Source of the DNA: Nocardioides speluncae
GTDB lineage: Bacteria; Actinomycetota; Actinomycetes; Propionibacteriales; Nocardioidaceae
Direction: 5' to 3'
Assembly (NCBI RefSeq): GCF_003121585.1
Contig: NZ_QEOO01000005.1
Location: 1 to 64,000 of the forward strand
Length of the DNA stretch: 64,000 nt
Part shown: positions 1 through 64,000 of the stretch, piece by piece
Layout: each line of letters begins with the position of its first letter
How positions within the stretch are numbered: the stretch's first letter is position 1
The notes under the pieces: generated by a model
What the model saw: the letters and a program-made list of their open reading frames with translations, nothing else
Databases searched by the model: none
Told to the model about the DNA's origin: nothing
Made by a program: the position numbers and the translations under genes

Positions 1-83
1 TACGCGGCCCCAGCCACCACACCACGATCAGAATCGACATCAACACCGGCGCGCCGCCGTGACACCAGCCACGACATCTTAAG

Positions 84-707
84 TTGACGGCATTGCGTCT
101 AGACGTGACCTCTCCGGCCGGAGCGCCGGCCTTCGACGATGTCGTCGCCGAGATCGCGGCTCGTGCCCCCTCGGGTCGGCTGCGGGTGGCGATCGACGGC
201 GGAGACGGCAGCGGGAAGACGACACTCGCGGCGCGCCTGGCCGCCGCGATCGACGACGCCGGTCGCAGCAGCCAGGTCATCCATGTCGACGACTTCATGC
301 ACGGGCCGGCGGTGCGCCATCGACGAGGCCGCAACTCGCCCGAGGGCTACCTCGACGACAGCTACGACTACGGGGCGCTGCGTCGAAACGTCCAACGGCC
401 GACGCCCGCGGGCACCGTGGTCATCGTGGAGGGGCTCTTCCTGCTCAGGGACGAGCTGGTCGACTGGTGGGACTGCTCGATCTTCCTCGACGTCGAGATC
501 GAGGTCGCCCTCCGGCGGAAGGCCGCGAGAGACGGTGTGAGCCTGGGTGAGTCCGACGCACTGACCATGCGGTACGTCGAGGGGCAGCGGCTCTACCGGG
601 AGCGCTGCCGGCCGCGGGAGCGTGCCACCTGGGTCCTGACCGATCAGGAATCGAGAAGCAGCACCCCGGCGCCGCGGCTAGCGTGGCGCCATGGACATCA
701 CCATTGA
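84..707 (+). CDS. Uridine kinase-like P-loop nucleoside kinase
   Basis: A cytoplasmic P-loop kinase of the uridine kinase/phosphoribulokinase superfamily, expected to transfer phosphate from ATP to a nucleoside or similar small molecule. The Walker A motif GGDGSGKTT is at about residues 39-47, HVDDFM follows at 67-72, and the strand VIVEGLFLLRDEL at about 113-125 is typical of the family. The start is uncertain: TTG at 84 lacks a clear ribosome site, and GTG at 105 is an alternative. The last 20 residues look wrong for the family, because the frame runs through the regulatory motif at 642-660 and overlaps the next gene by 17 bases. The native 3' end may have been lost. Substrate unknown. Confidence 0.75.
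   Translation: MTALRLDVTSPAGAPAFDDVVAEIAARAPSGRLRVAIDGGDGSGKTTLAARLAAAIDDAGRSSQVIHVDDFMHGPAVRHRRGRNSPEGYLDDSYDYGALRRNVQRPTPAGTVVIVEGLFLLRDELVDWWDCSIFLDVEIEVALRRKAARDGVSLGESDALTMRYVEGQRLYRERCRPRERATWVLTDQESRSSTPAPRLAWRHGHHH
642..684 (+). promoter_or_regulatory. Motif copy 1 plus leaderless -10 before the VOC gene at 691
   Basis: The 19-base motif GATCAGGAATCGAGAAGCA (642-660) is followed after 18 bases by TAGCGT (679-684). TAGCGT ends six bases before the ATG at 691, which fits a -10 element of a leaderless transcript. The motif lies at and upstream of the -35 position, where an activator would bind. Exact copies occur at 1187 and 11520. Confidence 0.65.
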
Positions 708-1101
708 CACCGCGTTCCTCCCGCACGACGACCCGGAGGAGTCGCTCGCGTTCTACCGCGACGTCCTCGGCTTCGAGGTCCGCAGCGACGTCGGCGAGGG
801 CACGATGCGCTGGATCACGGTCGGCCCCGCGAACCAGCCCGACATGTCGATCCTGCTGGCGCCGCCGGCCATCGACCCCGGCATCACCGACGACGAGCGC
901 CGCGTCATCTCCGAGATGATGGCCAAGGGCACCTACGGCTGGATCCTGCTCGACACCAAGGACATCGACGCCCTCTTCGAGCGCGTGCAGGCCAGCGACG
1001 CCGAGGTGATCCAGGAGCCGATCGACCAGCCGTACGGCGTACGCGACTGCGCCTTCCGCGATCCCGCCGGAAACCAGGTCCGGATCAAGCAGAACCTCTG
1101 A
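691..1101 (+). CDS. VOC family (glyoxalase/bleomycin-resistance fold) protein
   Basis: A single-domain vicinal-oxygen-chelate protein of 136 residues. It shows the usual pattern: an N-terminal beta strand, then SLAFYRDVLGFEV (about 18-30), and a C-terminal RDPAGNQVRIKQ strand (about 122-133). Such proteins act as metal-dependent lyases, dioxygenases or drug-binding proteins; the substrate cannot be told from sequence. The ATG at 691 sits six bases after a TAGCGT -10 element, so the mRNA is probably leaderless. It overlaps the end of the upstream kinase frame and is followed by a strong hairpin at 1119-1147, suggesting a single-gene transcript under the shared 19-base motif. Confidence 0.9.
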   Translation: MDITIDTAFLPHDDPEESLAFYRDVLGFEVRSDVGEGTMRWITVGPANQPDMSILLAPPAIDPGITDDERRVISEMMAKGTYGWILLDTKDIDALFERVQASDAEVIQEPIDQPYGVRDCAFRDPAGNQVRIKQNL

Positions 1102-1118
1102 CCCAGGACTCCGCTGTG

Positions 1119-1147
1119 GCCCCATCCCGAGCATCTCGGGATGGGGC
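1119..1147 (+). terminator. Rho-independent-type hairpin after the VOC gene
   Basis: A perfect 12-bp stem, GCCCCATCCCGA pairing with TCGGGATGGGGC, around a 5-base loop. It lies 18 bases after the stop of the VOC gene at 691-1101. No long T run follows, as is common in actinobacteria. Confidence 0.75.
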
Positions 1148-1186
1148 TACTGCTGTCTTGCGACCCGGCGGGGGCGGGCCGGAACC

Positions 1187-1230
1187 GATCAGGAATCGAG
1201 AAGCACCAGGTGCCGTCCCGCTCGTAGCGT
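1187..1230 (+). promoter_or_regulatory. Motif copy 2 plus -10 before the tandem VOC gene at 1271
   Basis: The same 19-base motif GATCAGGAATCGAGAAGCA occupies 1187-1205. TAGCGT at 1225-1230 follows after 19 bases. Here the start codon is 40 bases further on and has an AAGGAG ribosome site, so the transcript is leadered. Confidence 0.65.
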
Positions 1231-1270
1231 TCTGGTCAACGGAGAAAACCACCCGAACCAAGGAGCAGAG

Positions 1271-1909
1271 ATGACCACCGCAGCCAACACTCAGCAGACC
1301 ACCCCCATCACCGCGGTCACCCTCGAGGTCACCGACCTCGACGCCGCCACCCGCTTCTACGCCGACGCCTTCGGGCTGGGCGACCAGCTGCGGCTGCGCG
1401 CCTCGGACTCGCCCAGCACCGGCTTCCGCGGGTTCACGCTGTCCCTGGTCGTGTCCCAGCCGGCCGACGTCGACGCCCTCGTCGACGCGGCGATCGAGGC
1501 CGGCGCGACGGTGCTGAAGCCGGTCGCGAAGTCCTTCTGGGGCTACGGTGGCAGCGTCCAGGCGCCGGACGGGACCGTCTGGAAGATCGCTTCCTCGTCG
1601 AAGAAGAACACCGGCCCCGCCACCAAGCAGGTCGACGACTTCGTGCTCCTGCTCGGCGTCGCGGACGTCAAGGCGACCAAGCAGTTCTACGTCGAGCAGG
1701 GCCTCGCCGTGTCCCGGAGCTTCGGCAGCAAGTACGTCGAGTTCGAGGCTCCGGCGGGACAGCTCAAGCTGGCCCTCTACACCCGCCGGGCCGCGGCCAA
1801 GGACGCCGGGATCGACCCGGAGGGCACCGGCTCGCACCGGGTCGTTGTCAACAGCACGGTGGTGTCGGGCGCCGACCCCGACGGGTTCCCCTGGGAAGCC
1901 GCGGTCTGA
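1271..1909 (+). CDS. Tandem-domain VOC family protein
   Basis: A 212-residue protein made of two VOC repeats: residues about 8-105 (DAATRFYADAFGL motif) and about 115-205 (KATKQFYVEQGLAV motif). Two-domain VOC proteins form the metal site within one chain. Nothing in the sequence fixes the substrate. The ATG at 1271 is preceded by AAGGAG, and the gene lies under the second copy of the 19-base motif. A DUF1801 gene follows 68 bases downstream with its own ribosome site and may be co-transcribed. Confidence 0.9.
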   Translation: MTTAANTQQTTPITAVTLEVTDLDAATRFYADAFGLGDQLRLRASDSPSTGFRGFTLSLVVSQPADVDALVDAAIEAGATVLKPVAKSFWGYGGSVQAPDGTVWKIASSSKKNTGPATKQVDDFVLLLGVADVKATKQFYVEQGLAVSRSFGSKYVEFEAPAGQLKLALYTRRAAAKDAGIDPEGTGSHRVVVNSTVVSGADPDGFPWEAAV

Positions 1910-1977
1910 CCGCCATGCGACACCACTACTGGAACTACCTCGAACCACAGCCGACCAACACACACGAAGGAAAGACC

Positions 1978-2418
1978 ATGGCAGACGACCCGAAGTACAC
2001 CGGACTCAGCGACGACGAGAAGGCCGCGATGAAGGAGCGGACCAAGGAGCTGAAGGCGGAGGCGCGCCGCAACAAGAGCAAGAAGGACGGGGAGGCCGAC
2101 CTCCTCGCGAAGATCGCCGAGATGGACGGGACCGATCGTGTGCTGGCCGAGCGGATCCACGAGATCGTCACGGCAAACGCGCCCGGGCTCATGCCCAAGA
2201 CGTGGTACGGCATGCCGGCGTACACCAACGAGGCCGGGAAGGTCGTGTGCTACTTCAAGGCCGCGGCGAAGTTCAAGATGCGGTACGCCCAGTTCGGTTT
2301 TGAGGACCCGGCGAACCTCGACGACGGCACCATGTGGCCGACAGTCTTCGCGGTGACGCAGCTCAGCGCCGCACACGAGCAGCAGCTCGCCGAGCTCGTC
2401 AAGAAGGCGGCGCGCTAG
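1978..2418 (+). CDS. DUF1801 (YdhG/iron-chaperone fold) protein
   Basis: A 146-residue cytoplasmic protein with a charged, lysine-rich N-terminal helix (about 10-45). The DUF1801 core follows, with MPKTWYGMPAY at about 73-83 and KFKMRYAQFGF at about 98-108. The fold resembles frataxin/CyaY, but the role in actinobacteria is not established. The ATG at 1978 follows the ribosome site GAAGGAAAG; an in-frame ATG at 1915 has none. Its position after a VOC gene and before a UvrA-like gene recalls VOC/DUF1801/DGPF stress neighbourhoods. Confidence 0.85.
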   Translation: MADDPKYTGLSDDEKAAMKERTKELKAEARRNKSKKDGEADLLAKIAEMDGTDRVLAERIHEIVTANAPGLMPKTWYGMPAYTNEAGKVVCYFKAAAKFKMRYAQFGFEDPANLDDGTMWPTVFAVTQLSAAHEQQLAELVKKAAR

Positions 2419-2448
2419 GCAACCTGGCCTGCGCTATAGATAGGGACC

Positions 2449-4824
<2,376 letters not shown>

Positions 4825-4830
<6 letters not shown>

Positions 4831-4841
4831 CCTCGTCAGCC
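4825..4841. terminator. Small hairpin covering two convergent stop codons
   Basis: GGCTGA and TCAGCC pair around a 5-base loop. The stem contains the stop codons of both convergent genes (uvrA2-like and the reductase). A bidirectional terminator is possible, but the stem is only 6 bp. Confidence 0.4.
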
Positions 4842-5411
4842 CTGTCGGTGCACCCGGTAGCGCAGGTGGGTCGCGTCACGGCCCTCGAGGCGCCGTACCA
4901 GCTCTAGCTCGACGGTGTTCGGGTGCCGCGAGGTGAAGAGTGGGCGGCCGGCGCCGAGCAGGACCGGCACCAGGTGGATCTCGAGCTCGTCGAGCTCGTT
5001 GGCATCGACCAACGCCTGCGCGGCGCCCGCACCGTGCACCAGGACCGGGCGGTCGCCCGCAGACGCGCGGGCGGCCGCGGCACACTCGCGGACGTCGGAG
5101 TGGAAGCTGGTGCCGTCCGGTAGCTCGTGGGCGTCGCCGTCCTGGTGGGACAGCACGTGGATCGGTACACCGTCGTGGTGGTCGCCGCCCCAGCCTCCCG
5201 CCAGCTCGAAGGTACGCCGGCCCGAGAGCACCGCGCCGGTGGCCAGCGCCTCGCCGTACACCTGCCCGTTTATCCCCGCCGACCGCCGGTCGTCGAGCCA
5301 GTTGAACAGCCGGCCGCCACCTTCGCCCAGCTCCTGCCCGGGGCGGTCGTCCGGTCCGGCGATGAAGCCGTCCAGGGACATCGACATGTACAACCGGATC
5401 GGTGCGCTCAT
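4836..5411 (-). CDS. Dihydrofolate reductase-like (RibD C-terminal domain) protein
   Basis: A 191-residue protein of the RibD C-terminal/dihydrofolate reductase superfamily, expected to bind NAD(P)H. It begins MSAPIRLYMSMSLDGFIAG, the typical first strand and helix, and has a GAVLSGRRTFE motif near residue 80 and a C-terminal PVLLGAGRPLF loop. These small proteins are usually not the housekeeping DHFR, and their substrate is unknown. The ATG at 5411 overlaps the stop of the upstream VOC gene as ATGA and is preceded by GAGGAG, so the two are translationally coupled. Confidence 0.88.
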   Translation of the reverse strand: MSAPIRLYMSMSLDGFIAGPDDRPGQELGEGGGRLFNWLDDRRSAGINGQVYGEALATGAVLSGRRTFELAGGWGGDHHDGVPIHVLSHQDGDAHELPDGTSFHSDVRECAAAARASAGDRPVLVHGAGAAQALVDANELDELEIHLVPVLLGAGRPLFTSRHPNTVELELVRRLEGRDATHLRYRVHRQG

Positions 5412-5854
5412 GACTGTGCGTCTCCTCGTGCGTCGCTGGTCTGGTTGGGAAAGTCGGCGGCGGTGAGGCCTGTCGGGTGGCCGGCCGGCCACTGGACGAG
5501 CTCGATCCGGTAGCCGTCCGGATCCTGGAGCCAGGCGGTCTTCGGGCCGTCGGGCCCGCCCGGCAGCTCGGGCCGGCCGGGCTCGAGGCCGCGGTCGGTC
5601 AGGGTCGCAAGCGTCGCGGCGAGGTCGTCGACCTGGATCGCCAGGTGGTCGAAGCCACCGACCTCGACCGGGCCTGCCTCAGACCGGTGGACCAGCTCCA
5701 AGGTGGCTTCCTCCTCTTCGGGGAAGCTCAGGACGACCAGACCACTGCCGTTGTCGAACCCGACCCGGCCGAGCTCCCGATAGCCGAGGGCAGTGTAGAA
5801 GTCGAGCGACCGCTCCAGGTCGGCGACGCGGTAGGCGGCGAACAGTGTCCTCAT
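5408..5854 (-). CDS. VOC family lactoylglutathione lyase-like protein
   Basis: A 148-residue single-domain VOC protein. SLDFYTALGYRELGRVGF lies at about 15-32, GGFDHLAIQVDDL at about 66-78, and WLQDPDGYRIELVQ at about 108-121. The spacing of the candidate metal ligands (His in GGFDHLA, Glu in RIELVQ) is close to that of glyoxalase I, so this is the most lyase-like VOC protein here. It is the first gene of a two-gene operon, coupled by an ATGA overlap to the reductase gene downstream. Confidence 0.9.
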   Translation of the reverse strand: MRTLFAAYRVADLERSLDFYTALGYRELGRVGFDNGSGLVVLSFPEEEEATLELVHRSEAGPVEVGGFDHLAIQVDDLAATLATLTDRGLEPGRPELPGGPDGPKTAWLQDPDGYRIELVQWPAGHPTGLTAADFPNQTSDARGDAQS

Positions 5855-5902
5855 GGTCGGGGCAGACCGCCGGCGTCGTGCAAACTCATCGCCGGCGGCG
5901 TC

Positions 5903-6787
5903 CTAGAGATGGAGGGTGCCGTCGGCCACGACCAGACCGCCGCCGCTGAGGCGGACGAGGTCTCCCGCTACGGAGATGCTGAGGAAGCTCGGCCGGCCGG
6001 TGGCGTGGCCCTGCTCGATGACGACGGTGCTGCCGTCGGGGACGACCCCGTCGGCGACCAGCCGGGCGGCAAGCGGCCCGGCTGCGGTCCCGGTTGCCGG
6101 GTCCTCCGCGATCCCCATCGTGGGGTTGAAGAACCGCGCGTACGCCGCCACCTCGCGCCCGCTCTCCAGGCTGTAGACGTAGCAACCCTCACCGTCGACG
6201 TCACGCAGCACCGCGGACAGCCGCGCCGGGTCCGGCTGCACCCGGTCGACGACCTCGCTCGACCGCAACGGAGCCAACAGGTGTCCCGCCCCGGTGTCGA
6301 CCACCACGGCATCCTCCGGCGCGAGATCGCCGACACCGATGCCCAGGGAGGCGGCGAGCTCCGAGCGATCCCGGACGACGTCTCCGAACTTGGGCGGTGC
6401 CTGGTCCATGGACACCACCACCCCGTCGTCCCGCCGGTCGATCAGCACCGGGATCAGGTCCGCGCCGATCTGCTGCACGAACCGCTCGCGGTCGCGAGGC
6501 AGCCGGGTCTGAGCCAGCCACAGGCAGGCACCCAGGGCGTTGTGCCCCGCACCGCCGACCTCCGCGCCTATCGGAGTGAACGAGCGGAGCTGCCAGTCCG
6601 CGCCCTCCAGGTCGGGCTCGACGATGAACGTCGTCTCGGACTGGTTGAACTCACGCGCGATCGCCTGCATCTGCGGCACCGGCAGCTCATCCGCGTCGGG
6701 AACCACCACCAGTGGATTGCCGGAGAGCGGGTGGCGTGCGAACACGTCAACGTAGAAGAACCGGGGCGCAGCTGAGGGAGTAGTCAC
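5903..6787 (-). CDS. PhzF family isomerase
   Basis: A 294-residue PhzF-family protein with the diaminopimelate-epimerase fold, acting in the cytoplasm on an unknown small molecule. The N-terminal half has FYVDVFARHPLSGNPLVV (about 11-28) and SETTFIVEP with the catalytic-type Glu; the second half has NPTMGIAEDPATGTAAGPLAA (about 220-240). PhzF itself isomerises a phenazine precursor, but no other phenazine gene is nearby, so only the family is assigned. It starts with GTG at 6787. TAGGCT ends six bases before it, so the transcript is probably leaderless. Confidence 0.9.
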   Translation of the reverse strand: MTTPSAAPRFFYVDVFARHPLSGNPLVVVPDADELPVPQMQAIAREFNQSETTFIVEPDLEGADWQLRSFTPIGAEVGGAGHNALGACLWLAQTRLPRDRERFVQQIGADLIPVLIDRRDDGVVVSMDQAPPKFGDVVRDRSELAASLGIGVGDLAPEDAVVVDTGAGHLLAPLRSSEVVDRVQPDPARLSAVLRDVDGEGCYVYSLESGREVAAYARFFNPTMGIAEDPATGTAAGPLAARLVADGVVPDGSTVVIEQGHATGRPSFLSISVAGDLVRLSGGGLVVADGTLHL

Positions 6788-6803
6788 CCGTCGAGCCTAG
6801 GTG

Positions 6804-6956
6804 TCAGGCGGCGATGGCGACCATGCCCGGCATCAGGTTCCTCGGGCACTCGCAGGTGTCGCTGCACGGCAGGAAGGTGTGGGACGCGTGACCGCACTCG
6901 AAGCAGGGCAGGTCGTGTGACAGGTGAACCTCGTTGGTCTGGACGGTGTTCCACAT
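6804..6956 (-). CDS. Small cysteine-rich protein, unknown function
   Basis: A 50-residue protein with an excellent ribosome site (AAGGAGGCC) placed correctly before the ATG at 6956. It contains five cysteines: CFECGH near residues 18-23 and CSDTCECP near 31-38, plus several histidines. This could bind zinc or another metal like a small zinc-ribbon protein. The C-terminal part is hydrophobic and methionine-rich (LMPGMVAIAA). No family was recognised. It lies 16 bases downstream of the GTG start of phzF on the same strand, so it is probably its own transcript. Confidence 0.7.
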   Translation of the reverse strand: MWNTVQTNEVHLSHDLPCFECGHASHTFLPCSDTCECPRNLMPGMVAIAA

Positions 6957-7110
6957 GGCCGGCCTCCTTGGTGGTGTCGAATGTTGCGGCCTCATCAACA
7001 CCACGAAGGGCAGACGGCGGATACGACATCCGGCCGGCGAAAATCCATGAAGATTCTCTGGCACCCCGCTCAACGGACGTTGAGCGGGGGGTCAGAGTCA
7101 CATATCCGAG

Positions 7111-7491
7111 CTATTGAGTCTCGTCGTCGATGCAGAGGATGTTGTCCTCGCTGTCCTTGAACCAGGCGGCGTTTCCCATCCCCTCCATGGTCGCGACGTC
7201 GCCGTCCCAGGTGACACCCGGCAGGTCGTAGTGCTCGAAGGTGACGCCTTTCGACTGAAGCTCCTTCACCTCGGCGCCGACGTCGGTCACGTGGAACTGC
7301 GCGATGGTGTGGCCGGCCTGCCCGGCGTACTCGGTCTGGTAGAGGAAGAAGACCGTCCCGCCGGCCTTGTAGATGAGCCCGGCCGGGTTCTCGTCGGCGG
7401 GGGTGAGCCCCAGCTTGTCGGCGTAGAAGCGCCGCGCCCGATCGAGATCGGCGGCCGGGATGTTCGCGGTGACCTGACTGTCCTGCAACAT
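7111..7491 (-). CDS. VOC family protein
   Basis: A 126-residue VOC protein. It has DRARRFYADKLGL (about 15-27), TVFFLYQT (about 46-53), a central QFHVTDVGAEVKEL strand, and the C-terminal WFKDSEDNILCI strand. The start is ATG at 7491 with a GCAAGGAGAAT ribosome site; the frame is open further upstream but that stretch belongs to the SnoaL and cupin genes in another frame. It follows those two genes on the same strand after about 90 bases. Confidence 0.9.
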   Translation of the reverse strand: MLQDSQVTANIPAADLDRARRFYADKLGLTPADENPAGLIYKAGGTVFFLYQTEYAGQAGHTIAQFHVTDVGAEVKELQSKGVTFEHYDLPGVTWDGDVATMEGMGNAAWFKDSEDNILCIDDETQ

Positions 7492-7580
7492 GGTGATTCT
7501 CCTTGCTGGTCGGGGAACCCCCGAGCAGCTCCTTCTTCTTGGAATGTAGACCTGGCGAGCGGCTCGCGCTCGGCTATCGG

Positions 7581-7934
7581 CTAGCCCTTGACGTAGGAGA
7601 GCTTCTCGGCGACGAGACCTCCCCGGACCCGGAACACGTCCACTCCGCGAACGTGCCCACCGGCCCAGCTGTAGCGCCACAGCACGATCGCACGGTCGCC
7701 GCTCACGATCTGCTCCTCGGCCTCGAATACGGCGTCCGCCGAGTCGCGGAAGAACGCCGCCCACGAAGCACGTACGGCGTCCTGGCCCTCGTACCGGCCA
7801 CCGTTCGGCGGCGCCGTGCTCTCGAACACGCAGTCCACGGTCATGGCTGCCATCACCGCGTCCACGTCCTGCCGGTCGAATGCGTAGGCGAACCGGGCGA
7901 CCGCGGCAGCCGTCCCGTCCGTGGCCGCGTCCAT
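7581..7934 (-). CDS. SnoaL-like (NTF2-fold) protein
   Basis: A 117-residue cone-shaped NTF2-fold protein of the SnoaL/SgcJ type. It starts with an alpha helix (AVARFAYAFDRQDVDAVMAAM, about 10-30), then DCVFES, a GQDAVRASWAAFF helix, and three C-terminal strands ending FRVRGGLVAEKLSYVKG. Such proteins bind or isomerise small hydrophobic molecules, and the ligand is unknown. Its ATG overlaps the stop of the upstream cupin gene by one base (TGATG), so the two are translationally coupled. Confidence 0.88.
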   Translation of the reverse strand: MDAATDGTAAAVARFAYAFDRQDVDAVMAAMTVDCVFESTAPPNGGRYEGQDAVRASWAAFFRDSADAVFEAEEQIVSGDRAIVLWRYSWAGGHVRGVDVFRVRGGLVAEKLSYVKG

Positions 7935-8314
7935 CAGGTTTGCTTGGCGTAGTGGCTGGCGCCGAACCAGTCGACCACCACGACGTCCTCGTCGCCGACG
8001 ACCCAGGCGTCATGCCCGGCGGGCAGCGAGGTCACCTGGCCCGGCGTCGCGTCGAACTCCCGGCCATCGGCGGTCCGCAGCCTCAGCGTGCCGGACACGT
8101 GGTACTGGAAGTGCGGGGCCTCGCAGAGGTCGGTGCCGGCGATCGGCTTGACGTGCTCGGACCAGCGCCAGCCCGGTGCGAGGACCAGGCGCCCGATCTC
8201 CATCCCGCCCATCGAGAGGATCTCGGCCCGGCCGTGGTCGAAGGTCCGGACCTCGTCCGGCTCGGCGAAGTCGCGCTGCTCGATCAGCTGCTCGGTGTTC
8301 GTCTCGATGCTCAT
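7934..8314 (-). CDS. Cupin-domain protein
   Basis: A 126-residue single-domain cupin. The first cupin motif is around WSEHVKPIAGTDLCEAPHFQYHVSG (about 50-75) and the second around PGQVTSLPAGHDAWVVGDE (about 90-108). The beta-barrel may hold a metal through the His residues. The function is not known. It is the first gene of a coupled pair with the SnoaL-like gene and is divergent from the large BTAD regulator at 8411, sharing a 96-base intergenic region with it. Confidence 0.85.
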   Translation of the reverse strand: MSIETNTEQLIEQRDFAEPDEVRTFDHGRAEILSMGGMEIGRLVLAPGWRWSEHVKPIAGTDLCEAPHFQYHVSGTLRLRTADGREFDATPGQVTSLPAGHDAWVVGDEDVVVVDWFGASHYAKQT

Positions 8315-8410
8315 CTCTGCTCCTGTGCTCTCGGTTCTCCACCCCAGTGGCGGTGACCCAAAAGTAGGAATCCGTCCTTGCAGAATTCTTGCGGTTGCGA
8401 TGATGAGCCG

Positions 8411-11400
8411 GTGGCAGGGGCCGGGCGGATCGAGCTCCGACTGCTAGGTCGGTTCGCTGTGCTGCGCGACGGCGTCGAGATCCCGCCGGCGGCGTTTGCG
8501 GGCCGCAAGGTCCGCACGCTGCTGAAGGTGCTCGCCTGCCGGCAGGGCCGCTTCGTCAGCAACGACACGCTGGCCGAGGCGCTCTGGCCCACCAAGCCCC
8601 CGTCGGATCCGGTGGCGAACCTCCAGGTCCTGGTCAACCGCGCACGCCGCGCGCTGGGAGACGCCGCACTGATCGTGACCGACCGGGGCGGCTACACGCT
8701 CGTGAGGAGTGCCGCGTGCTCGGTCGACAGCGAGCGGTTCCTTGACGCGCTGAGCGACCGATCGCTGTCCGCTCCGGGACTTCAAGAGGCGCTCTCGCTG
8801 TGGCAGGGGGAGCCGCTGCCGGAGGAGGCGTACGACGACTGGGCCGTCGGCTACCGCGCCCGGCTCCTGCGTGCTCACCAGGACGCACTCGAGCGGGCCG
8901 CGCTCCTGGCGATGGAGGATGGTGCCGCGGGCACCGCCGTCGAGCTCGCCAGTCGCGCGGTGGAGGCAGAACCGCTGCGCGAGATCGCCGTACTGACCCT
9001 CATCCGTGCGTTGGCGGCTGCCGGCGACGGCGCGGCCGCGCTGCAGGTGTACGACGACTACCGGCGAGCGCTGGCCGACGAGCTGGGCGTCGACCCGTCC
9101 GCCGAGGCGGTCGCCCTGCATCAGAGCCTGCTCCGGCAGGCGCCACCGCCGGACCAGGCGCCTCGGCGACGGTGGTCCCGCGAGTTCGCCGAGCTTCCCT
9201 TCGTGGGCCGCGGCGCCGAGCTCAGGAAGATCCGGACCGCCCTCACCGAGGCTGCCGGACGCCGTGTGTTCGTGGCGATCAGCGGGCCTTCTGGCGCAGG
9301 CAAGTCTCGCCTGCTCGACAGCCTGGCCCGCGAGGTGCCGATGGTCCGAGCGCGCGCCCACCCGTCCGAGCGCTCCGAGCCCTGGACGCTGCTGCGCACC
9401 CTGCTCCGCGAGGTCGCGGCGCAGGACATCGCGCACGTGGACCGGCTGCCGCCGCCCATGGCCTCGGCGCTCGCCTGGCTCCTACCGGAGCACGACGGTC
9501 GTGGGGGAGCGGACCTCGATCCGGAGAGCCGGCGGATCCTGCTCCACGAGGCGTCGCTGCGGCTGCTCGAGGCCGCCGGCGTGATCGCCGTCGACGACCT
9601 CCAGTGGTGCGACCCGAGCAGCCTGGGCGTGCTGGAGGCGGCGACCGCCCGGATCGCGAACCTGAGGACGGTGCTCGCGTACCGGCCCGAGGAGGTCGCC
9701 GACCGCGATGACGTCCGTGCCTTCGTCGGCCGCGCCAACTGCGTTCTGCGCGTCGACCTCGGCGCGCTGCCCGACGAGTCGCTTCCCCAGCTGGTCGCCG
9801 ACTCCGGTGTCGTCGAGGCGCTGCGCCAGCACACCGACCGGACGCCGATGGCGGTGGCGGAAGTACTCAGGGCGCTGTCCGCCGAGGGGTTGGTGGCGCC
9901 CGCGCCCGAGGGCGCCTGGCAGTCCAGCGGCGATGCTGCCGCGCGGGCGGTGGCGCTGGCGCGGGAAGGGCAGCGGCTCGCGATCCACGCGCGTGCGGCC
10001 GCCCAGCGCGATGCGGACCGCGAGCTGCTGGCGCTGCTGGCGTTGGTGGCGCGCGAGACCAATGCCTCGACGCTGGCCGCAGCGACGGCGACGCCCGAGC
10101 CCCAGGTGCTCGACTCGCTGTCGCGGCTGTTCCGGAGCGGGCTGGCGCAGCTGGGTGACCAGGGCTGGAGTACCAGCCACGACATGGTGACCGAGGTGGT
10201 GTCGTCCGGACTCGACATCGTCGAGCGGGCCCGGCTGCATGCCAGCCTGGCCCGAGCGCTTCGGTCCGAGGACGACCCGCTGCTGCTGGCGCACCACCTG
10301 CGGGAGGCCGGCGATTCGCGTGGCGCGGCTGATGCGTACGCCGTCGCCGCCCAGCGGGCGTTCGACACCGTGGCCGACGACGAGGCGGCGCAGCTGGCAG
10401 GCGTCGGGCTGGGGTTGTCGCCGACGGCAGCGGTCCGCGCTGAGCTACAGGAGATCCGTGGCCAGGCGCGGCAGCGGCTCGGTGACTATGCCGGAGCCCG
10501 GGAGGACCTGCGGTCGGCGCTCGCCGTACACACCTCGGGACCGGCCCGCGCCCGAGTCCTGGCCCGGCTGGCCATGGTCTCCTCGGGAGCCGAGGACATC
10601 GTCCGGGCGGCCCAATTGGCCGAGCTCGCGGTCGTGGAGGCGGGTGAGGACGCGCCGATCCGGGCCCGCGCCCTCGAGGTCGCGTCGGTGCTCGACATGA
10701 ACCTCGAGCGCGGCCGGCGGTCGGCCGAGCGTGCGTCCGAGGCCCTGGGCCTGTACGAGAGTCTCGGGGACGCCAACGGGATGGCGCGGATCCTCGACGC
10801 GCGGGCCATGGCCCAGTTCCTGGAGGGCGACGTCCGTGGTGGCGAGGCCGCGCTGCGACGGGTCGCCGACCTCTTCGAGGATTCCGGCGACCTGGTCCGA
10901 GTCGTGACGCCCAGAGCGACCGCCGGTCACGCCCTGGTGTTCGCCGGCCACCCCGAGCAGGGCCTGGTTCAGGTCACCGCCGCGCTCGAGCTGGCCCGGA
11001 CCCTGGGCCATCCCGAAGGACAGGCGTACACCCTGTGGCACCGGACCGAGGCGCTGGCCGCGCTCGACCGCGGCGAGGAGGCAGCGGCGGAGGCGGCCGA
11101 GGCGCTCGCCATCGCCACCCGGATCGGCCACCGCGGCTGGACCGCCACCGGATGGCGGGCCGTGGGCCTGGCTGCCCAGCAGCGTGGCGAGCTCGACGAA
11201 GCATTGCAGGCGTTCCGTCGCTCACTGGATCTCTCTGAGCACCTCGGCCTGTTCGCCTCCTGGGCCGCGGCTCGCGCCGCCATGGTGCTGGTGTCGCAGG
11301 GCCGACCCGAGCCGGCCGTCCCCTTGGTCGCACGCGCGCTTCGCGAGGGGCCGCCGCTCGGGCACTACGAGGCACGGTGGGCCCAGGTGGAGCTGGCCGT

Positions 11401-11521
11401 AGCCCTGGGTGACGCGGCGGCTCCCGCGCTCGCCCAGGCGGCGTGCGACCTGCTGAAGGCTGGCGGCGTCCAGCAGGCGCGCGAGCGGTTGCTGGCCGTC
11501 GCCGCGACGTACTCAGACTGA
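8411..11521 (+). CDS. AfsR-like BTAD/ATPase/TPR transcriptional regulator
   Basis: A large regulator of about 1,036 residues. It has an N-terminal winged-helix OmpR-like DNA-binding domain (LRLLGRFAVLRDG start), a bacterial transcriptional activator (BTAD) helical domain to about residue 240, an AAA/NTPase domain with Walker A SGPSGAGKSR (about 291-300) and Walker B AVDDLQWCD (about 392), and a long TPR-like helical C-terminus. This matches SARP/AfsR-type activators, which respond to a signal and bind near -35 elements. GTG at 8411 was chosen because the DNA-binding domain begins just after it; TTG at 8378 is possible. Its stop lies two bases after the beginning of the third copy of the 19-base motif. 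Confidence 0.88.
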   Translation: MAGAGRIELRLLGRFAVLRDGVEIPPAAFAGRKVRTLLKVLACRQGRFVSNDTLAEALWPTKPPSDPVANLQVLVNRARRALGDAALIVTDRGGYTLVRSAACSVDSERFLDALSDRSLSAPGLQEALSLWQGEPLPEEAYDDWAVGYRARLLRAHQDALERAALLAMEDGAAGTAVELASRAVEAEPLREIAVLTLIRALAAAGDGAAALQVYDDYRRALADELGVDPSAEAVALHQSLLRQAPPPDQAPRRRWSREFAELPFVGRGAELRKIRTALTEAAGRRVFVAISGPSGAGKSRLLDSLAREVPMVRARAHPSERSEPWTLLRTLLREVAAQDIAHVDRLPPPMASALAWLLPEHDGRGGADLDPESRRILLHEASLRLLEAAGVIAVDDLQWCDPSSLGVLEAATARIANLRTVLAYRPEEVADRDDVRAFVGRANCVLRVDLGALPDESLPQLVADSGVVEALRQHTDRTPMAVAEVLRALSAEGLVAPAPEGAWQSSGDAAARAVALAREGQRLAIHARAAAQRDADRELLALLALVARETNASTLAAATATPEPQVLDSLSRLFRSGLAQLGDQGWSTSHDMVTEVVSSGLDIVERARLHASLARALRSEDDPLLLAHHLREAGDSRGAADAYAVAAQRAFDTVADDEAAQLAGVGLGLSPTAAVRAELQEIRGQARQRLGDYAGAREDLRSALAVHTSGPARARVLARLAMVSSGAEDIVRAAQLAELAVVEAGEDAPIRARALEVASVLDMNLERGRRSAERASEALGLYESLGDANGMARILDARAMAQFLEGDVRGGEAALRRVADLFEDSGDLVRVVTPRATAGHALVFAGHPEQGLVQVTAALELARTLGHPEGQAYTLWHRTEALAALDRGEEAAAEAAEALAIATRIGHRGWTATGWRAVGLAAQQRGELDEALQAFRRSLDLSEHLGLFASWAAARAAMVLVSQGRPEPAVPLVARALREGPPLGHYEARWAQVELAVALGDAAAPALAQAACDLLKAGGVQQARERLLAVAATYSD

Positions 11522-11563
11522 TCAGGAATCGAGAAGCACGGTGCCACCGCGCCGCCGTAGCGT
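11520..11563 (+). promoter_or_regulatory. Motif copy 3 plus -10 before the VOC gene at 11601
   Basis: The third identical copy of GATCAGGAATCGAGAAGCA is at 11520-11538, with TAGCGT at 11558-11563 after 19 bases. It begins at the stop codon of the BTAD regulator, so the downstream VOC gene has its own promoter. Confidence 0.65.
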
Positions 11564-11600
11564 CGCGAACATCAGTCAGCAGATCGAAGGGAGACACACC

Positions 11601-11993
11601 GTGTCACTGCAGATGAGCCTCGTCATGCTCGGCGTCAAGGACGTGGACAAGGCGAAGGCGTTCTACGTCGACGGACTCGGCGGTCAGCCGGACCAGGACT
11701 TCCCCGGCTTCGTCCGGCTCAGCCTCGGCGACGGGTCCACGAAGCTCGCGCTGTACTCGTGGGATGCGGTCGCGGAGGACGCCGGGGTGGCCGCGGAAGG
11801 CTCGGGGTTCCGTGGCATCTCGCTGCACTACCTCGCCGACTCGCGCGAGGAGGTCGACCAGACCATGAAGGCGGCCGGGGCAGCCGGCGCCACCGTGGTC
11901 AGGACAGCGGCCGCCGCGGATGAGTGGAGCGAGTACTTCGGCTACTTCAGCGACCCGGACGGCTACCTCTGGAAGGTCGCCACCTCCGCCTGA
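11601..11993 (+). CDS. VOC family protein
   Basis: A 130-residue VOC protein with VDKAKAFYVDGLGGQPDQDF (about 13-32), KLALYSWD (about 50-57) and a C-terminal SDPDGYLWKV strand. The domain resembles the second half of the tandem VOC protein at 1271, including the same FYV...LYS/LYT layout. The start is GTG at 11601 after the ribosome site GAAGGGAG; an upstream in-frame start would read through the promoter. It lies directly downstream of the AfsR-like regulator and carries the shared 19-base motif in its promoter. Confidence 0.9.
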   Translation: MSLQMSLVMLGVKDVDKAKAFYVDGLGGQPDQDFPGFVRLSLGDGSTKLALYSWDAVAEDAGVAAEGSGFRGISLHYLADSREEVDQTMKAAGAAGATVVRTAAAADEWSEYFGYFSDPDGYLWKVATSA

Positions 11994-12015
11994 CCCGACC
12001 GCTCCAACTTAACTC

Positions 12016-12055
12016 GAACACGCGTGTTCAGGTTGTGCTACCCTGGCACAACCTG
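12016..12055 (+). promoter_or_regulatory. Two inverted repeats over the MFS promoter (likely operator)
   Basis: GAACACGCGTGTTC (12016-12029) is a perfect palindrome. Directly after it, CAGGTTGTG and CACAACCTG (12029-12037 and 12047-12055) form a perfect 9-bp inverted repeat around TACCCT, a plausible -10. Blocking here would shut off the MFS operon. The TetR-type regulator two genes downstream is the likely ligand-sensing repressor (inference). Confidence 0.6.
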
Positions 12056-12083
12056 AACATTGCTGTACGAGTTAGGAGAGGTC

Positions 12084-13493
12084 ATGAGTACGACGACGGC
12101 GACGCCGCACCCCCGCCGCTGGCACACCCTCGGGCTGCTGGGCCTGGCGCAGTTCATGCTGATTCTCGATGTCACGGTCGTGGCCATCGCGCTGCCGCAC
12201 ATGGGCAGCGACATCGGCCTCGGTCGCGACGCGCTGACCTGGGTGGTCAGTGCCTACACGCTGACCTTCGGCGGCCTGATGCTGCTCGGCGGCCGGGCCG
12301 CCGACCTGCTCGGGCCGAAGCCCGTGGTGATCGCCGGGCTGCTGGTCTTCACCGCCGCCTCGCTGGTCACCGGACTGGCGACCGGTCCCGAACTGGCCAT
12401 CGGCGGCCGGATCGGCCAGGGCGCCGGAGCCGCGATGCTGTCGCCGGCCGCGCTGTCGGTGGTGGTCCGACTGTTCGAGGGGGAGGAGCGCAACAAGGCG
12501 CTCGGCATCTGGTCCTCGCTCGGTGCCGGCGGCGCCGCGATCGGCGTACTGCTGGGCGGGCTGCTCACCTCGGGACCTGGCTGGCAGTGGGTCTTCTTCA
12601 TCAACGTGCCGGTCGGCGTGGTGGTCATGATCGCGCTGCTCCGCCTGCTCCCGCCACTGCCGGCGTGGGGCTCGAGCGGCCGCCTCGACCTGGTCGGCGC
12701 GACGCTCGTGACCGCTGCTACCGCGCTGGTCATCCTCGGCTTCATCGAGGCTGGTGACGGCGGCTGGACCTCGGCCCGCACGGCCGCCCTGGTCGGCGGT
12801 GGCGTCGTCGGGTACGGCGTACTCGCCCTCTGGCTGCGAAGCACCAGCACCCCGCTGATCGACCCGGCGCTGTTCACCCGACGTCCGGTCCTGGCCGGCA
12901 CCTTCGTGCTGTTCGTCGCGACCGCTCTGATGATCGCCGTGTTCTTCCTCGGCACCTTCTACCTGCAGGGCGTCGCCGACCACGGCCCGCTGGTCACCGG
13001 CCTGCTGTTCCTGCCGGTCGCGGCCACCACCATGGCCGGCGCGCAGGTCGCGGGCCGACTGGTCGGCCGGCTCGGCGCGCGGGGCATCGGCGTCATCGGC
13101 CTGCTGGTCGCGGCGGCCGGCCTGCTCGGACCGGCACTCAGCCCGAGCACGCTGACCACCGTGGTCGCGGTCAGTCTGGGTGCGGCCGGGCTCGGCGCGC
13201 TGTTCGTTGTGGCCTCGGTGACCGCGCTGAGCCAGGTCGAGCCGCAGCTGGCGGGCGTCGCGTCCGGGATCCTCAGCACCTTCCACGAGCTCGGCGCCTC
13301 GCTGGGTGCCGCGGTGATGTCGGGCGTGGCCGCGGCCAGCCTGGTCGCCGGCACAACCGCAGGCTTCGAGCGTGCCTACCTGGTCGCGGCCCTGGTCGCC
13401 GCCGGGGGAGCGGTCGTCACCGCTGTCCTGGTGCCGGGCCGCCCCGCCGCGGCACCGGCCGACACGATCTCGGCCAAGGAGGCGCTTTCGTGA
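12084..13493 (+). CDS. DHA2-family MFS drug exporter
   Basis: A 469-residue major-facilitator transporter with about 14 hydrophobic segments, as in the EmrB/QacA drug:proton antiporters. Motif C-like GIWSSLGAGGAAIG and the first-helix LGLAQFMLILDVTVVAIALP pattern, with Asp in helix 1, support this. It should export toxic organic compounds. The ATG at 12084 follows the ribosome site TAGGAGAGG. It overlaps the next gene as GTGA and lies upstream of a TetR-type regulator. The promoter is covered by two inverted repeats, which suggests repression relieved by substrate. Confidence 0.92.
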   Translation: MSTTTATPHPRRWHTLGLLGLAQFMLILDVTVVAIALPHMGSDIGLGRDALTWVVSAYTLTFGGLMLLGGRAADLLGPKPVVIAGLLVFTAASLVTGLATGPELAIGGRIGQGAGAAMLSPAALSVVVRLFEGEERNKALGIWSSLGAGGAAIGVLLGGLLTSGPGWQWVFFINVPVGVVVMIALLRLLPPLPAWGSSGRLDLVGATLVTAATALVILGFIEAGDGGWTSARTAALVGGGVVGYGVLALWLRSTSTPLIDPALFTRRPVLAGTFVLFVATALMIAVFFLGTFYLQGVADHGPLVTGLLFLPVAATTMAGAQVAGRLVGRLGARGIGVIGLLVAAAGLLGPALSPSTLTTVVAVSLGAAGLGALFVVASVTALSQVEPQLAGVASGILSTFHELGASLGAAVMSGVAAASLVAGTTAGFERAYLVAALVAAGGAVVTAVLVPGRPAAAPADTISAKEALS

Positions 13494-13897
13494 ACTGGTC
13501 CTTCCTTCGCCACTACCTGGAGATGCTGGTCGCGATGGCCGTCGGCATGGCCGCCCTGATGCCGCTGTGGGAGCTTGCCGCCGGTGACCGGCCGGATGCC
13601 TCATGGGTCAACCGCGCCGAGGTGGAGTCGCTGGTGATGGCCACCGCGATGGCGGTGCCGATGGCGCTGTGGATGCGGTTCCGTCGGCACCGGCTGGCGC
13701 CGATCGTGGAGATGTCGCTCGCCATGTACGCCGGCTTCGTGACGCTGTTCCCGCTGCTGTGGCTGGGCGTCCTGGACGCCGGGGGAGTGATGATGATCGG
13801 CCACGTGCTGATGCTGGTGCTGATGCTGGCGGCCATGCTCGCCCGCTACCGCGAGTACAGCCACGCTCACCCGCGAGGTGCCTCGTGCGCTGCCTGA
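13490..13897 (+). CDS. Four-helix membrane protein, unknown function
   Basis: A 135-residue methionine-rich membrane protein with four predicted transmembrane helices: about 7-28, 44-61, 70-92 and 98-118. It overlaps the stop of the MFS exporter gene as GTGA, so the two are translationally coupled, and it probably works with the exporter or shares its inducer. Similar proteins are sometimes labelled FliP-like, but nothing flagellar is nearby, so no function is assigned. Confidence 0.8.
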   Translation: MNWSFLRHYLEMLVAMAVGMAALMPLWELAAGDRPDASWVNRAEVESLVMATAMAVPMALWMRFRRHRLAPIVEMSLAMYAGFVTLFPLLWLGVLDAGGVMMIGHVLMLVLMLAAMLARYREYSHAHPRGASCAA

Positions 13898-13913
13898 TAA
13901 CACGTACGCTGAT

Positions 13914-13930
13914 GTTCGAGTACTGCGAAC
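13914..13930. promoter_or_regulatory. Short inverted repeat upstream of the TetR-type gene
   Basis: GTTCG and CGAAC are separated by seven bases, 21 bases before the GTG start of the regulator. It shares the GAAC/GTTC core with the MFS operator, so it could be an autoregulatory site. The evidence is weak. Confidence 0.35.
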
Positions 13931-13951
13931 GCGTCACCGAAGGAGTCGAGC

Positions 13952-14548
13952 GTGCCGGTCAGCGAGCTGGGGGAGAAGACCACCGGGAAGCGCGCCGATG
14001 CGCGCAAGAACATCGCGGCGATCGTGGAGGCGGCGATCAGCTGCCTGGCGCGCGATCCGGACGTGAGCATCAACGAGATCGCCAAGGCGGCCGGGGTCGG
14101 CCGGGTGACCCTCTACGGGCACTTCGAGTCGAGAGCCGCGCTGGTCGGCGTGGTGGTCGAGCATGCGATGCAGCAGACCGACGAGGCGCTCGACGCGCTC
14201 GACCTCGAGGGCGACCCGCGCGCCGCGCTCGCCCGGCTGATCGATACCTCCTGGCAGCTCACCCATCGGTACGGCGCACTCGTGATCGCGGCCGAGCAGG
14301 CGCTGCCGCCGGACCAGGTGCGCGAGGCACACAGCAAGCCGATCGCGCGCTGGCAGCGGCTGCTGCGGCGCGGGCGTCGGGACGGTGCGTTCCGCAAGGA
14401 CATGCCGCTGGACTGGCAGGTCTCGCTGATCCAGGCGATCCTGCACGGCGCCTCGGCCGCCGTACACCGCGGCGAGATCACGCCGGAGCAGGCACCGGCG
14501 CTGATCCGCGACACCGTACTTGGGGCGCTCACCCCGCCCAGCGACTGA
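13952..14548 (+). CDS. TetR/AcrR family transcriptional regulator
   Basis: A 198-residue TetR-type regulator. The N-terminal helix-turn-helix spans about 18-62, with DVSINEIAKAAGVGRVTLYGHF, the family signature. The remaining helices form a ligand-binding and dimer domain. The start is GTG at 13952 with an AAGGAG ribosome site. It follows the MFS exporter and membrane protein, so it most likely represses them in response to an exported compound. The GNAT gene downstream begins 13 bases after its stop and may be in the same transcript. Confidence 0.92.
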   Translation: MPVSELGEKTTGKRADARKNIAAIVEAAISCLARDPDVSINEIAKAAGVGRVTLYGHFESRAALVGVVVEHAMQQTDEALDALDLEGDPRAALARLIDTSWQLTHRYGALVIAAEQALPPDQVREAHSKPIARWQRLLRRGRRDGAFRKDMPLDWQVSLIQAILHGASAAVHRGEITPEQAPALIRDTVLGALTPPSD

Positions 14549-14561
14549 CCGAGGAGACGCG

Positions 14562-15023
14562 ATGAGCACCGAGCTGAGGATCCGCGAGGCTGCGCCCGCC
14601 GACGCCGAGCTGGTGCTTGCGATGGTGCGCGAGATCGCCGACCACCAGGACCAGGGCGAGCACGTGACGATCACCGCCGACCGCTGGCGCGAGCTGCTGG
14701 CGCGGCCCGAGGTGACGGTGCTGATCGCCGAGCGCGACGGCGCCGCGCTCGGCTACGTGTCCGCCGTACGCCGCCTCCACCTGTGGAGCGGCGGCGACGT
14801 GATCGGGCTGGACGACCTCTACGTGCGCGAGGCGGCCCGCGACCTGGGTGTCGGCAAGGCCCTGATGCTCGAGCTCTCGCGGCTCGCGCAGCCCGAGCAG
14901 CTCACCATCGCCTGGGGCGTCGAGCCGCACAACGAGGGCGCGATCCGGTTCTACGACCGGCTGGGCGCCTACCTGCGGAACAAGGTGGTGGTCAGCTGGC
15001 CCGCGTCCCAGCGGCCCAGCTGA
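14562..15023 (+). CDS. GNAT family N-acetyltransferase
   Basis: A 153-residue GNAT acetyltransferase using acetyl-CoA on an unknown amine. Motif A is LDDLYVREAARDLGVGKAL (about 83-101), including the Q/RxxGxG/A-like turn, and motif B is around WGVEPHNEGAIRFYDRLGA (about 119-137). The layout is close to polyamine and aminoglycoside acetyltransferases. The ATG at 14562 follows GAGGAG, 13 bases after the TetR-type gene stop. With the exporter next door this could be part of a small drug-tolerance cluster (inference). Confidence 0.9.
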   Translation: MSTELRIREAAPADAELVLAMVREIADHQDQGEHVTITADRWRELLARPEVTVLIAERDGAALGYVSAVRRLHLWSGGDVIGLDDLYVREAARDLGVGKALMLELSRLAQPEQLTIAWGVEPHNEGAIRFYDRLGAYLRNKVVVSWPASQRPS

Positions 15024-15040
15024 CCAACCATCCACACGTC

Positions 15041-15418
15041 CTACATGTCGTCGTCGAGCACGGCCATGATGTTGCCGGCGGGGTCGGTGAACCACGCGAT
15101 CGTCGGACCGCCCGAGCGCGAGATGCCCTTCTCGTCCTGGTCGAACCCGTCGTACCGCAGGAACGCGACGCCCTTCGCGGTCAGCTCGTCCACTGCCGCG
15201 TCGACGTCGGGGACCGGGAAGTTGAGCATCGTGTACGTCGCCGGCGTGTAGTCGGCTTTCGGGTAGACCAGGACGTTGGTGCCGCCGGCCAGATTGAGCG
15301 AGAGCAGCTCCTCGCCGAGGGCCTCGACGTTCAAGCCGAGCACCTCGGAGTAGAACCTGCGGGCGGCGTCCAGGTCGTCGACCGCGAAGCCGCTGAATGC
15401 CTTCACTGATCCGAACAT
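15041..15418 (-). CDS. VOC family protein
   Basis: A 125-residue VOC protein with [19 protein letters not shown] (about 11-29), [10 protein letters not shown] (about 48-57) and [16 protein letters not shown] at the C-terminus. It resembles the product of 7111-7491 in length and end sequence. The ATG at 15418 has the ribosome site CCAGGAGTGAGG and lies seven bases after the stop of the other VOC gene upstream, so the two form an operon transcribed leftwards. Confidence 0.9.
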
Positions 15419-15425
15419 GGCCGCC

Positions 15426-15824
15426 TCACTCCTGGCCGGCCGCGGTAGCCGTCTCAACGCGGTGGGCCTCACTGAGCTGGATCAGCTGGACGTAGTTGCC
15501 GTCGGGGTCGATCGCGGTCGCGAACAGGCTGCCGTCGCGGTCCTCGAGCGGCGCCAGCCACTCACAGCCGCATCGCTCCACCCGCTCGACGGCAGCGTGG
15601 GCGTCGTCGACCTCGAAGTTGAGCAGCACCCGCCCCGGCTCGGCCGTCTTCGGCCCGACATCGTCGCGGGTGTCGATGAACAGATAGACGCCGCCGTAGC
15701 CGAGGACGCGGTACTCCTCGTTCACGTCGTCGGTCTGTGGCGGGAACGCCGACCGGTACCACTCGTGCAACCGCTCGGGGTCGGTGCTCGACAACATGAT
15801 GCTGGTCAGGCTTGGTGTGGACAC
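15426..15824 (-). CDS. VOC family protein
   Basis: A 132-residue VOC protein: [20 protein letters not shown] (about 8-27), [13 protein letters not shown] (about 43-55), [18 protein letters not shown] (about 65-82) and [18 protein letters not shown] (about 100-117). GTG at 15824 was chosen because GGAG lies eight bases upstream; the longer open frame runs into the mmpL remnant. It is the first gene of the two-gene VOC operon and abuts that remnant. Confidence 0.88.
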
Positions 15825-15956
15825 GACGTTCACTCCATTTCGGTTGGTACGGCGCGCAGGGATGCCGCCGTACATAGGTAGACCGGTGGGTACGCCGAGA
15901 CTCATCGCGGATCGCGACACGCTCGCGATCAGGGCCGTTGCCGTAACCGGACATAT

Positions 15957-16127
15957 GACGCGTTCGTCGTACGCCTGACGCTGGTGCCGGCGGTGATGGC
16001 AATGGTCCAGGCCAAGCTCTGGTACCACCCGCAGTGGTTCGCCCGCTACGTGCCCGACCCCGATATCGAGGGCGAGAAGCTCGAGGAGCGACTGGCCGCA
16101 CACGGGGCGGCAGAGAGTCACCACTGA
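15957..16127 (+). pseudogene. 3' remnant of an MmpL (RND) transporter gene
   Basis: A 56-codon frame with no start region reads DAFVVRLTLVPAVMAM, then a tryptophan-rich stretch, then DPDIEGEKLEERL, and stops at 16125-16127. This matches the last transmembrane helix and cytoplasmic tail of actinobacterial MmpL transporters, whose last helix usually reads DAxVVRxTLVPAxM. Upstream of 15957 the frame is not membrane-like, so the rest of the gene has been deleted. Confidence 0.65.
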
Positions 16128-16152
16128 CCTAGACCGTGGGAGGGTCGTCCTC

Positions 16153-16533
16153 GTGTCGTTCGATGTCTTCTTCCAGCGCTTCGTTGACGGCGAGCCTCAG
16201 CCCGGAGGTGGCGATCGCATGCGCAAGGTTCTGCAACCGTTCATCGTGCGTGAGGAGCCGATGTACAAGTTCGCGCTGGTCGAGTACGGCGACGGCTCTG
16301 CCGATGTCTACCTGGATGACGACGACATGATGGCCAACCACGTGGCCGGCGAGGATCCGTGGGCACTCCTGGTGGCCGGGGCGCGCGCGGCGGGCTGGGT
16401 GATCATGCCTCCAGGTTGTCCGACCTGCATCACTGACGACGAACAGCGCAACCACCTGCCGGACGAGCTCGGTGCGGCCGTGGTACTCGTCGCCGACGGC
16501 GCAGATCTGCTGCGAGTGATCAGCCCTTCATGA
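16153..16533 (+). CDS. Hypothetical protein
   Basis: A 126-residue acidic protein, probably cytoplasmic. It starts MSFDVFFQRFVDGE and has an EYGDGSADVYLDDDDMMAN acidic strand-loop (about 44-62), a PPGCPTCITDDEQRNHLP turn with a CxxC (about 86-103), and a VVLVADGADLLRVI C-terminal strand. I do not recognise the family. The start is GTG at 16153 with GGGAGGG eight bases upstream. It ends before a strong hairpin at 16544-16574 that separates it from the convergent gene. Confidence 0.75.
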   Translation: MSFDVFFQRFVDGEPQPGGGDRMRKVLQPFIVREEPMYKFALVEYGDGSADVYLDDDDMMANHVAGEDPWALLVAGARAAGWVIMPPGCPTCITDDEQRNHLPDELGAAVVLVADGADLLRVISPS

Positions 16534-16543
16534 CCCGGGCAGC

Positions 16544-16574
16544 GTCGAGGGCCCGGTACGACCGGACCCTCGAC
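16544..16574. terminator. Bidirectional terminator hairpin between convergent genes
   Basis: GTCGAGGG and CCCTCGAC close a long stem that continues through CCGGT and ACCGG around a 3-base loop, with one mismatch pair. It sits between the stops at 16533 (+) and 16593 (-). Confidence 0.75.
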
Positions 16575-16592
16575 TTGCTTGCTGAACGGTGA

Positions 16593-16949
16593 TCAGTGCG
16601 GATAGCGGTTGGCGCCGGGGAAGGCGCCACCGTCAGGCATGGCCGCGATCGCGGCACACTGCACGGCGGGTGTGGCCATGTCCCAGTTCAGCCATCCCGG
16701 GATGTAGCAGTTGCCGGCGCCGGTGAAGGCGCCTGTGGTCGGGTCGATGTGGATGTGTCCGACCACGCACAGCGTCATCCCGCCGAACGGGACGTAGGTG
16801 AACGCCTGGCGCGTGGCACCGGTAGTGGCGGACGTGTTGACGTAGACGGAGTTGGCGAAGTTCGCGGCCTTGACGCAGTTGGCCGCGTCGACGTTGGTGA
16901 ACCCCGCAGGTGCGCCATTCGCGGCGGTCGTAACCGGGTCCCAGGGCAT
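16593..16949 (-). CDS. Hypothetical protein, second gene of an unknown pair
   Basis: A 118-residue protein starting MPWDPVTTAANGAPAGFTNV. It lacks a signal peptide and is rich in Gly, Ala and Thr, with four cysteines (CVKAANFAN, LCVVGHIHIDP, NCYIPGW and VQCAAIAAMP segments). The central GMTLCVVGHIHIDPTTG looks like a beta hairpin. I do not recognise the family. The ATG at 16949 has the ribosome site GTCAGGAGAG, and the gene follows the 360-residue protein upstream after 44 bases, so the two are probably one operon. Confidence 0.75.
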   Translation of the reverse strand: MPWDPVTTAANGAPAGFTNVDAANCVKAANFANSVYVNTSATTGATRQAFTYVPFGGMTLCVVGHIHIDPTTGAFTGAGNCYIPGWLNWDMATPAVQCAAIAAMPDGGAFPGANRYPH

Positions 16950-16993
16950 GGTTCTCTCCTGACTGGTTGGCGAAGTCCGATGGATGAGGAAGG

Positions 16994-18076
16994 TCAGCCG
17001 ACGGCGCCGCTGGTGCGCTCGATCGCGCGGCTCGAGCCGGGCCACACGCCGTACAGGTCGATGGCGATCTGCCCGTTGGGGAACTGCCCGATCGGCGAGG
17101 GCCAGTTGAAGCGGTGCTTCTCGTCGCTGAACATGCCCTTGAAGGTCAGGTCCAGCTCCAAGCCGGTCGCGTTGACGGGGATCGAGTTCATCATCGTCGA
17201 CCGGCCGCCCGAGACCGTCGCGGACGTCGACTGCTTCTTGCCGTCGACGGTGTACGACGCGGTGGCTTCCACGATGTACGTCCCGCCGTGGGCGTCGTCG
17301 AGCAGGATCGAGATGCCCGACAGGTTGGTGACCCAGCCGAGCACCGGGGTCTGCCCGACGAACGAGGCGAACTGGTAGGCGACCGGCATCAGGTCGGTGG
17401 CGACGATGTTCGCGTCGGCCGGCCACAGGTGCTGCTCGAAGGCCGAGGACGCCTTCGTCTGTGCGTAGGAGCCCTTGGCGTCGCCGCCCGCGTTGCCGGC
17501 CATGGCGTTGGTCGCGCCCGCGGACCCGGTGATGGAGAAGGTCGACTTGTCCGACTGGGAGCCGAGGTTGAGGCCGCTGACCGCCATCAGTGCCTGCGTG
17601 ACGACGCCGAAGCCCTGCGTGATCTCGCCGTTCTGGTACATACCGGCGGCCTGGGCCTGCTGGACCAGCCAGTCCTTGTTCGCGGCGATCTGGGCGAGCG
17701 GGTCGGTCAGGTAGGCCTGGTTGGCCAGCAGGAACGTCGAGCTCAGCGAGCCCTCGTGTCCGAAGGACCAGGTCATCTCGAGGCCCGCGGTGACCTTGGT
17801 GCCGGTGTCCGGGTCGACGACCGAACCACTGAGGTCGACCGACGACGTGGACTGGGCGACGTCGGAGGACTGGACCTTCCACTCGTTCGACGGTGCGTGC
17901 GTCGTCGCGACCGCGGCCGACGGCAGGGTCGAGACGTACTGGAAGGCACCGGTGGAGGTGTTGAGGATGCCGACCGCGCCGGCGGCAACGTGAGCGTCCA
18001 GGCTCCAGTTGCCCCAGTACGACGGCTGGGTGTTGCGAAGCATCTGGGTGAAACCGAGGTTCCAGTTGGTGTTCAT
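16994..18076 (-). CDS. Hypothetical beta-rich protein, first gene of an unknown pair
   Basis: A 360-residue protein beginning MNTNWNLGFTQMLRNTQPSYW. It has no signal peptide and no membrane segment, and no cysteine was seen. It is rich in Ser, Thr, Ala and Gly with alternating hydrophobic strands, for example SSVDLSGSVVDPDTGTKV (about 83-100) and GTYIVEATASYTVDG, and ends with a FKGMFSDEKHRFNWPSPIG stretch. The pattern suggests a mostly beta fold such as a lectin-like, pore-forming or structural protein, but this is a guess. The ATG at 18076 is preceded by GAAAGGCG. No family is recognised. Confidence 0.75.
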   Translation of the reverse strand: MNTNWNLGFTQMLRNTQPSYWGNWSLDAHVAAGAVGILNTSTGAFQYVSTLPSAAVATTHAPSNEWKVQSSDVAQSTSSVDLSGSVVDPDTGTKVTAGLEMTWSFGHEGSLSSTFLLANQAYLTDPLAQIAANKDWLVQQAQAAGMYQNGEITQGFGVVTQALMAVSGLNLGSQSDKSTFSITGSAGATNAMAGNAGGDAKGSYAQTKASSAFEQHLWPADANIVATDLMPVAYQFASFVGQTPVLGWVTNLSGISILLDDAHGGTYIVEATASYTVDGKKQSTSATVSGGRSTMMNSIPVNATGLELDLTFKGMFSDEKHRFNWPSPIGQFPNGQIAIDLYGVWPGSSRAIERTSGAVG

Positions 18077-18568
18077 GAGCTGCGCCTTTCGTGGTGGGGG
18101 AGCGCCCACGGGGAGGTGGACGCCGCCAGCGAACCGAAGTGCGCGCACCGTTCAGCGGGGTACGACGTGGCCGAGCCGCGACGTACGCGTTGGCACCCCG
18201 CACGCACCCGGATCACGGCCGGCACCACGCCGGGGCAGATGCGCACCGAATCACTCCGGCGCCGTTCCCGGCCCGTGACGACGAGGGACGTCGGAGAGCG
18301 GCGGTCGTCTATGCGGTCGACCGTGCTGAGGCGGCGGCCGTCGCACCGCGGCGTGGCCGAACCGCACCTCGATCTGGTTCCCGTCGTCGGCGTCTGTCAG
18401 CCCACGGTTCCGGCGTACTCATCGCAGAATCGCGCGTTCACGAACGGATGCACGGCGATGTCTCCATGAGCCGCTCGATTATGGCGAAATGCCCTGTTTG
18501 TCCTGTCTATTCTGTTATCCGTGGGAGCGGAGACGGGGGGCGAGGGGGAGGGCACCAGGGAGCACCCG
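18077..18568. other. Divergent intergenic region without a clear gene
   Basis: About 490 bases separate the unknown pair (leftward) from the BTAD regulator (rightward). No frame with a ribosome site or family pattern was seen. TATTCT or GTTATC near 18500-18516 could be a -10 for the regulator. The middle of the region shows only reading-frame noise. Confidence 0.5.
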
Positions 18569-19318
18569 GTGTCCGCCCCGATGGAGCTGCGCGTCATCGG
18601 TCCGTTCCAGGCCCGGCTCAGCGGTCATGTGGTCGCGATGCCGCACAGCGTCAAGCGCGTGGTCGCGATGGTGGCCTTGGTCGGTCCGGTTGCCCGATCG
18701 CACGCGAGCGCGCTGCTGTGGCCCGACGCACCGGCGAGCCGAGGCAACGCGAACCTGCGGGCCGCTCTGTCCCGGCTGGGTCTGGTCGCCGACGAGCTGA
18801 TCCAGATCTCCGGCGAGGTGATGGCCCTGACCGACGACGTCGTCGTCGACCTGGAGGCCGCGCTCAGCTGGATCAACGACGTCATCTACGAGACCAGCCG
18901 GCCCGCGGTCAGCCCGCCGCCGGCCTCGATCGGCCGGCCGCTGCTGCCGGGGTGGGACGAGGTCTGGCTGGAGGAGCCGCGAGAGCGGCTGCAGGTCCTG
19001 CAGGCGCAGGCTCTGGAGACCGCCGCCGAGCGGCTCCTGGCCGCCGGTCACGCGGCCGAGTCGCTTCCGTACGCGCTGTCCGCGGTCGAGCTCCAGCCCT
19101 GGTCCGAGAGCGCCAACCGGCTGATCATCGAGATCTACGCGCGCAGGGGAGACCCCAGCAACGCGCTGCGCCGCTTCCGTCGCTTCCGCCGCGCCCTGGA
19201 GCTCGAGCTCGGCGTACAACCTGGCCCGGACATGATCGCCGCCATCCGCCAGCTCTACCCGTTCGGCAACCCGCTCGTGGAGCCCCGCGTCCCCAGCCCG
19301 ACCCGCCCGCCGACCTAG
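18569..19318 (+). CDS. BTAD-domain (SARP-like) transcriptional regulator
   Basis: A protein of about 249 residues with an N-terminal winged-helix (MELRVIGPFQARLSGH, then SHASALLWPDAPASRGNANLRAALS) and a BTAD helical domain from about residue 120 ending LELELGVQPGPDMIAAI. It is the short SARP form without an ATPase domain. Members activate nearby genes by binding direct repeats upstream of -35 elements. GTG at 18569 was chosen for the GGGAG site seven bases upstream; GTG at 18521 is possible. Neighbouring genes offer no obvious pathway, and the divergent unknown pair is a candidate target. Confidence 0.85.
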   Translation: MSAPMELRVIGPFQARLSGHVVAMPHSVKRVVAMVALVGPVARSHASALLWPDAPASRGNANLRAALSRLGLVADELIQISGEVMALTDDVVVDLEAALSWINDVIYETSRPAVSPPPASIGRPLLPGWDEVWLEEPRERLQVLQAQALETAAERLLAAGHAAESLPYALSAVELQPWSESANRLIIEIYARRGDPSNALRRFRRFRRALELELGVQPGPDMIAAIRQLYPFGNPLVEPRVPSPTRPPT

Positions 19319-19412
19319 ACCCTAGGTTTCGCCATGGTGCGAACGCGTCATCGACAGCCGGGAACGTCAGGCGCATCGTGGATAGGTCCATGTCCGTCAC
19401 CGGAGGTCCGCC

Positions 19413-20348
19413 ATGCGCCGACTCGTCCTCGCCTTCGCTCTTGCATGTGCAGTTGTGTACGCCGTCCCGGCCGCCGCCACCCAGCAGCCGTCCTCGATCC
19501 CGGTTCCCACCGACTTCCAGCCCGAAGGCATCGCCATCGGCACCGGTGACACGTTCTACGTGTCGTCGCTCCGGGGCGGTGACATCTACCGCGGCGACCT
19601 GTCGACCGGCGAAGGCTCGGTCCTCGTGGACGTCTCCGGGCGGTTCGCAGCAGGAATCCGCGTCGACGAGGCGCGGAAACTGCTCTTCGTGGCCGGGGGG
19701 CCGGGGGGCCACGTCTACGTCTACGACACTCGTGACGGCTCCGAGGTCGCGGACATCGCCGTTGGACCCGCCTCCGCGTTCACCAACGACGTCGCGCTGA
19801 CCGGTGACGCGGCGTACTTCACCGACACGTTCGCACCGGCCATCTACAAGCTTCCGTACGGCAAGGGCGACTTCGGGACGCCGTCGACTATCACGGTCAC
19901 CGGACCGGCCGCCTTCAGCGAACCCGGGACCTTCGGCCTCAACGGCATCGACGCCACCAACGACGGCCGGACGCTGATCGTCAACCACACCCACCTCGGC
20001 ATGATCGCGCTGGTCGACCCGACGACCGGCGTCAGCACCGAGATCCCTGTGGGCGGAGACGGACTCGTCCCCGGCACCCTCGACGGGCTCCAGCTCGAGG
20101 GCCGGACGGTGTACGTCGTCCAGAACTTCGCCAACTCGATCGCCGTCGTCGACCTTGCCGCCGACCTGTCGTCCGGCGTCACGGTCAAGACCATCACCAC
20201 GCCGCTGTTCCGGGTGCCGGCCACCGCCGCCCTCCACGGCAGCACCATCGCCGCCATCAACGCCCGCTTCGACCTCGGCTTCCCGCCGCCGTTCGGGCCC
20301 GGCGCCCCTCCGGGAACCGAGTTCGACGTCGTACTCGTGCACAAGTAG
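19413..20348 (+). CDS. Secreted beta-propeller (SMP-30/NHL-like) protein
   Basis: A 311-residue exported protein with a Sec signal peptide (MRRLVLAFALACAVVYAVPAAA, cleavage near residue 22). Repeating strand blocks follow: PTDFQPEGIAIGTGDTFYVS, AAGIRVDEARKLLFVAGG, AFTNDVALTGDAAYFTD, FGLNGIDATNDGRTLIVN. This is the layout of a six-bladed propeller of the SMP-30/gluconolactonase or ScyD-like group. No catalytic residue set could be confirmed. The ATG at 19413 follows GGAGG. It is convergent with vanS downstream. Confidence 0.85.
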   Translation: MRRLVLAFALACAVVYAVPAAATQQPSSIPVPTDFQPEGIAIGTGDTFYVSSLRGGDIYRGDLSTGEGSVLVDVSGRFAAGIRVDEARKLLFVAGGPGGHVYVYDTRDGSEVADIAVGPASAFTNDVALTGDAAYFTDTFAPAIYKLPYGKGDFGTPSTITVTGPAAFSEPGTFGLNGIDATNDGRTLIVNHTHLGMIALVDPTTGVSTEIPVGGDGLVPGTLDGLQLEGRTVYVVQNFANSIAVVDLAADLSSGVTVKTITTPLFRVPATAALHGSTIAAINARFDLGFPPPFGPGAPPGTEFDVVLVHK

Positions 20349-20364
20349 CGCGCCGGCCCAGCGA

Positions 20365-21468
20365 TCAGTCAGGTGGTGCGGCCGGTAGCTGCACGGTGAC
20401 GCGGAGCCCGCCGTCGGGGCGCGGAGTCAGGATGAGGTTGCCGTCGTGCGCCTCGGCGATGCTCTTGACGATCGCCAGCCCGAGGCCGACGCCCGCGTGG
20501 TCGGTGCGGACGCGCTCGCTGCCGCGCTGGAACGGCTCGGCCAGCGTGGCGACCAGCTGCCGGGAGAGCTTCTTGCCGGTGTTCTCGACGGTGAGTACGA
20601 CGGTCGCGGGATGAGCGCTGGTCGTGGTGACCCACACGGTGCCCTGCTCGGGCAGGTTGTGGACGATCGCGTTGTGGACGAGGTTCGTCGCCAGCTGCTG
20701 CAGGAGCGCGTAGGAGCCGACGGTGGGCGTCACCTCGCCGGAGGTCTCGATGGTGAGGTCGCGCTCCTCGGCGAGGGGGAGGAGCGTCTCGGTGGCCTCT
20801 TCCGCGACGAGTGACATGTCGACCAGCTCGCGCGGGAAGGCCCGGCGATCGGCGCGGCTGAGCAGGAGCAGCGCCTCGGTGAGGTCGATCGCGCGGGTGT
20901 TGACGAACTGGAGACGGTCGAGCAGCTCGCCGACGTCGCGCCGCGGATCGTCGCGCGCCACCTCGAGCAGCGTCTGCGTGACCGCCAGTGGCGTGCGCAG
21001 CTCGTGCGAGGCGTTGGCCGCGAACCGCTGCTGCTCGGCGACCTGTGCGTCCAGCCGCGCCAACATGGTGTCGAAGCTGTCGGCCAGCTCGCGGAACTCG
21101 TCGTTGCGACCCTCCAGCCGAATCCGGTGGGACAGCGATCCGTCCGCGGCCATCCGGGTGGCGTCGGTGATCCGGTTCAACGGGGCGAGCATCCGGCCCG
21201 AGAGGATCCAGCCGCCCACGAGTCCGAAGACCAGGAGGAAGCCCAGCGCCGCGGCCGCAACCTTGCCGAAGGTCTGCTGATAGTTGGTGCGGCCCGGTGT
21301 GGCGATCCCACCGATGCCGACCCTGGTGTCCCTGACGATCACGGCGTGAGGGAAGAGCTCCACGAGAACCAGCCACAAGATGAGCAGCACGGCACCCGCG
21401 AGCACCAGGAACCCGGCGTAGCTGAGGGTGAGCTTGAGGCGGACGCTCAGCCCGGGCCGCCTATCCAT
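20365..21468 (-). CDS. vanS: VanS-type sensor histidine kinase
   Basis: A 367-residue membrane sensor kinase, very like the actinobacterial VanS group. Two transmembrane helices (about 14-36 and 69-92) flank a short extracytoplasmic loop. A HAMP domain follows, then the phosphoacceptor His in ASHELRTPLA (about residue 155), the N box in LVHNAIVHN (about 270) and the G boxes DHAGVGLGLAIVKS (about 335). It should sense glycopeptides or their effect and phosphorylate VanR. Its ATG overlaps the vanR stop by eight bases. Confidence 0.88.
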   Translation of the reverse strand: MDRRPGLSVRLKLTLSYAGFLVLAGAVLLILWLVLVELFPHAVIVRDTRVGIGGIATPGRTNYQQTFGKVAAAALGFLLVFGLVGGWILSGRMLAPLNRITDATRMAADGSLSHRIRLEGRNDEFRELADSFDTMLARLDAQVAEQQRFAANASHELRTPLAVTQTLLEVARDDPRRDVGELLDRLQFVNTRAIDLTEALLLLSRADRRAFPRELVDMSLVAEEATETLLPLAEERDLTIETSGEVTPTVGSYALLQQLATNLVHNAIVHNLPEQGTVWVTTTSAHPATVVLTVENTGKKLSRQLVATLAEPFQRGSERVRTDHAGVGLGLAIVKSIAEAHDGNLILTPRPDGGLRVTVQLPAAPPD

Positions 21469-22132
21469 GACTTGGTTCCTCGATGCGGTAGCCGACGCCG
21501 GCCACGGTGGCGATCAGCCAGGGCTCGCCGAGGCGCTTGCGCAGGGCCGAGACTGTGATCCGTACGGCGTTGGTGAACGGGTCGGCGTTCTCGTCCCAGG
21601 CCCGCTCGAGGAGCTCTTCGGCGCTAACCACGCCGCCCTCGGCTGCCACGAGCACCTCGAGGACCGCGAACTGCTTCCTGGTCAGTGCGACGTACCGGCC
21701 GTCGCGGTAGACCTCACGGCGGAACGGGTCGACCCGCAGCCCCGCCAGCTCTCGGACGGGTGGCCTGCTGTGCGCGCGCCTGCGGTCGAGCGCACGCAGC
21801 CGGAGCACCAGCTCCCGGAGCTCGAACGGCTTGGTGAGGTAGTCGTCGGCGCCGAGCTCGAACCCGGATGCCTTGTCGTCGAGCCGGTCGGCCGCGGTCA
21901 GCATCAGGATCGGCATGCCGCTGCCGGAGGCAACGATGCGTTCGGCGATCTCGTCGCCGGAGGGCCCGGGGATGTCGCGGTCGAGTACGGCGATGTCGTA
22001 GGCGTTGACGCTCAGCTGTTCGAGGGCCGTGTCGCCGTCGCTGGCGATGTCGGCTGCGATCGCCTCGAGCCGCAGCCCGTCCCGGATGGCCTCGGCCATA
22101 TAGGGCTCGTCCTCGACGATCAGCACACGCAC
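21461..22132 (-). CDS. vanR: VanR-type OmpR-family response regulator
   Basis: A 223-residue response regulator beginning MRVLIVEDEPYMAEAI. The receiver domain has the phosphoacceptor Asp51 in AVLDRDIPGPSG and Lys in ADDYLTKPFE. The OmpR-type winged-helix domain (about 125-220) ends GVGYRIEEP. It should activate the divergent vanHAX promoter. GTG at 22132 was chosen because it matches the known VanR start and because TAACAT lies seven bases upstream, giving a leaderless transcript; a longer frame opens at 22159. Confidence 0.9.
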   Translation of the reverse strand: MRVLIVEDEPYMAEAIRDGLRLEAIAADIASDGDTALEQLSVNAYDIAVLDRDIPGPSGDEIAERIVASGSGMPILMLTAADRLDDKASGFELGADDYLTKPFELRELVLRLRALDRRRAHSRPPVRELAGLRVDPFRREVYRDGRYVALTRKQFAVLEVLVAAEGGVVSAEELLERAWDENADPFTNAVRITVSALRKRLGEPWLIATVAGVGYRIEEPSHG

Positions 22133-22221
22133 GCCCTGAATGTTACGAGTACGCCGCATATCGCCCGTGTATTGAAATCCGCATACGTGCTGGCAACACG
22201 GCGCTGCCTTGACTGGCGGGC
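22133..22221. promoter_or_regulatory. Divergent vanR/vanH promoter region
   Basis: An 89-base region between vanR and vanH that is more A/T-rich than its surroundings. TAACAT (minus strand, 22140-22145) is the likely vanR -10. The vanH promoter and VanR-binding boxes should also lie here, but I could not delimit them by eye. Confidence 0.55.
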
Positions 22222-23274
22222 ATGTCCTACAGACAACCAGCAGCCGCTGTCGCCGTCAGCGTTCCCGCCGTGACCAGCACGCTGACCGCCCGGGGGAGCG
22301 GGACCGGGACCACGACCGGAATCACGGTGTACGGATGCGAGCAGCACGAGGCCGGCTTGCTCCGAGCGATGGCCCCTCGCCTGGGAGTCAGGCCGACCAT
22401 CACCGAGGCACCGGCGTCCGAAGGCAACGCCGATCTGGCATTCGGGAACCGCTGCATCAGCGTCGGCCACAAGACCGAGATCACCGACGCCACGCTCCGG
22501 GCACTCAGCCGGGCCGGCGTGCAGTACATCTCGAGCCGGAGCATCGGCTACAACCACCTCGACGTGACCTATGCGGAGAGTCTCGGCATCTGTGTCGAGA
22601 ACGTCGCCTACTCGCCCGACAGCGTTGCCGACTACACGCTGATGCTGATGCTGATGTCGCTGCGGAACGCCCCGGCCACCATCCGGCGAACCGACACTCG
22701 TGACTACCGGCTGCACGACACACCGGGACGAGAGCTGCGCGACCTGACCGTCGGGGTCATCGGCACCGGACGCATCGGTACTGCGGTGATCGCGAGGCTG
22801 CGGGGCTTCGGCTGCCGGGTCCTCGCCTACGACAGCCGACGCACGGCCGCCGCGGAGTACCTGCCTCTCGATGAGCTGCTGCGGCTGAGCGACATCGTCA
22901 CGCTCCACGTCCCGCTCACCGCTGACACCCGCCATCTCCTGGACCGGCGGCGCGTCGAGCAGCTCAAGCACGGCGCGTTCATCGTCAACACCGGCCGCGG
23001 GTCGCTTCTCGATACCGAGGCGATCATCTCGGCACTGGAAAGCGGCCGACTGGGTGGCGCTGCATTGGACGTCCTCGAAGGCGAGGAAGGAATCTTCTAC
23101 GCCGACTGCAGCGAGAAAGCCCTCGGAAACGAAACCCTGTCGCGGCTACAAGACATGCCTAACGTGCTGATCAGTCCGCATACCGCCTATTACACAGACC
23201 ACGCATTGAGCGACACCGTTGAAAACTCAATTCTCAATTGTCTGAAATTCGAAAGCAGAAATCATTGTGGATAA
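22222..23274 (+). CDS. vanH: VanH D-lactate dehydrogenase
   Basis: A 350-residue D-2-hydroxyacid dehydrogenase that reduces pyruvate to D-lactate for the VanA ligase. It has RSIGYNHLDVTYAE (about 110), the NAD-binding GVIGTGRIG (about 174-182), NTGRGSLLDTEA, LDVLEGEEGIFYADC and the catalytic-His segment ISPHTAYYTDHAL, all hallmarks of VanH. The first 35 residues are longer than in known VanH proteins, so the true start may be internal, for example a GTG near 22270. It overlaps vanA by eight bases. The last 60 bases are noticeably A/T-rich. Confidence 0.93.
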   Translation: MSYRQPAAAVAVSVPAVTSTLTARGSGTGTTTGITVYGCEQHEAGLLRAMAPRLGVRPTITEAPASEGNADLAFGNRCISVGHKTEITDATLRALSRAGVQYISSRSIGYNHLDVTYAESLGICVENVAYSPDSVADYTLMLMLMSLRNAPATIRRTDTRDYRLHDTPGRELRDLTVGVIGTGRIGTAVIARLRGFGCRVLAYDSRRTAAAEYLPLDELLRLSDIVTLHVPLTADTRHLLDRRRVEQLKHGAFIVNTGRGSLLDTEAIISALESGRLGGAALDVLEGEEGIFYADCSEKALGNETLSRLQDMPNVLISPHTAYYTDHALSDTVENSILNCLKFESRNHCG

Positions 23275-24328
23275 ACTGAAGATCGCCATCATCTTCGGAG
23301 GCGCCTCCGAAGAACACCCCGTCTCCGTCAAGTCCGCGCGGCAGGTCGCCGGCAACCTCGATCCCGACAAGTACGACCCGTACTACGTCGGCATCACCAA
23401 GAGTGGCGCGTGGAGGCTCTGCGACGGCCCAGGGGAGAACTGGGAGAACGGCACGTCGCGTCCCGCCGTACTGTCACCGGACCGGAGTGCGCAGGGCCTG
23501 CTGGTGCTGGGGGAGGGGCGGTACGAAACCGTCGGCGTGGACCTGGTCCTGTCGGTGCTGCACGGAAAGCTCGGCGAGGACGGCGCGATCCAGGGTCTCT
23601 TGGAGCTCTCCGGGATTCCGTACGTCGGCTGCGACATCCAGAGCTCGGCGCTGTGCATGGACAAGTCTCTTGCCTACCTCGTCGCCAGAAACGCCGGCAT
23701 CGCCACGCCGAACTTCTGGATCGTGACCGCGGATGAGCACGTCGATGCGGACCAGCTCACCTATCCCGTCTTCGTCAAGCCGTGTCGCTCGGGATCGTCG
23801 TTCGGCGTCAGCAAGGTCTCGCGAGCCGAAGATCTGCAGGCTGCCGTCGACGTCGCCCGGCAGTACGACGCGAAGGTGCTGATCGAGGAGGCGGTCGTCG
23901 GCAGCGAGGTCGGATGCGCGATCTTGGGCCACGACCTGGACCTGACCACCGGTGAGGTCGACCGGATCGCGCTGTCTCACGGGTTCTTCAAGATCCACCA
24001 GGAGAAGCAGCCCGAGAGCGGCTCCGACAACTCGGTCGCCATCGTGCCCGCCGACATCTCGCCGGAGGCCCGGTCGCTGGTGCTGGAGACGGCCAGAGCC
24101 GTGTACCGCGCCCTGGGATGCGGGGGACTGGCCAGGGTGGACCTGTTCCTCAAGGACGACGGGACGGTCGTGCTCAACGAGGTCAACACGCTGCCCGGCC
24201 TGACGTCGTACAGCCGCTATCCGCGAATGATGGCGGCCGCTGGCGTGCCGCTCTCGGACGTCATCGACCGCATGGTGTCGCTGACCCTGACGGGCAAGGC
24301 TTTGACGGGAGGGGCCGATGCAGTCTGA
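23267..24328 (+). CDS. vanA: VanA-type D-alanine--D-lactate ligase
   Basis: A 353-residue ATP-grasp ligase joining D-Ala and D-Lac, so that peptidoglycan precursors end in D-Ala-D-Lac and no longer bind vancomycin. It has IIFGGASEEHPVSVKSA at the start, the ATP-grasp KPCRSGSSFGVSKV (about 165-178), the omega-loop FFKIHQE whose His is the hallmark of D-lactate ligases (Ddl enzymes have Tyr), and the C-terminal NEVNTLPGLTSYSRYP. GTG at 23267 overlaps the end of vanH, and its end overlaps vanX by 11 bases. Confidence 0.94.
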   Translation: MDKLKIAIIFGGASEEHPVSVKSARQVAGNLDPDKYDPYYVGITKSGAWRLCDGPGENWENGTSRPAVLSPDRSAQGLLVLGEGRYETVGVDLVLSVLHGKLGEDGAIQGLLELSGIPYVGCDIQSSALCMDKSLAYLVARNAGIATPNFWIVTADEHVDADQLTYPVFVKPCRSGSSFGVSKVSRAEDLQAAVDVARQYDAKVLIEEAVVGSEVGCAILGHDLDLTTGEVDRIALSHGFFKIHQEKQPESGSDNSVAIVPADISPEARSLVLETARAVYRALGCGGLARVDLFLKDDGTVVLNEVNTLPGLTSYSRYPRMMAAAGVPLSDVIDRMVSLTLTGKALTGGADAV

Positions 24329-24929
24329 CTTCGTATTCGTGGACGAGCACGTTCCCGGAATCCGGTGGGACGCGAAATATGCGACCTGGGACAACTTCAC
24401 CGGTAAGCCGGTGGACGGATATCTCGCCAATCGAACAGTCGGCACGACGGCATTGTGCGCCGCCCTGGAAAAGGCGAGAGACAAGGCCGAGTCGCTGGGC
24501 TTCGGCCTGCTTCTCTGGGACGGCTATCGCCCCCAGCGCGCCGTGGACTGCTTCCTGCGCTGGTCGGCACAGCCCGAGGACGGCCGGACGAAGCTGCGGC
24601 ACTACCCGAACATCGCGCGGGCCGAGATGTTCGAGCAGGGGTACGTCGCCACGAAGTCGGGCCACAGCCGGGGAAGCACCGTCGACCTGACGCTCTTCGA
24701 CTTGGCGACCGGCGAGCTGGCTCCGATGGGCGGTGACCATGACCTGATGGACCCGATCTCGCACCACGGGGCACCAGGGGTCACCTCGGTCGAAGCCCGG
24801 AACCGGCGCGATCTGTGCTCGATCATGGAGGCCAGCGGCTTCGACCGGTACGACAGTGAGTGGTGGCACTACACGCTGAGGGACGAGCCGTACCCGGACT
24901 CCTACTTCGACTTCCCCATCACCTCGTAG
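24318..24929 (+). CDS. vanX: VanX D-Ala-D-Ala dipeptidase
   Basis: A 203-residue zinc dipeptidase that removes D-Ala-D-Ala so that only D-Ala-D-Lac enters the cell wall. The zinc motif SGHSRGSTVDLTLFD (about 113-127) provides His and Asp, and EWWHYTL (about 183) provides the catalytic Glu and third His ligand. Length and motifs match VanX of Streptomyces. It overlaps vanA upstream, and its 3' end overlaps the convergent WYL regulator gene by 28 bases. Confidence 0.94.
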   Translation: MQSDFVFVDEHVPGIRWDAKYATWDNFTGKPVDGYLANRTVGTTALCAALEKARDKAESLGFGLLLWDGYRPQRAVDCFLRWSAQPEDGRTKLRHYPNIARAEMFEQGYVATKSGHSRGSTVDLTLFDLATGELAPMGGDHDLMDPISHHGAPGVTSVEARNRRDLCSIMEASGFDRYDSEWWHYTLRDEPYPDSYFDFPITS

Positions 24930-25888
24930 CGGGTGGCAATCTCGACGGCGCGCTTGCGGAGGGCGTCGCGCAGCGGCTGCGGGTCCAGCGCCTCCGCGGC
25001 CGTCGCGAGCTGCCACAGGGCCCATACCGCGTGCCGCAGGTCCTGGAAGGTCAGCTCCAGCCGGAGCCAGCCGTCGGGCTCAGCCTCCTCGGACCGCAGG
25101 GCGAGGGCGGTGCCGACCAGCTCTTCCCGCCGGGCCGGGTCCACCCGCGCCACGACGGCGATCTGGTCATCACCGCCCGTGCGGAACCGGGCGCTGCGGT
25201 CCTGCCAGGCCTGGTCCAGATCGACCCGGTCCGGTCGATCGGCGGGCTCGGTGAGGGCCTCGGCGGCCAGGATCCGAGACAGCCGGTAGGTGCGGTCCGC
25301 GCCGGACCTGATGGCCAGCAGATAGCCCTTGTCGCGCACGGTGACCAGGCCGATCGGGTCCACGGTGCGCCACCGCGGATCCTGGTCGGCTGCTGCGTAG
25401 TGGATGCGCAGCTTGCGTCCGGCGAGGACCGCGCGGCGTACCTCGACGAGAACGTGTTCCGGCACGTCCTCAGCGACCAGCCGGCGCGACAGCAGGTCGG
25501 TCTCCGGCTCGACGAGCAGCCGCTCGGCAGCACCGGCCGCGGCGTCCCGATGGCTCTCGGGTAGCGCGTCGACCACCTTGAGCATCGCCGTGGTGAGGGC
25601 CGGGCCGAGGCCGAACGCCTGCGCGCCGGACCGCGCGCCGGCGACGAGCAGGGACAGCGCCTCGTCCTGGTTGAGTCCGGTGAGCTCGGTCCGGAAGCCG
25701 GGCAACAGGGCGAACCCGCCGTGCCGGCCACGCTCGGCGTACACCGGGACGCCGGCGGCCGACAGCGCCTCGATGTCGCGCAGCACGGTGCGCGTGGAGA
25801 CCTCCAGCTCGCTGGCCAGCGCGGATGCGGACATCCGGCCCTGCTGCCGCAGCAGCAGCACGAGCGATACCAGCCGGTCAGCGCGCAT
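24902..25888 (-). CDS. WYL-domain YafY-like transcriptional regulator
   Basis: A 328-residue regulator. It has an N-terminal helix-turn-helix (RLVSLVLLLRQQGRMSASALA, then VSTRTVLRDIEALSAAGVPVYAERGRHGGF) and a WYL domain (about 140-230, with LRIHYAAADQDPRWRTVDPIGLV). A WCX-like C-terminal extension follows. WYL regulators sense small molecules or nucleic acids. ATG at 25888 begins the HTH directly; a few more codons are open upstream. The divergent RidA-type gene is a possible target. Confidence 0.9.
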   Translation of the reverse strand: MRADRLVSLVLLLRQQGRMSASALASELEVSTRTVLRDIEALSAAGVPVYAERGRHGGFALLPGFRTELTGLNQDEALSLLVAGARSGAQAFGLGPALTTAMLKVVDALPESHRDAAAGAAERLLVEPETDLLSRRLVAEDVPEHVLVEVRRAVLAGRKLRIHYAAADQDPRWRTVDPIGLVTVRDKGYLLAIRSGADRTYRLSRILAAEALTEPADRPDRVDLDQAWQDRSARFRTGGDDQIAVVARVDPARREELVGTALALRSEEAEPDGWLRLELTFQDLRHAVWALWQLATAAEALDPQPLRDALRKRAVEIATRYEVMGKSK

Positions 25889-26000
25889 ACGGAAAACGTT
25901 ACAGAAATACACGACACAAGGTGTCGTGATTTGCTGGCAGATTCATCGGTACGGCGTCAACGACGGACGTCGTACTCGCGATGAATCGAACGGAGCTGAT

Positions 26001-26402
26001 GTGGGAATCGAACGCACGACGGTCAACCCGTGGCCGTGGTCGGTGGAGCTGGGCTACAACCAGGGGGAGGTCGTCTCCGGGGAGACCCGGACCTTGTACT
26101 GCGCGGGGCAGACCTCGATGAGCGGCGAGGGGAAGCCCGAGCACGCCGGCGACATGGCGGCCCAGCTGTCACTGAGCCTCGATAACCTGGAGGCCGTTCT
26201 CAGCGAGGCCGGCATGTCCTTGGCGAACCTGGTCCGGCTTAACGTCTACACCACCGACGTCGACCTGCTGTTCCAGCACTACGGCGTGCTGGCGGCGCGG
26301 CTCGGCGCCGCGGGCGTGGCGGCGAGCAGCACGCTGCTCGGAGTGTCGCGGCTGGCGATCCCGGACCTGATGGTCGAGCTCGAGGGCACCGCTGTCGCGT
26401 GA
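26001..26402 (+). CDS. RidA/YjgF family protein
   Basis: A 133-residue RidA-like protein, whose family hydrolyses reactive enamines and imines in the cytoplasm. It shows YCAGQTSMSGEGKPEHAGDM (about 35-54), LDNLEAVLSEAGMSLANLVRLNVYTTD (about 61-87) and the C-terminal IPDLMVELEGTA. The usual catalytic Arg near the C-terminal strand is not obvious (IPDLMVE rather than xRxxVE), so activity may differ. GTG at 26001 follows GGAG. It is divergent from the WYL regulator. Confidence 0.88.
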   Translation: MGIERTTVNPWPWSVELGYNQGEVVSGETRTLYCAGQTSMSGEGKPEHAGDMAAQLSLSLDNLEAVLSEAGMSLANLVRLNVYTTDVDLLFQHYGVLAARLGAAGVAASSTLLGVSRLAIPDLMVELEGTAVA

Positions 26403-26435
26403 CGCGATGCGAGTAGCAGGCAGGTGGGTGATCCG

Positions 26436-26921
26436 GTGCTCAGAATGGTGACGATCGGCGTCTATGGCTTCGATGCCGAATCCTTCGTGGAACGTCTGCG
26501 GCATGCGGACGCCCACCTGCTGCTCGACGTACGCCAGCGCCGTGGCGTGCGCGGACCCGAGTACGCCTGGGCGAACTCGGCTCGCCTGCAGGCGGCGCTC
26601 GCCGAAGCCGGGATCGGCTACGAGCATCACCTCGAGCTCGCGCCGACCACCGAGCTGCGTCAGCTCCAGTACGCCGAGGACGACCGCCAGGGCGTCGGCA
26701 AGCGCTCGCGTCGCGAGCTGGCGCCGGAGTACGCACGACGTTATGTCAACGAGATCCTCGACAGCGCCGACCTCAAGCCGATCGTGGCTGGACTGCCGAA
26801 CCAAGGAACTACAGCGCTGTTCTGTGTCGAGCGCGATCCTGAGGCCTGTCACCGTTCGCTGATCGCCCAGCGGCTGACTGAGGACAATGACGTGTCCGTC
26901 GAGCATCTACGCCCGATGTAG
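26436..26921 (+). CDS. DUF488 family protein
   Basis: A protein of about 161 residues of the DUF488 family. VTIGVYGFDAESFVERLR lies at the start, LLLDVRQRRGVRGPEYAWAN at about 28-47, and the C-terminal TALFCVERDPEACHRSLIAQRL (about 125-146) carries the conserved Cys and His. The family has no proven reaction, although the CxxxxxxCHR pattern suggests a metal or redox site. GTG at 26436 has AGGTGGG seven bases upstream; GTG at 26424 is also possible. Confidence 0.85.
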   Translation: MLRMVTIGVYGFDAESFVERLRHADAHLLLDVRQRRGVRGPEYAWANSARLQAALAEAGIGYEHHLELAPTTELRQLQYAEDDRQGVGKRSRRELAPEYARRYVNEILDSADLKPIVAGLPNQGTTALFCVERDPEACHRSLIAQRLTEDNDVSVEHLRPM

Positions 26922-26950
26922 CAGCAGTGAATCTGACGCAGGTCTTCAAA

Positions 26951-27432
26951 TCACGCCTTAATGCGCAGGACGGTGTGCCGACTCTCGGCGTTGTCTCGTG
27001 CCTCGCTTGCTGCCTCACCGAGCTCCTTGCCCAGGTCGCGCGCGCGTCGGTCGAGGGCGGTTCCGGGGATTCGCCCGAGCGTTCGGCGTCTTCGAGGGCG
27101 GCGGCGAGCAGCCGCCCAGCTAGGTCGTAGCGACGTTCCGGAAGCGACACGGCGAGCTGTCGGTGCGAGCGCCGGTAGTGCTTGGTGGGCCGTCCGGCAC
27201 CGGGGCCGGACCGGCCGGTGCGGCGCTGATAGACGACGTCCAGCAGCCCGGCGGCGGCGAGCGGTTCGAGGTGGAAGGCCGCGGTGGTGCGCAGCAGCTC
27301 CAGGGCGGCGGCCTCGTCGCGGCTCACGGGTTCGGCCTGGCGTACAACGTGGTCGTACAGCCGGCGCCGGGTCGGCTCGTCGAGCACGGAGTCGGCAGAG
27401 ACGCCGGCCTCGGGGTTCTCCACGACCACCAT
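26951..27432 (-). pseudogene. Frameshifted and truncated HTH regulator
   Basis: Residues 1 to about 120 read as an ArsR-like winged-helix regulator (DEPTRRRLYDHVVRQAEPVSRDEAA, GRPTKHYRRSHRQLAVSLPERRYDLAGRLL). Near 27060-27080 the family pattern jumps to another frame, which continues as ALDRRARDLGKELGEAA and stops at 26951. The usual C-terminal cysteine-containing sensor part of about 60 residues is absent. Two lesions, a frameshift and a 3' deletion, make it a pseudogene. It is divergent from the equally damaged DoxX gene, and the operator between them survives. Confidence 0.7.
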
Positions 27433-27449
27433 TCGAAAACCAACCTGTG

Positions 27450-27500
27450 TTGACGGAATAGCCTTCGAAGTTCTAAAATTCGTATATCTTCATTTTAGAA
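27450..27500 (+). promoter_or_regulatory. Promoter with overlapping perfect 9-bp inverted repeat
   Basis: TTGACG (27450-27455) and TAAAAT (27474-27479) are 18 bases apart and form a strong promoter for the DoxX gene. TTCTAAAAT (27471-27479) and ATTTTAGAA (27492-27500) are perfect inverted repeats 12 bases apart covering the -10. This is a classic repressor site, probably for the divergent HTH regulator. Confidence 0.7.
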
Positions 27501-27509
27501 GGGCGGATC

Positions 27510-27855
27510 ATGAACGCTGAGTTGTCCACCTCCCGTGCGGCCGACCGAGCCGCGCTGGCCGACCCGGGGTACCAGGCGTTCTTGGCGCTGCGGACCATGT
27601 TCACAGTGGCACCGATCCTGTTCGGGCTCGACAAGTTCGCGAACCTGCTGGTCGACTGGCCGGGCTACCTGGCCGGGGTGGATCGACCAGACCGTGCCGG
27701 GGACAGCGCAGCAGGCGATGTACGCGGTGGGGGTGGTCGAGGTGGTGGCCGGGATCGTGGTCGCCCTGGCGCCCCGGTTCGGTGGCCTGCTGGTGGCGGT
27801 CTGGCTGGCCGGGATCGTCCTCAACCTGCTCACCATCCCCGGCTTCTACGACACC
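27510..27855 (+). pseudogene. DoxX-like membrane protein gene, frameshifted and 3'-truncated
   Basis: The frame starts at ATG 27510 (MNAELSTSRAADRAALADPG). It gives two DoxX-like helices: RTMFTVAPILFGLDKFANL, then, after a shift in the run GGGG at 27675-27678, the other frame reads WIDQTVPGTAQQAMYAVGVVEVV and a further helix ending LNLLTIPGFYD. Dropping one G restores the frame. At about 27850 the sequence passes directly into GTP cyclohydrolase I, so the DoxX 3' end is deleted. Confidence 0.7.
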
Positions 27856-28208
27856 CCGCGGCGGGTGGCCAGCTCCTACGTCGAGTTGCTCACGCCGCGG
27901 GAGTTCGACCTGACCACCTTCCCCAACGACGACGGATACGACGAGCTGGTGCTCGCCAAGAGCATCCCGGTGCAGTCGCCGTGCGAGCATCATCTGCTGC
28001 CCTTTCGGGGGATCGCCCATGTCGGCTACCTGCCCGGGGCGCGCATCCTGGGGCTCGCCAAGCTGGCCCGGGTGGTCGAGCTGTTCGTTTGCGACCTGCA
28101 GGTCCAGGAGCGGCTGACCAAGCAGGTCGCCGACTGGCTGGACGGCTGCTGCGCGAGAACCCGGGCTCGCGGCAGGAGTTCTTCGCGCTCACCGGCCTGG
28201 TCGCGTGA
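27850..28208 (+). pseudogene. GTP cyclohydrolase I (folE-like) remnant with internal deletion
   Basis: From about 27850 the frame reads TPRRVASSYVELLTPREFDL, then SIPVQSPCEHHLLPFRGIAHVGYLPG and LTKQVADWLDG, which is the core of FolE. The N-terminal third is missing, replaced by DoxX. After ADWLDG about 50 codons are gone, including the HTCMTLRG zinc and active-site segment. The last residues, SRQEFFALTGLVA, resume in another frame and stop at 28206-28208. The product could not be an active cyclohydrolase. Confidence 0.75.
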
Positions 28209-28215
28209 GACCGCG

Positions 28216-29139
28216 ATGACTAGGGCGTTCGTGTTGTCCGGGGGCGGCAACCTGGGCGCGGTCCAGGTGGGGATGCTGGCTGCGCTCGCTGAGCGGGGCA
28301 TCGCCGCGGACCTTCTGGTCGGTACCTCGGTGGGTGCGCTCAACGCGGCCTACCTCGCCGGCCACGGGCCGAGCGCAGAAACTCTCGACGAGCTGACCCG
28401 GCTGTGGCGGCGGGTGCGGCGCCGCGACGTGTTCCCGATCGACCCGGTCCGGCAGCTGCTCGCCCTGGCCGGCCGCCGACCCTCGCTGAGCTCCAACCAG
28501 GGGCTGCGGCGGCTGATCGCGGACACCCTGACCTACCGGCGATTGGAAAACGCCACGGTCCCGATCCACGTGACCGCCACCAACGTGCTCACCGGAGATG
28601 CGGTGTGCCTGGGCCGCGGCGACGCGGTGACCGCGGTGCTGGCCAGCGCGGCCGTCCCCGCGGTGTTTCCCGCCGTCGAGATCGACGGCCTGGTGCTGGT
28701 CGACGGCGGCGTGGCCGACAACGCCGGGATCTCACGGGCGGTGGCGTTGGGCGCCGACGAGGTGTGGGTGCTGCCGGCCGGGTACGCGTGCGCTCTGACC
28801 CGACCACCGGCCGGCGCGCTGGCCGCCGCACTGCACGCGGTGTCGCTGCTCACCCACCAGCGGCTGCTCTGGGAGGTCGCCGACCTCGCCGCCCGGGTCG
28901 ACCTGCACGTGCTCCCGCCACTGTGCCCGGTGTCGGTGTCCCCGATCGACTTCAGCCACAGCGCCGACCTCATCGAGCGGGCCCACCGGACCACCCGCGC
29001 CTGGCTCGCCGACGGCGGCGACCGGCTCCCGGCACCCCAGCGGTTCCTGGCGCTGCACGACCACCACCGACCAGACCCGATGGCCGGCGGGTGCCCGACC
29101 CCGGCCGTCCCCGCCAGCCCCCGCCGACCGGCAGCGTAA
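28216..29139 (+). CDS. Patatin-like phospholipase (RssA/NTE type)
   Basis: A 307-residue patatin-family lipid acyl hydrolase. The oxyanion loop SGGGNLGAVQVGML is at about 8-21, the nucleophile elbow GTSVG (Ser about 42) at 40-44, and the catalytic Asp in VDGGVADN at about 162. The serine-aspartate dyad is intact. It begins with ATG at 28216, seven bases after the stop of the folE remnant. The C-terminal 40 residues are proline-rich and not typical. It is the only apparently intact gene of this decayed cluster. Confidence 0.85.
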   Translation: MTRAFVLSGGGNLGAVQVGMLAALAERGIAADLLVGTSVGALNAAYLAGHGPSAETLDELTRLWRRVRRRDVFPIDPVRQLLALAGRRPSLSSNQGLRRLIADTLTYRRLENATVPIHVTATNVLTGDAVCLGRGDAVTAVLASAAVPAVFPAVEIDGLVLVDGGVADNAGISRAVALGADEVWVLPAGYACALTRPPAGALAAALHAVSLLTHQRLLWEVADLAARVDLHVLPPLCPVSVSPIDFSHSADLIERAHRTTRAWLADGGDRLPAPQRFLALHDHHRPDPMAGGCPTPAVPASPRRPAA

Positions 29140-29167
29140 CAACCACCCGAATCAACGAGGAGGATTC

Positions 29168-29220
29168 ATGGCCACCGAACAGACCCACGTCATCGTCGGG
29201 GCGAGGCTGGCGTCGTCGCT
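29168..29220 (+). pseudogene. 5' fragment of an FAD-dependent ferredoxin-reductase-type gene
   Basis: ATG at 29168 has a strong GAGGAGG site, and the product begins MATEQTHVIVGARLA, the start of rhodocoxin/ferredoxin reductases (TxVIVGAGLAGxxAA). The similarity stops after about 15 codons and the rest of the gene is absent. It is the last piece of the broken cluster. Confidence 0.45.
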
Positions 29221-29405
29221 GAGTTCGTTTGTACCGGCCGGCCTCGGCGGCGGCGTCGAGCCCGCCGTTGGCGGCTACTCCCGGCTCCTCAACTCCCGTT
29301 GGTGCCAGTTGCGTTTACGAGTCGATCCACTGCATCGACGTGGCGAAGGTGACGCTCCACGCAGGCCACATGCCCGGCACATTGTCCACCACATATCCTC
29401 CGCTC

Positions 29406-30092
29406 ATGAGCCACTCAGGACGCGCTCGGCCGGCCGGGATCGTGTTCTTCGACATCGACGGGACCCTGGTCACTGGGACCAGTTCCGGGTCATTTATTGC
29501 CCAACGTCTCGGACACGCACACGAGGTGGACAAAGCAGAAGCAAGGTACGCCGCAGGAGACATCGACAACCATGCGGTGTGCATCATCGATGCGCATGGC
29601 TGGTCCGGCACCAGCGCGGCCCAAGTGTCCGCCTGGCTCGAGGACCTGCCGCTCATCGATGGGATCGATGAGGCCCTGCGCTGGTGCAAGTCACAGAACC
29701 TCGTCCCCATGCTGGCCTCCCTCGCATGGGATCCCGTCGGCGCTCACCTCGCGCGCCGCTTCGGCTTCGCGGCACACTGCGGGCCCAAACTCGATACGAC
29801 CAACGCGACCTACACAGGCGAGGTCGCCGCGACGTTTGACGAGCACGACAAACGGGACTTTGCCATCACCAGTTGCCGTCGAGTTGGGGTCCTGCCTGCT
29901 CGGTGCATCGCGATCGGTGACAGCCGCTCGGATCTCCCGCTCTTCGAGGCAGTCGGCTTCAGCGTCGCGTTCAACGCATCTCCCGACGCTCGGGCGCAAG
30001 CCACAACGACCGTGGACTCCACCTCGCTCGTCGACGCACTTCCGCCGATCGAAGAATGGCTCCTTGAATCTCAGAGCCCGACTGGGTGGTGA
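29406..30092 (+). CDS. HAD-superfamily phosphatase (phosphoserine-phosphatase-like)
   Basis: A 228-residue HAD hydrolase. Motif I is FFDIDGTLVTGTSSG (about 14-28, nucleophile Asp16), with a helical cap after it. Motif III Lys lies in the EHDKRDFAI region, and motif IV is CIAIGDSRSDLPLFEAVG (about 178-195). The layout is closest to the HAD-IB SerB/YbjI-type phosphatases. The substrate is unknown. TATCCT ends six bases before the ATG, so it is probably leaderless. Confidence 0.87.
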   Translation: MSHSGRARPAGIVFFDIDGTLVTGTSSGSFIAQRLGHAHEVDKAEARYAAGDIDNHAVCIIDAHGWSGTSAAQVSAWLEDLPLIDGIDEALRWCKSQNLVPMLASLAWDPVGAHLARRFGFAAHCGPKLDTTNATYTGEVAATFDEHDKRDFAITSCRRVGVLPARCIAIGDSRSDLPLFEAVGFSVAFNASPDARAQATTTVDSTSLVDALPPIEEWLLESQSPTGW

Positions 30093-30161
30093 GCACGCAC
30101 GACGATTCACCCGGACACCCCGCGGGCCGCCGTCGACTCAGGCCCCCGGACCACCACACCA

Positions 30162-30202
30162 TGCGGCGTCGCGACTGTCATGGCCGCGCGTCGCACGCCG
30201 CA
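30162..30202. terminator. Possible hairpin between convergent HAD genes
   Basis: TGCGGCGT and ACGCCGCA are complementary 8-base arms 25 bases apart, between the stops at 30092 (+) and 30208 (-). The loop is long, so this is only a possible terminator. Confidence 0.3.
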
Positions 30203-30207
30203 CCCAC

Positions 30208-30864
30208 TCAGTGTTGAAGCACGTCGGACAGCGAGCGGTCGATTGCCGAGGTGAGTACGACGTCGGCGTGTGCGACGCGTCCCGGATCGACAAAGGGATT
30301 GGGTATGGCGATGCAGCGGAGGCCGGCAGCCTGGGCGGCGGTCACGCCGTGGGCGGTGTCCTCAACGGCGATCGCGTCCGACGCGGGGATGCCGAGCCGG
30401 GTCAGCGCCAGCTCGTAGATGTCGGGCGCCGGCTTGTGTCGGGGCACCTCGTCACCGGTGGCGATCACCGTGAAGCGCTCCAGAAGGCCAACTCGTTCGA
30501 GGTGCCCGGCTACCCAGGGGCGCGGCGAGGATGAGGCGACCGCCGCCTCGATCCCAAGCCGTGCCGTCTCGTCCAGCCAGTCGCGCAGGCCCGGCGCGAG
30601 GTCCAGCGAACGGTGCAGCTGGTCGCGGTAGCGCACCCGCCGCTGATGGCTCAGCTCCCGGTCGTAGGTACTGCCGACGGCGCCGGAGAGCACGTCGTAC
30701 CGCTGGTTGGTGATGTCTCCGCCGTGGTCGGCGAAGAATCCGGTGAGCTCGAGCTCCAGGCCCCATTGCTGCCATTCGTAGCGCCAGCTCGCCAGCATCG
30801 TGGACTCGGTGTCCATCAGCAGCCCGTCGAAGTCGAAGATGATGGCGAGCGGCAACGATGTCAT
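30208..30864 (-). CDS. HAD-superfamily hydrolase (beta-phosphoglucomutase-like)
   Basis: A 218-residue HAD protein of the subfamily IA group. Motif I is IIFDFDGLLMDTES (about 8-21), the helical cap spans about 20-85, motif II is VASSSPRPWVAGHLE (about 112), motif III is GDEVPRHKPAPDIY, and motif IV is AIAVEDTAHGVTAAQAAG (about 168-185). The DxDGxxxDxE signature suggests sugar-phosphate mutase or phosphatase activity. ATG at 30864 follows GAGAGG. It is convergent with the other HAD gene. Confidence 0.88.
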   Translation of the reverse strand: MTSLPLAIIFDFDGLLMDTESTMLASWRYEWQQWGLELELTGFFADHGGDITNQRYDVLSGAVGSTYDRELSHQRRVRYRDQLHRSLDLAPGLRDWLDETARLGIEAAVASSSPRPWVAGHLERVGLLERFTVIATGDEVPRHKPAPDIYELALTRLGIPASDAIAVEDTAHGVTAAQAAGLRCIAIPNPFVDPGRVAHADVVLTSAIDRSLSDVLQH

Positions 30865-31039
30865 GCGGCCGATCCTCTCATCGCCCCTCGACGTACTCAG
30901 CCCGCCGCAAGAAGCTAGAGATCCTCGGTTGCCGAAACTCAGAGGATTTGTCTTGAACTTCGTTCGCAAGTAGCCCATGCCGACCGGACACACTGAGCCG
31001 GCCGCGCTGACTCTGGGCGTTTCGGCTCGTCCGGATTGC

Positions 31040-31202
31040 TCAAGGGAGCGGAAACGTCCAGAGGGTGATGTCGAAACCTCGCGGATCAGGGCCTCCGCGG
31101 TCCCGGTGCCGACGTAGAGGGGCCGGCGAGCGCCCAGACCAGCAGGAGACCTGTGCGAGAGCCGGGGCGCGAATCCGTCTCCGTGTCGTGCACGGGCATC
31201 AT
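31040..31202 (-). pseudogene. DUF998 membrane protein gene, 5' remnant with frameshifts
   Basis: The frame starts with ATG at 31202, overlapping the reductase stop as ATGA. It reads MMPVHDTETDSRPGSRTG, then LLLVWALAG, the first DUF998 helix. After one missing base it continues as PLYVGTGTAEALIRE, then after another as FDITLW. These pieces match the N-terminal 50 residues of DUF998 proteins in order. The rest of the gene, with its other membrane helices, is absent. Confidence 0.6.
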
Positions 31203-31771
31203 GACTGCACGTCCGGTTCGTCGCCGAGGGTGCGATAGTCCAGGATCACGATCCCTGACTCGAGCGCGGTGACCTTGTCCAGCTCGAAGCCGGTCGTCGG
31301 AGTGTCCCGGTAGAGAAGGTCGGCGGGCCCGCCACGGCCGATCATGAACGGGTGGACCCACAGCCGCAGGCGGTCCAGGAGCCCGGCGGACATCAAGGTG
31401 TGGGTCACCTGTCCGAAGCCGAACTGGACGATGTCGCCGTCCGACTCTTCCTTCAGCTTCTTCACCCCAGTAGCCAGGTCGCCGTCAATGACGTGGGTGT
31501 TGTTCCACTCCGGGTCGACCAGCGTGCGGGAGGCGACGTACTTGGGCATCGCGTTCATCTTGTCGGCCAGCGGGTTGCCGGACATGGTGGGCCACACCGG
31601 TGCCATGACCTCGTAGGTGTGCCGGCCCATGATCACGGCCGAGCAGGAGAGCACGAGGTCCGTCTGGATCTTGTTCCCCTCCGCGCCGAACCCGCCGGTG
31701 TCCGGCCACGTCTGGGGGCTCTCGATGACGCCGTCGAGGCTGATGTAGGTGGAGTTGACGAGCTCGCTCAT
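31199..31771 (-). CDS. Dihydrofolate reductase-like (RibD C-terminal domain) protein
   Basis: A 190-residue RibD C-terminal/DHFR-superfamily protein. STYISLDGVIESPQTW (about 7-22) is the first strand-loop, with SAVIMGRHTYEVMAPVW (about 45-61), DIVQFGFGQVTHTLMSAGL (about 113-131) and HPFMIGRGGPADLL. It should bind NAD(P)H; the substrate is unknown. ATG at 31771 follows GGAAGG. Its stop overlaps the start of the DUF998 remnant, so the two were once a coupled operon. Confidence 0.88.
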   Translation of the reverse strand: MSELVNSTYISLDGVIESPQTWPDTGGFGAEGNKIQTDLVLSCSAVIMGRHTYEVMAPVWPTMSGNPLADKMNAMPKYVASRTLVDPEWNNTHVIDGDLATGVKKLKEESDGDIVQFGFGQVTHTLMSAGLLDRLRLWVHPFMIGRGGPADLLYRDTPTTGFELDKVTALESGIVILDYRTLGDEPDVQS

Positions 31772-31851
31772 CTGATTGCCTTCCATGGAATTGCGTGCAC
31801 CGGCGGTTTGCCGGCGCTGTCTCTACTACGAATGGGGGCTGCCACTTTCGA

Positions 31852-32106
31852 CAGTTGGGAAGGGTTGTGTCTCGGCTGTGCTTGGGGGGAGGGGCGTCGA
31901 GGCGCGCGACGACCAGCTGCCCCTTGTCGAAGACTCCGCCGTCGATGGCGGTGGCGCGGCCGCCCGCGTACGTGTGCGGGCGGCCGCTCAAGGTGGCGGG
32001 AACTCCGAAGTACTGGTGGGTCGGGCTGTGACCATGGACGACGGACTGCAAGCCCAACGTCGTGAGCAACCGGTCGAGCCGGTGTCGTCGTGGAAAGCTC
32101 CCCGGT
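31852..32106 (-). pseudogene. Metallophosphoesterase 3' remnant
   Basis: The minus frame from about 32106 reads RLDRLLTTLGLQSVVHGHSP, then HTYAGGRATAIDGGVF and QLVVARLD. That is the C-terminal part of calcineurin-like phosphoesterases, with the VVHGHSP metal-binding motif and the IDGGxF strand. A stop codon precedes it, so the N-terminal half with the other metal ligands is missing. It ends next to the left direct repeat of the integrative element. Confidence 0.6.
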
Positions 32107-32216
32107 CACTCAGCACGTCAGTCCGACCCAGTCAGCCGAGTCACGACCCGCGAGGACAGTGCGGCCGCCTCAAGCAGCTGACGAGCCTCATGGCGAAGCA
32201 CGGCAGTCATCGCCGA

Positions 32217-32237
32217 TAACTGACATTATGTCAGTTA
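32217..32237. repeat. 21-bp perfect palindrome beside the left direct repeat
   Basis: TAACTGACAT and ATGTCAGTTA are perfect inverted arms around a single T. It is immediately to the left of the direct repeat that starts at 32239. It could be a recombinase or regulator binding site. No copy was seen at the right end. Confidence 0.6.
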
Positions 32238-32238
32238 C

Positions 32239-32266
32239 TAGTCTGCGTATTGCATCAGATGAATCA
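32239..32266 (+). repeat. Left direct repeat of the putative integrative element
   Basis: A 28-base sequence beginning TAGTCTGCGTATTGC and ending CAGATGAATCA. It matches 44879-44906 in the same orientation with two differences. Weaker similarity continues for about 40 bases through a shared CCACTACCCC. A partial copy of the core (TCAGATGCATCA) is near 32440, just before the integrase gene. It is a candidate attachment site. Confidence 0.65.
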
Positions 32267-32494
32267 CCCACGCAGCTTGGATCCACTACCCCGCTGTCAA
32301 CGAGGAATCGCCTCCTGACCTGCGGAAACACGTGACGGAACGGCGCCTGGAGTGCTCCTTCGGCGACCCGCACCCACCAAGTCGGTGCACCTGACGACCT
32401 ACACGACACGCCGTTGACCTGCACATACACACTGGGCGTCTCATCAGATGCATCATTGAATCACTGGCTGTAACAGGATTTGGGGGGGTACTTG

Positions 32495-33598
32495 ATGCAG
32501 ATTGACGGCGCAGGACGGGTGCAGCTGGTGCAGTCGATGCCGGTCCTCCGGCCCGACGAACAGGTGCTCCAGCTGATGCTCGACGGCTGGCGCAACCAGC
32601 AACTGTCCCGCAACCTCCGGTTCGACACGATCGACCAGCGCCTCCGCTGTGTGAAGCGGTTCCTGGACCACGTCAACGAAGACCCCTGGAACTGGACGCC
32701 GGCCATGGTCGAGGAGTTTTCGGCCGACCTGCGCACCGTCAAACACGTGTCCCACTCGACGCTGCGCGGCTACCACTCCGCCTTGCGGGGCTTCACCAGT
32801 TACAGCAACCCCGACTACGGCTGGGACCGGATCTGCGAGAAGTACTTCGGCACACACCCGGCCCAGGTCTTCTTCGACTGGAACACCGCTCCTCACGTCG
32901 AGGAGTACGACGGCCGGCCCACGAAACGTCCGTACACCCGCGAAGAGATCAGCGCACTATTCGACCACGCCGACGACGAGGTCGAGCTCATCGGGAAGTC
33001 CAGCCGCAAGGGCTGGCAGGCCGCGTATCGCGACGCAACCATGATGAAGATCGCATACGCCTACGGCCTCCGATTCAACGAGCTCCGCCACCTTCAGACC
33101 GTCGACTTCGCTCGCAACCCACGCGTCCGTGAGTTCGGAGCCTTCGGGATCTGCAAGGTCCGCTACGGCAAGGCCAAGCGATCGTCCCCACACAAACCGC
33201 GGAGCGTGCTCACCGTCTGGCGATGGACACCCGGCATCCTCGAGGACTGGCTCGCCAACGGCCGGGGCGAACCAGGCACGCTCGACCTCTTCCCCAGCGA
33301 GCGTGGCGGCCTCGTCGTCGAGTCCACACTGATCCGCCGAGTGCGCCGCTACTGCCAAGAGCTGGGGTTCTCGGAAGGACTCGACCTCCACTCGTTTCGA
33401 CGGTCGTACGCCACTCATCTGCTCGAGGACGAATGGGATCCACGCTTCGTACAGGACCAGATGGGCCACGAGTACGCGTCGACGACCGGGATCTACCAGT
33501 TCGTCTCCGACGAGTTCCGGAGCTCCACGCTCAGGAGCGCGCTGGACCGTACGGTGAAGGAAGCCATGGCACGCAGGACCGAGGACGGCACATCATGA
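32495..33598 (+). CDS. Tyrosine-type site-specific recombinase/integrase
   Basis: A 367-residue tyrosine recombinase. The N-terminal SAM-like core-binding domain spans about 20-115 (SRNLRFDTIDQRLRCVKRFLDHV). The catalytic domain has Arg I in YGLRFNELRHL (about 190-200), the Lys beta-hairpin region, HSFRRSYATHLLE (HxxR, about 298-310), GHEYASTTGIYQFV with the second His and the nucleophile Tyr about 338. All catalytic residues are present. ATG at 32495 follows a G-rich site. Its stop overlaps the HTH gene as ATGA. Confidence 0.9.
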   Translation: MQIDGAGRVQLVQSMPVLRPDEQVLQLMLDGWRNQQLSRNLRFDTIDQRLRCVKRFLDHVNEDPWNWTPAMVEEFSADLRTVKHVSHSTLRGYHSALRGFTSYSNPDYGWDRICEKYFGTHPAQVFFDWNTAPHVEEYDGRPTKRPYTREEISALFDHADDEVELIGKSSRKGWQAAYRDATMMKIAYAYGLRFNELRHLQTVDFARNPRVREFGAFGICKVRYGKAKRSSPHKPRSVLTVWRWTPGILEDWLANGRGEPGTLDLFPSERGGLVVESTLIRRVRRYCQELGFSEGLDLHSFRRSYATHLLEDEWDPRFVQDQMGHEYASTTGIYQFVSDEFRSSTLRSALDRTVKEAMARRTEDGTS

Positions 33599-33927
33599 AG
33601 CGCAAGGTCGACTACACCTGGAGGCTCGCCGAGCTGATGGCAGCCCGCGGCCTGCACAACACCACAGACCTCATCCCCCTCTTGGCTGAACGCGACATCA
33701 CCCTGTCCCGGCCCCAGGTCTATCGCCTGGTGAATCAGCGCCCGGAGCGAATGTCCCTTCAGGTGGTCGCGGCGCTGTGCGACATCTTCGACTGCACGCC
33801 CGCGGACCTGCTCACCACCACCGCTGCGGACGTTCGTGTGCGCAAGACCGGCACCGCTTCCCCGCCCAACGTTGTCTCGCTCGACCGCACCGTGCGGCCA
33901 CGTCGCGCGAACATCCTCGACGAGTAG
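33595..33927 (+). CDS. XRE-like helix-turn-helix protein of the recombinase operon
   Basis: A 110-residue Cro/C1-type HTH protein. The DNA-binding part is about 8-66 (RLAELMAARGLHNTTDLIPLLA, SRPQVYRLVNQRPERMSLQVVAALCDIFDCTPADLL), followed by a basic tail. It is coupled to the integrase by an ATGA overlap and followed 14 bases later by the third gene. The fixed order integrase / HTH / zinc-finger recombinase-like suggests it regulates the operon or helps recombination. Confidence 0.87.
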   Translation: MKRKVDYTWRLAELMAARGLHNTTDLIPLLAERDITLSRPQVYRLVNQRPERMSLQVVAALCDIFDCTPADLLTTTAADVRVRKTGTASPPNVVSLDRTVRPRRANILDE

Positions 33928-33941
33928 CTCAGGGAGCAGCG

Positions 33942-34028
33942 ATGGATCCGAAACCGGTCGGCCTCTCCCCTCGTTCCACCGTGCGCGGTCGACCGCGCAC
34001 ACCAAGAAGCCGCAGCGGCCGCGAAGAC
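33942..34028 (+). pseudogene. 5' part of the third recombinase-operon gene, split by the Tn3 element
   Basis: ATG at 33942 has the ribosome site AGGGAGC. Twenty-nine codons (MDPKPVGLSPRSTVRGRPRT and on) run exactly to the transposon edge. Removing the transposon and one copy of AAGAC joins GAA GAC to CCA TGC at 41002, giving PCARCSRN, the first zinc-finger knuckle. The gene is therefore interrupted by the insertion. Confidence 0.8.
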
Positions 34029-34070
34029 GGGGTGTCGGTAAGAACGCTGTCACCTGCCGCCACATTTCGG
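34029..34070 (+). repeat. Left terminal inverted repeat (IRL) of the Tn3 element
   Basis: It begins GGGGTGTCGGTAAGAACGCT and ends GCCGCCACATTTCGG. It is preceded by AAGAC (34024-34028), repeated at 40997-41001. It matches the right repeat in inverted orientation with about seven differences, clustered at its outer and middle bases. Confidence 0.9.
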
Positions 34071-34371
34071 TGACGGTCGGGCCCGCTGCTGAGAGCCGCT
34101 GAGCGTCCGTTGTGTGGGCCGCGCTGAGGTCGTGCCCGCCGGGGTGGCGCGGCGGCGGCTCGCGCGCTACGGAGGTGGGCGTTCGAACGTAAAGTTTGAG
34201 CGAAGCGCTTGCCGATTCGTGTGACCTGAATCACGCTGGAGAGTCGCCTCCGGTCACCGCAGATGCCGGTTCGCAGTCGGTACGGGGTTAGCGGAATCTG
34301 ATGAGGACGGCGGCGGGAGGACGGTGCGGGGGTGCGCTCTCGCACACCACCAACGGGGAAGGTGAAGAATC
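34071..34371. other. Left intergenic region of the transposon
   Basis: About 300 bases between IRL and the first passenger gene, with no gene seen. It should hold the promoter for the rightward pair at 34372 and 34949. Candidate elements such as GTGACCTGAATCACG near 34220 (arms GTGA / TCAC) cannot be assigned with confidence. Confidence 0.5.
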
Positions 34372-34956
34372 GTGAGAGCGGGGAAGAAGCGGGCTGTCTT
34401 GGCCCTGGTGTTGGCGGCAGCAGGCGCCGGAGCCCTTGTGGGCGGCGCGATGGCAATGGGTTCGGAGGGCACTGGCGCGCCCTTGACGCGCGCCGAGGTG
34501 TACCACGACGGCATGACCCTGGAAGAGGTCCAGGCGGCAGCTACGGGCAAGGTCGGGGAGGTTGCGCCGCCGTGTCCCGATGAGGCCACGGTGGCCCGAC
34601 TCAAGACCGCGGGTCTGCCGTTCGGTCCGTGCGACCCGGTTCCCGAGGAGGGTCAGCCGGTGATCATTCCCGACCCCCGGTTTGAGAGACCTGAACCCGG
34701 CCCGGACGACGACGTGTGTCCCGGCGCCACTCTCGGGAAGGGCGTGAGCCTGACCGTCTTTGTACCGTGCGCGCCTGGTGCGGAGATCACCGCTGTACAA
34801 GCTGTGCAGGTGAACGGAACCTACTGCGCGAGAGTCTCGTACGTCGCACGGACCGCTGCGACGCCGAGAACCGAAACGGTGTGCCCCGGCGAGGAGCCAT
34901 CGTCCACTCGCGTGTCGGTGGTTTCCCCCGAAACGGAGGAGCACGCTCATGAATGA
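34372..34956 (+). CDS. Exported or anchored six-cysteine protein, paralogue of the anti-sigma ectodomain
   Basis: A 194-residue protein with a basic N-terminus and one hydrophobic segment (about 7-30) that could be a signal peptide or anchor. Residues 66-175 carry six cysteines (68, 87, 116, 133, 152, 171) in motifs CPDEATVARLK, PCDP, VCPGATLGKG, VPCAPGAEI, YCARVSYVAR and ETVCPGE. The same motifs with almost the same spacing form the outside domain of the protein at 35555-36196. GTG at 34372 follows GGGGAAGG. It overlaps the protease gene by eight bases. Function unknown; a decoy, ligand or partner for the sensor is possible. Confidence 0.85.
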   Translation: MRAGKKRAVLALVLAAAGAGALVGGAMAMGSEGTGAPLTRAEVYHDGMTLEEVQAAATGKVGEVAPPCPDEATVARLKTAGLPFGPCDPVPEEGQPVIIPDPRFERPEPGPDDDVCPGATLGKGVSLTVFVPCAPGAEITAVQAVQVNGTYCARVSYVARTAATPRTETVCPGEEPSSTRVSVVSPETEEHAHE

Positions 34957-35545
34957 CCTATTCGGTGTGCGGCGGTGGGGGCTCGTCGCATTGTTGGCTT
35001 CGGTGTTCCTCCTGGCGGCGGTGGCAGCGGCCAATGCGAGCCACCCGATGGTGCAACCTGACGGCGACCGCATGCACTGGTCCGACAATGACCCAAGCTT
35101 TCCGCGCGGCTACGTCTTCTGGCAGGACCAGACTGGCGCGGAGTGGCCGGTGTTCTCGTCGGCTGTTCAGTGGGACAGGGCCAGTCGACTGGACGCGGTC
35201 TATGTCACCGGGAGCTGCACATCCAACCACTGCGTCACCGTGCGCGAGGCCGACCTCGATCCGGGATGCACTGGGAGGCTTGGTGAGGTCCTCCACGTGA
35301 CCGGCCCAGCGGGGCACTACTTCTCGGCTACCGAGGTCCGTATCGACGCGCAGTGCGACGCGCGGAGCGCTGCTGACCGGCGCGAACTCGTCTGCCACGA
35401 ACTAGGCCACAGCACCGGCCTGGATGACCGACCGTCCAACACGAATACCTGCATGCGTTCCGGCGACATGGTCGGCGAGCAGTTCCCGGACGGGCACGAC
35501 TTCGAGGTGCTGCTCTTCAGCTACAACCACGACGACCCCGGCTAA
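34949..35545 (+). CDS. Secreted metzincin-like zinc metalloprotease
   Basis: A 198-residue protein with a signal peptide (about 1-30, ending AANA). The catalytic motif CHELGHSTGLDD gives HExxHxxGxxD at residues 150-160, in which two His and an Asp bind zinc and Glu151 acts as base. Met169 in TCMRSG fits the Met-turn of metzincins. Six cysteines (90, 95, 107, 136, 149, 168) suggest disulfides. The mature protein is small, so substrate specificity may be narrow. It is translationally coupled to the six-cysteine protein upstream and convergent with the anti-sigma gene. Confidence 0.82.
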   Translation: MNDLFGVRRWGLVALLASVFLLAAVAAANASHPMVQPDGDRMHWSDNDPSFPRGYVFWQDQTGAEWPVFSSAVQWDRASRLDAVYVTGSCTSNHCVTVREADLDPGCTGRLGEVLHVTGPAGHYFSATEVRIDAQCDARSAADRRELVCHELGHSTGLDDRPSNTNTCMRSGDMVGEQFPDGHDFEVLLFSYNHDDPG

Positions 35546-35554
35546 ACGACCGGG

Positions 35555-36196
35555 CTAGGGTGTCGGCGGGCCGCTGACGGGCGGCCCGCCGACCGAAGGA
35601 CGATCACCCTCACACAGCGTCTCGGTCACCTGGTCCTCACCCGTCTTCGCGACGTAAGTGACCCGCGCGCACCACTCGCCGTCGACTTTGACCAGCCTAG
35701 TGTCGAGGATCACCGCTCCCTCAGCGCACGGCAGCGCAACGGTCAATCCCGCGATCTTGCCGATCGTCACAGCCGGACATGTCTGGTTCCCGTCGGAGCC
35801 GGGCTGTCCGGAACCGGGCTGCTCGGCATCGGGCGACGAGGTGTCCCCATTCTCGGGAAGTGGGTCACAGGGCGGGATCTCAATGCCGTCGGCCTTCATC
35901 TGGGTGACCTCAGCCTCGCTGGGGCAGGCCGGGAAGCTGGCGGCGTCGGAGCTATCGGGCTCGATAGTGACCGGTGGCTCGGTTTGCGGTGAGCCGGCCT
36001 CGATGATGCCCAACACCCCGACCCCTCCGGCCAGCAGCGCCACGGCCGCCGCAGCACCTCCCCCGAGGATCAGATGGGTCCGTCGGCGCCGTAGGTACCG
36101 GGCCCGTCGCTGCACACTCCGGCGCACCAGGTCGGGGCTCGGCTGCGGGGCCCGGTCCGCGGCCTCGTGGAGCAACGCTTCCATCTCGTGTGGCAT
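35555..36196 (-). CDS. Transmembrane anti-sigma-like protein with six-cysteine ectodomain
   Basis: A 213-residue single-pass membrane protein. The N-terminal 41 residues are cytoplasmic, helical and very basic at the end (RRRARYLRRRRTH-like). The membrane segment is about 42-65. The outside part has six cysteines (91, 110, 140, 157, 176, 195) and ends in a Pro/Gly-rich tail. It lies 13 bases after the sigma gene and is therefore the likely anti-sigma factor, though the classical HxxxCxxC zinc motif is absent. ATG at 36196 follows CCGGAGG. Its ectodomain is shared with the protein at 34372. Confidence 0.85.
   Translation of the reverse strand: MPHEMEALLHEAADRAPQPSPDLVRRSVQRRARYLRRRRTHLILGGGAAAAVALLAGGVGVLGIIEAGSPQTEPPVTIEPDSSDAASFPACPSEAEVTQMKADGIEIPPCDPLPENGDTSSPDAEQPGSGQPGSDGNQTCPAVTIGKIAGLTVALPCAEGAVILDTRLVKVDGEWCARVTYVAKTGEDQVTETLCEGDRPSVGGPPVSGPPTP
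35562..35593. terminator. Terminator hairpin between the convergent passenger genes
   Basis: GTCGGCGGGCCG and CGGCCCGCCGAC form a perfect 12-bp stem with an 8-base loop. It overlaps the last codons of the anti-sigma gene and lies 17 bases after the protease stop, so it may serve both directions. Confidence 0.6.
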
Positions 36197-36209
36197 GACT
36201 TGCCTCCGG

Positions 36210-36701
36210 TCAAAGTGATGGGATGAGAAGATCGGCGCCGAGTTGGTCACGCAGCTTCGCGATCGCCCGTGAGGCTCGGCTCCGCACGGCCGAGTCGGAC
36301 AGCCCTAGGTCGTGGCCGACCTCGGCTACCGTGCGGTCGCCGTAATAGCGGAGAACGATGATCGCCCGATCCGTGCGGGGAAGGCCGACGATCGCTGCAT
36401 GCAGCGCCAGCGACGCGGCGACATCCGGCTCCACCGCCTGCTCGGGTAGGACCTCTGTCGGCACCTCGGTGGAGCTCCGGCGCTGTTTGCCCTTGATGAA
36501 CTGATGGACAAGCACCGTCCGCGCATATCCGGCGGGGTTGTCCAGCCTGGAGCCGCGTTCCCAGCGCGGAAACAGCCTGGCAAAGGTCTCCTGCACCAGG
36601 TCCTCGGCGGCCTGCTGTTCTCCCACGAGGAGCCAGGCCGTGCGGTACAGCATCGGGGTCGTCTCGACCGCGAACTGCTCAAACGACTCGTGCTTGCTCA
36701 C
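36210..36701 (-). CDS. SigE-family ECF RNA polymerase sigma factor
   Basis: A 163-residue ECF sigma factor. Region 2 is about 10-70 (MLYRTAWLLVGEQQAAEDLVQETFARLFPRW), and region 4 is about 100-155 (LPRTDRAIIVLRYYGDRTVAEVGHDLGLSDSAVRSRASRAIAKLR). The profile is that of the actinobacterial SigE family, in which the sigma gene precedes a membrane regulator gene. GTG at 36701 has the ribosome site GAAAGGAC. It begins 20 bases after the tnpR stop, so resolvase, sigma and anti-sigma may be one transcript. Confidence 0.9.
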   Translation of the reverse strand: MSKHESFEQFAVETTPMLYRTAWLLVGEQQAAEDLVQETFARLFPRWERGSRLDNPAGYARTVLVHQFIKGKQRRSSTEVPTEVLPEQAVEPDVAASLALHAAIVGLPRTDRAIIVLRYYGDRTVAEVGHDLGLSDSAVRSRASRAIAKLRDQLGADLLIPSL

Positions 36702-36721
36702 GCTGGGGTCCTTTCGGGCAC

Positions 36722-37459
36722 CTACAACATGTCTGATCCTGCAGGGTCGGCAAACGTTGCATCCTGAGGCGAAATTGACCCGCGCGTGGTCGCCGAGGGC
36801 GGCGCTTGTGTGCGGGCCGCGGCGCGCAGTTCGCGGAGGTCGGGGATGTGGTTGTAGAGGGTGCCGGGGCTGATCCCGAGGAGCTTGGCGATCGAGGTCA
36901 CGCTGTGCTCGGGGTTCGGCAGTAGGTCGCGGGCGGCGCGGATGAGGTCGGCGTCGACCACGGTGGGTCGGCCGCCGACGCGGCCGCGGGCCCGGGCGGC
37001 GGCGAGGCCTTCGTGGGTGCCAGCGACGATGAGCTCGCGGATGAACTCGGCGAGGGCAGCGAAGACGTGGAACACCAGCCGGCCTCCGGGGGTAGTGGTG
37101 TCGAGGTTCTCGTGCAGCGAGGTGAACCCGACGCCGCGACCGCGGAGGTCGCCCACGGTGGTGATCAGGTCCTGCAGCGATCGAGAGAGTCGATCGAGGG
37201 AGGCGACCACCAGGGTATCGCCGGGCCGCATGAACTCGAGCGCGGCGGCCAGCTCGGGGCGGTCGTCGTTCTTGCCGGACCTCTTCTCGGCGAAGATCCG
37301 CCGGCAGCCGGCCCTGGTGAGCGCGTCGAGCTGCCGCTCAAGGTTCTGCTCGGTGGTGGAGACCCGGGCGTAGCCGATCCGGATCTCGGTGAGGACGGCC
37401 GGCTCGGCCGCGAGCAGAGCATCAGGGACTTCGTCGGAGGGGACATCGACCGCGGTCAT
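36722..37459 (-). CDS. tnpR: Serine resolvase (TnpR)
   Basis: A 245-residue serine recombinase. The catalytic domain has IGYARVSTTEQNLERQLDAL (Ser nucleophile about 36), EKRSGKNDDRPELAAALEFM, VASLDRLSRSLQDLI, and a C-terminal helix-turn-helix (VTSIAKLLGISPGTLYNHIPDLRELR, about 187-212). It resolves cointegrates made by the transposase. Its N-terminus is about 25 residues longer than Tn3 resolvase. ATG at 37459 is used. The 364-bp gap to tnpA contains resolvase-type inverted repeats. Confidence 0.9.
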   Translation of the reverse strand: MTAVDVPSDEVPDALLAAEPAVLTEIRIGYARVSTTEQNLERQLDALTRAGCRRIFAEKRSGKNDDRPELAAALEFMRPGDTLVVASLDRLSRSLQDLITTVGDLRGRGVGFTSLHENLDTTTPGGRLVFHVFAALAEFIRELIVAGTHEGLAAARARGRVGGRPTVVDADLIRAARDLLPNPEHSVTSIAKLLGISPGTLYNHIPDLRELRAAARTQAPPSATTRGSISPQDATFADPAGSDML

Positions 37460-37470
37460 GGTGCCGAGCC

Positions 37471-37503
37471 TGTCAGATAACGGTCCACCGGAGGTTGTTG
37501 ACA
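37471..37503. promoter_or_regulatory. Inverted repeat in the res region, site 1
   Basis: TGTCAGATAAC pairs with GTTGTTGACA across 12 bases, about 12 bases upstream of the tnpR start. The 33-bp span suits a resolvase dimer site and would allow autoregulation. Confidence 0.45.
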
Positions 37504-37574
37504 CTCGACGCCGTGAAGGGGTTTTTGAAGATCCGGCCAGGCGCGATCGCGCTCTCAAATCACCGCACTCGGCC

Positions 37575-37604
37575 GCCTTCAACAAAGGAACGTTTGCTGA
37601 AGGC
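37575..37604. promoter_or_regulatory. Inverted repeat in the res region, site 2
   Basis: GCCTTCAACAAA and TTTGCTGAAGGC are 12-base arms with one mismatch around a 6-base centre. The 30-bp span fits a resolvase subsite. Confidence 0.5.
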
Positions 37605-37823
37605 GTGATGTGGCGAGGGCCGGCGGGCGTGGCGGCTGCGGGACCGGTGGGAAAAAGGAGGCCAGTCCCGCAGTCTCCACACCCGGATCAGTGCCAGTTC
37701 TTCCCCCCCGAAGATCTGGCGCGGAGCCCAAGCCACGAGTCGCTCCGCACCTGACCCGGTGCTTGCAGTATCCACCTATCAGGTTGGACCGGTAGCAGAT
37801 TCCCCGATTCAACCGGCCGGGTT

Positions 37824-40800
37824 TCATGCCTCACGAAGCGATAGCCGCCGGCCCATGTTGAGGCGGACCTCGCCGTACGGCTTGACGTGGGTCCAGAACA
37901 GGGGTGTGAGTCCGCGGTGGTCGACGTTGGTCATCCGGTTGGCCCACTCGTCGTCGGCGAGGACGTCTTGGACCATCAGGGTGTTGACGTAGACCAGCGC
38001 GGACTGGAGCACGCGGAGGCAGAGGACCGACAGCTCCTGTTCCTCGCGGCGGTTGGTGGTCAGGTCACCGCCCCTGCCGAAGAAGATGACGTCATTGCCG
38101 CCGTTCCAGGACTCCACGACGTTGAGGCCGGCGTTGATCTCGCGCTGCAGGTCGCGCTCGCGCAGGTAGCGGGCCACGAACAGGGTCTTCTGGGCGCGGC
38201 CGGTCTCGATCATCGCCTGGTAGGTCGGATGGATCGCGTTGGCCTTGGTGAACCTGCGCAGGATCGCCTCGGTCGACCCGGTGCCGGATCGGATCGCGGT
38301 GGCGTACTTGATCATCTGGTCGTACTGCTCGGCGATCACCTCCCACCGGATCGGCCTGGTCAACGCCGGCGCCAGGTGCGGGTAGGCGTCCGGTTCGCCG
38401 GCAGCAGGGCGGTAAAGCTTGACGTGGTTAATCCGCTTGATCCGCGGGAGCAGGTCGAATCCGAGCAGCCGGGTGAGTCCGAAGCCGATCTCGGACTGGC
38501 CGTGGGAGTCGGTGTAGTTGCCCTCGACCTCCATCGTGGTGCCGTGACGCATCGCGCCCTCGATCATCGCCGCGACCTCGGAGGCCGAGCAGCTGATCAG
38601 CTGGGAGTGGATGGCCATCGACTTCTCTTCGACGTGCCAGTAGATGAGTACGCCGCGGCCTCCGTACCGCGAGTGCCACTCGGTGAAGATGTTCTGGTCG
38701 AGCGCCCCGAAGTGGGTCGAGTCTGAGGCGACCGCCGAGGAGCCGGCGCCCCACACGCCCGCCTGGCGGACCGCGAACGTGGCGTTGGCGATCTCGGTGG
38801 CCATCGCCCGAACCACATCGACGGTGAGGTAGCGGCGGCGGACGTAGCGCAGGTCGTCCTCGGAGTGCCCGTGCTCGCCGCCGGCGACCGCGCGGATCCC
38901 GGTGTTGGTGCCGTAGGCGTACACCGCAAGCAGCAGCCGCTCGGCGAGGACCTCGAGGGCCAGGTCGCCGCGGCCCGCGCTCGAGGTGACGCGGTCCAGG
39001 CAGCCAGTGCGCAGCACCGCCTCTTTGAGCATGTCGATCAGCGGGACGGTTCCCCACCTGGAGCCCACCTCGGCCTTGAGCGCCCGCAGGTTCCGCGGCT
39101 CCGGCGCCGGGTCGAGTGCGGAGAGCTTGATCGGCCCTGTTTGCCACGGTCGCGGATCTCGACCCAGTCCAGCGTCGGCAGCTGCTCGTTGAGCGCGGCA
39201 AGCTCGGCCTGCAGCTCGGTGCGCAGCTGGTCGATGAACGCCGAGGGGTCCAGCGGCTTGCGGAGCGCGGCGTAGTGGTCGCTGCGGCGGCTCTCGAAGT
39301 CACGGGGCAGGTCCTCGTCGGGATTACGCCACTTGTCGGCGCCGACCACCCAAATCTCCTTGCAGCGCAGCCGCTCCCGCAGCGCCTGGAAGACGCAGAT
39401 CTCGTAGGTGGACCGGACCACCCTCTGCCGGCCGCGCTTGTCGGTCCGGTACACCAAGGTTTCCCAGTCGCCGGCCACCACGCGGCTGGTCGGAAGATGC
39501 TCGCCGCGCGGGTAGTAGGTCACCCGGCCGTTCTTGTACCGAGCCACCAGGTCCAGCGCGTCGAGTACCGGGCGGTGGGTGGTGTTGGAGGAGCGGAACT
39601 CCAGCACGTCGAGCAGCTCGATCAGCCCGCGCCGGTAGTGGTTGGTGTAGGAGGCCTTCAGCGTGGTCTGCACCGTCCGTCGGTACACCGGCCCCTTCGT
39701 CTTGTACTCGTGTACCAGCTCCTGCAGGGTCTGCTCGCCTCCGGTCACGGCCGGGAACACCACCTCGCGGACCGGATCGTCCGGCGCGTCCAGGGCGGCC
39801 TCGGCGATCGCGAACAAGATGTTCTCCTTGCCGGTGACCTTCTTGAACGCGTTGACCAGCTCCTGGGTCACCCGGTGACTGGCCCGTGCGTTGATCTTGT
39901 GGACCGTGGAGATCAGCAGATCGACCAGGGTGTCGGTGATCTCCCGCTCACGCGCGTGCATCAGTGCCGACAACAGCGTCAGCCGCAGCTCGGTCGGGTG
40001 ATCACGCATGTGCGACGGCGACTCCACCGCCGCGCGGCCACGCCACCCGGCCAGCACCTTTGGCGCAACATTGGCGAACAGGCCGCCCGGAAGTCCGATC
40101 GCGCGGACCGCACGGAGCTTGCGGACCTCGGTCAGCATCGACTCCAGGCTCACGTTGCCCGGAACGGTCTTCACCAGCGCGAGCACCGACTCCTCGCCGG
40201 CGTCGTCCTGGTCGACGTCGTCGACGCCGGCGCCGGCGCCGACCAGGGCCTCCAGCCGCTCAATAGTCGCCCGCGGCAGCCTGCCCGCGATCCGGCACGA
40301 CAACGCAACCTCAGCCTGGTGTAGAGCCGAGCGCACCATCCGGTCCAGCCGGCCCGGTGTCGGCGGCTCGACCCGCTCCTCGCGGCACCGGATCAGTAGC
40401 TGCTCACGGACCACATCGTGGTGCCGCTCGGCCTCGCACACCTCGGACGCCAACCACGCAGTCAGCTTGTCCGCGTCCTCCACCGAGCACACCCGGAAGC
40501 CGAAGTGGCTGCGAACCTGCGCTCTGTGCCGCTCGAGTGTGCGGCCCGACCACTCATAGAGGCCGATCTCCGATGCGGGAACGTCCACCTGGTCAGCAAC
40601 GAACTGCACCACGGTTTCCTGTAGCTCGCCACGGCCACGAGGGAACCGCCCATGCTGGCCGTAGAACTTCAGCAGCAGCGCCAGCCCCAGCTTGCCGGCA
40701 CCGCCCTTGCCGCTCAGGGCCGCCCGCTCGTCGCTCAGCAGAGTCCAGTGCTCAACCAACTCGTCCAGCTCGATCGCCCGATGCACGATCGGCCATACTT

Positions 40801-40831
40801 CCGCGCCGCGTGGCCGCCGACCACCCCTCAC
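37824..40831 (-). pseudogene. tnpA: Tn3-family transposase tnpA, one-base frameshift
   Basis: Together the two frames encode about 1,002 residues, normal for Tn3 TnpA. The first frame (GTG at 40831) runs to LDWVEIRDRGKQG. At about 39131-39136 one C is missing (CAGGGCCGATC instead of CAGGGCCCGATC), and the DDE domain continues in the next frame from IKLSALDP to 37824. The DDE part has ASDSTHFG, YWHVEEKSMAIHS and EVEGNYTDSHGQSE. As read, no full transposase is made, unless by frameshifting or unless the base loss is a sequencing error. Confidence 0.85.
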
Positions 40832-40954
40832 CGCTGATCGCGTCAGATCGCCGCCATCAGCATCCAGACCCGGCCGGCACCCAAATCACAGGCACTTGCT
40901 TCGCAGAGCGCCGATCTGAGCGAAGACGGATCACATCCAGGCACCCTCGGGACT

Positions 40955-40996
40955 CCGAAATGTGGCGGCTGGTGACACGCTTCTTACCAGCGCCCC
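40955..40996 (-). repeat. Right terminal inverted repeat (IRR) of the Tn3 element
   Basis: On the minus strand it begins GGGGCGCTGGTAAGAAGCGT and ends GCCGCCACATTTCGG. It is followed on the plus strand by AAGAC (40997-41001), the second copy of the target duplication. Confidence 0.9.
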
Positions 40997-41001
40997 AAGA
41001 C

Positions 41002-42431
41002 CCATGCGCACGCTGCAGCCGGAACATCCCGCGCATCGCGAAGCGGTGGCCAGAGGGCCGGCTGTGTGTTTCACCTGCTACTACGACGCCGTCCACACCC
41101 GTGGAACATGCCCGGAGTGCCTTCAAGACCGACTGCTGCCCGGCCCGCGCAATGCCGACGGCCAACCCACCTGCGCAACCTGCGCCCAGATCCCCTACGA
41201 CTTCCACTGCGAACGGTGCGATGTCGAAGCCGGACACCATCGCGGCCGACTGTGCGCCCGCTGTGCCCTGCGGGACGACCTCCACGGGCTCTTGGGCGGC
41301 CCACCGGGCAGTCCCGCACGCGTCGGGCTCGTGGATTCCCTCTGTGCATCGGAACGGCCCGAATCGATCTTCGTCTGGAAGCGCTCCCCCAAAGTCCAGG
41401 CCCTCCTTGGTGGCCTCGGCGACGGCACAGTACCCATGACCCACGAAGGACTCGACTCGGTCGACAACAAGCAGGCTGAACACCTCCGTGCACTACTCCA
41501 ACACCACGGCCACCTTCCACCGCGGGACCCGTACCTGCCGCGGTTCGAACGGTGGATCGACGCCAAGCTGGACGGCCTCCCCGACGAGGTCCGCCAGCCC
41601 GTCCAGCACTTCGCGACCTGGCACCACCTTCGGCGCATCCGTGCCAAGGCAGCAGCCGGCGCGTCGATGCGTGGTCCGGTGCACTCGGCCAAGCAGGAGA
41701 TCACCGAAACGGTGAAATTCCTCGTGTGGCTCCATGAGAGCTACCAGCGCACTGCCGCCACGTGTACCCAGCAAGACGTCGATGAGTGGCTGGCCACGGG
41801 CCCGACGACGCGCAGCGCGATCAGGACGTTCTTCGTGCTCGCGAAGAAGTCGCGGCTCAACACCAAGGTCACGATTCAACACCGAGCGGCGAAGACGAGC
41901 CGATCACTCAGCCAGGACCAGCGACTCGCGTGGATCCACGAACTCCTCACCGGCACCAGCGAGTCACTCCCCTACCGCATCGCCGGCATGCTCCTGCTGC
42001 TCTACGCCCAACCGCTGGTGAGAGTTGTTGAGCTCCAGACCAGCGTCATCGACGACGGCGACGAAGGCATGACCATCACGCTCGGAAAGCACGCGACGGA
42101 TGTCCCCGAGCCGTTCGCATCACTCCTACGCGAACACCTCGCCGCGCGACCAAACCTGCGCACCGGCGCCGGTCCCGATAGTCCCTGGCTATTTCCGAGC
42201 ATCAGGGCTGGCCGACACCTGCATCCGAACACCGTCATGGACCGGCTCCGCGACCTCGGGGTCAACCTCCTCGGCGCCCGCAACCGAGCCATCGGCGAGC
42301 TCGTCCTCGAATGCCCGCCCTCGCTCGTGGCGGACGCGCTCGGCTACAGCGCCCAGGTCGCCTTCCTGCATGCCAGCAAGGCTGCTGAGCCCTGGGCCCG
42401 CTACGCCGGCCGGCGGCTCTCAGCACCTTAG
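41002..42431 (+). pseudogene. 3' part of the zinc-finger recombinase-like gene
   Basis: It continues the 5' part at 33942-34028. The first codons (PCARCSRNIPRIAKRWPEGRL) are in the original frame. Near 41065 an extra GT in GTGTGT shifts it, and the rest (CFTCYYDAVHTRGTCPEC to the stop) reads in the other frame. Zinc-knuckle pairs CxxC recur up to about residue 100. The last 200 residues look like a tyrosine-recombinase catalytic domain with degraded motifs: the HxxR box reads RNRAIGEL and the Tyr region is WARYAG. It is disrupted by the transposon and by the 2-base insertion. Confidence 0.75.
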
Positions 42432-42449
42432 ACGCAGTACGGTTCAGCG

Positions 42450-42941
42450 GTGATCCGTGAGGCCAGTTCCGAGGACTTCGACGCCATCGTGAGGCTCTAC
42501 CGCCAACTGCACCCGCAAGACCCGATTCTGGAGGACGGCGCGGACCGCGCCGCGTTCGAGGAGATCCTGAAGACCCCCGGACTCGCGCTGCTTGTCCTTG
42601 AAGCAGACGGCGCGGTGGTAGCCACGACGTACCTCAACGTCATCCCGAACATGACCCGCAGCGCCTCGCCGTACGCCGTGATCGAGAATGTGATTGTCGA
42701 CCAGGCTGTCCGCGGAACGGGGCTCGGTAAGCAGATCATGGCGGCGACCCTCGATGCTGCCTGGGACGCAGGCTGCTACAAGGCCATGCTGCTCACTGGC
42801 TCGCAGACACCCGCGACTCACGCCTTCTACCGCAGCTGCGGCTTCTCCCCCGACGCGAAGAGTGCCTACTTGGCCCGGCCCGGCACATCCATAGCGAGCA
42901 CTAAGAACGCGGCTGGAGGCCGGGACGGGGCCGAAGCTTGA
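42450..42941 (+). CDS. GNAT family N-acetyltransferase
   Basis: A 163-residue GNAT protein. Motif A is ENVIVDQAVRGTGLGKQIM (about 76-94), and motif B is CYKAMLLTGSQTPATHAFYRSCGF (about 110-133). It resembles small acetyltransferases of the PanZ/aminoglycoside type; the substrate is unknown. GTG at 42450 is six bases after TACGGT, so the message is probably leaderless. The last 19 residues after YLARP run into the ISL3/methyltransferase junction and may not be original. It lies 18 bases after the recombinase-like gene. Confidence 0.85.
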   Translation: MIREASSEDFDAIVRLYRQLHPQDPILEDGADRAAFEEILKTPGLALLVLEADGAVVATTYLNVIPNMTRSASPYAVIENVIVDQAVRGTGLGKQIMAATLDAAWDAGCYKAMLLTGSQTPATHAFYRSCGFSPDAKSAYLARPGTSIASTKNAAGGRDGAEA

Positions 42942-43811
42942 AGATCAGGATGCCGAGGTACTTGTTCATCCACTCCTGTTTGTGCGGGTAGCGGCCTCGG
43001 GCTTCCTCCGACAGTTGGGGCTCGATTGCGGTCTCGATCCAGAACCCGGCCGCGCTGAACTCGTTGACAGCCTCGGGTAGCTCTTCGGTGGTGGCGGTCT
43101 TGAACCCGGTGAACCCGTCCATCGCGACGACCTCGATATTGTCGCGCCAGGACTTGTCCCGTTCGGCGAGCCAGGCCTTGAACGCCTGTTTGGGGCGGCC
43201 GGCGACCATGTCCAGAAGCCGCGCCGGCCCGGTGCCGTCGCGGATCGGCGTCAGGTCGATGATCACGGTCACGTACTTGTCGCCACGCCGGGTGTGCCGC
43301 CAGACGTGCTCGTCCACGCCGATGACCTGCACGTCGTCGAAGCGGTGCGGATCGTCGATCAGGACCCGGCGGCCCTCGGCCAGGACCGCGTCGTTGGCGG
43401 TGTTCCACGAGACCCCCAGAGCGTCGGCGACGCGGGCGACACTCAGGTGTTGGCAACCAGGGCTTCCAGCGCCCACCACAGGCCACGTCGCGACAGCGTC
43501 GCCCGCGGCTCGGCGGCCCGCGACGTGTCCTGGCGCCACACGTGACCGCACCCGGTGCACCGGTATCGGCGGAGGCTGACCTCCAACACCGTGGGCCGCC
43601 ACCCGAACGGCTCGTGCGCCAACCGCCGGACCACCGTGTCCCTGGCCGCGCCCTGGCATCCGCAGCGACGACACCATCTGTCGGGCTCGACAACCCGGCA
43701 CCGGAGAATCGCCCGATCGGGCTCCAACCGCTGCCCGAGCACTTCGAGCCCGAGATCATCAAGACGAGCGAACGTGGTCAGGTCAGGGCGGGCGAAGGTA
43801 GCGTCAGACAC
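42901..43811 (-). pseudogene. ISL3-family transposase, frameshifted and fused to a methyltransferase tail
   Basis: GTG at 43811 starts MSDATFARPDLTTFARLDDL, with the ISL3 zinc-finger WCRRCGC...RYRCTGCGHVWRQDT. One missing base near 43452 ends the first frame at LEALVANT. The next frame continues HLSVARVADALGVSWNTA and the DDE part VIGVDEHVWRHTRRGDKY up to TTEELPEAVN. There the transposase stops and about 45 residues identical in kind to the end of the methyltransferase at 49567 follow (FSAAGFWIETA to LRPRPG). More than a third of the transposase is missing. Confidence 0.8.
42911..43068 (-). repeat. Duplicate of the 3' end of the methyltransferase gene at 49567
   Basis: About 155 bases here match roughly 49608-49755 at close to 90% by eye, in the same orientation. 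They encode the last 45-50 residues of that methyltransferase. The left end lies by the GNAT stop and the right end by the break in the ISL3 transposase. Confidence 0.7.
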
Positions 43812-43926
43812 GTCGAGGTCTTCCAGATGGACGGCATAGTCACCTCCATCCTCGGGGAGACCTCGACCCCTACCCGGCCACCGACGCGCCGACCGGACTA
43901 CACCCTCAACTGCGACTGCGAAGAGC
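43069..43926 (-). mobile_element. ISL3-family insertion sequence, 5' portion
   Basis: The right edge carries GGCTCTTCGCAGTCGCAG (minus strand), a typical ISL3 terminal sequence. The transposase gene enters from it but is cut at about 43069. The left terminus is missing. Confidence 0.7.
43558..43926 (-). repeat. ISL3 end, copy 1 of a duplication flanking the DinB gene
   Basis: This stretch is repeated almost exactly at 44533-44817, in the same orientation. Copy 1 keeps the transposase start region that copy 2 has lost. Confidence 0.8.
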
Positions 43927-43974
43927 CCAAATAGCCCCCGGTGCGAGGGTCGGCCCGCGTGCTACGTTCGGGCC

Positions 43975-44481
43975 ATGACTAGACCCAGTGAGATCCTCGG
44001 CAGCGTGGTCGCCGCCAGCGAGCGCGAGCAGCTCGAGACGTTCCTGGATTACCTGCGCGACGCCGTCGTGCGCAAGGCCCGCGGGGTGTCGGAGGAGGAC
44101 GCCCGGCGCAGCCCGGTGCCGACCGGCACCAACCTCGGCGGCCTGATCAAACACCTGCGGTGGGTGGAACTGGGCGGGTTCGCCGAGCAGATCGGGCAGA
44201 TCCCCGCCGCGGAGCTGCCCACGCCGCCGTGGACCGACGCAGACCCGGAGGCCGACCTGCGGCTGGAGCCGAACGAGAAGCTCGACGACGTCATCGGCGC
44301 CTACCAGGCGGAGTGCGACCGCTCCCGCGAGATCGCCGCCCAGCACAGCCTCGACTACGCACCGCGGGGCAGGGAGCTGACGTTGCGGTGGGTGTACCTG
44401 CACGTGATCCTGGAGACCGGCCGGCACGCGGGCCACGCGGACATCCTGCGCGAGATGATCGACGGCAGCGTCGGCGACTGA
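43975..44481 (+). CDS. DinB family (DUF664) protein
   Basis: A 168-residue DinB/DUF664 four-helix protein. It has LETFLDYLRDAVVRKARGVSEEDARRSPVPTGT (about 20-52), LIKHLRWVE with a metal-type His, and the C-terminal HVILETGRHAGHADILREMID, whose His residues complete the usual three-His metal site. Members act as thiol-dependent transferases or have no known role. TACGTT lies six bases before the ATG, so the transcript is leaderless. It sits exactly between two copies of an ISL3 end. Confidence 0.9.
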   Translation: MTRPSEILGSVVAASEREQLETFLDYLRDAVVRKARGVSEEDARRSPVPTGTNLGGLIKHLRWVELGGFAEQIGQIPAAELPTPPWTDADPEADLRLEPNEKLDDVIGAYQAECDRSREIAAQHSLDYAPRGRELTLRWVYLHVILETGRHAGHADILREMIDGSVGD

Positions 44482-44532
44482 CGGCTCGCGGCACGTCGTC
44501 GGTCCGTGTTCCGGTCGTCGGAGGCGGCGTTA

Positions 44533-44817
44533 CACCGGTATCGGCGGAGGCTGACCTCCAACACCGTGGGCCGCCACCCGAACGGCTCGTGCGCCAACCG
44601 CCGGACCACCGTGTCCCTGGCCGCGCCCTGGCATCCGCAGCGACGACACCATCTGACGGGCTCGACAACCCGGCACCGGAGAATCGCCCGATCGGGCTCC
44701 AACCGCTGCCCGAGCACTTCGAGCCCAAGATCATAGTCACCTCCATCCTCGGGAGACCTCGACCCCTACCCGGCCACCGACGCGCCGACCGGACTACACC
44801 CTCAACTGCGAAGAGCC
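44533..44817 (-). repeat. ISL3 end, copy 2, with 76-bp internal deletion
   Basis: It matches 43558-43926 nearly base for base but lacks about 76 bases between two CAT trinucleotides (ATCAT...GGCATAGTC). This removes the transposase start codon. It also has a 6-base deletion in the terminal sequence, giving GGCTCTTCGCAGTTGAGGGT. Confidence 0.8.
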
Positions 44818-44878
44818 AGTTTGCTCCTCCGTCTGATCAGGGCCGAATACGATCGGACTTGATACGCAGCGTGTCCAG

Positions 44879-44906
44879 TAGTCTGCATATTGCGTCAGAT
44901 GAATCA
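44879..44906 (+). repeat. Right direct repeat of the putative integrative element
   Basis: It begins TAGTCTGCATATTGC and ends CAGATGAATCA. It matches 32239-32266 with two differences, and shares a CCACTACCCC downstream. It lies just before the methyltransferase gene at 44950. Confidence 0.65.
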
Positions 44907-44949
44907 ACGCGGCTGGGCTTGAACCACTACCCCAGCAGCGACGCGCCGG

Positions 44950-45705
44950 TCACCTCGGTGCGCTGAGCCGAGTCCACTGCACGCGTGTCTGCCAGGGCAG
45001 CACATACTCAGCGGCTGTGAGGTGAGACCTCATGGCGTCAACGAGTGGCTGCCGTTCCTCGTCAGGAAGATTCGCGATCCAGCCCATGGAGCCGAAGAAG
45101 GCCACCAGGGCCTGCGGGTCGACGGTCTGACGATTCGCCAGCAGCGCCTCGCGTATCTGGTTGAAAGTCTTTTCGGCGAAGGGCAGGTTCCAGGCACCGG
45201 GTGTCCAGGCGCCACTCATCATGTCGAGCGGAAACCCGGAGTCTTGAGGCCAGATCGGCGCGAGAAGTTCTTCGACGGCCGTGACGGAGGGGACGACCGG
45301 TCCGTTCGCCACGTTCCACATCACCACGAGGGCCCCGCCCGGTCGCAGGACGCGTGCGATCTCCGCCAATGCGGCCTCGTTGTCGAACCAGTGGAAGGCC
45401 TGGGCGACGAAGACCGCGTCGACCGCGTCGTTCGCGAGCGGGATCCGTTCCGCAGTGCCGTCGATCGCCTCGACGCCTGGACAAGCCGGAACAAGCAGGC
45501 GACGCATGCCAGGGTCCGGCTCGACGACCACCAGGTGCGCCATCTTCGAAGCCAGCTGACGGGTGAGCTTGCCCGTGCCCGCAGCAAGTTCCAGCACCAT
45601 CGCAGGCGACGCGAGTTCGGCGAGGTCAACGACCTGGTCCGGGTAGCCCGGCCGGCCACGCTCGTAGTCCTCGTACCAGCGATGGGGCATGTCACCGGTC
45701 ACCAT
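44950..45705 (-). CDS. Class I SAM-dependent methyltransferase
   Basis: A 251-residue methyltransferase of the UbiE/SmtA type. Motif I is VLELAAGTGKLT (about 36-47), the acidic loop is VVVEPDPGM (about 58-66), and the post-motif is GTAERIPLANDAVDAVFVAQAFHWFD (about 82-107) with LRPGGALVV after it. The substrate is unknown. ATG at 45705 is used; ATG at 45690 is an alternative. It is divergent from the methyltransferase at 45843, and its stop is 44 bases from the right direct repeat. Confidence 0.88.
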   Translation of the reverse strand: MVTGDMPHRWYEDYERGRPGYPDQVVDLAELASPAMVLELAAGTGKLTRQLASKMAHLVVVEPDPGMRRLLVPACPGVEAIDGTAERIPLANDAVDAVFVAQAFHWFDNEAALAEIARVLRPGGALVVMWNVANGPVVPSVTAVEELLAPIWPQDSGFPLDMMSGAWTPGAWNLPFAEKTFNQIREALLANRQTVDPQALVAFFGSMGWIANLPDEERQPLVDAMRSHLTAAEYVLPWQTRVQWTRLSAPR

Positions 45706-45842
45706 GGATCCATCTTGGATGGATGACGTCGACCTCTACAGCGGGTATCCCGAGGCCAATTGGCCTCTCCCCCACATCCACACGTCGCGGTCGCCGGAAC
45801 AATGGAGGCAGCCACACGAACTAACGAAGGGATGTCCGTTTC

Positions 45843-46595
45843 ATGAGTGAGGACTTCTACTCGCACTCGAAGATCTATGACCTGATGTTCCCCGGCAGCG
45901 GGCCGGCGGTTGAGTTCTACAGGGCTCAGGCCGAGCGGCAAGGCGGGACCGTGTTGGAACTCGGGTGCGGCACCGGAGACAAGCTCATTCCGATCGCCGC
46001 GGATGGGCGACCAAGCGTCGGCGTAGATCTCTCAGCGCAGATGCTGGCCGAGGCCGAGCGCAAGGCCGGCGAGCGCGGCGTCGCGGTCGAATGGGTGCAG
46101 GGCGACATGCGCGAGTTCGATCTGGGACGCACATTTGACCTCGTGTTCATCGCAGCAAACTCGTTGCTCCATCTGCACGAAGCGGCAAGCCTGGCGAGTT
46201 GCTTCGAGTCGGTGCGCAAGCACTTGGCACCCGGAGGGCGGTTCGTCTTCGACGTCTTCAATCCGAGTGTGGGTCTCCTGTCCGATGCTGATGGCGTACG
46301 GCGTACCCGGGAGTCGTTGTCGTTCGTGGACCCCGACCGCGGCGACGTGAGTGTCGATGTCGCGGAAAAGTACGACGCAGCTGACCAAGTCACTCGTGGA
46401 ACTTGGCACTTCTCGACTGCGGCAGAGCCTGACTTTGTCGTTGTCCCGCTGGAGATCCGGAGCATCTTTCCCCAGGAACTCCCCCTGGTCATCTCGCTCG
46501 GCGGGCTACAGCTCGTTGACCGCTTCGGCGACTGGTCCGGTCAACCGTTCACCGGAACCTCGGCGCTTCAACTGTGCATCTGCGAGTCAGCCTGA
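45843..46595 (+). CDS. Class I SAM-dependent methyltransferase
   Basis: A 250-residue methyltransferase. Motif I is VLELGCGTGDKLIP (about 37-50), the acidic loop is GVDLSAQML (about 60-68), motif II is FDLVFIAANSLLHLHE (about 97-112), and motif III is LAPGGRFVFDVF. The C-terminal half is beta-rich and probably binds the substrate, which is unknown. ATG at 45843 has the ribosome site GAAGGGATG about 12 bases upstream. It is divergent from the other methyltransferase gene. Confidence 0.9.
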   Translation: MSEDFYSHSKIYDLMFPGSGPAVEFYRAQAERQGGTVLELGCGTGDKLIPIAADGRPSVGVDLSAQMLAEAERKAGERGVAVEWVQGDMREFDLGRTFDLVFIAANSLLHLHEAASLASCFESVRKHLAPGGRFVFDVFNPSVGLLSDADGVRRTRESLSFVDPDRGDVSVDVAEKYDAADQVTRGTWHFSTAAEPDFVVVPLEIRSIFPQELPLVISLGGLQLVDRFGDWSGQPFTGTSALQLCICESA

Positions 46596-46624
46596 CCCGG
46601 CGCAGCGAGCCAGCGGCCCAGTAC

Positions 46625-47190
46625 TCAGCGCCTGGTCTCGTACCTGGTCAGGAGCACGCCGCCGGGAAACGTCCGGGTCTCTACCAGCTTCAGGTTCACC
46701 CAGTTGTCCAGGACCGTGAAGAAGGGTATCCCGCTGCCCACCAGGACCGGGTGGGTGACCAAACACGTACTCGTCGATCAGCCCGGCCCCGCATCGCCGC
46801 CGCGGCAAGGGTGGCGCCGACGATGTCCATGGGGCCGCCATCCTCGGCCTTGAGCCGGGTGATCTCGGAGACCGCGTCACCGGTGACCAGGCGGGCGTTC
46901 CAGTCGACCGTGCTGATCGTGGAGGAGAACACCACCTTGGGCATGTTCAGCCAGCGGCCGGCGAACTCGATGTGCGCCGGTGTGGCGCCGGGCTGCTGGG
47001 CGGCGGTCGGCCAGTGGGAGCTCATCGCCTCCCACACCTTGCGCCCGTACAGCGCCAGGTCCGTCGCCCCTACCCGGTCGGACCAGAACTTGAACACCTC
47101 GTGGCTTGGCACGCTCCAGCCGAGGTCGTCACCGGGCGCGGCGATGTAGCCGTCGAGGCTCACGTTCATGCCAAAGGTCAGCGTCCGCAT
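46625..47190 (-). pseudogene. RibD/DHFR-like reductase gene with two one-base insertions
   Basis: ATG at 47190 follows GGGAGG. The product reads MRTLTFGMNVSLDGYIAAPG to ATLAAAAMR. An extra G in GGGG near 46787-46790 shifts the frame. The second frame reads GAGLIDEYVFG, then an extra T in TTT near 46761-46763 shifts it again. The third frame finishes as LVGSGIPFF, VNLKLVETRTFPGGVLLTRYE and stops at 46625. Removing both bases restores a complete 188-residue reductase. Confidence 0.8.
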
Positions 47191-47385
47191 GGCGTCAGCC
47201 TCCCGTGAGTCGGCAATCGGCGTACAGGCCAACATGGCGCGGAAAGTTCATCGGTCAGACCACACGACGCCTGGTTGACCACCGCGCCAGCCTCCTCCTA
47301 GCACTGCCCCAGACTTCGCCTGATCGGGCATGCCGGATCACATTGGGCAGATCATCATGGAGATTCCAGTCCCTTGGGGGTGCAT

Positions 47386-49536
47386 ATGCCTGACGTCTGC
47401 CCGGATTGCGGTGGGCAGATCGAGCCGCGCGCGGAATTCTGTGACTCCTGCGGCGTGTACGTCGGCTGGGACCAGACGAGGATCGGGACCCGGATCCACC
47501 CCGTCCGGCCGTCGCCCGAAGCTGTCGGCCGCCAGCCCGCCGAAGAGCGCAGGCCGGCCGACCGCCCGCCAGTCGGCAAGGTCACCACCGGACTGGCGAT
47601 GCAGGTCTCGGACACTCACCTCGACGTGGCGCCAGGCGAGGTTGGCATCTTCGAGGTCATCGTCCGCAACACCGGCTCGCTGGTGGAGCAGTTCGTCGTC
47701 CGGGTCGGCGGCGAGGCCGCCTTCTTCGCGACCGTGTCGGTCCCCCAGCTTCAGGTCTATCCAGGCAACGAGGCGCGCACCCAGGTGACGTTCGCTCCTC
47801 CTCGGGCGGTCCAGCCGAACGCCGGATCGCACCGCTGGATCGTCGAGGTCGCCTCCACGGTGAGTCCGGAGCGCGACCAGATCGAGGGCACGGTCACCGT
47901 GGCCGGGTTCGCCGACGTCGCCGCGGCGTTGGATCCCGCGCGCACCAAGGGGCGGGGCACCAGGTTCAACAACAGCCTCCGCCTGGAGAACCGGGGAAAT
48001 GCCCTGGTGCAGGTGTTCGCCAGCCCCGACGACCCCACCCGGGAGATCGGCTTCCGCGGTGGTGCGACCGCGACCGCGTTGGCCCCCGGCCAGATGGCCA
48101 CCGAGACCTTGACCGGCCAGACCAAGCGGAGCTGGTTCGGAGCGCCCCAGACGTTGCCGTTCACGGTGGACGTGCGCACGTCACTGAGCGGTACGCCGTA
48201 CACGAGCGGGCCACCGGACGGCGGGCCAACCCACGCCGCCGGAGCATGGGCGGGTACGGCGCAGCCCGGTCAGGCCGACACCCAGACCTTGACCGGCACC
48301 CGGATCCAGAAGCCGGTGTTCCCGCGCTGGCTCCCAGTCGCGGTCATCGCACTGATCGGCCTGATTGTCGCCGCGGTCATGTACTTCACCGGCGCTGAGA
48401 CAGCTGCGGTGCCGGCCGTGGCAGGCGACCCGCAGGCCGAGGCTGTGGAGAAGATCGAGGCGGCAGGACTCGAGGCGGACGTCGAACGGGAGAAGAGCGA
48501 AGACGTCAAGGCCGGGCTGGTCACCCGCACCGACCCGGCCGCCGACACGGACGTGGAGGTCGGCGAGACGGTCAAGGTGTTCGTCTCCTCCGGGCCGGAG
48601 GGCAAGGCGCCGGTGGTCCCCGCCCTTGTGGGGCTGACCGCTGACGAGGCCGAGCAGGCACTTGATGACGTGGGCCTGGAGGCCCGGCGTACCGAACCCA
48701 TCTTCGATGACGCGGTCCCTGCCGGACAGGTGATCAGGTCGGCGCCGGAGGCCGGGACCACTCTGGCTCGCGGCGAAACAGTCGCCCTGGTCATCTCCAA
48801 GGGCCCGAAGGAGGATGGCGGCGACGGCGGCGGCCCCATCGTCGTGCCGGACGTCGGTGGACTCTCCGGGGCCGACGCCGAGGACCTGCTCGAAGACACG
48901 GGCTTTACCGAGGTCGACACACGCGAGGTGGCGCACAACGAGGTCCCCTCGGGTGATGCGATCGGCACCGACCCCGCCGACGGCACGGAGGCAGTCGGCG
49001 ATGATCCGATCACCCTGTTGGTGTCGACCGGTCCGACCACGCCCTTTGACCTGGCCGAGGCCGCGGAGGACGCGACCTGGTCGACAGAAACCGGAGAGAT
49101 CGACTTCGGCGATGACTCCGACCCCACCCGGGGCCTAGCCCTGCTCACCTCGGACAACCTCGAGGACGGCACCCCCGCCTCCGACGACCTGCGCATGCAT
49201 CCCGAGGAGGTACCTGGCGGCGTGGTGGCCGGTGAGTTCGAGCTTCCCGCGGCGCTGATCGACGGAGACCTGCTCATCGCTCGCGTGGGCTTCCTCGCCG
49301 ACGGCCCCGGAACCGCAGACGTGGTCATCGAGGCGGTGATGCCGGACGGCGAAACCCTGGAGCTGGTCCGGGCCTCCGTCGACGGCACGGACGGCATCGT
49401 GCGCGAATTCTCGGCCGACCTCAGCGACGGTGCGGGTGCCGAGGTGATCCGGATCGTTGTGGACTCGGTCGAGTCCACGCAGTTCGGTGACGCAGTCCTG
49501 GTGGATCCGGTGCTCACCGGGACACCGGAGGAGTGA
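47386..49536 (+). CDS. Zinc-ribbon, single-pass PASTA-domain protein
   Basis: A 716-residue protein. The N-terminal zinc ribbon has Cys5/Cys8/Cys19/Cys22 (CPDC...CDSC). A beta-sandwich region of about 65-300 follows, then one membrane helix at about 315-335 (LPVAVIALIGLIVAAVMYF). Outside are three PASTA repeats (about 340-405, 408-475, 480-548) and a C-terminal beta domain (about 550-716). PASTA domains bind peptidoglycan or muropeptides, usually on Ser/Thr kinases or penicillin-binding proteins; no kinase domain is present here. ATG at 47386 has a GGGGG site; TTG at 47374 is possible. Confidence 0.85.
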   Translation: MPDVCPDCGGQIEPRAEFCDSCGVYVGWDQTRIGTRIHPVRPSPEAVGRQPAEERRPADRPPVGKVTTGLAMQVSDTHLDVAPGEVGIFEVIVRNTGSLVEQFVVRVGGEAAFFATVSVPQLQVYPGNEARTQVTFAPPRAVQPNAGSHRWIVEVASTVSPERDQIEGTVTVAGFADVAAALDPARTKGRGTRFNNSLRLENRGNALVQVFASPDDPTREIGFRGGATATALAPGQMATETLTGQTKRSWFGAPQTLPFTVDVRTSLSGTPYTSGPPDGGPTHAAGAWAGTAQPGQADTQTLTGTRIQKPVFPRWLPVAVIALIGLIVAAVMYFTGAETAAVPAVAGDPQAEAVEKIEAAGLEADVEREKSEDVKAGLVTRTDPAADTDVEVGETVKVFVSSGPEGKAPVVPALVGLTADEAEQALDDVGLEARRTEPIFDDAVPAGQVIRSAPEAGTTLARGETVALVISKGPKEDGGDGGGPIVVPDVGGLSGADAEDLLEDTGFTEVDTREVAHNEVPSGDAIGTDPADGTEAVGDDPITLLVSTGPTTPFDLAEAAEDATWSTETGEIDFGDDSDPTRGLALLTSDNLEDGTPASDDLRMHPEEVPGGVVAGEFELPAALIDGDLLIARVGFLADGPGTADVVIEAVMPDGETLELVRASVDGTDGIVREFSADLSDGAGAEVIRIVVDSVESTQFGDAVLVDPVLTGTPEE

Positions 49537-49566
49537 CGACCTAGGTCGGGGCAACGGCTGGAGCAT

Positions 49567-50379
49567 CTATCCCGAGTGGCAGGAACGAGAGAGGTCTCCC
49601 CGGCCGTGATGGGGCCGGAGCTTGAAGATCAGGATGCCGAGGTACTTGTTCATCCACGCCTGCTTGTGCGGGTAACGGCGTCTGGCGGCCTCGGACAACT
49701 GCGGCTCGTCTGCGGTCTCGATCCAGAGCCCGGCCGCGCTGAACACGTTGATCAGATCAGACATTGTGTAGGTGGGCTTCGTAAGGGCGATCTGCTCGTT
49801 CCATCCAGTGCGGTAGGTGTATGAGGCTTGGGAAAAGTACTCCTCGCCCAACGAAGTGCCGTTCTGCTCGGCCCGTTCGACGGCATATCGGACCGGTTGG
49901 GTCCTGGTCAGCAGGATGAATCCATTGTCGGCCAGCATCGCCCGGGCCGCTCGGAGGGTTCGGACGGGATCCCTCGCGTATCCCAAGGACTGCAGGAACA
50001 AGATGCGGTCGAACGTGCGACCGGAGAGCTCTGGCATCGAATCCAGGTCATTGAGATCGCCTCGAATGAACTCCATTCCAGGCGGCGGCGCACTCAGGAA
50101 GTTGCCGCTGACATCGACACCTAGGGCAGCGGTCGCACCCTCTCCGACCAGCTCGGCGAGCTTGCCGCCGTTGCCGCAACCGACATCGAGCACCGACCGC
50201 CCGCTGATGCTGCCCAGCATGGCTCGCTGCGCAGGCCATTCGACAAGCCGCTCTAACGAGTCGTCCCTGCTTCGCGCCCGCTCGTAGTCTGGAGCGAGTT
50301 CTGGCCAAGCATGGCTCGGATCCCCAGGATTGTTCATGTGCGAGCTCGTCGCCTCCCGTGAGTCGTCTGCAGTCGCCAC
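49567..50379 (-). CDS. Class I SAM-dependent methyltransferase
   Basis: A methyltransferase of about 270 residues. Motif I is VLDVGCGNGGKLAEL, the acidic loop is GVDVSGNFL, motif II is FDRILFLQSLGYARD, and motif III is LADNGFILLTRT. The C-terminal segment FSAAGLWIETADEPQLSEAA to KLRPH is repeated at the ISL3 junction near 42911. GTG at 50379 was chosen since TAAGTT lies seven bases upstream (leaderless); ATG at 50337 is possible and fits the family start MNNPGDPSHAW. Confidence 0.87.
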   Translation of the reverse strand: MATADDSREATSSHMNNPGDPSHAWPELAPDYERARSRDDSLERLVEWPAQRAMLGSISGRSVLDVGCGNGGKLAELVGEGATAALGVDVSGNFLSAPPPGMEFIRGDLNDLDSMPELSGRTFDRILFLQSLGYARDPVRTLRAARAMLADNGFILLTRTQPVRYAVERAEQNGTSLGEEYFSQASYTYRTGWNEQIALTKPTYTMSDLINVFSAAGLWIETADEPQLSEAARRRYPHKQAWMNKYLGILIFKLRPHHGRGDLSRSCHSG

Positions 50380-50492
50380 GAAGCAGAACTTAGCGCGTCC
50401 CTTGGGACTCCACCACGGGCACTTCCCAGCCGCTCCGATAGCCCGCGAGATCGGCCAGTGCCGCGCACCATGCGGTGCGCGGCACTGGATCC

Positions 50493-50948
50493 TCAGACGG
50501 TCCGGGTGCGCAGGCTCCGCGCCAGGGCGGGGATCATCACCGCAGCTGGGACGAGGTGCAGTCCGATCAGGGCTACGACGGTGGCCGCGGCGGCCCCGGA
50601 GATGAGTGGCGGGACCAACGAGATCGCGGTCAGCGACACCGTGGTCTGCACGAATCTCTCGGCGGGGCGGGCGCTCCAGCGCAGGAGGCCGGCGGCGATG
50701 ACGATGCCCACGACCGAGAAGAAGCCGGTCACCACGGCGAACCCGCCCAACGGGATCGTCTCGCCGCCCTCGGTGATCTCGAAGTCGACGCCGGCGGCCC
50801 GCGCCAGTGCAGCGACGATCGTGGTGGCCGCGATGGCTGCGCAGGTGGCGGCCAGGCCGGTGCCGGCCAGCCCACGTAGTCGGTGCACGTTGCTGGTGTT
50901 ACCCGACGCCGGGCGTGCGACTACTGCTGTGTCGTTCATGCTGTGCAT
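50493..50948 (-). CDS. DUF6069-like four-helix membrane protein
   Basis: A 151-residue integral membrane protein with four hydrophobic helices: about 26-50, 68-87, 100-120 and 122-142. The loop VDFEITEGGETIPLGGFAVVTGFFSVVG matches DUF6069 proteins. Function is unknown. ATG at 50948 has a GGAGGAA site. It follows the small cupin-like gene by 12 bases and the sigma factor gene upstream, so all three are probably one operon. Confidence 0.85.
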   Translation of the reverse strand: MHSMNDTAVVARPASGNTSNVHRLRGLAGTGLAATCAAIAATTIVAALARAAGVDFEITEGGETIPLGGFAVVTGFFSVVGIVIAAGLLRWSARPAERFVQTTVSLTAISLVPPLISGAAAATVVALIGLHLVPAAVMIPALARSLRTRTV

Positions 50949-50960
50949 CTCATTCCTCCG

Positions 50961-51215
50961 TCATTCGATAGCTGATTGATGGGATGCGGCTGGGGTGACG
51001 ATGTGCACCTCGGCCGTACGGCGGCCGGGGTTCCGCAGGGCGCGGACACCCGTGCCACGGAGCCAGAACCCGGCATCACGTCCGAGCACCGGTCCGAGCT
51101 CGCCGTCGCGCAGCTCAAGCTGCACCCGGCCACGGGCGATGACGCCGAACGCGTCGTGCCACTCCCCTGCGACCACCGCGACCCGCGCCCCTCCGCGCAG
51201 CGCGATCGTGCGCAC
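50961..51215 (-). CDS. Small cupin-like beta-barrel protein
   Basis: An 84-residue protein, VRTIALRGGARVAVVAGEWH to HIVTPAASHQSAIE. Alternating hydrophobic residues and a GEWHDAFGVIARGRVQLELRDGE pattern suggest a cupin-like barrel. Function is unknown. GTG at 51215 begins four bases after the stop of the sigma gene, so translation is likely coupled. It is the middle gene of the sigma operon. Confidence 0.65.
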   Translation of the reverse strand: MRTIALRGGARVAVVAGEWHDAFGVIARGRVQLELRDGELGPVLGRDAGFWLRGTGVRALRNPGRRTAEVHIVTPAASHQSAIE

Positions 51216-51219
51216 GGGA

Positions 51220-52188
51220 CTACTCGGTACCGTCGGTCGGCAGGCGCTCCGGGAGCCCCAGCCGCGGGAACTGGTCTTCGTGGAAGGTGACGATCTCGGC
51301 GATCGCCCCACCGGTGATGCGCAGCACGTCGATCGTCAAGGGCAGGTATGCGCCCTCCTGCTCCCGCCAGTCGTAGAAGGCGATGGCGGGCTGCCGGTTC
51401 ACGGAGGTGAGGACGCTGCGGAGGCGCTCCATGGTCCCGAAGCCCTCCCCGATCCAGTTGCTCACGACCGCGTCGCGGCCGACGTACAGACCCGGCGTGG
51501 GCGGCATCGAGAAGCGGACATCCTCGCGCAGCAGCGCGGCGACGCTCTTCACGTCCGTGGCCACGCTGGCGTCGGTGTAGCGGCGCACGAGGTCGCGGGT
51601 CGCGGCGTCCTCCTCGCCCCCGGTCCAGTCCTGCCGCTCAGCCGGCAAGTGCTCGCGCATGCCTGCGCGGGCCCGCTGCAGCGCACTGTTCACGGAGTTG
51701 ACGGAGTCCCCGAGGAGCTCCGCGACGTCCTTCGCCGGCCAGCCGAGCACGTCGCGCAGTATGAGCACGGCCCGCGGGCGCGGTGCGAGGTGCTGGACCG
51801 CGACCAGGTACGCCAGCTCGGTCGTCTCCCGCGCGACGGCGACGGCCTCGGGCTCGTCCGCCTCACCCGCGGCCAGCTCGTCGAGCAGCCGATCCGGGTA
51901 CGGCTGGAGCCACAGCACCTCGCCGCCGGTCGCGGGCTCCGGGCGCCGCTTGGCGAGCAGGTCCAGGCAGGCGTTGGTGGCGATCCGGTACAGCCAGGCC
52001 CGGAACGTCGACCGCCCTTCGAAGGTCTCCCGCCGCCGCCAGGCACGCAGGAACGTCTCCTGCACGGTGTCCTCGGCGTCCTCGAACGACCCGAGCATCC
52101 GGTAGCAGTGCACGTGCAGCTCGCGCCGGTGCCGCTCCGCGAGCCCCGAGAACGCCGACTCGTCAACCAGCCGCATGTCCGTATCCAT
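51220..52188 (-). CDS. ECF sigma factor with SnoaL-like C-terminal domain (SigX5 type)
   Basis: A 322-residue sigma factor. Region 2 is about 10-75 (AERHRRELHVHCYRMLGSFEDAEDTVQETFLRAWRR), and region 4 is about 125-180 (LAPRPRAVLILRDVLGWPAKDVAELLGDSVNSVNSALQRARAGMREH). A SnoaL-like domain follows (about 195-320). In such sigma factors the extra domain replaces a separate anti-sigma factor. ATG at 52188 follows GGAAGG; a longer frame is open upstream. It heads the operon with the cupin-like and membrane genes. Confidence 0.9.
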   Translation of the reverse strand: MDTDMRLVDESAFSGLAERHRRELHVHCYRMLGSFEDAEDTVQETFLRAWRRRETFEGRSTFRAWLYRIATNACLDLLAKRRPEPATGGEVLWLQPYPDRLLDELAAGEADEPEAVAVARETTELAYLVAVQHLAPRPRAVLILRDVLGWPAKDVAELLGDSVNSVNSALQRARAGMREHLPAERQDWTGGEEDAATRDLVRRYTDASVATDVKSVAALLREDVRFSMPPTPGLYVGRDAVVSNWIGEGFGTMERLRSVLTSVNRQPAIAFYDWREQEGAYLPLTIDVLRITGGAIAEIVTFHEDQFPRLGLPERLPTDGTE

Positions 52189-52304
52189 CGCGTCATCCTT
52201 CCGTCTCATCCTGTCCCGTCGTACGTATGACGGGTACTGGCGCGACAACTCATCACTCTTAATCGCGTTGCTCCGGCGAGCTCCCGGCCCTAGCGTGAGC
52301 TGCG

Positions 52305-53027
52305 ATGACCACTCAGCTCTTTGCGCTCAGCTTCGATGCGAACGACCCGGCCCAGCTGGCGGCCTTCTGGGCCGGCGTCCTCGGCTTCGAGGTGCACGAC
52401 GGCGCGCAGGGCAGCGTCGAGCTGTGGCCGAACGACGACACCGGGTTCCGGCTCCGCTTCAACCCGAGTCAGGCGCAGAAGGCCGGTCCGAACCAGATGC
52501 ACTTCGACCTGACCAGCGCCTCGCTCGAGGACCAGCAGGCGACGGTTGACCGAGCCCTGAGCCTCGGCGGCCGGCACATCGACGTCGGCCAGCTACCGGA
52601 AGAGGAGCACGTGGTGCTCGCCGACCCCGAGGGCAACGAGTTCTGCGTCATCGAGCCGGGCAACAACTTCCTCGCCGACTGCGGGTTCATCGGCGCGCTG
52701 GCCTCCGACGGCACCCAGGAGGTCGGCTACTTCTGGAGCAAGGCCCTGGGCTGGCCACTGGTCTGGGATCAGGACGAGGAGACCGCGATCCGGTCCCCGC
52801 ACGGCGGCCCGAAGATCACCTGGGGCGGTCCCCCGGTGGCACCGAAGCTCGGGAAGAACAGGTTGCACTTCGACCTCGCTCCCCCTGCCGACGGCGACCA
52901 GCAGGCCGAGGTCGACCGGCTCATCTCACTCGGCGCGACCCGGCTCGACATCGGTCAGGGTGACGTCGACTGGGTGGTGCTTGCCGACCCGGACGGCAAC
53001 GAGTTCTGCGTCCTCAGCCGAAGCTGA
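52305..53027 (+). CDS. Tandem-domain VOC family protein
   Basis: A 240-residue protein with two VOC repeats (about 3-115 and 120-238). Both show HFDL (MHFDLTSAS, LHFDLAPPA) and end VLADPEGNEFCVIEPG and VLADPDGNEFCVLSRS. The two halves are clearly duplicated. Function is unknown. TAGCGT (52291-52296) ends eight bases before the ATG, indicating a leaderless transcript. AATCGCGTTGCT, 18 bases further upstream, weakly resembles the 19-base motif of the other VOC genes. Its 3' end overlaps the convergent isochorismatase gene by 14 bases. Confidence 0.9.
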   Translation: MTTQLFALSFDANDPAQLAAFWAGVLGFEVHDGAQGSVELWPNDDTGFRLRFNPSQAQKAGPNQMHFDLTSASLEDQQATVDRALSLGGRHIDVGQLPEEEHVVLADPEGNEFCVIEPGNNFLADCGFIGALASDGTQEVGYFWSKALGWPLVWDQDEETAIRSPHGGPKITWGGPPVAPKLGKNRLHFDLAPPADGDQQAEVDRLISLGATRLDIGQGDVDWVVLADPDGNEFCVLSRS

Positions 53028-53565
53028 CCTCAGCGGTCTCGGTCACGGCAGCGGTCTTGCCGGGAGCGCCCATGAATCGCCAGTACAGGTTCGTGTGGGC
53101 GACGACATCGGCGGGTGCCGGCGCGCCGTACGCCGTCAGGTCCTCGGTCGTGTGGGCGTCGCCGACCAGCGTCACGTCGTAGCCGCGGGTGAAGGCGCTG
53201 TGGATGGTCGCGCGCACGCAGCCGTCGCTCTGGGAGCCCGCGACGACCAGGTGACCGATGCCGGCGGCGGCCAGGACCTCTTCCAGGTCGGTGGCCTCGA
53301 AGGCGTCGCCGAAGTTCTTGTGAACCACCGCGTCGGACTCCCCGTGCGGGAGCTCGGGGACGTACTGCCAGGGATCGCTCCCCTTCGGCATCTCGTCGCT
53401 GGAGTGCTGGACCCAGACGATCGGGGTCTCCGCGGCACGCGCCTTCTCCACGAGCGTCACGAAGTTGGCGACGGTGGCGTCGCGCTCGATGGACTGGTCG
53501 ATGACGCCGTTCTGTACGTCGATCACCAGCAGCGCGGTGGCGGGCCGGTCGGCCAGTGTGGACAT
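53014..53565 (-). CDS. Isochorismatase-like cysteine hydrolase
   Basis: A 183-residue cysteine hydrolase. The catalytic Asp is in LLVIDVQNGVID (about 14-25), the Lys in VVHKNFGDAFEAT (about 80-92), and the nucleophile Cys in VVAGSQSDGCVRATIHSAF (about 108-126), as in isochorismatases and nicotinamidases. The substrate is not clear. ATG at 53565 follows GAGGAG. It follows the DUF2855 gene by 10 bases, so the two are an operon. Confidence 0.92.
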   Translation of the reverse strand: MSTLADRPATALLVIDVQNGVIDQSIERDATVANFVTLVEKARAAETPIVWVQHSSDEMPKGSDPWQYVPELPHGESDAVVHKNFGDAFEATDLEEVLAAAGIGHLVVAGSQSDGCVRATIHSAFTRGYDVTLVGDAHTTEDLTAYGAPAPADVVAHTNLYWRFMGAPGKTAAVTETAEVSFG

Positions 53566-53575
53566 GCCATCTCCT

Positions 53576-54742
53576 CTACTCAAGCGGTTCTTGGGCGAAC
53601 GTGAGCACGACACCTCCCCTGGGGTCGGCGTGGCCGGCGACCTGGTCGAGCCACGCCTGGCGCACCGCGTCGGGCCCGGCCACCCGCTGGATCGGCCAGC
53701 TGCGCGCGACGGCGTCGACGTAGGCCGACTCGGCCGCGCCGATCCGACCGCGGAGCTCGGCGGCACCCAGCTCGGCAGTACGCCGCTCCAGGTAGGTCGG
53801 CGCGAAGAAAAACTCCGACTCCGCCGCCGCTCCCCCGCTCAGCTCGGCCGCGCCGGCGGCGTGGGTGATGCCGACCCCGATCAGCCAGCGAAACTCCGGT
53901 CCGAAGCGGTCGCCGATCGCGGTCCGCAGACCGGGCCGGCCCGCGAAGTCGACCAGCACGACCGGACCGGCGACGTCGGCGGAGGCGATGTCGTCGTAGG
54001 CGACGGCCTCGTCGTAGGTCCCGAGCCCGGCGACGTACTCCTTGTTGCCGGCCGAGGTCAGGCCGACCACGTGCGGCCGCTCCGAGCGCTGCGCCAGGCA
54101 CCACGCCATCGCGGCGGCGGTCTTGCTGGACGCGCTCGACACCAGGACGGTCGCGGCGCCGCGGAATCCCTCGAGCGCGAGGTAGTCGTCGAGCAGCCAG
54201 GCCGTGGTGAACAGCGGTCGGACCAGGGACAACAGCTCCTCGGTCTCGGTGTCGGGGGCGGCAGCCGGCAGGTAGGTGTTGTAGAGGCCGGGCAGCTCGC
54301 GTCGATGCGCGGCGCTGTCGACGACGGTCCGCCCGCGAGCGACCGGCTCCAGGGTCACCTCGCTCGACATCGGCCAGAAGCCGTAGAACCGCTCGCCCAC
54401 CTCGACGGCGTCGGCGGCCGAGTCGACGACCTCGGCGTAGCCCCACGCCGGCACCCGCCCCCAGCCATCGGCCGCCGGGAAGAACCGCCAGTAGCCGATC
54501 TGCTCGCCGATCAGCGCATACGTCACGTTGTTGGAGGTCAGCGCGAGCCGCTCGATGCGGAACCGCGCCTCGCCGGGCGCGAGCTCACCGCCCGGCTCCC
54601 CCGCCCGCGTCTCGCACTCGGCCCAGTCATCGCGCCGGACCACCAAGTCGAACCCTCTGGTCGAACCTCTGGTCGAACCTCTGGTCGAACCTCTGGTCGA
54701 ACCTCTGGTCGAACCTCTGGTCGAACCTCTTGTCGTCCACAT
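53576..54742 (-). CDS. DUF2855 family protein with a repeat-bearing N-terminus
   Basis: A 388-residue protein of the DUF2855 family, related to zinc-less medium-chain reductases. The core has LTSNNVTYALIGEQIGYWRFFP (about 69-90), GYAEVVDSAADAVEVGERFYGFWP (about 100-123) and TVLVSSASSKTAAAMAWCL (about 190-208, dinucleotide-binding-type loop). If translation begins at ATG 54742, residues 5-28 are repeated RGST units encoded by a 12-bp tandem repeat. TAGCGT five bases before this ATG supports a leaderless start. A TTG/GTG after the repeat, preceded by AGAGGG, is the alternative start and would place the repeat in the leader. Confidence 0.87.
   Translation of the reverse strand: MWTTRGSTRGSTRGSTRGSTRGSTRGSTRGFDLVVRRDDWAECETRAGEPGGELAPGEARFRIERLALTSNNVTYALIGEQIGYWRFFPAADGWGRVPAWGYAEVVDSAADAVEVGERFYGFWPMSSEVTLEPVARGRTVVDSAAHRRELPGLYNTYLPAAAPDTETEELLSLVRPLFTTAWLLDDYLALEGFRGAATVLVSSASSKTAAAMAWCLAQRSERPHVVGLTSAGNKEYVAGLGTYDEAVAYDDIASADVAGPVVLVDFAGRPGLRTAIGDRFGPEFRWLIGVGITHAAGAAELSGGAAAESEFFFAPTYLERRTAELGAAELRGRIGAAESAYVDAVARSWPIQRVAGPDAVRQAWLDQVAGHADPRGGVVLTFAQEPLE
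54657..54728 (+). repeat. Six perfect 12-bp tandem repeats at the start of the DUF2855 gene
   Basis: The unit is CTGGTCGAACCT on the plus strand (AGGTTCGACCAG on the minus strand), six identical copies with a degenerate half-copy on each side. The unit is a multiple of three, so copy-number change keeps the frame (RGST). Each unit also contains AGAGG, a ribosome-site-like core on the coding strand. Confidence 0.9.
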
Positions 54743-54822
54743 CTCGCACGCTACTGGGCACCACCGACAACTGAGTACGTCGACCTGTTGCCGCCGTACC
54801 TCCGTGACATCAGGCTGGAGTC

Positions 54823-55551
54823 ATGACCGTTTTCGCCGCCGACTTCGAGCCGTTCGGCACGTCTCACCAGCTCACGCTCGTGGTCTTCTTCGCGCTCCTG
54901 GTGCCGGTCGTGATGATCGGTCGACGGGTTCGCGGCACCGACCTCGAGCCGACCGTCTCCAAGGGGTTCGCGCTGCTGATCGCAGCAATCATGGTCCCGT
55001 TCCACCTGGCGGAGATGTCACCGGGCCAGTTCGACCTCGGCGGCTCGCTCCCCCTCCAGCTGTGTGACTGGGCCTGGATACTGGCGATCCCCACACTGTG
55101 GACCCGCAACCGGACGCTGTGCGCGATCTCGTACTTCTGGGGCCTGCTGCTCACCACCCAGGCTCTCGCCACGCCCGCGCTGTCCCACGGCTTCCCGTCG
55201 CCGGAGTTCTTCGGCTTCTGGGCGATGCACTTCCTCATCGTGTACGCCGCGATCTACCTGACCTGGGGACTCGGCATCCACCCCACCTGGGCCGGCTTCC
55301 GGAGCACGGTCGCGGTCACTGCCGGCTGGATGGTCACGGTGTTCCTGATCAACCTCGCCATCGACACCAACTATGGCTTCGTCAACCGCAAGCCCAGCAA
55401 CCCGTCGATCCTGGACTACTTCGGGCCCTGGCCGGTCTACCTCGGCGTGGAGATCCTTCTCTGCGCGGCGGTCTGGGCGCTGATGACCTGGCCGTGGACC
55501 CGGCGACAGCAGCCGGCCCCGCGAGACGCGACTTCGCAGGCGGCGCAGTAG
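54823..55551 (+). CDS. TIGR02206-type integral membrane protein (YwaF-like)
   Basis: A 242-residue membrane protein with about six to seven helices: about 16-34, 47-65, 85-100, 105-125, 137-155, 165-185 and 210-230. The pattern PLQLCDWAWILA, TYFWGLLLT-like TQALATPAL and PSPEFFGFWAMHFLIVYAAIY is typical of the TIGR02206 family, with conserved His and Asp in the membrane. Function is unknown. No good ribosome site is seen before the ATG. Confidence 0.87.
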   Translation: MTVFAADFEPFGTSHQLTLVVFFALLVPVVMIGRRVRGTDLEPTVSKGFALLIAAIMVPFHLAEMSPGQFDLGGSLPLQLCDWAWILAIPTLWTRNRTLCAISYFWGLLLTTQALATPALSHGFPSPEFFGFWAMHFLIVYAAIYLTWGLGIHPTWAGFRSTVAVTAGWMVTVFLINLAIDTNYGFVNRKPSNPSILDYFGPWPVYLGVEILLCAAVWALMTWPWTRRQQPAPRDATSQAAQ

Positions 55552-55581
55552 CCGCTGGACCCCTGCCCTACCATCAACGCC

Positions 55582-56283
55582 ATGCTCAAGCGACTTCTCG
55601 GCGTCCTGGCGGCGCTGCTGGCCCTGACCATGCTCGTCTCCTGCAGCGACGACGGCGACGACCGCACCGCCAAGGAGGAGGAGACCAGCGACACCGTCCC
55701 CGGCTCCGGCGAGAGCCCGGAGGACATTGAGCCCGCTGGTGCCTGCGAGTACGTCGTGGACGGCTCCGAGCCGGCCAAGGAGGCGACTCCTCCCCCGGCC
55801 GACCCGGCCGTCACCGGCAAGAAGAACCTCACCATCTCGACCAGCGCGGGCGACATCAAGGCGGTCCTGGACGCAGGCGCCACCCCGTGCACGGTCAACA
55901 GCTTCGTGTCGCTTGCGGAGCAGGGCTACTTCGATGACACCGAGTGCCACCGACTGACCAGCGGTGGGCTCTCGGTGCTGCAGTGCGGCGACCCGACGGC
56001 GACCGGCACCGGTGGCCCCGGCTACTCCTTCGCCGACGAGCTGACCGGCAAGGAGACCTACCCGGCCGGCACCCTCGCGATGGCGAACGCCGGCCCCGAC
56101 ACCAACGGCTCGCAGTTCTTCATCGTCTACAAGGACAGCGGCCTGCCGCCGGCGTACGCCGTGTTCGGCAAGGTCGACACCGCCAGCATCAGGATCGTGC
56201 AGGCGATCGCCGCCAAGGGCACCGACACCGGCGGGCCCGACGGCGCGCCCAAGGAGAAGGTCGCCATCACCTCGGTGAAGTAG
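55582..56283 (+). CDS. Cyclophilin-type peptidyl-prolyl isomerase lipoprotein
   Basis: A 233-residue lipoprotein with the lipobox LVSC (Cys about 21). An acidic linker follows, then a cyclophilin domain (about 65-232) with VNSFVSLAEQGYFDDTECHRL, GPGYSFADEL, AMANAGPDTNGSQFFIVY and YAVFGKV. It should assist proline isomerisation of exported proteins on the outside of the membrane. TACCAT ends seven bases before the ATG, so the transcript is probably leaderless. Confidence 0.92.
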   Translation: MLKRLLGVLAALLALTMLVSCSDDGDDRTAKEEETSDTVPGSGESPEDIEPAGACEYVVDGSEPAKEATPPPADPAVTGKKNLTISTSAGDIKAVLDAGATPCTVNSFVSLAEQGYFDDTECHRLTSGGLSVLQCGDPTATGTGGPGYSFADELTGKETYPAGTLAMANAGPDTNGSQFFIVYKDSGLPPAYAVFGKVDTASIRIVQAIAAKGTDTGGPDGAPKEKVAITSVK

Positions 56284-56365
56284 TCAGAACTTCTTCGCGA
56301 GTCCCCGCATCTGAACGAGCGAACCACGGCAACGGGCCGTGGTCGCTCGACCAAGGGGGAACCAG

Positions 56366-56908
56366 ATGAAGAAGCTGATCATGGCCGGAGTCGCAGTCCT
56401 GGCAGTCGGCGTGGCCGCGCCGGCGTTCGCCGAGGAGGATCCCGTCCGGATCACCGGCACGCCCCACAACGACACGCTGATCGGCACGACGAGCAACGAC
56501 CTGATCAAGGGTCTTGCCGGCCACGACAGGCTCGTCGGGCTGACTGGCTGGGACACCTTGCAGGGCGGCCGCGGAAACGACGTCCTCGAGGGCCGTGGGG
56601 GCAAGGACACTATCTACGGTGGGCAGGGGAACGACCGTCTCCTCGGCGGTGCCGACCATGACTTCCTGTACGGCGGACCCGGCAACGACGAGCTCCGAGG
56701 CGGCCCCGGCAAGAACACCTTCGAACCGGGCGCCGGTCGCGACCTGGTCTTCGCCGGACCGGACAAGGACGAGATCTTCGCCGCGTCGAACGACGGCCCC
56801 GACACGTTCTTCTGCGGTGCCGGCCCGGACGCGGTCTTCTACCCTGGCGCACCCGACCCGGCCGACACGCTCTACGGCTGCGAAGTGGTCTACGACTCGT
56901 CCAACTGA
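56366..56908 (+). CDS. Secreted RTX-like (hemolysin-type calcium-binding repeat) protein
   Basis: A 180-residue exported protein with a signal peptide (MKKLIMAGVAVLAVGVAAPAFA, cleavage near 22). It has six to seven calcium-binding nonapeptide repeats such as GGRGNDVLEG, GGQGNDRLLG and GGPGNDELRG between residues 35 and 115. The C-terminal part has FFCGAGPDAVFYPG and LYGCEVVYD, whose two Cys may pair. The RTX part should fold into a parallel beta roll with calcium. Function is unknown. ATG at 56366 follows AAGGGGGA. Confidence 0.88.
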   Translation: MKKLIMAGVAVLAVGVAAPAFAEEDPVRITGTPHNDTLIGTTSNDLIKGLAGHDRLVGLTGWDTLQGGRGNDVLEGRGGKDTIYGGQGNDRLLGGADHDFLYGGPGNDELRGGPGKNTFEPGAGRDLVFAGPDKDEIFAASNDGPDTFFCGAGPDAVFYPGAPDPADTLYGCEVVYDSSN

Positions 56909-56927
56909 GCTGCCGCGGTCGGCGTAC

Positions 56928-57365
56928 TCAGGGAGTGGTACGGGCAACCTGCACGTACTCGATGGGTACGCCGATCGCCACCGTCCGGCTGACCGTGCAG
57001 AGCCGGTCGCGGGACTGCTCGATGGAGCGCGGCAGCACGCCGCGAGCGGCGTCGCCCGCCTCGCCCTCGGGGAAGACCACGTCGAAGGTGATCTTGAGGT
57101 TGGCCATGTGGTTGCCCTGCTCGTCGCGGATCTTGTCGCCCTCGGCCCGGACGTCGAACGACTCCGGCTGCGCCCGCTTCCCGGTGATCAGGTCCACGTC
57201 GATCGCGCTGCAGCCGGCGATCGCCGCGAGGAGCAGTTCGACCGGGGTGAAGTCCGGGTCGTCGCCGCTGCCGATCGGGAGTACGCCGCCGCGCCGGTTG
57301 ACGGCCTTGTAGCGGCCCTCGCCCATCCGAGACAGCTCGATGCTTCGCAGGGTGTCGTCGCTCAT
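56928..57365 (-). CDS. OsmC family protein
   Basis: A 145-residue OsmC-like protein. FTPVELLLAAIAGCSAIDVDLI (about 39-60) contains the first redox Cys, and the C-terminal SIEQSRDRLCTVSRTVAIG (about 110-128) contains the second, giving the peroxidase cysteine pair. The family reduces organic hydroperoxides in the cytoplasm. ATG at 57365 is used. It is separate from the RTX gene by 19 bases and convergent with it. Confidence 0.9.
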   Translation of the reverse strand: MSDDTLRSIELSRMGEGRYKAVNRRGGVLPIGSGDDPDFTPVELLLAAIAGCSAIDVDLITGKRAQPESFDVRAEGDKIRDEQGNHMANLKITFDVVFPEGEAGDAARGVLPRSIEQSRDRLCTVSRTVAIGVPIEYVQVARTTP

Positions 57366-57474
57366 GAGGGCAACCCTGCCAGATGCCGACACGCCCGGGA
57401 TCGGCGCCCGGTTGAGAAGTCGGGCCTACCGAGCAAGGGTGAAATGGTCATGCCCGCAATCGGAAGGAGAGCTT

Positions 57475-57756
57475 GTGCTCACCCTCACCGAGAACGCCAG
57501 CACGATCGTCAAGGACATCGCGACCCGCAGCGCGATCGAGACCGCAGGACTGCGGATCACCAGTGAGGGAGCGCCCGAACCGGCGTTCTCCGTGGTCACC
57601 GCCGAGCAGCCCGAACCGGGCGACCAGGTGGTGGAACAGGACGGCGCGACCGTCTATCTCGACGGCGTCGCCGCCGGCCAGCTCGACGACAAGGTCCTCG
57701 ACGCCACGCTCGACCAGGGCGGGAAGGTGCAGTTCTCGCTGCTCACCCAACCCTGA
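57475..57756 (+). CDS. HesB/IscA-like protein lacking cysteines
   Basis: A 93-residue protein with the IscA/HesB fold: LTLTENASTIVKDIATRSA (about 2-20), GLRITSEGAPEPAFSVVTAEQP, VVEQDGATVYLDGVAAGQLDDKVLD. The three cysteines that bind iron-sulfur clusters in IscA are all absent; no Cys occurs in the protein. It may therefore be a structural or regulatory homologue. GTG at 57475 follows GGAAGGAG. A perfect hairpin follows 23 bases after the stop. Confidence 0.88.
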   Translation: MLTLTENASTIVKDIATRSAIETAGLRITSEGAPEPAFSVVTAEQPEPGDQVVEQDGATVYLDGVAAGQLDDKVLDATLDQGGKVQFSLLTQP

Positions 57757-57778
57757 CCGTAGAAGACAAAGGCAGGGT

Positions 57779-57803
57779 GGCGGCGACCGGCTCGGTCGCC
57801 GCC
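57779..57803. terminator. Terminator hairpin between convergent genes
   Basis: GGCGGCGACCG and CGGTCGCCGCC form a perfect 11-bp stem around GCT, between the HesB-like gene (stop 57756) and the leftward membrane protein gene (stop 57828). Confidence 0.75.
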
Positions 57804-57827
57804 ATTCGTCCGTTGAGGCAGTGGGGC

Positions 57828-58463
57828 TCAGGTCGATGAGTTGAGTGACAGCGGTGCGCGATTGGGCGACTCGCCCTGATGCCACAGCCGGTGAACGACG
57901 CACGCGGCGACGAGAGCGCCAAGTGTTCCTAGAGCGAGGTCACTGAGCGTGTCGGTATATGCGAACTGGCGTTCGGTAGAACCTGCGATGAAGGCGTAGT
58001 ACTCCGCGATCTCCCATGCGATCGCGGCAGTGGCACCAAAAGCCAGAGAGCGCTCAATGACGCGGGGACGCGTGCTGGTTCGAGGCAGCGTGAGCAGGAC
58101 GACTGCGGCTGCGAGGAAGCCGGTGTTCATGAAGTGCATCCAGTCGTCGAACCACTCGACCGTGTCGTAGAGGTTCATCCGATTGCCCAGGACGTCGGTG
58201 AAACAGGTGATCGTCACCAGCAAGTCCGGGATCGACGGGTAGCTGATGCGGTCTTTCCAGTACATCCACCACAGGACAGGTACGGCGAAGGATGCCAGTG
58301 GATAGCCGACTGCCCGCAGCCCCGCGGCCTTGTCTCGCATGTGCCCGAGGTCAGGGAAGAGGAGCGCGAAGGCGAGGAGAACAACTAGCCCCGCCTTGGC
58401 CGTGATGTTGGCGGTCTTGACGCCGGCCGGCGTTGCCTGGCTCGATAACGCTACTTCGGTCAC
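57828..58463 (-). CDS. DUF2238-like (YjdF-type) membrane protein
   Basis: A 211-residue membrane protein with about five helices (about 24-40, 48-66, 80-95, 112-128, 145-160 and 175-192). The loop NRMNLYDTVEWFDDWMHFMNTGFLA resembles the DUF2238/YjdF family signature, with conserved Asp, His and Trp. Function is unknown. The gene is unlike the upstream AMP-binding fusion and probably its own transcript. Confidence 0.82.
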   Translation of the reverse strand: MTEVALSSQATPAGVKTANITAKAGLVVLLAFALLFPDLGHMRDKAAGLRAVGYPLASFAVPVLWWMYWKDRISYPSIPDLLVTITCFTDVLGNRMNLYDTVEWFDDWMHFMNTGFLAAAVVLLTLPRTSTRPRVIERSLAFGATAAIAWEIAEYYAFIAGSTERQFAYTDTLSDLALGTLGALVAACVVHRLWHQGESPNRAPLSLNSST

Positions 58464-58531
58464 GGTTCCCTACTGGATGTCGACACCACGAGAAACTCCC
58501 GCGGAACAACGAGTGTCTCATCGTCGCCCAG

Positions 58532-61072
58532 TCATGACGCGAAGGAGGACTGCCGACCGTGGACCCGGCGACGGAGGGTCGAGTACGCACGGCACGCCGC
58601 GATGCCGACCGCGAACGACGCGACGATCGCGAGCACCGGATGGCCGCGGTTCTCCAGCGGCGGATAGACCACCCAGTGGGTGAGGTAGACGAACAGCGTG
58701 GCGCCGCCGACCACGGCCACCACCTGCGCGACCGACCAGGGCAGCCGGACCTGCCCGATCCAGACCAGCGCCATCAGGCCTGCCATCACCAGCGCCTCGC
58801 GCTGAAGGTCGCCGAAGAAGCCGGCGAACAGCACCACCACCGCTACCGACGCGACCACCCGCTGCGAGGTGGTGCTGGCGCGCGCGATCAGCCAGCCGAG
58901 CGCGAGCACCCAGGCCGCGCCGAGGACGGCGTACCGCTCGACCGGGCCCGCCGTGATGCCGGCGAGCGCGAACCGCGGCAGCGACAGCAGGGCCAGCAGT
59001 CCGAGCGCGAAGCCGAACGGATGCCGCTGTTCGACCCTGTGTACGGCGGGTACGGCGACCGCCGCGGCCAGCGCGAGGCTGGTCCACAGCAGCGCCTCGA
59101 GGAACCAGAAGTGCCACTGGGTGTTCCAGTGCCGGGCGCCGACGAGGTTGTTGACGAGCAGCACCGTGCCGAGGTGGTACTTCCCGGTCACGATCGCCAC
59201 GCCGGCGACCCAGACGACGGTCGGGACCACCAGCTCGCGCGCGGAGCGGAGCAGCCCGGCGACCCGCTCCCGGCGGTCCTGACCGCCGAGCTGGAACCGG
59301 GCGAGGTTGTAGCCAGCGATGCCGAGCAGCACGTGGGCGCCGCCCATCACGTTGATCAGGTCGACGTGCGAGGCGACGATCAGCACGATCGCGACCGTCC
59401 GCAGCACCGCCGCCGTCTCGACCGCGACCAGCCTCCCGAGCAGCCGGCTGACCATCCCCGAGGCACGGCCCCGCGCCGAGGGGCGGGCCCGGCCGGCGAG
59501 TGCGGTCGCCGACAGGTGCGGCCAGTCGGGTGGCAGGGTGCCGAGCGCGTCGCCGAGCTGCAGCGAGACCTCAACGAACGACAGCGAGTCGCCGCCGAGG
59601 GACGCGAAGGAGTCCTCGGCGGTGGCGTCGGGGCGGCCGAGCAGCCGCGCGTACAGCAGCCGGACGTCGTCGGGCGTGAGGTCCTCGCGGTTGAGCACCG
59701 TCGGACGGTCCAGCTCGGTGGCGTGCCGGACCAGGGCCGCGTGGTCGGGCTTGCCGGTCGGCGTCACCGGGAACTCGGCGACGACCGCGGTGCGCACGGC
59801 ATGGGCGGGGATGCCGCAGACCCGGGCTGCGGCCTCCCGCGCCTTCGCCTGGTGACGTCCGTTGCGGCAGAACACGAACAGGTTGTCGTCGTGGCAGACC
59901 GCCCGCGCGGTGATGCCCCGCTCGGCCAGCAGCTGCTCGGTGCGGTCCAGGTCGAGCCGGAGCCCGAATACCTTCGCGAACCGCGAGCTCCGGCCGACGA
60001 TCTCGAACAGCCCGTCGTCGTGCTGCCGGGCAAGGTCGCCGGTGCGCAGCTCGATGACCTCGCGGCCGCGCGCCAGGTCGGCCGGCGCGGCGGCATACCC
60101 GAGCATCACGTTGGGGCCGGCGTAGACCAGCTCACCGGCGGGGTCGATGCGCAGCTCGCCGCCGGGGATCGCGACCCCGATGCACTCCGGCCGGGTGCGG
60201 GCCAGCTCGGGTGGCAGGTAGGCCATCCGCGCGGTCGCCTCCGTGGCGCCGTACATCACCACGAGCTCGAAGTCGCGCCGCTCCCCCAGCTCGGCATAGC
60301 GGCGGACCCGGTCCGGTGCCAGCCGGCCGCCGGCCTGGGTGACCGTGCGCAGCGTCGGCAGCTCGCGGTCGGCGAAGCCGGACGCGTCGAGCAGGTCGAA
60401 GGTGTACGGAACGCCGGCGAACGAGGTGGCGCCCGCGGCGGCGAACTCGGCCCAGAACTCCTCCTCCACCACCGACCGCTCGGTCAGCATCAGGCCGGCG
60501 CCGGTGAGCAGGTGGCTGTTCACGACCGACAGCCCGTAGCAGTAGTGCATCGGCAGCGTGGTGGCGGCGCGGTCGTCCTCGCCGATCCTGAGGTACGCCG
60601 CGATCGCGGCCGCGTTGCTGTGCACGTTCTCGTGGGACAGCCGGACCAGCTTCGGCGAGCCGGTGCTGCCCGAGGTGCTCAGCAGCACCGCGAGGTCGGG
60701 GTGCAGGTCGTGGGTGGTGCCGTCGGCGTGCTCCTCGAGCCGCCACTCCCCCGCGTCACCGCGGTGCACCACGTCGGGCCGGTAGCGCTCGACCAGTGCC
60801 GCCGTGGTCTCCGGCGCGTCACCGGCGGTCAGCAGCACCGGGTGACGGCCCGCGATCGCGGCCAGGTAGGTAACCAGCGGCTCGACCTCGTTCGCGCCGC
60901 CGACCAGGACCAGCCGACGGGTGCCGCCCAGCTCGGCGAGGCGGGCCTCGACCCGGTCGGCCAGCTCGGCGAACGAGACCTGGGCGTCCGGGGTGACCAG
61001 CGCGGTCGCCGACCGGCGCCGCCGCCAGAGTGCGATCGGGTCGAGCGAGGACTCGGTGAGTACGGCGGTCAT
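58532..61072 (-). CDS. Adenylation-carrier-membrane acyltransferase fusion
   Basis: An 846-residue three-part protein. The adenylation (AMP-binding) domain of about 10-440 has LLSTSGSTGSPKLVRLSH (A3), YGATEATARMAY (A5), RTGDLARQHDDGLFEIVGR (A7-A8) and TPTGKPDHAAL (A10 Lys). A peptidyl/acyl carrier domain of about 455-535 has LGGDSLSF with phosphopantetheine Ser496. From about 550 a multi-helix membrane part begins VLRTVAIVLIVASHVDLINV and resembles acyltransferase-3 (OafA type). It should activate an acid, hold it as a thioester and pass it to an acceptor at the membrane. ATG at 61072 overlaps the ABC ATPase stop as ATGA. Confidence 0.85.
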   Translation of the reverse strand: MTAVLTESSLDPIALWRRRRSATALVTPDAQVSFAELADRVEARLAELGGTRRLVLVGGANEVEPLVTYLAAIAGRHPVLLTAGDAPETTAALVERYRPDVVHRGDAGEWRLEEHADGTTHDLHPDLAVLLSTSGSTGSPKLVRLSHENVHSNAAAIAAYLRIGEDDRAATTLPMHYCYGLSVVNSHLLTGAGLMLTERSVVEEEFWAEFAAAGATSFAGVPYTFDLLDASGFADRELPTLRTVTQAGGRLAPDRVRRYAELGERRDFELVVMYGATEATARMAYLPPELARTRPECIGVAIPGGELRIDPAGELVYAGPNVMLGYAAAPADLARGREVIELRTGDLARQHDDGLFEIVGRSSRFAKVFGLRLDLDRTEQLLAERGITARAVCHDDNLFVFCRNGRHQAKAREAAARVCGIPAHAVRTAVVAEFPVTPTGKPDHAALVRHATELDRPTVLNREDLTPDDVRLLYARLLGRPDATAEDSFASLGGDSLSFVEVSLQLGDALGTLPPDWPHLSATALAGRARPSARGRASGMVSRLLGRLVAVETAAVLRTVAIVLIVASHVDLINVMGGAHVLLGIAGYNLARFQLGGQDRRERVAGLLRSARELVVPTVVWVAGVAIVTGKYHLGTVLLVNNLVGARHWNTQWHFWFLEALLWTSLALAAAVAVPAVHRVEQRHPFGFALGLLALLSLPRFALAGITAGPVERYAVLGAAWVLALGWLIARASTTSQRVVASVAVVVLFAGFFGDLQREALVMAGLMALVWIGQVRLPWSVAQVVAVVGGATLFVYLTHWVVYPPLENRGHPVLAIVASFAVGIAACRAYSTLRRRVHGRQSSFAS

Positions 61073-62118
61073 GCCGGCGCCTCCCCGGGATAGGCGCGCA
61101 CCGGTCCCTGCACCTCGACGTACACCTTGTCGCCGACCGCGGGCAGCTCGGCGCCGGCGACCCGAGCGACCAGCAGCGGCGTCGTGCCCGGCAGCTCGAC
61201 CCGGACCTGGGCGCCGTGGCCGAAGTAGCGCACCTCGGTGACCACGCCGACGGCATCCTTCGCACCGGCTGCGGCCGGCCGGAGGTGTACCTGCTCCGGA
61301 CGGACGAGCACCCGGCCCTCCCCTGTGGGGCCGGGGTTCTCGACGCGGAGATCGCCCAGCACGCACTGGGCCGAGCCGTTCTGCAGCGATGCCGGTAGCA
61401 CGCTCGCGCCGCCGACGAAGCTGGCGATGTCGACGTCGGCGGGCGCGGTGTACAGCCCGACCGGGTCGGCCACCTGGGCCAGCCGGCCGTGGCGCAGCAC
61501 CGCCACCCGGTCGGCCAGCGAGAGCGCCTCGGACTGGTCGTGGGTGACGAGTACGGCGGTGGTCCCGGCCGCGCGCAGCAGCCGAGTCACCTCCCGGCCG
61601 GCGCTCTCGCGCAGGGCAGCGTCGAGCGCGGCGAACGGCTCGTCGAGCAGGATCACCCGCGGCCGCGGCGCGAGCGCTCGCGCGAGCGCGACCCGGTGCT
61701 GCTGGCCGCCCGACAGCTGATGGGGGTACGACGCGGCGAGGTGCGCGGGCAGCTCGGCCAGCTCCATCATCTCGGCGAGCCGGTCAGCGGTGCGCTCGCG
61801 GCGCGGCAGCCCGAACAGGATGTTGCCGCGCACCGGCAGATGCGGGAAGAGCGCGCCCTCCTGCGGCACGTAGCCGATCCGGCGCCGCTCGGCCGGCACC
61901 GACCCGCGGGCCCCGACCAGCTCGTCGTCGCCGACGGTGAGCGTGCCCTCGTCGGGGGCGGCGAAGCCGGCGATGATCCGCAGCAGCGTGGTCTTGCCAC
62001 AGCCGGACGGGCCGAGCAGCGCCACCAGCTCGCCGTCGGCGACGGTCAGGTCGATGCCGGTGAGCACCCGCTGCGCGCCGTACGACTTGGTGATGCCGGT
62101 CATCGTCACTGCAGCCAT
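61069..62118 (-). CDS. Ferric-iron-type ABC transporter ATP-binding protein
   Basis: A 349-residue ABC ATPase of the FbpC/PotA/CysA group. Walker A is GPSGCGKTTLLR (about 36-47), the signature is LSGGQQHRVALARAL (about 137-151), Walker B is RVILLDEPFAALD (about 156-168), and a TOBE-like domain follows (about 240-345). It powers uptake of the substrate bound by the upstream binding protein. It overlaps the permease stop by 13 bases and the downstream fusion gene by four. ATG at 62118 is used. Confidence 0.93.
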   Translation of the reverse strand: MAAVTMTGITKSYGAQRVLTGIDLTVADGELVALLGPSGCGKTTLLRIIAGFAAPDEGTLTVGDDELVGARGSVPAERRRIGYVPQEGALFPHLPVRGNILFGLPRRERTADRLAEMMELAELPAHLAASYPHQLSGGQQHRVALARALAPRPRVILLDEPFAALDAALRESAGREVTRLLRAAGTTAVLVTHDQSEALSLADRVAVLRHGRLAQVADPVGLYTAPADVDIASFVGGASVLPASLQNGSAQCVLGDLRVENPGPTGEGRVLVRPEQVHLRPAAAGAKDAVGVVTEVRYFGHGAQVRVELPGTTPLLVARVAGAELPAVGDKVYVEVQGPVRAYPGEAPA

Positions 62119-63620
62119 CGCGAGCCGCCTCCGGTGGCACGGGTCGCGAGCAGCCAGGTGGCCGGCAGCGACAGCAGGACCAGCAGCAGCGCGTACGGCG
62201 CGGCCGCGCCGTACTTGACCGAGGACGAGTTCGACCAGAACTCCATGGCCAGGGTGTTGGTTCCGAGCGGCGCCAGCATCAGGGTCGCGGTGAGCTCGGT
62301 CGAGACCGAGAGGAAGACGAGTGCGGCCCCCGCGCCCAGGCCGGGCTGGATCAGCGGCACGGTCACCCGCCAGGCGGCCTTGAGCCGGCCGAGGCCGAGG
62401 CTGCGCGCCACCTCGTCCAGCACCGGCGGCGCGTGCTCGAGGCTGGCCCGGATGCTCACGACGCTGCGTGGCAGGAACAGGATCGCGTACGCCGCCAGCA
62501 GCACCGGGACGGTCTGGTAGATCGGCTGGGCGTACCGGATCGAGATCGTCACCAGCGCCAGCCCGACCACGATGCCAGGCAGCGCATGGGCCATGAACGT
62601 GGTCCGCTCGACGACGTTGCTGGCCGCTCCCCGGTAGCGCACCGCCAGCCAGGCGACCGGGAGCGCCATCGCGGTGGCGACCCCCGCCGCGGCCGCGGCC
62701 AGGCTGACCGTCGATACCGCTGCCGAGACCAGGTCACCGACCGGGAACTCGGTCGAGGAACCGACGACCAGCCAGTGCACCAGGCTGCCGATCGGTACGC
62801 CGAGCGCCAGCGTGATCAGACCGGTCAGCGCCGCGAGCGCCGGCAGCCGCCACAGCCCGAGCCGGACCCGCTCGACCGGGCGCCGGGCGCCCTCGCCGAC
62901 CCGGGCCAGCGCCCGGCCACCCCGCAGCCGCAGCTCCAGCAGCACCAGCAGCAGGCAGGCGAGGCCGAGCAGGCAGGCCAGCACGTTGGCGCCGGCCGAG
63001 CTGAAGGCCGAGGCGTACTGGTCGAAGATCGCGGTGGTGAAGGTCGGGTACGCCAGCATCTGCAGCGCACCGAACTCGGCCAGGCAGTGCAGCGCCACCA
63101 GCAGCGCCCCGCCGAGCAGCGCCGGACGCACGCCCGGGAGGAGCACCCTCCGGAAGGTGGCCGCCGAGCCGTAGCCGAGCGAGCGCGCCACCTCCTCGTG
63201 GGCGGGGTCCAGCATCCGCAGCGCGGCCACGATCGGCAGGTACACGAGCGGGAAGTACGACATCGACACGATCAGCACCGCGCCGCGGTAGCTCTGGACG
63301 TCGTGGGTCAGCGACACCCAGCCGTAGGAGTTGACGAACGCGGGTACGGCGAGCGGCGCGGCCAGCAGCACGTGCCACAGCGTCCGCAGCGGCAGGTCGG
63401 TGCGCTCGACCAGCCAGGCGCAGCCGAGGCCGAGCAGCCCGGTGACCGCGAGCACGCCGCCCATCAGCGCCAGCGTGTTCGTCGCCAGCTCGCCGACCCG
63501 CGGACGGACCACGAGGTCCCAGGCGTCCTGCGGGCTGAGCGTGGCGGCGTACACCACGACGTACCCGAAAGGAAGGAGTGCCAGCGCGGCGACCAGCAGC
63601 CCGGCCAGGACGAGCAGCAC
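62106..63620 (-). CDS. Ferric-iron-type ABC transporter permease (FbpB-like)
   Basis: A permease of 504 residues or more with twelve predicted membrane helices in two homologous halves, as in FbpB. Each half carries an EAA-type loop: AHEEVARSLGYGSAATFRRVLLP in the first and LDEVARSLGLGRLKAAWRVTVPL in the second. It forms the membrane channel of the uptake system. GTG at 63620 starts inside the first helix. The frame extends upstream with LSTPVALRRGWSLARRPGHPP, and a CTG at 63683 would overlap the preceding stop as CTGA, so the real start may be a CTG. Confidence 0.9.
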   Translation of the reverse strand: MLLVLAGLLVAALALLPFGYVVVYAATLSPQDAWDLVVRPRVGELATNTLALMGGVLAVTGLLGLGCAWLVERTDLPLRTLWHVLLAAPLAVPAFVNSYGWVSLTHDVQSYRGAVLIVSMSYFPLVYLPIVAALRMLDPAHEEVARSLGYGSAATFRRVLLPGVRPALLGGALLVALHCLAEFGALQMLAYPTFTTAIFDQYASAFSSAGANVLACLLGLACLLLVLLELRLRGGRALARVGEGARRPVERVRLGLWRLPALAALTGLITLALGVPIGSLVHWLVVGSSTEFPVGDLVSAAVSTVSLAAAAAGVATAMALPVAWLAVRYRGAASNVVERTTFMAHALPGIVVGLALVTISIRYAQPIYQTVPVLLAAYAILFLPRSVVSIRASLEHAPPVLDEVARSLGLGRLKAAWRVTVPLIQPGLGAGAALVFLSVSTELTATLMLAPLGTNTLAMEFWSNSSSVKYGAAAPYALLLVLLSLPATWLLATRATGGGSRWLQ

Positions 63621-63679
63621 CGGCGGGTGGCCAGGCCGCCTCGCGAGCGACCATCCGCGGCGCAGGGCTACCGGCGTGC

Positions 63680-64000
63680 TCAGAGGAACCCGGCTTCCTG
63701 CATCAGCTCGACGACCTGGGGGCTGTTGAGCGTGGCGATGTCGACCGTGGGCGGCTGCAGCTCGGACAGCGGCTTCACGTCGCGGCCAAGGTCGACCTCG
63801 GGGTTGAGGGTGTACTCCAGCGCGTAGGAGTCGGCGATCACCTGCTGGCCCTCGGGGCTGACCAGGAACTCCATGAACTTCTCCGCGTCGGCGTCGTGCT
63901 TGCCGCCCTTGAGGATGCCGGCGCCGGACACGCTCACGAAGGCGCCGGGGTCCTGGTTGCCGAAGTAGTGGAGCTGCGAGTCGTCGCTGTTCTCGCCGTT
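63680..64000 (-). CDS. Iron ABC transporter substrate-binding protein (3' end, partial)
   Basis: The C-terminal 106 residues of a binding protein of the FbpA type, running off the right edge. The part visible reads NGENSDDSQLHYFGNQDPGA, VSGAGILKGGKHDADAEKF, EFLVSPEGQQVIADSYALEY and PPTVDIATLNSPQVVELMQE. The YxxxxYP-like SYALEYTLNP segment and FLVSPEGQ match ferric-iron binding proteins. It is the first gene of the operon permease / ATPase / adenylation fusion. Confidence 0.88.
   Translation of the reverse strand, partial: NGENSDDSQLHYFGNQDPGAFVSVSGAGILKGGKHDADAEKFMEFLVSPEGQQVIADSYALEYTLNPEVDLGRDVKPLSELQPPTVDIATLNSPQVVELMQEAGFL

Follow-up and report, generated by a model that had tools for sequence, protein, structure and literature searches.

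A Tn3-borne SigE-family sigma/anti-sigma pair convergent with a predicted secreted metzincin and a free copy of the likely anti-sigma ectodomain

In a stretch of 64,000 nucleotides from Nocardioides speluncae (contig NZ_QEOO01000005.1, positions 1 to 64,000), referred to below as the window, four cargo genes with open frames lie at 34372–36701 inside a Tn3 element. They form two pairs that converge on each other: the genes for an exported protein, here called ecto, and a metzincin protease read rightward and overlap by 8 nt, and a sigma/anti-sigma pair reads leftward, with 9 nt between the protease stop and the anti-sigma stop. The initial annotation had described sigma and anti-sigma genes converging on two coupled genes for exported proteins, an arrangement that the open frames bear out. 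The features of the element and its surroundings are as follows.

32480–33598: tyrosine recombinase, neighbour of the insertion site
33595–33927: small HTH protein, neighbour of the insertion site
34024–34028 (strand not applicable): target-site duplication AAGAC, left copy
34029–40996: Tn3 element, 6,968 bp, delimited by inverted repeats and target duplication
34029–34070 (+): left-end inverted repeat of the Tn3 element, 35/42 identical to the right end
34372–34956 (+): ecto, predicted exported protein with six cysteines, 194 residues, predicted protease partner
34949–35545 (+): predicted secreted metzincin, 198 residues, with HELGHSTGLDD and TCM
35555–36196 (−): likely anti-sigma factor, with a cytoplasmic part, one hydrophobic segment and an ecto-related ectodomain
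36210–36701 (−): SigE-family ECF-type sigma factor, above the TIGR02983 cut-off, with Sigma70_r2/r4
36722–37585 (−): serine resolvase of the transposon, PF00239
37824–39068 (−): Tn3 transposase, C-terminal part with DDE domain, PF01526 and NF033527
39038–40831 (−): N-terminal part of the Tn3 transposase, read in a different frame
40955–40996 (−): right-end inverted repeat of the Tn3 element
40997–41001 (strand not applicable): target-site duplication AAGAC, right copy

The placement of the module within a Tn3-family transposon, already proposed from the initial reading, stands: a resolvase and a transposase are enclosed by inverted repeats 42 nt long and by a perfect 5-bp duplication, and the resolvase gene, upstream of the sigma gene on the same minus strand, stops 20 nt before the sigma start. 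The claim of a mobile unit of sigma/anti-sigma and metzincin genes is supported, with the Tn3 ends intact and the cargo frames open. The transposase of the present copy is split over two frames by an apparent frameshift near 39038–39068. This copy may therefore be unable to move alone. The part of the transposase used for searching occurs once in the source genome (5.7 Mb in 51 contigs). At least 5,000 plasmid records hold a transposase relative; in the two plasmid regions inspected, whose gene table is known to be incomplete, the module cargo is not annotated beside it, and the two related Tn3 transposases lie among unrelated annotated genes. The frameshift, the single copy and these plasmid neighbourhoods would fit a chance assembly, in which one transposon picked up a sigma pair and a protease pair that do not cooperate, or in which the element is decaying. 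We regard this as quite improbable, given that all four cargo frames are open and that the anti-sigma protein carries a domain which is also encoded beside the protease. The insertion itself interrupts the apparent third gene of a recombinase set (33942–34028 and 41002–42431); judging from the frames across the empty site, the target gene may be shifted further right as well.

The sigma factor reaches 149.3 bits against TIGR02983 (SigE-fam; cut-off 141.55 bits) and matches both region 2 and region 4 of sigma-70, in line with its initial designation as SigE-type. SigE-family sigmas are present in all 128 sampled genomes of the genus, with 5 to at least 26 per genome, and for the majority we are aware of no signal. 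Directly behind the sigma gene, 13 nt past its stop, an ATG at 36196 with a GGAGG site starts the next gene (the ORF list places the start further upstream, at 36250). Its product has a cytoplasmic part of about 41–46 residues followed by a single hydrophobic, presumably membrane-spanning segment and an outside domain; this layout, which is that of other sigma/anti-sigma pairs, makes it a likely anti-sigma factor and agrees with the single-pass anti-sigma-like protein first described. Three distant relatives in the same genome each sit directly behind a sigma gene. Of those sigmas, two score above the SigE-family cut-off and the third above that of NF007227, another ECF subfamily; going by its sequence, we take the anti-sigma paired with this third sigma to be zinc-finger-like. 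Six candidates behind SigE-family sigmas have in common a short N-terminus, an RRR run and a membrane segment. In gene order and short N-terminus the window's pair resembles two SigE-family pairs of the source genome; unlike ordinary SigE-family pairs, it is carried by a Tn3 element and its ectodomain also exists as a secreted protein. Class I anti-sigma domains (ASDI) have four helices and usually more than 50 residues, and sigma-binding segments below 50 residues are suspected to be class II (excerpt of PMC7406223). The N-terminus of the window's likely anti-sigma protein is shorter than is usual for class I, and its match to NF052375 is below threshold.

The free copy of the ectodomain is ecto, whose export is predicted from a hydrophobic segment near residues 9–27 and an AMA cleavage-like site. 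It shares 46% identity over 116 residues with the outside domain of the anti-sigma protein (BLASTP, E 3e-28), which puts numbers to the earlier claim that the second exported protein carries that same domain. Six cysteines are invariant in 19/19 aligned ectodomain rows. In a tree of 21 ectodomains, several of them long branches, the four anti-sigma copies form one clade (100/98), found in all 200 bootstrap trees and apart from all secreted copies. The structure model of ecto has a mean pLDDT of 78 and gave no confident fold match, and no solved relative of the ectodomain was found (best E 0.73). The two window ectodomain proteins have Pfam matches only below cut-off, all of them falling within the signal or membrane stretch; across the 19 rows there are four weak Pfam families, with a best E of 8e-4.

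The protease consists of a signal peptide and a catalytic domain, and no prodomain was seen in its sequence. It carries the signature of the metzincins (clan MA(M)), HExxHxxGxx(H/D), and the Met-turn, and its model has the MMP/karilysin/snapalysin fold expected of a metzincin catalytic domain. Of 26 aligned rows 25 retain the H/E/H residues, and the one that does not (P0021) is a cut-short sequence. At the third zinc-ligand position (residue 160 of the window protease) 13/26 rows have E, 7/26 have D and 6/26 have H; Glu is unusual as a third zinc ligand among metzincins. Asp as third ligand is a feature that the window protease shares with snapalysin; points of difference are the E, D or H found at this position across its family and the lack of a sequence match between the window protease and solved structures. 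It matches no Pfam and no NCBIfam family, the M10 matrixin and M7 snapalysin profiles included, and PF00413 is matched weakly by 15/26 rows (best E 5.5e-5). Motif and predicted signal peptide thus agree with the earlier proposal of an exported HExxHxxGxxD zinc protease, and the fold model supports a predicted role as a secreted zinc protease.

How far does this gene set reach beyond the window? It was read completely only here. The ecto/protease pair recurs in two other genomes of the family, a Propionibacteriales MAG (L009) and Nocardioides marmorisolisilvae (L010). In both of these the protease relative is full-length and ecto lies directly upstream of it, with a 4-nt overlap. A SigE-type sigma was not found within the 16.5 kb searched around each of the two loci, nor a second ectodomain copy in either genome (E 1e-5), so that in these two relatives the pair recurs without a sigma. 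The initial annotation would have been undermined by the lack of any conserved neighbourhood in other genomes; the protease pair has one, and the sigma is absent nearby there. The ectodomain, whether in ecto or in an anti-sigma protein, was found in 5/294 genomes of the family, 3/293 of the order and 1/158 of the class (the source genome counted each time), which makes the module rare.

Metagenomes add matches that were assigned to a common contig by equal contig size alone. Protease, anti-sigma and ecto matches meet at 3,081 bp; protease and anti-sigma matches at 3,096 bp, a size at which no ecto match was found among the metagenome matches; and protease and ecto matches at 1,420 and at 9,211 bp. 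Outside the window, 3/12 ecto matches and 2/3 anti-sigma matches have such an equal-size partner and the rest have none. This suggests that fuller gene sets recur in metagenomes, and extends to wider samples, as a suggestion, the co-occurrence of ectodomain and metzincin seen in L009 and L010. One anti-sigma match (P0030, 48% identity) and a 65%-identity protease have equal contig size, from which the set would probably have outlived a long divergence, a further point against chance assembly.

The same comparisons bear on another explanation, namely that the ligand of the ectodomain family comes from outside, such as an envelope component, a glycan or a metal, with the secreted copy as a ligand binder and the protease as one regulated output. 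Two genomes, G099 and G167, have ecto and are not among the 21/198 genomes that match the closer protease family, as would be expected if the ectodomain had a ligand of its own; in G167 the end of the contig is 395 nt away from the ecto copy, and a distant metzincin is present at another place in G099. Conversely, ecto sits directly upstream of the protease in both genomes with a full-length relative, and equal metagenome contig sizes pair the two three times. We consider this explanation distinctly unlikely.

A broader view comes from 34 loci with distant metzincins (L086, L090–L106 and L137–L152), drawn from the family and fetched with wide flanks: 18 came from one metzincin search and 16 from a second, with matches down to E 2.1e-12, and L094, L098 and L102–L106 are from other genera. 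The window, L009, L010, eight short-flank loci (L027–L033 and L048) and weaker matches of the second search were left out of this set; the short flanks of those eight loci contain no SigE-type sigma at E 1e-5. A profile of the exported partner matches the adjacent same-strand neighbour of the metzincin in 32/34 loci. For 15/34 partners the match follows by construction, as they built the profile, and among the 19 loci held out from it 17 match, the misses being L086 and L151. Elsewhere in the 462,970 bases of fetched loci the profile matches only one non-adjacent gene. Many of the partner proteins carry a lipobox-like motif, and none of the 15 tested has a Pfam match. A small, predicted secreted metzincin with an exported partner is therefore a frequent two-gene unit in the family. 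None of the partner proteins in these loci is matched by the ecto profile, and the two kinds of protein need not share a role.

The association of these distant metzincins with sigma factors is modest. In 4/34 loci (L090, L096, L097 and L139) the metzincin has a SigE-family sigma no more than 2.5 kb away, adjoining it in L090 and L096, and all four sigmas are above the TIGR02983 cut-off. Six sigmas went into the sigma profile, and three of these come from the loci themselves (L090, L096 and L097); the window sigma, used as the only query, had already found those three. If sigma genes are assumed to number about 20 in 4.5 Mb, some 0.8–1.1 loci would be expected to have a sigma, and the density estimate gives a binomial P of 0.009–0.022 for the four observed, at a limit of 2.5 kb that was chosen after the distances had been seen. 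The fetched DNA itself holds 4 sigmas in 185 kb near metzincins versus 1 in the 278 kb that lie at greater distance; at a limit of 200 bp the figures are 2 in 37 kb versus 3 in 426 kb. Because other genes, including a hydrolase gene, intervene between sigma and metzincin in L139, and because L096 has only an 88-residue metzincin fragment, we read this pattern as suggestive and not proven.

One of these loci, L097 (G105:C16:132000-148000, 5291–13629), is an independent copy of the window's convergent layout: metzincin and lipoprotein genes with a 4-nt overlap converge on an anti-sigma gene and a SigE-family sigma gene. It is probably mobile as well, being flanked by what we take, from sequence, to be an integrase gene and a MobF-like relaxase gene. 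Its anti-sigma protein has a Kelch-type ectodomain that is unrelated to the partner protein, a point in favour of an outside ligand. The same lack of relationship between anti-sigma ectodomain and partner holds for all four of the loci with a nearby sigma, L097 included, which indicates that the occurrence of one domain in both proteins is peculiar to modules of the window's type.

The reading we favour, and hold tentatively with somewhat less than even confidence, is that the window encodes a protease and a partner belonging to it, probably an inhibitor, together with an anti-sigma factor that displays a relative of this partner as a protease sensor. Ecto would bind and restrain the metzincin, as we propose because no prodomain is visible in the protease and because metzincins of this kind nearly always lie beside an exported partner gene. 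Since the ectodomain has no solved relative or fold match, the putative inhibitor role is read from gene position. Protease that is free would engage or clip the ecto-like ectodomain of the anti-sigma protein at the cell surface, regulated intramembrane proteolysis of the anti-sigma protein would then free the sigma factor, and the freed sigma would switch on its own operon and possibly that of ecto and the protease, giving a self-contained switch. We infer the steps that go beyond gene content, that is sensing, inhibition and cleavage. No promoter-like word was common to the window's two operons beyond what shuffles gave, so that the sequence does not support sigma control of the ecto-protease operon. 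Also weighing against the favoured reading are L009 and L010, with neither a nearby sigma nor a second ectodomain copy, G099 and G167, with ecto and no match to the closer protease family, the four sigma-bearing distant loci with their unrelated ectodomains, and the modest strength of the sigma association.

Parts of this scheme have counterparts in known systems. RsiV uses its ectodomain to bind and inhibit lysozyme, and sigma-V is set free in response to this binding (excerpts of PMC5014341 and PMC6066255). By analogy with RsiV/sigma-V of Bacillus subtilis, the window's membrane anti-sigma ectodomain could serve as both receptor and inhibitor of an enzyme, with release by regulated proteolysis; the likeness is one of control logic and leaves sequence relationship aside. 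RsiV, however, senses a lysozyme that is not encoded with the sigma, whereas the window co-encodes protease and a secreted ectodomain copy, on a transposon. For the potempin/KLIKK operons of Tannerella forsythia (karilysin-PotA), inhibition of each co-expressed protease by a small lipoprotein has been reported (excerpt of PMC7296668, citing data then unpublished). There, as in the window, a secreted metzincin has a small exported neighbour, and karilysin is among the closest folds; the window differs in an ectodomain with no detectable fold match and in the added sigma/anti-sigma pair, and inhibition in it would be by analogy. Snapalysin/sermetstatin of Streptomyces caespitosus is likewise a small secreted actinobacterial metzincin with a bound protein (title of 4hx3). 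The window would then join RsiV-like control to a potempin-like protease/partner pair. In agreement with the initial annotation, titles and abstract openings of a mainly open literature gave no described system with this gene set. We conclude that the module is real and mobile, and that its novelty would lie in the joining of an RsiV-like logic to a protease and its partner.

The closest competitor treats the anti-sigma ectodomain as a substrate: the metzincin would act as site-1 protease and free the sigma by its cut, and secreted ecto, by competing as a substrate, would set the threshold. This explanation would suit the joint encoding of protease and ectodomain and the occurrence of the ectodomain in two copies, as well as regulated intramembrane proteolysis, described as the usual release route of membrane anti-sigma factors (excerpt of PMC8999054). 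On the other hand, a six-cysteine, probably disulfide-rich domain would be an unlikely preferred substrate, and in L009 and L010, where the pair has no nearby sigma or second ectodomain copy, a decoy would have nothing of this kind to protect; we think this explanation unlikely. The initial annotation had the protease and the duplicated ectodomain acting on, or competing with, the sensor. The duplication is confirmed, and since the protease pair recurs without a sigma and distant metzincins nearly always have partners of their own, we prefer to see in it a partner, probably an inhibitor, that has been reused as sensor, and not a decoy that serves some unrelated signal.

A bolder version of the partner-sensor reading, which we find rather doubtful, is a portable cassette for protease, immunity and sensing, in which a metzincin and its dedicated inhibitor travel with an anti-sigma factor wearing a copy of the inhibitor that reads the level of free protease, from the cell itself or from its kin, the response being given by a sigma factor that travels along on the Tn3 element. 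The finding of the sensor domain as a free protein beside a protease names a candidate ligand for a SigE-family anti-sigma factor. If right, the partner-sensor reading would show an inhibitor turning into a receptor, and a whole signalling unit able to move. The comparisons also expose, in the family, a frequent pairing of metzincins with exported partners that lie outside Pfam.

Two further observations concern secreted proteases around these loci. The source genome has a second, distant metzincin (G000:C2:76328-76747; L086, 16329–17033) about 41 kb from the first and without the usual partner. Adjoining the metzincin/SigE locus of L090, at 9277–11718, is a gene for what we take, from its sequence, to be a large secreted protease of the immune-inhibitor-A type (M6).
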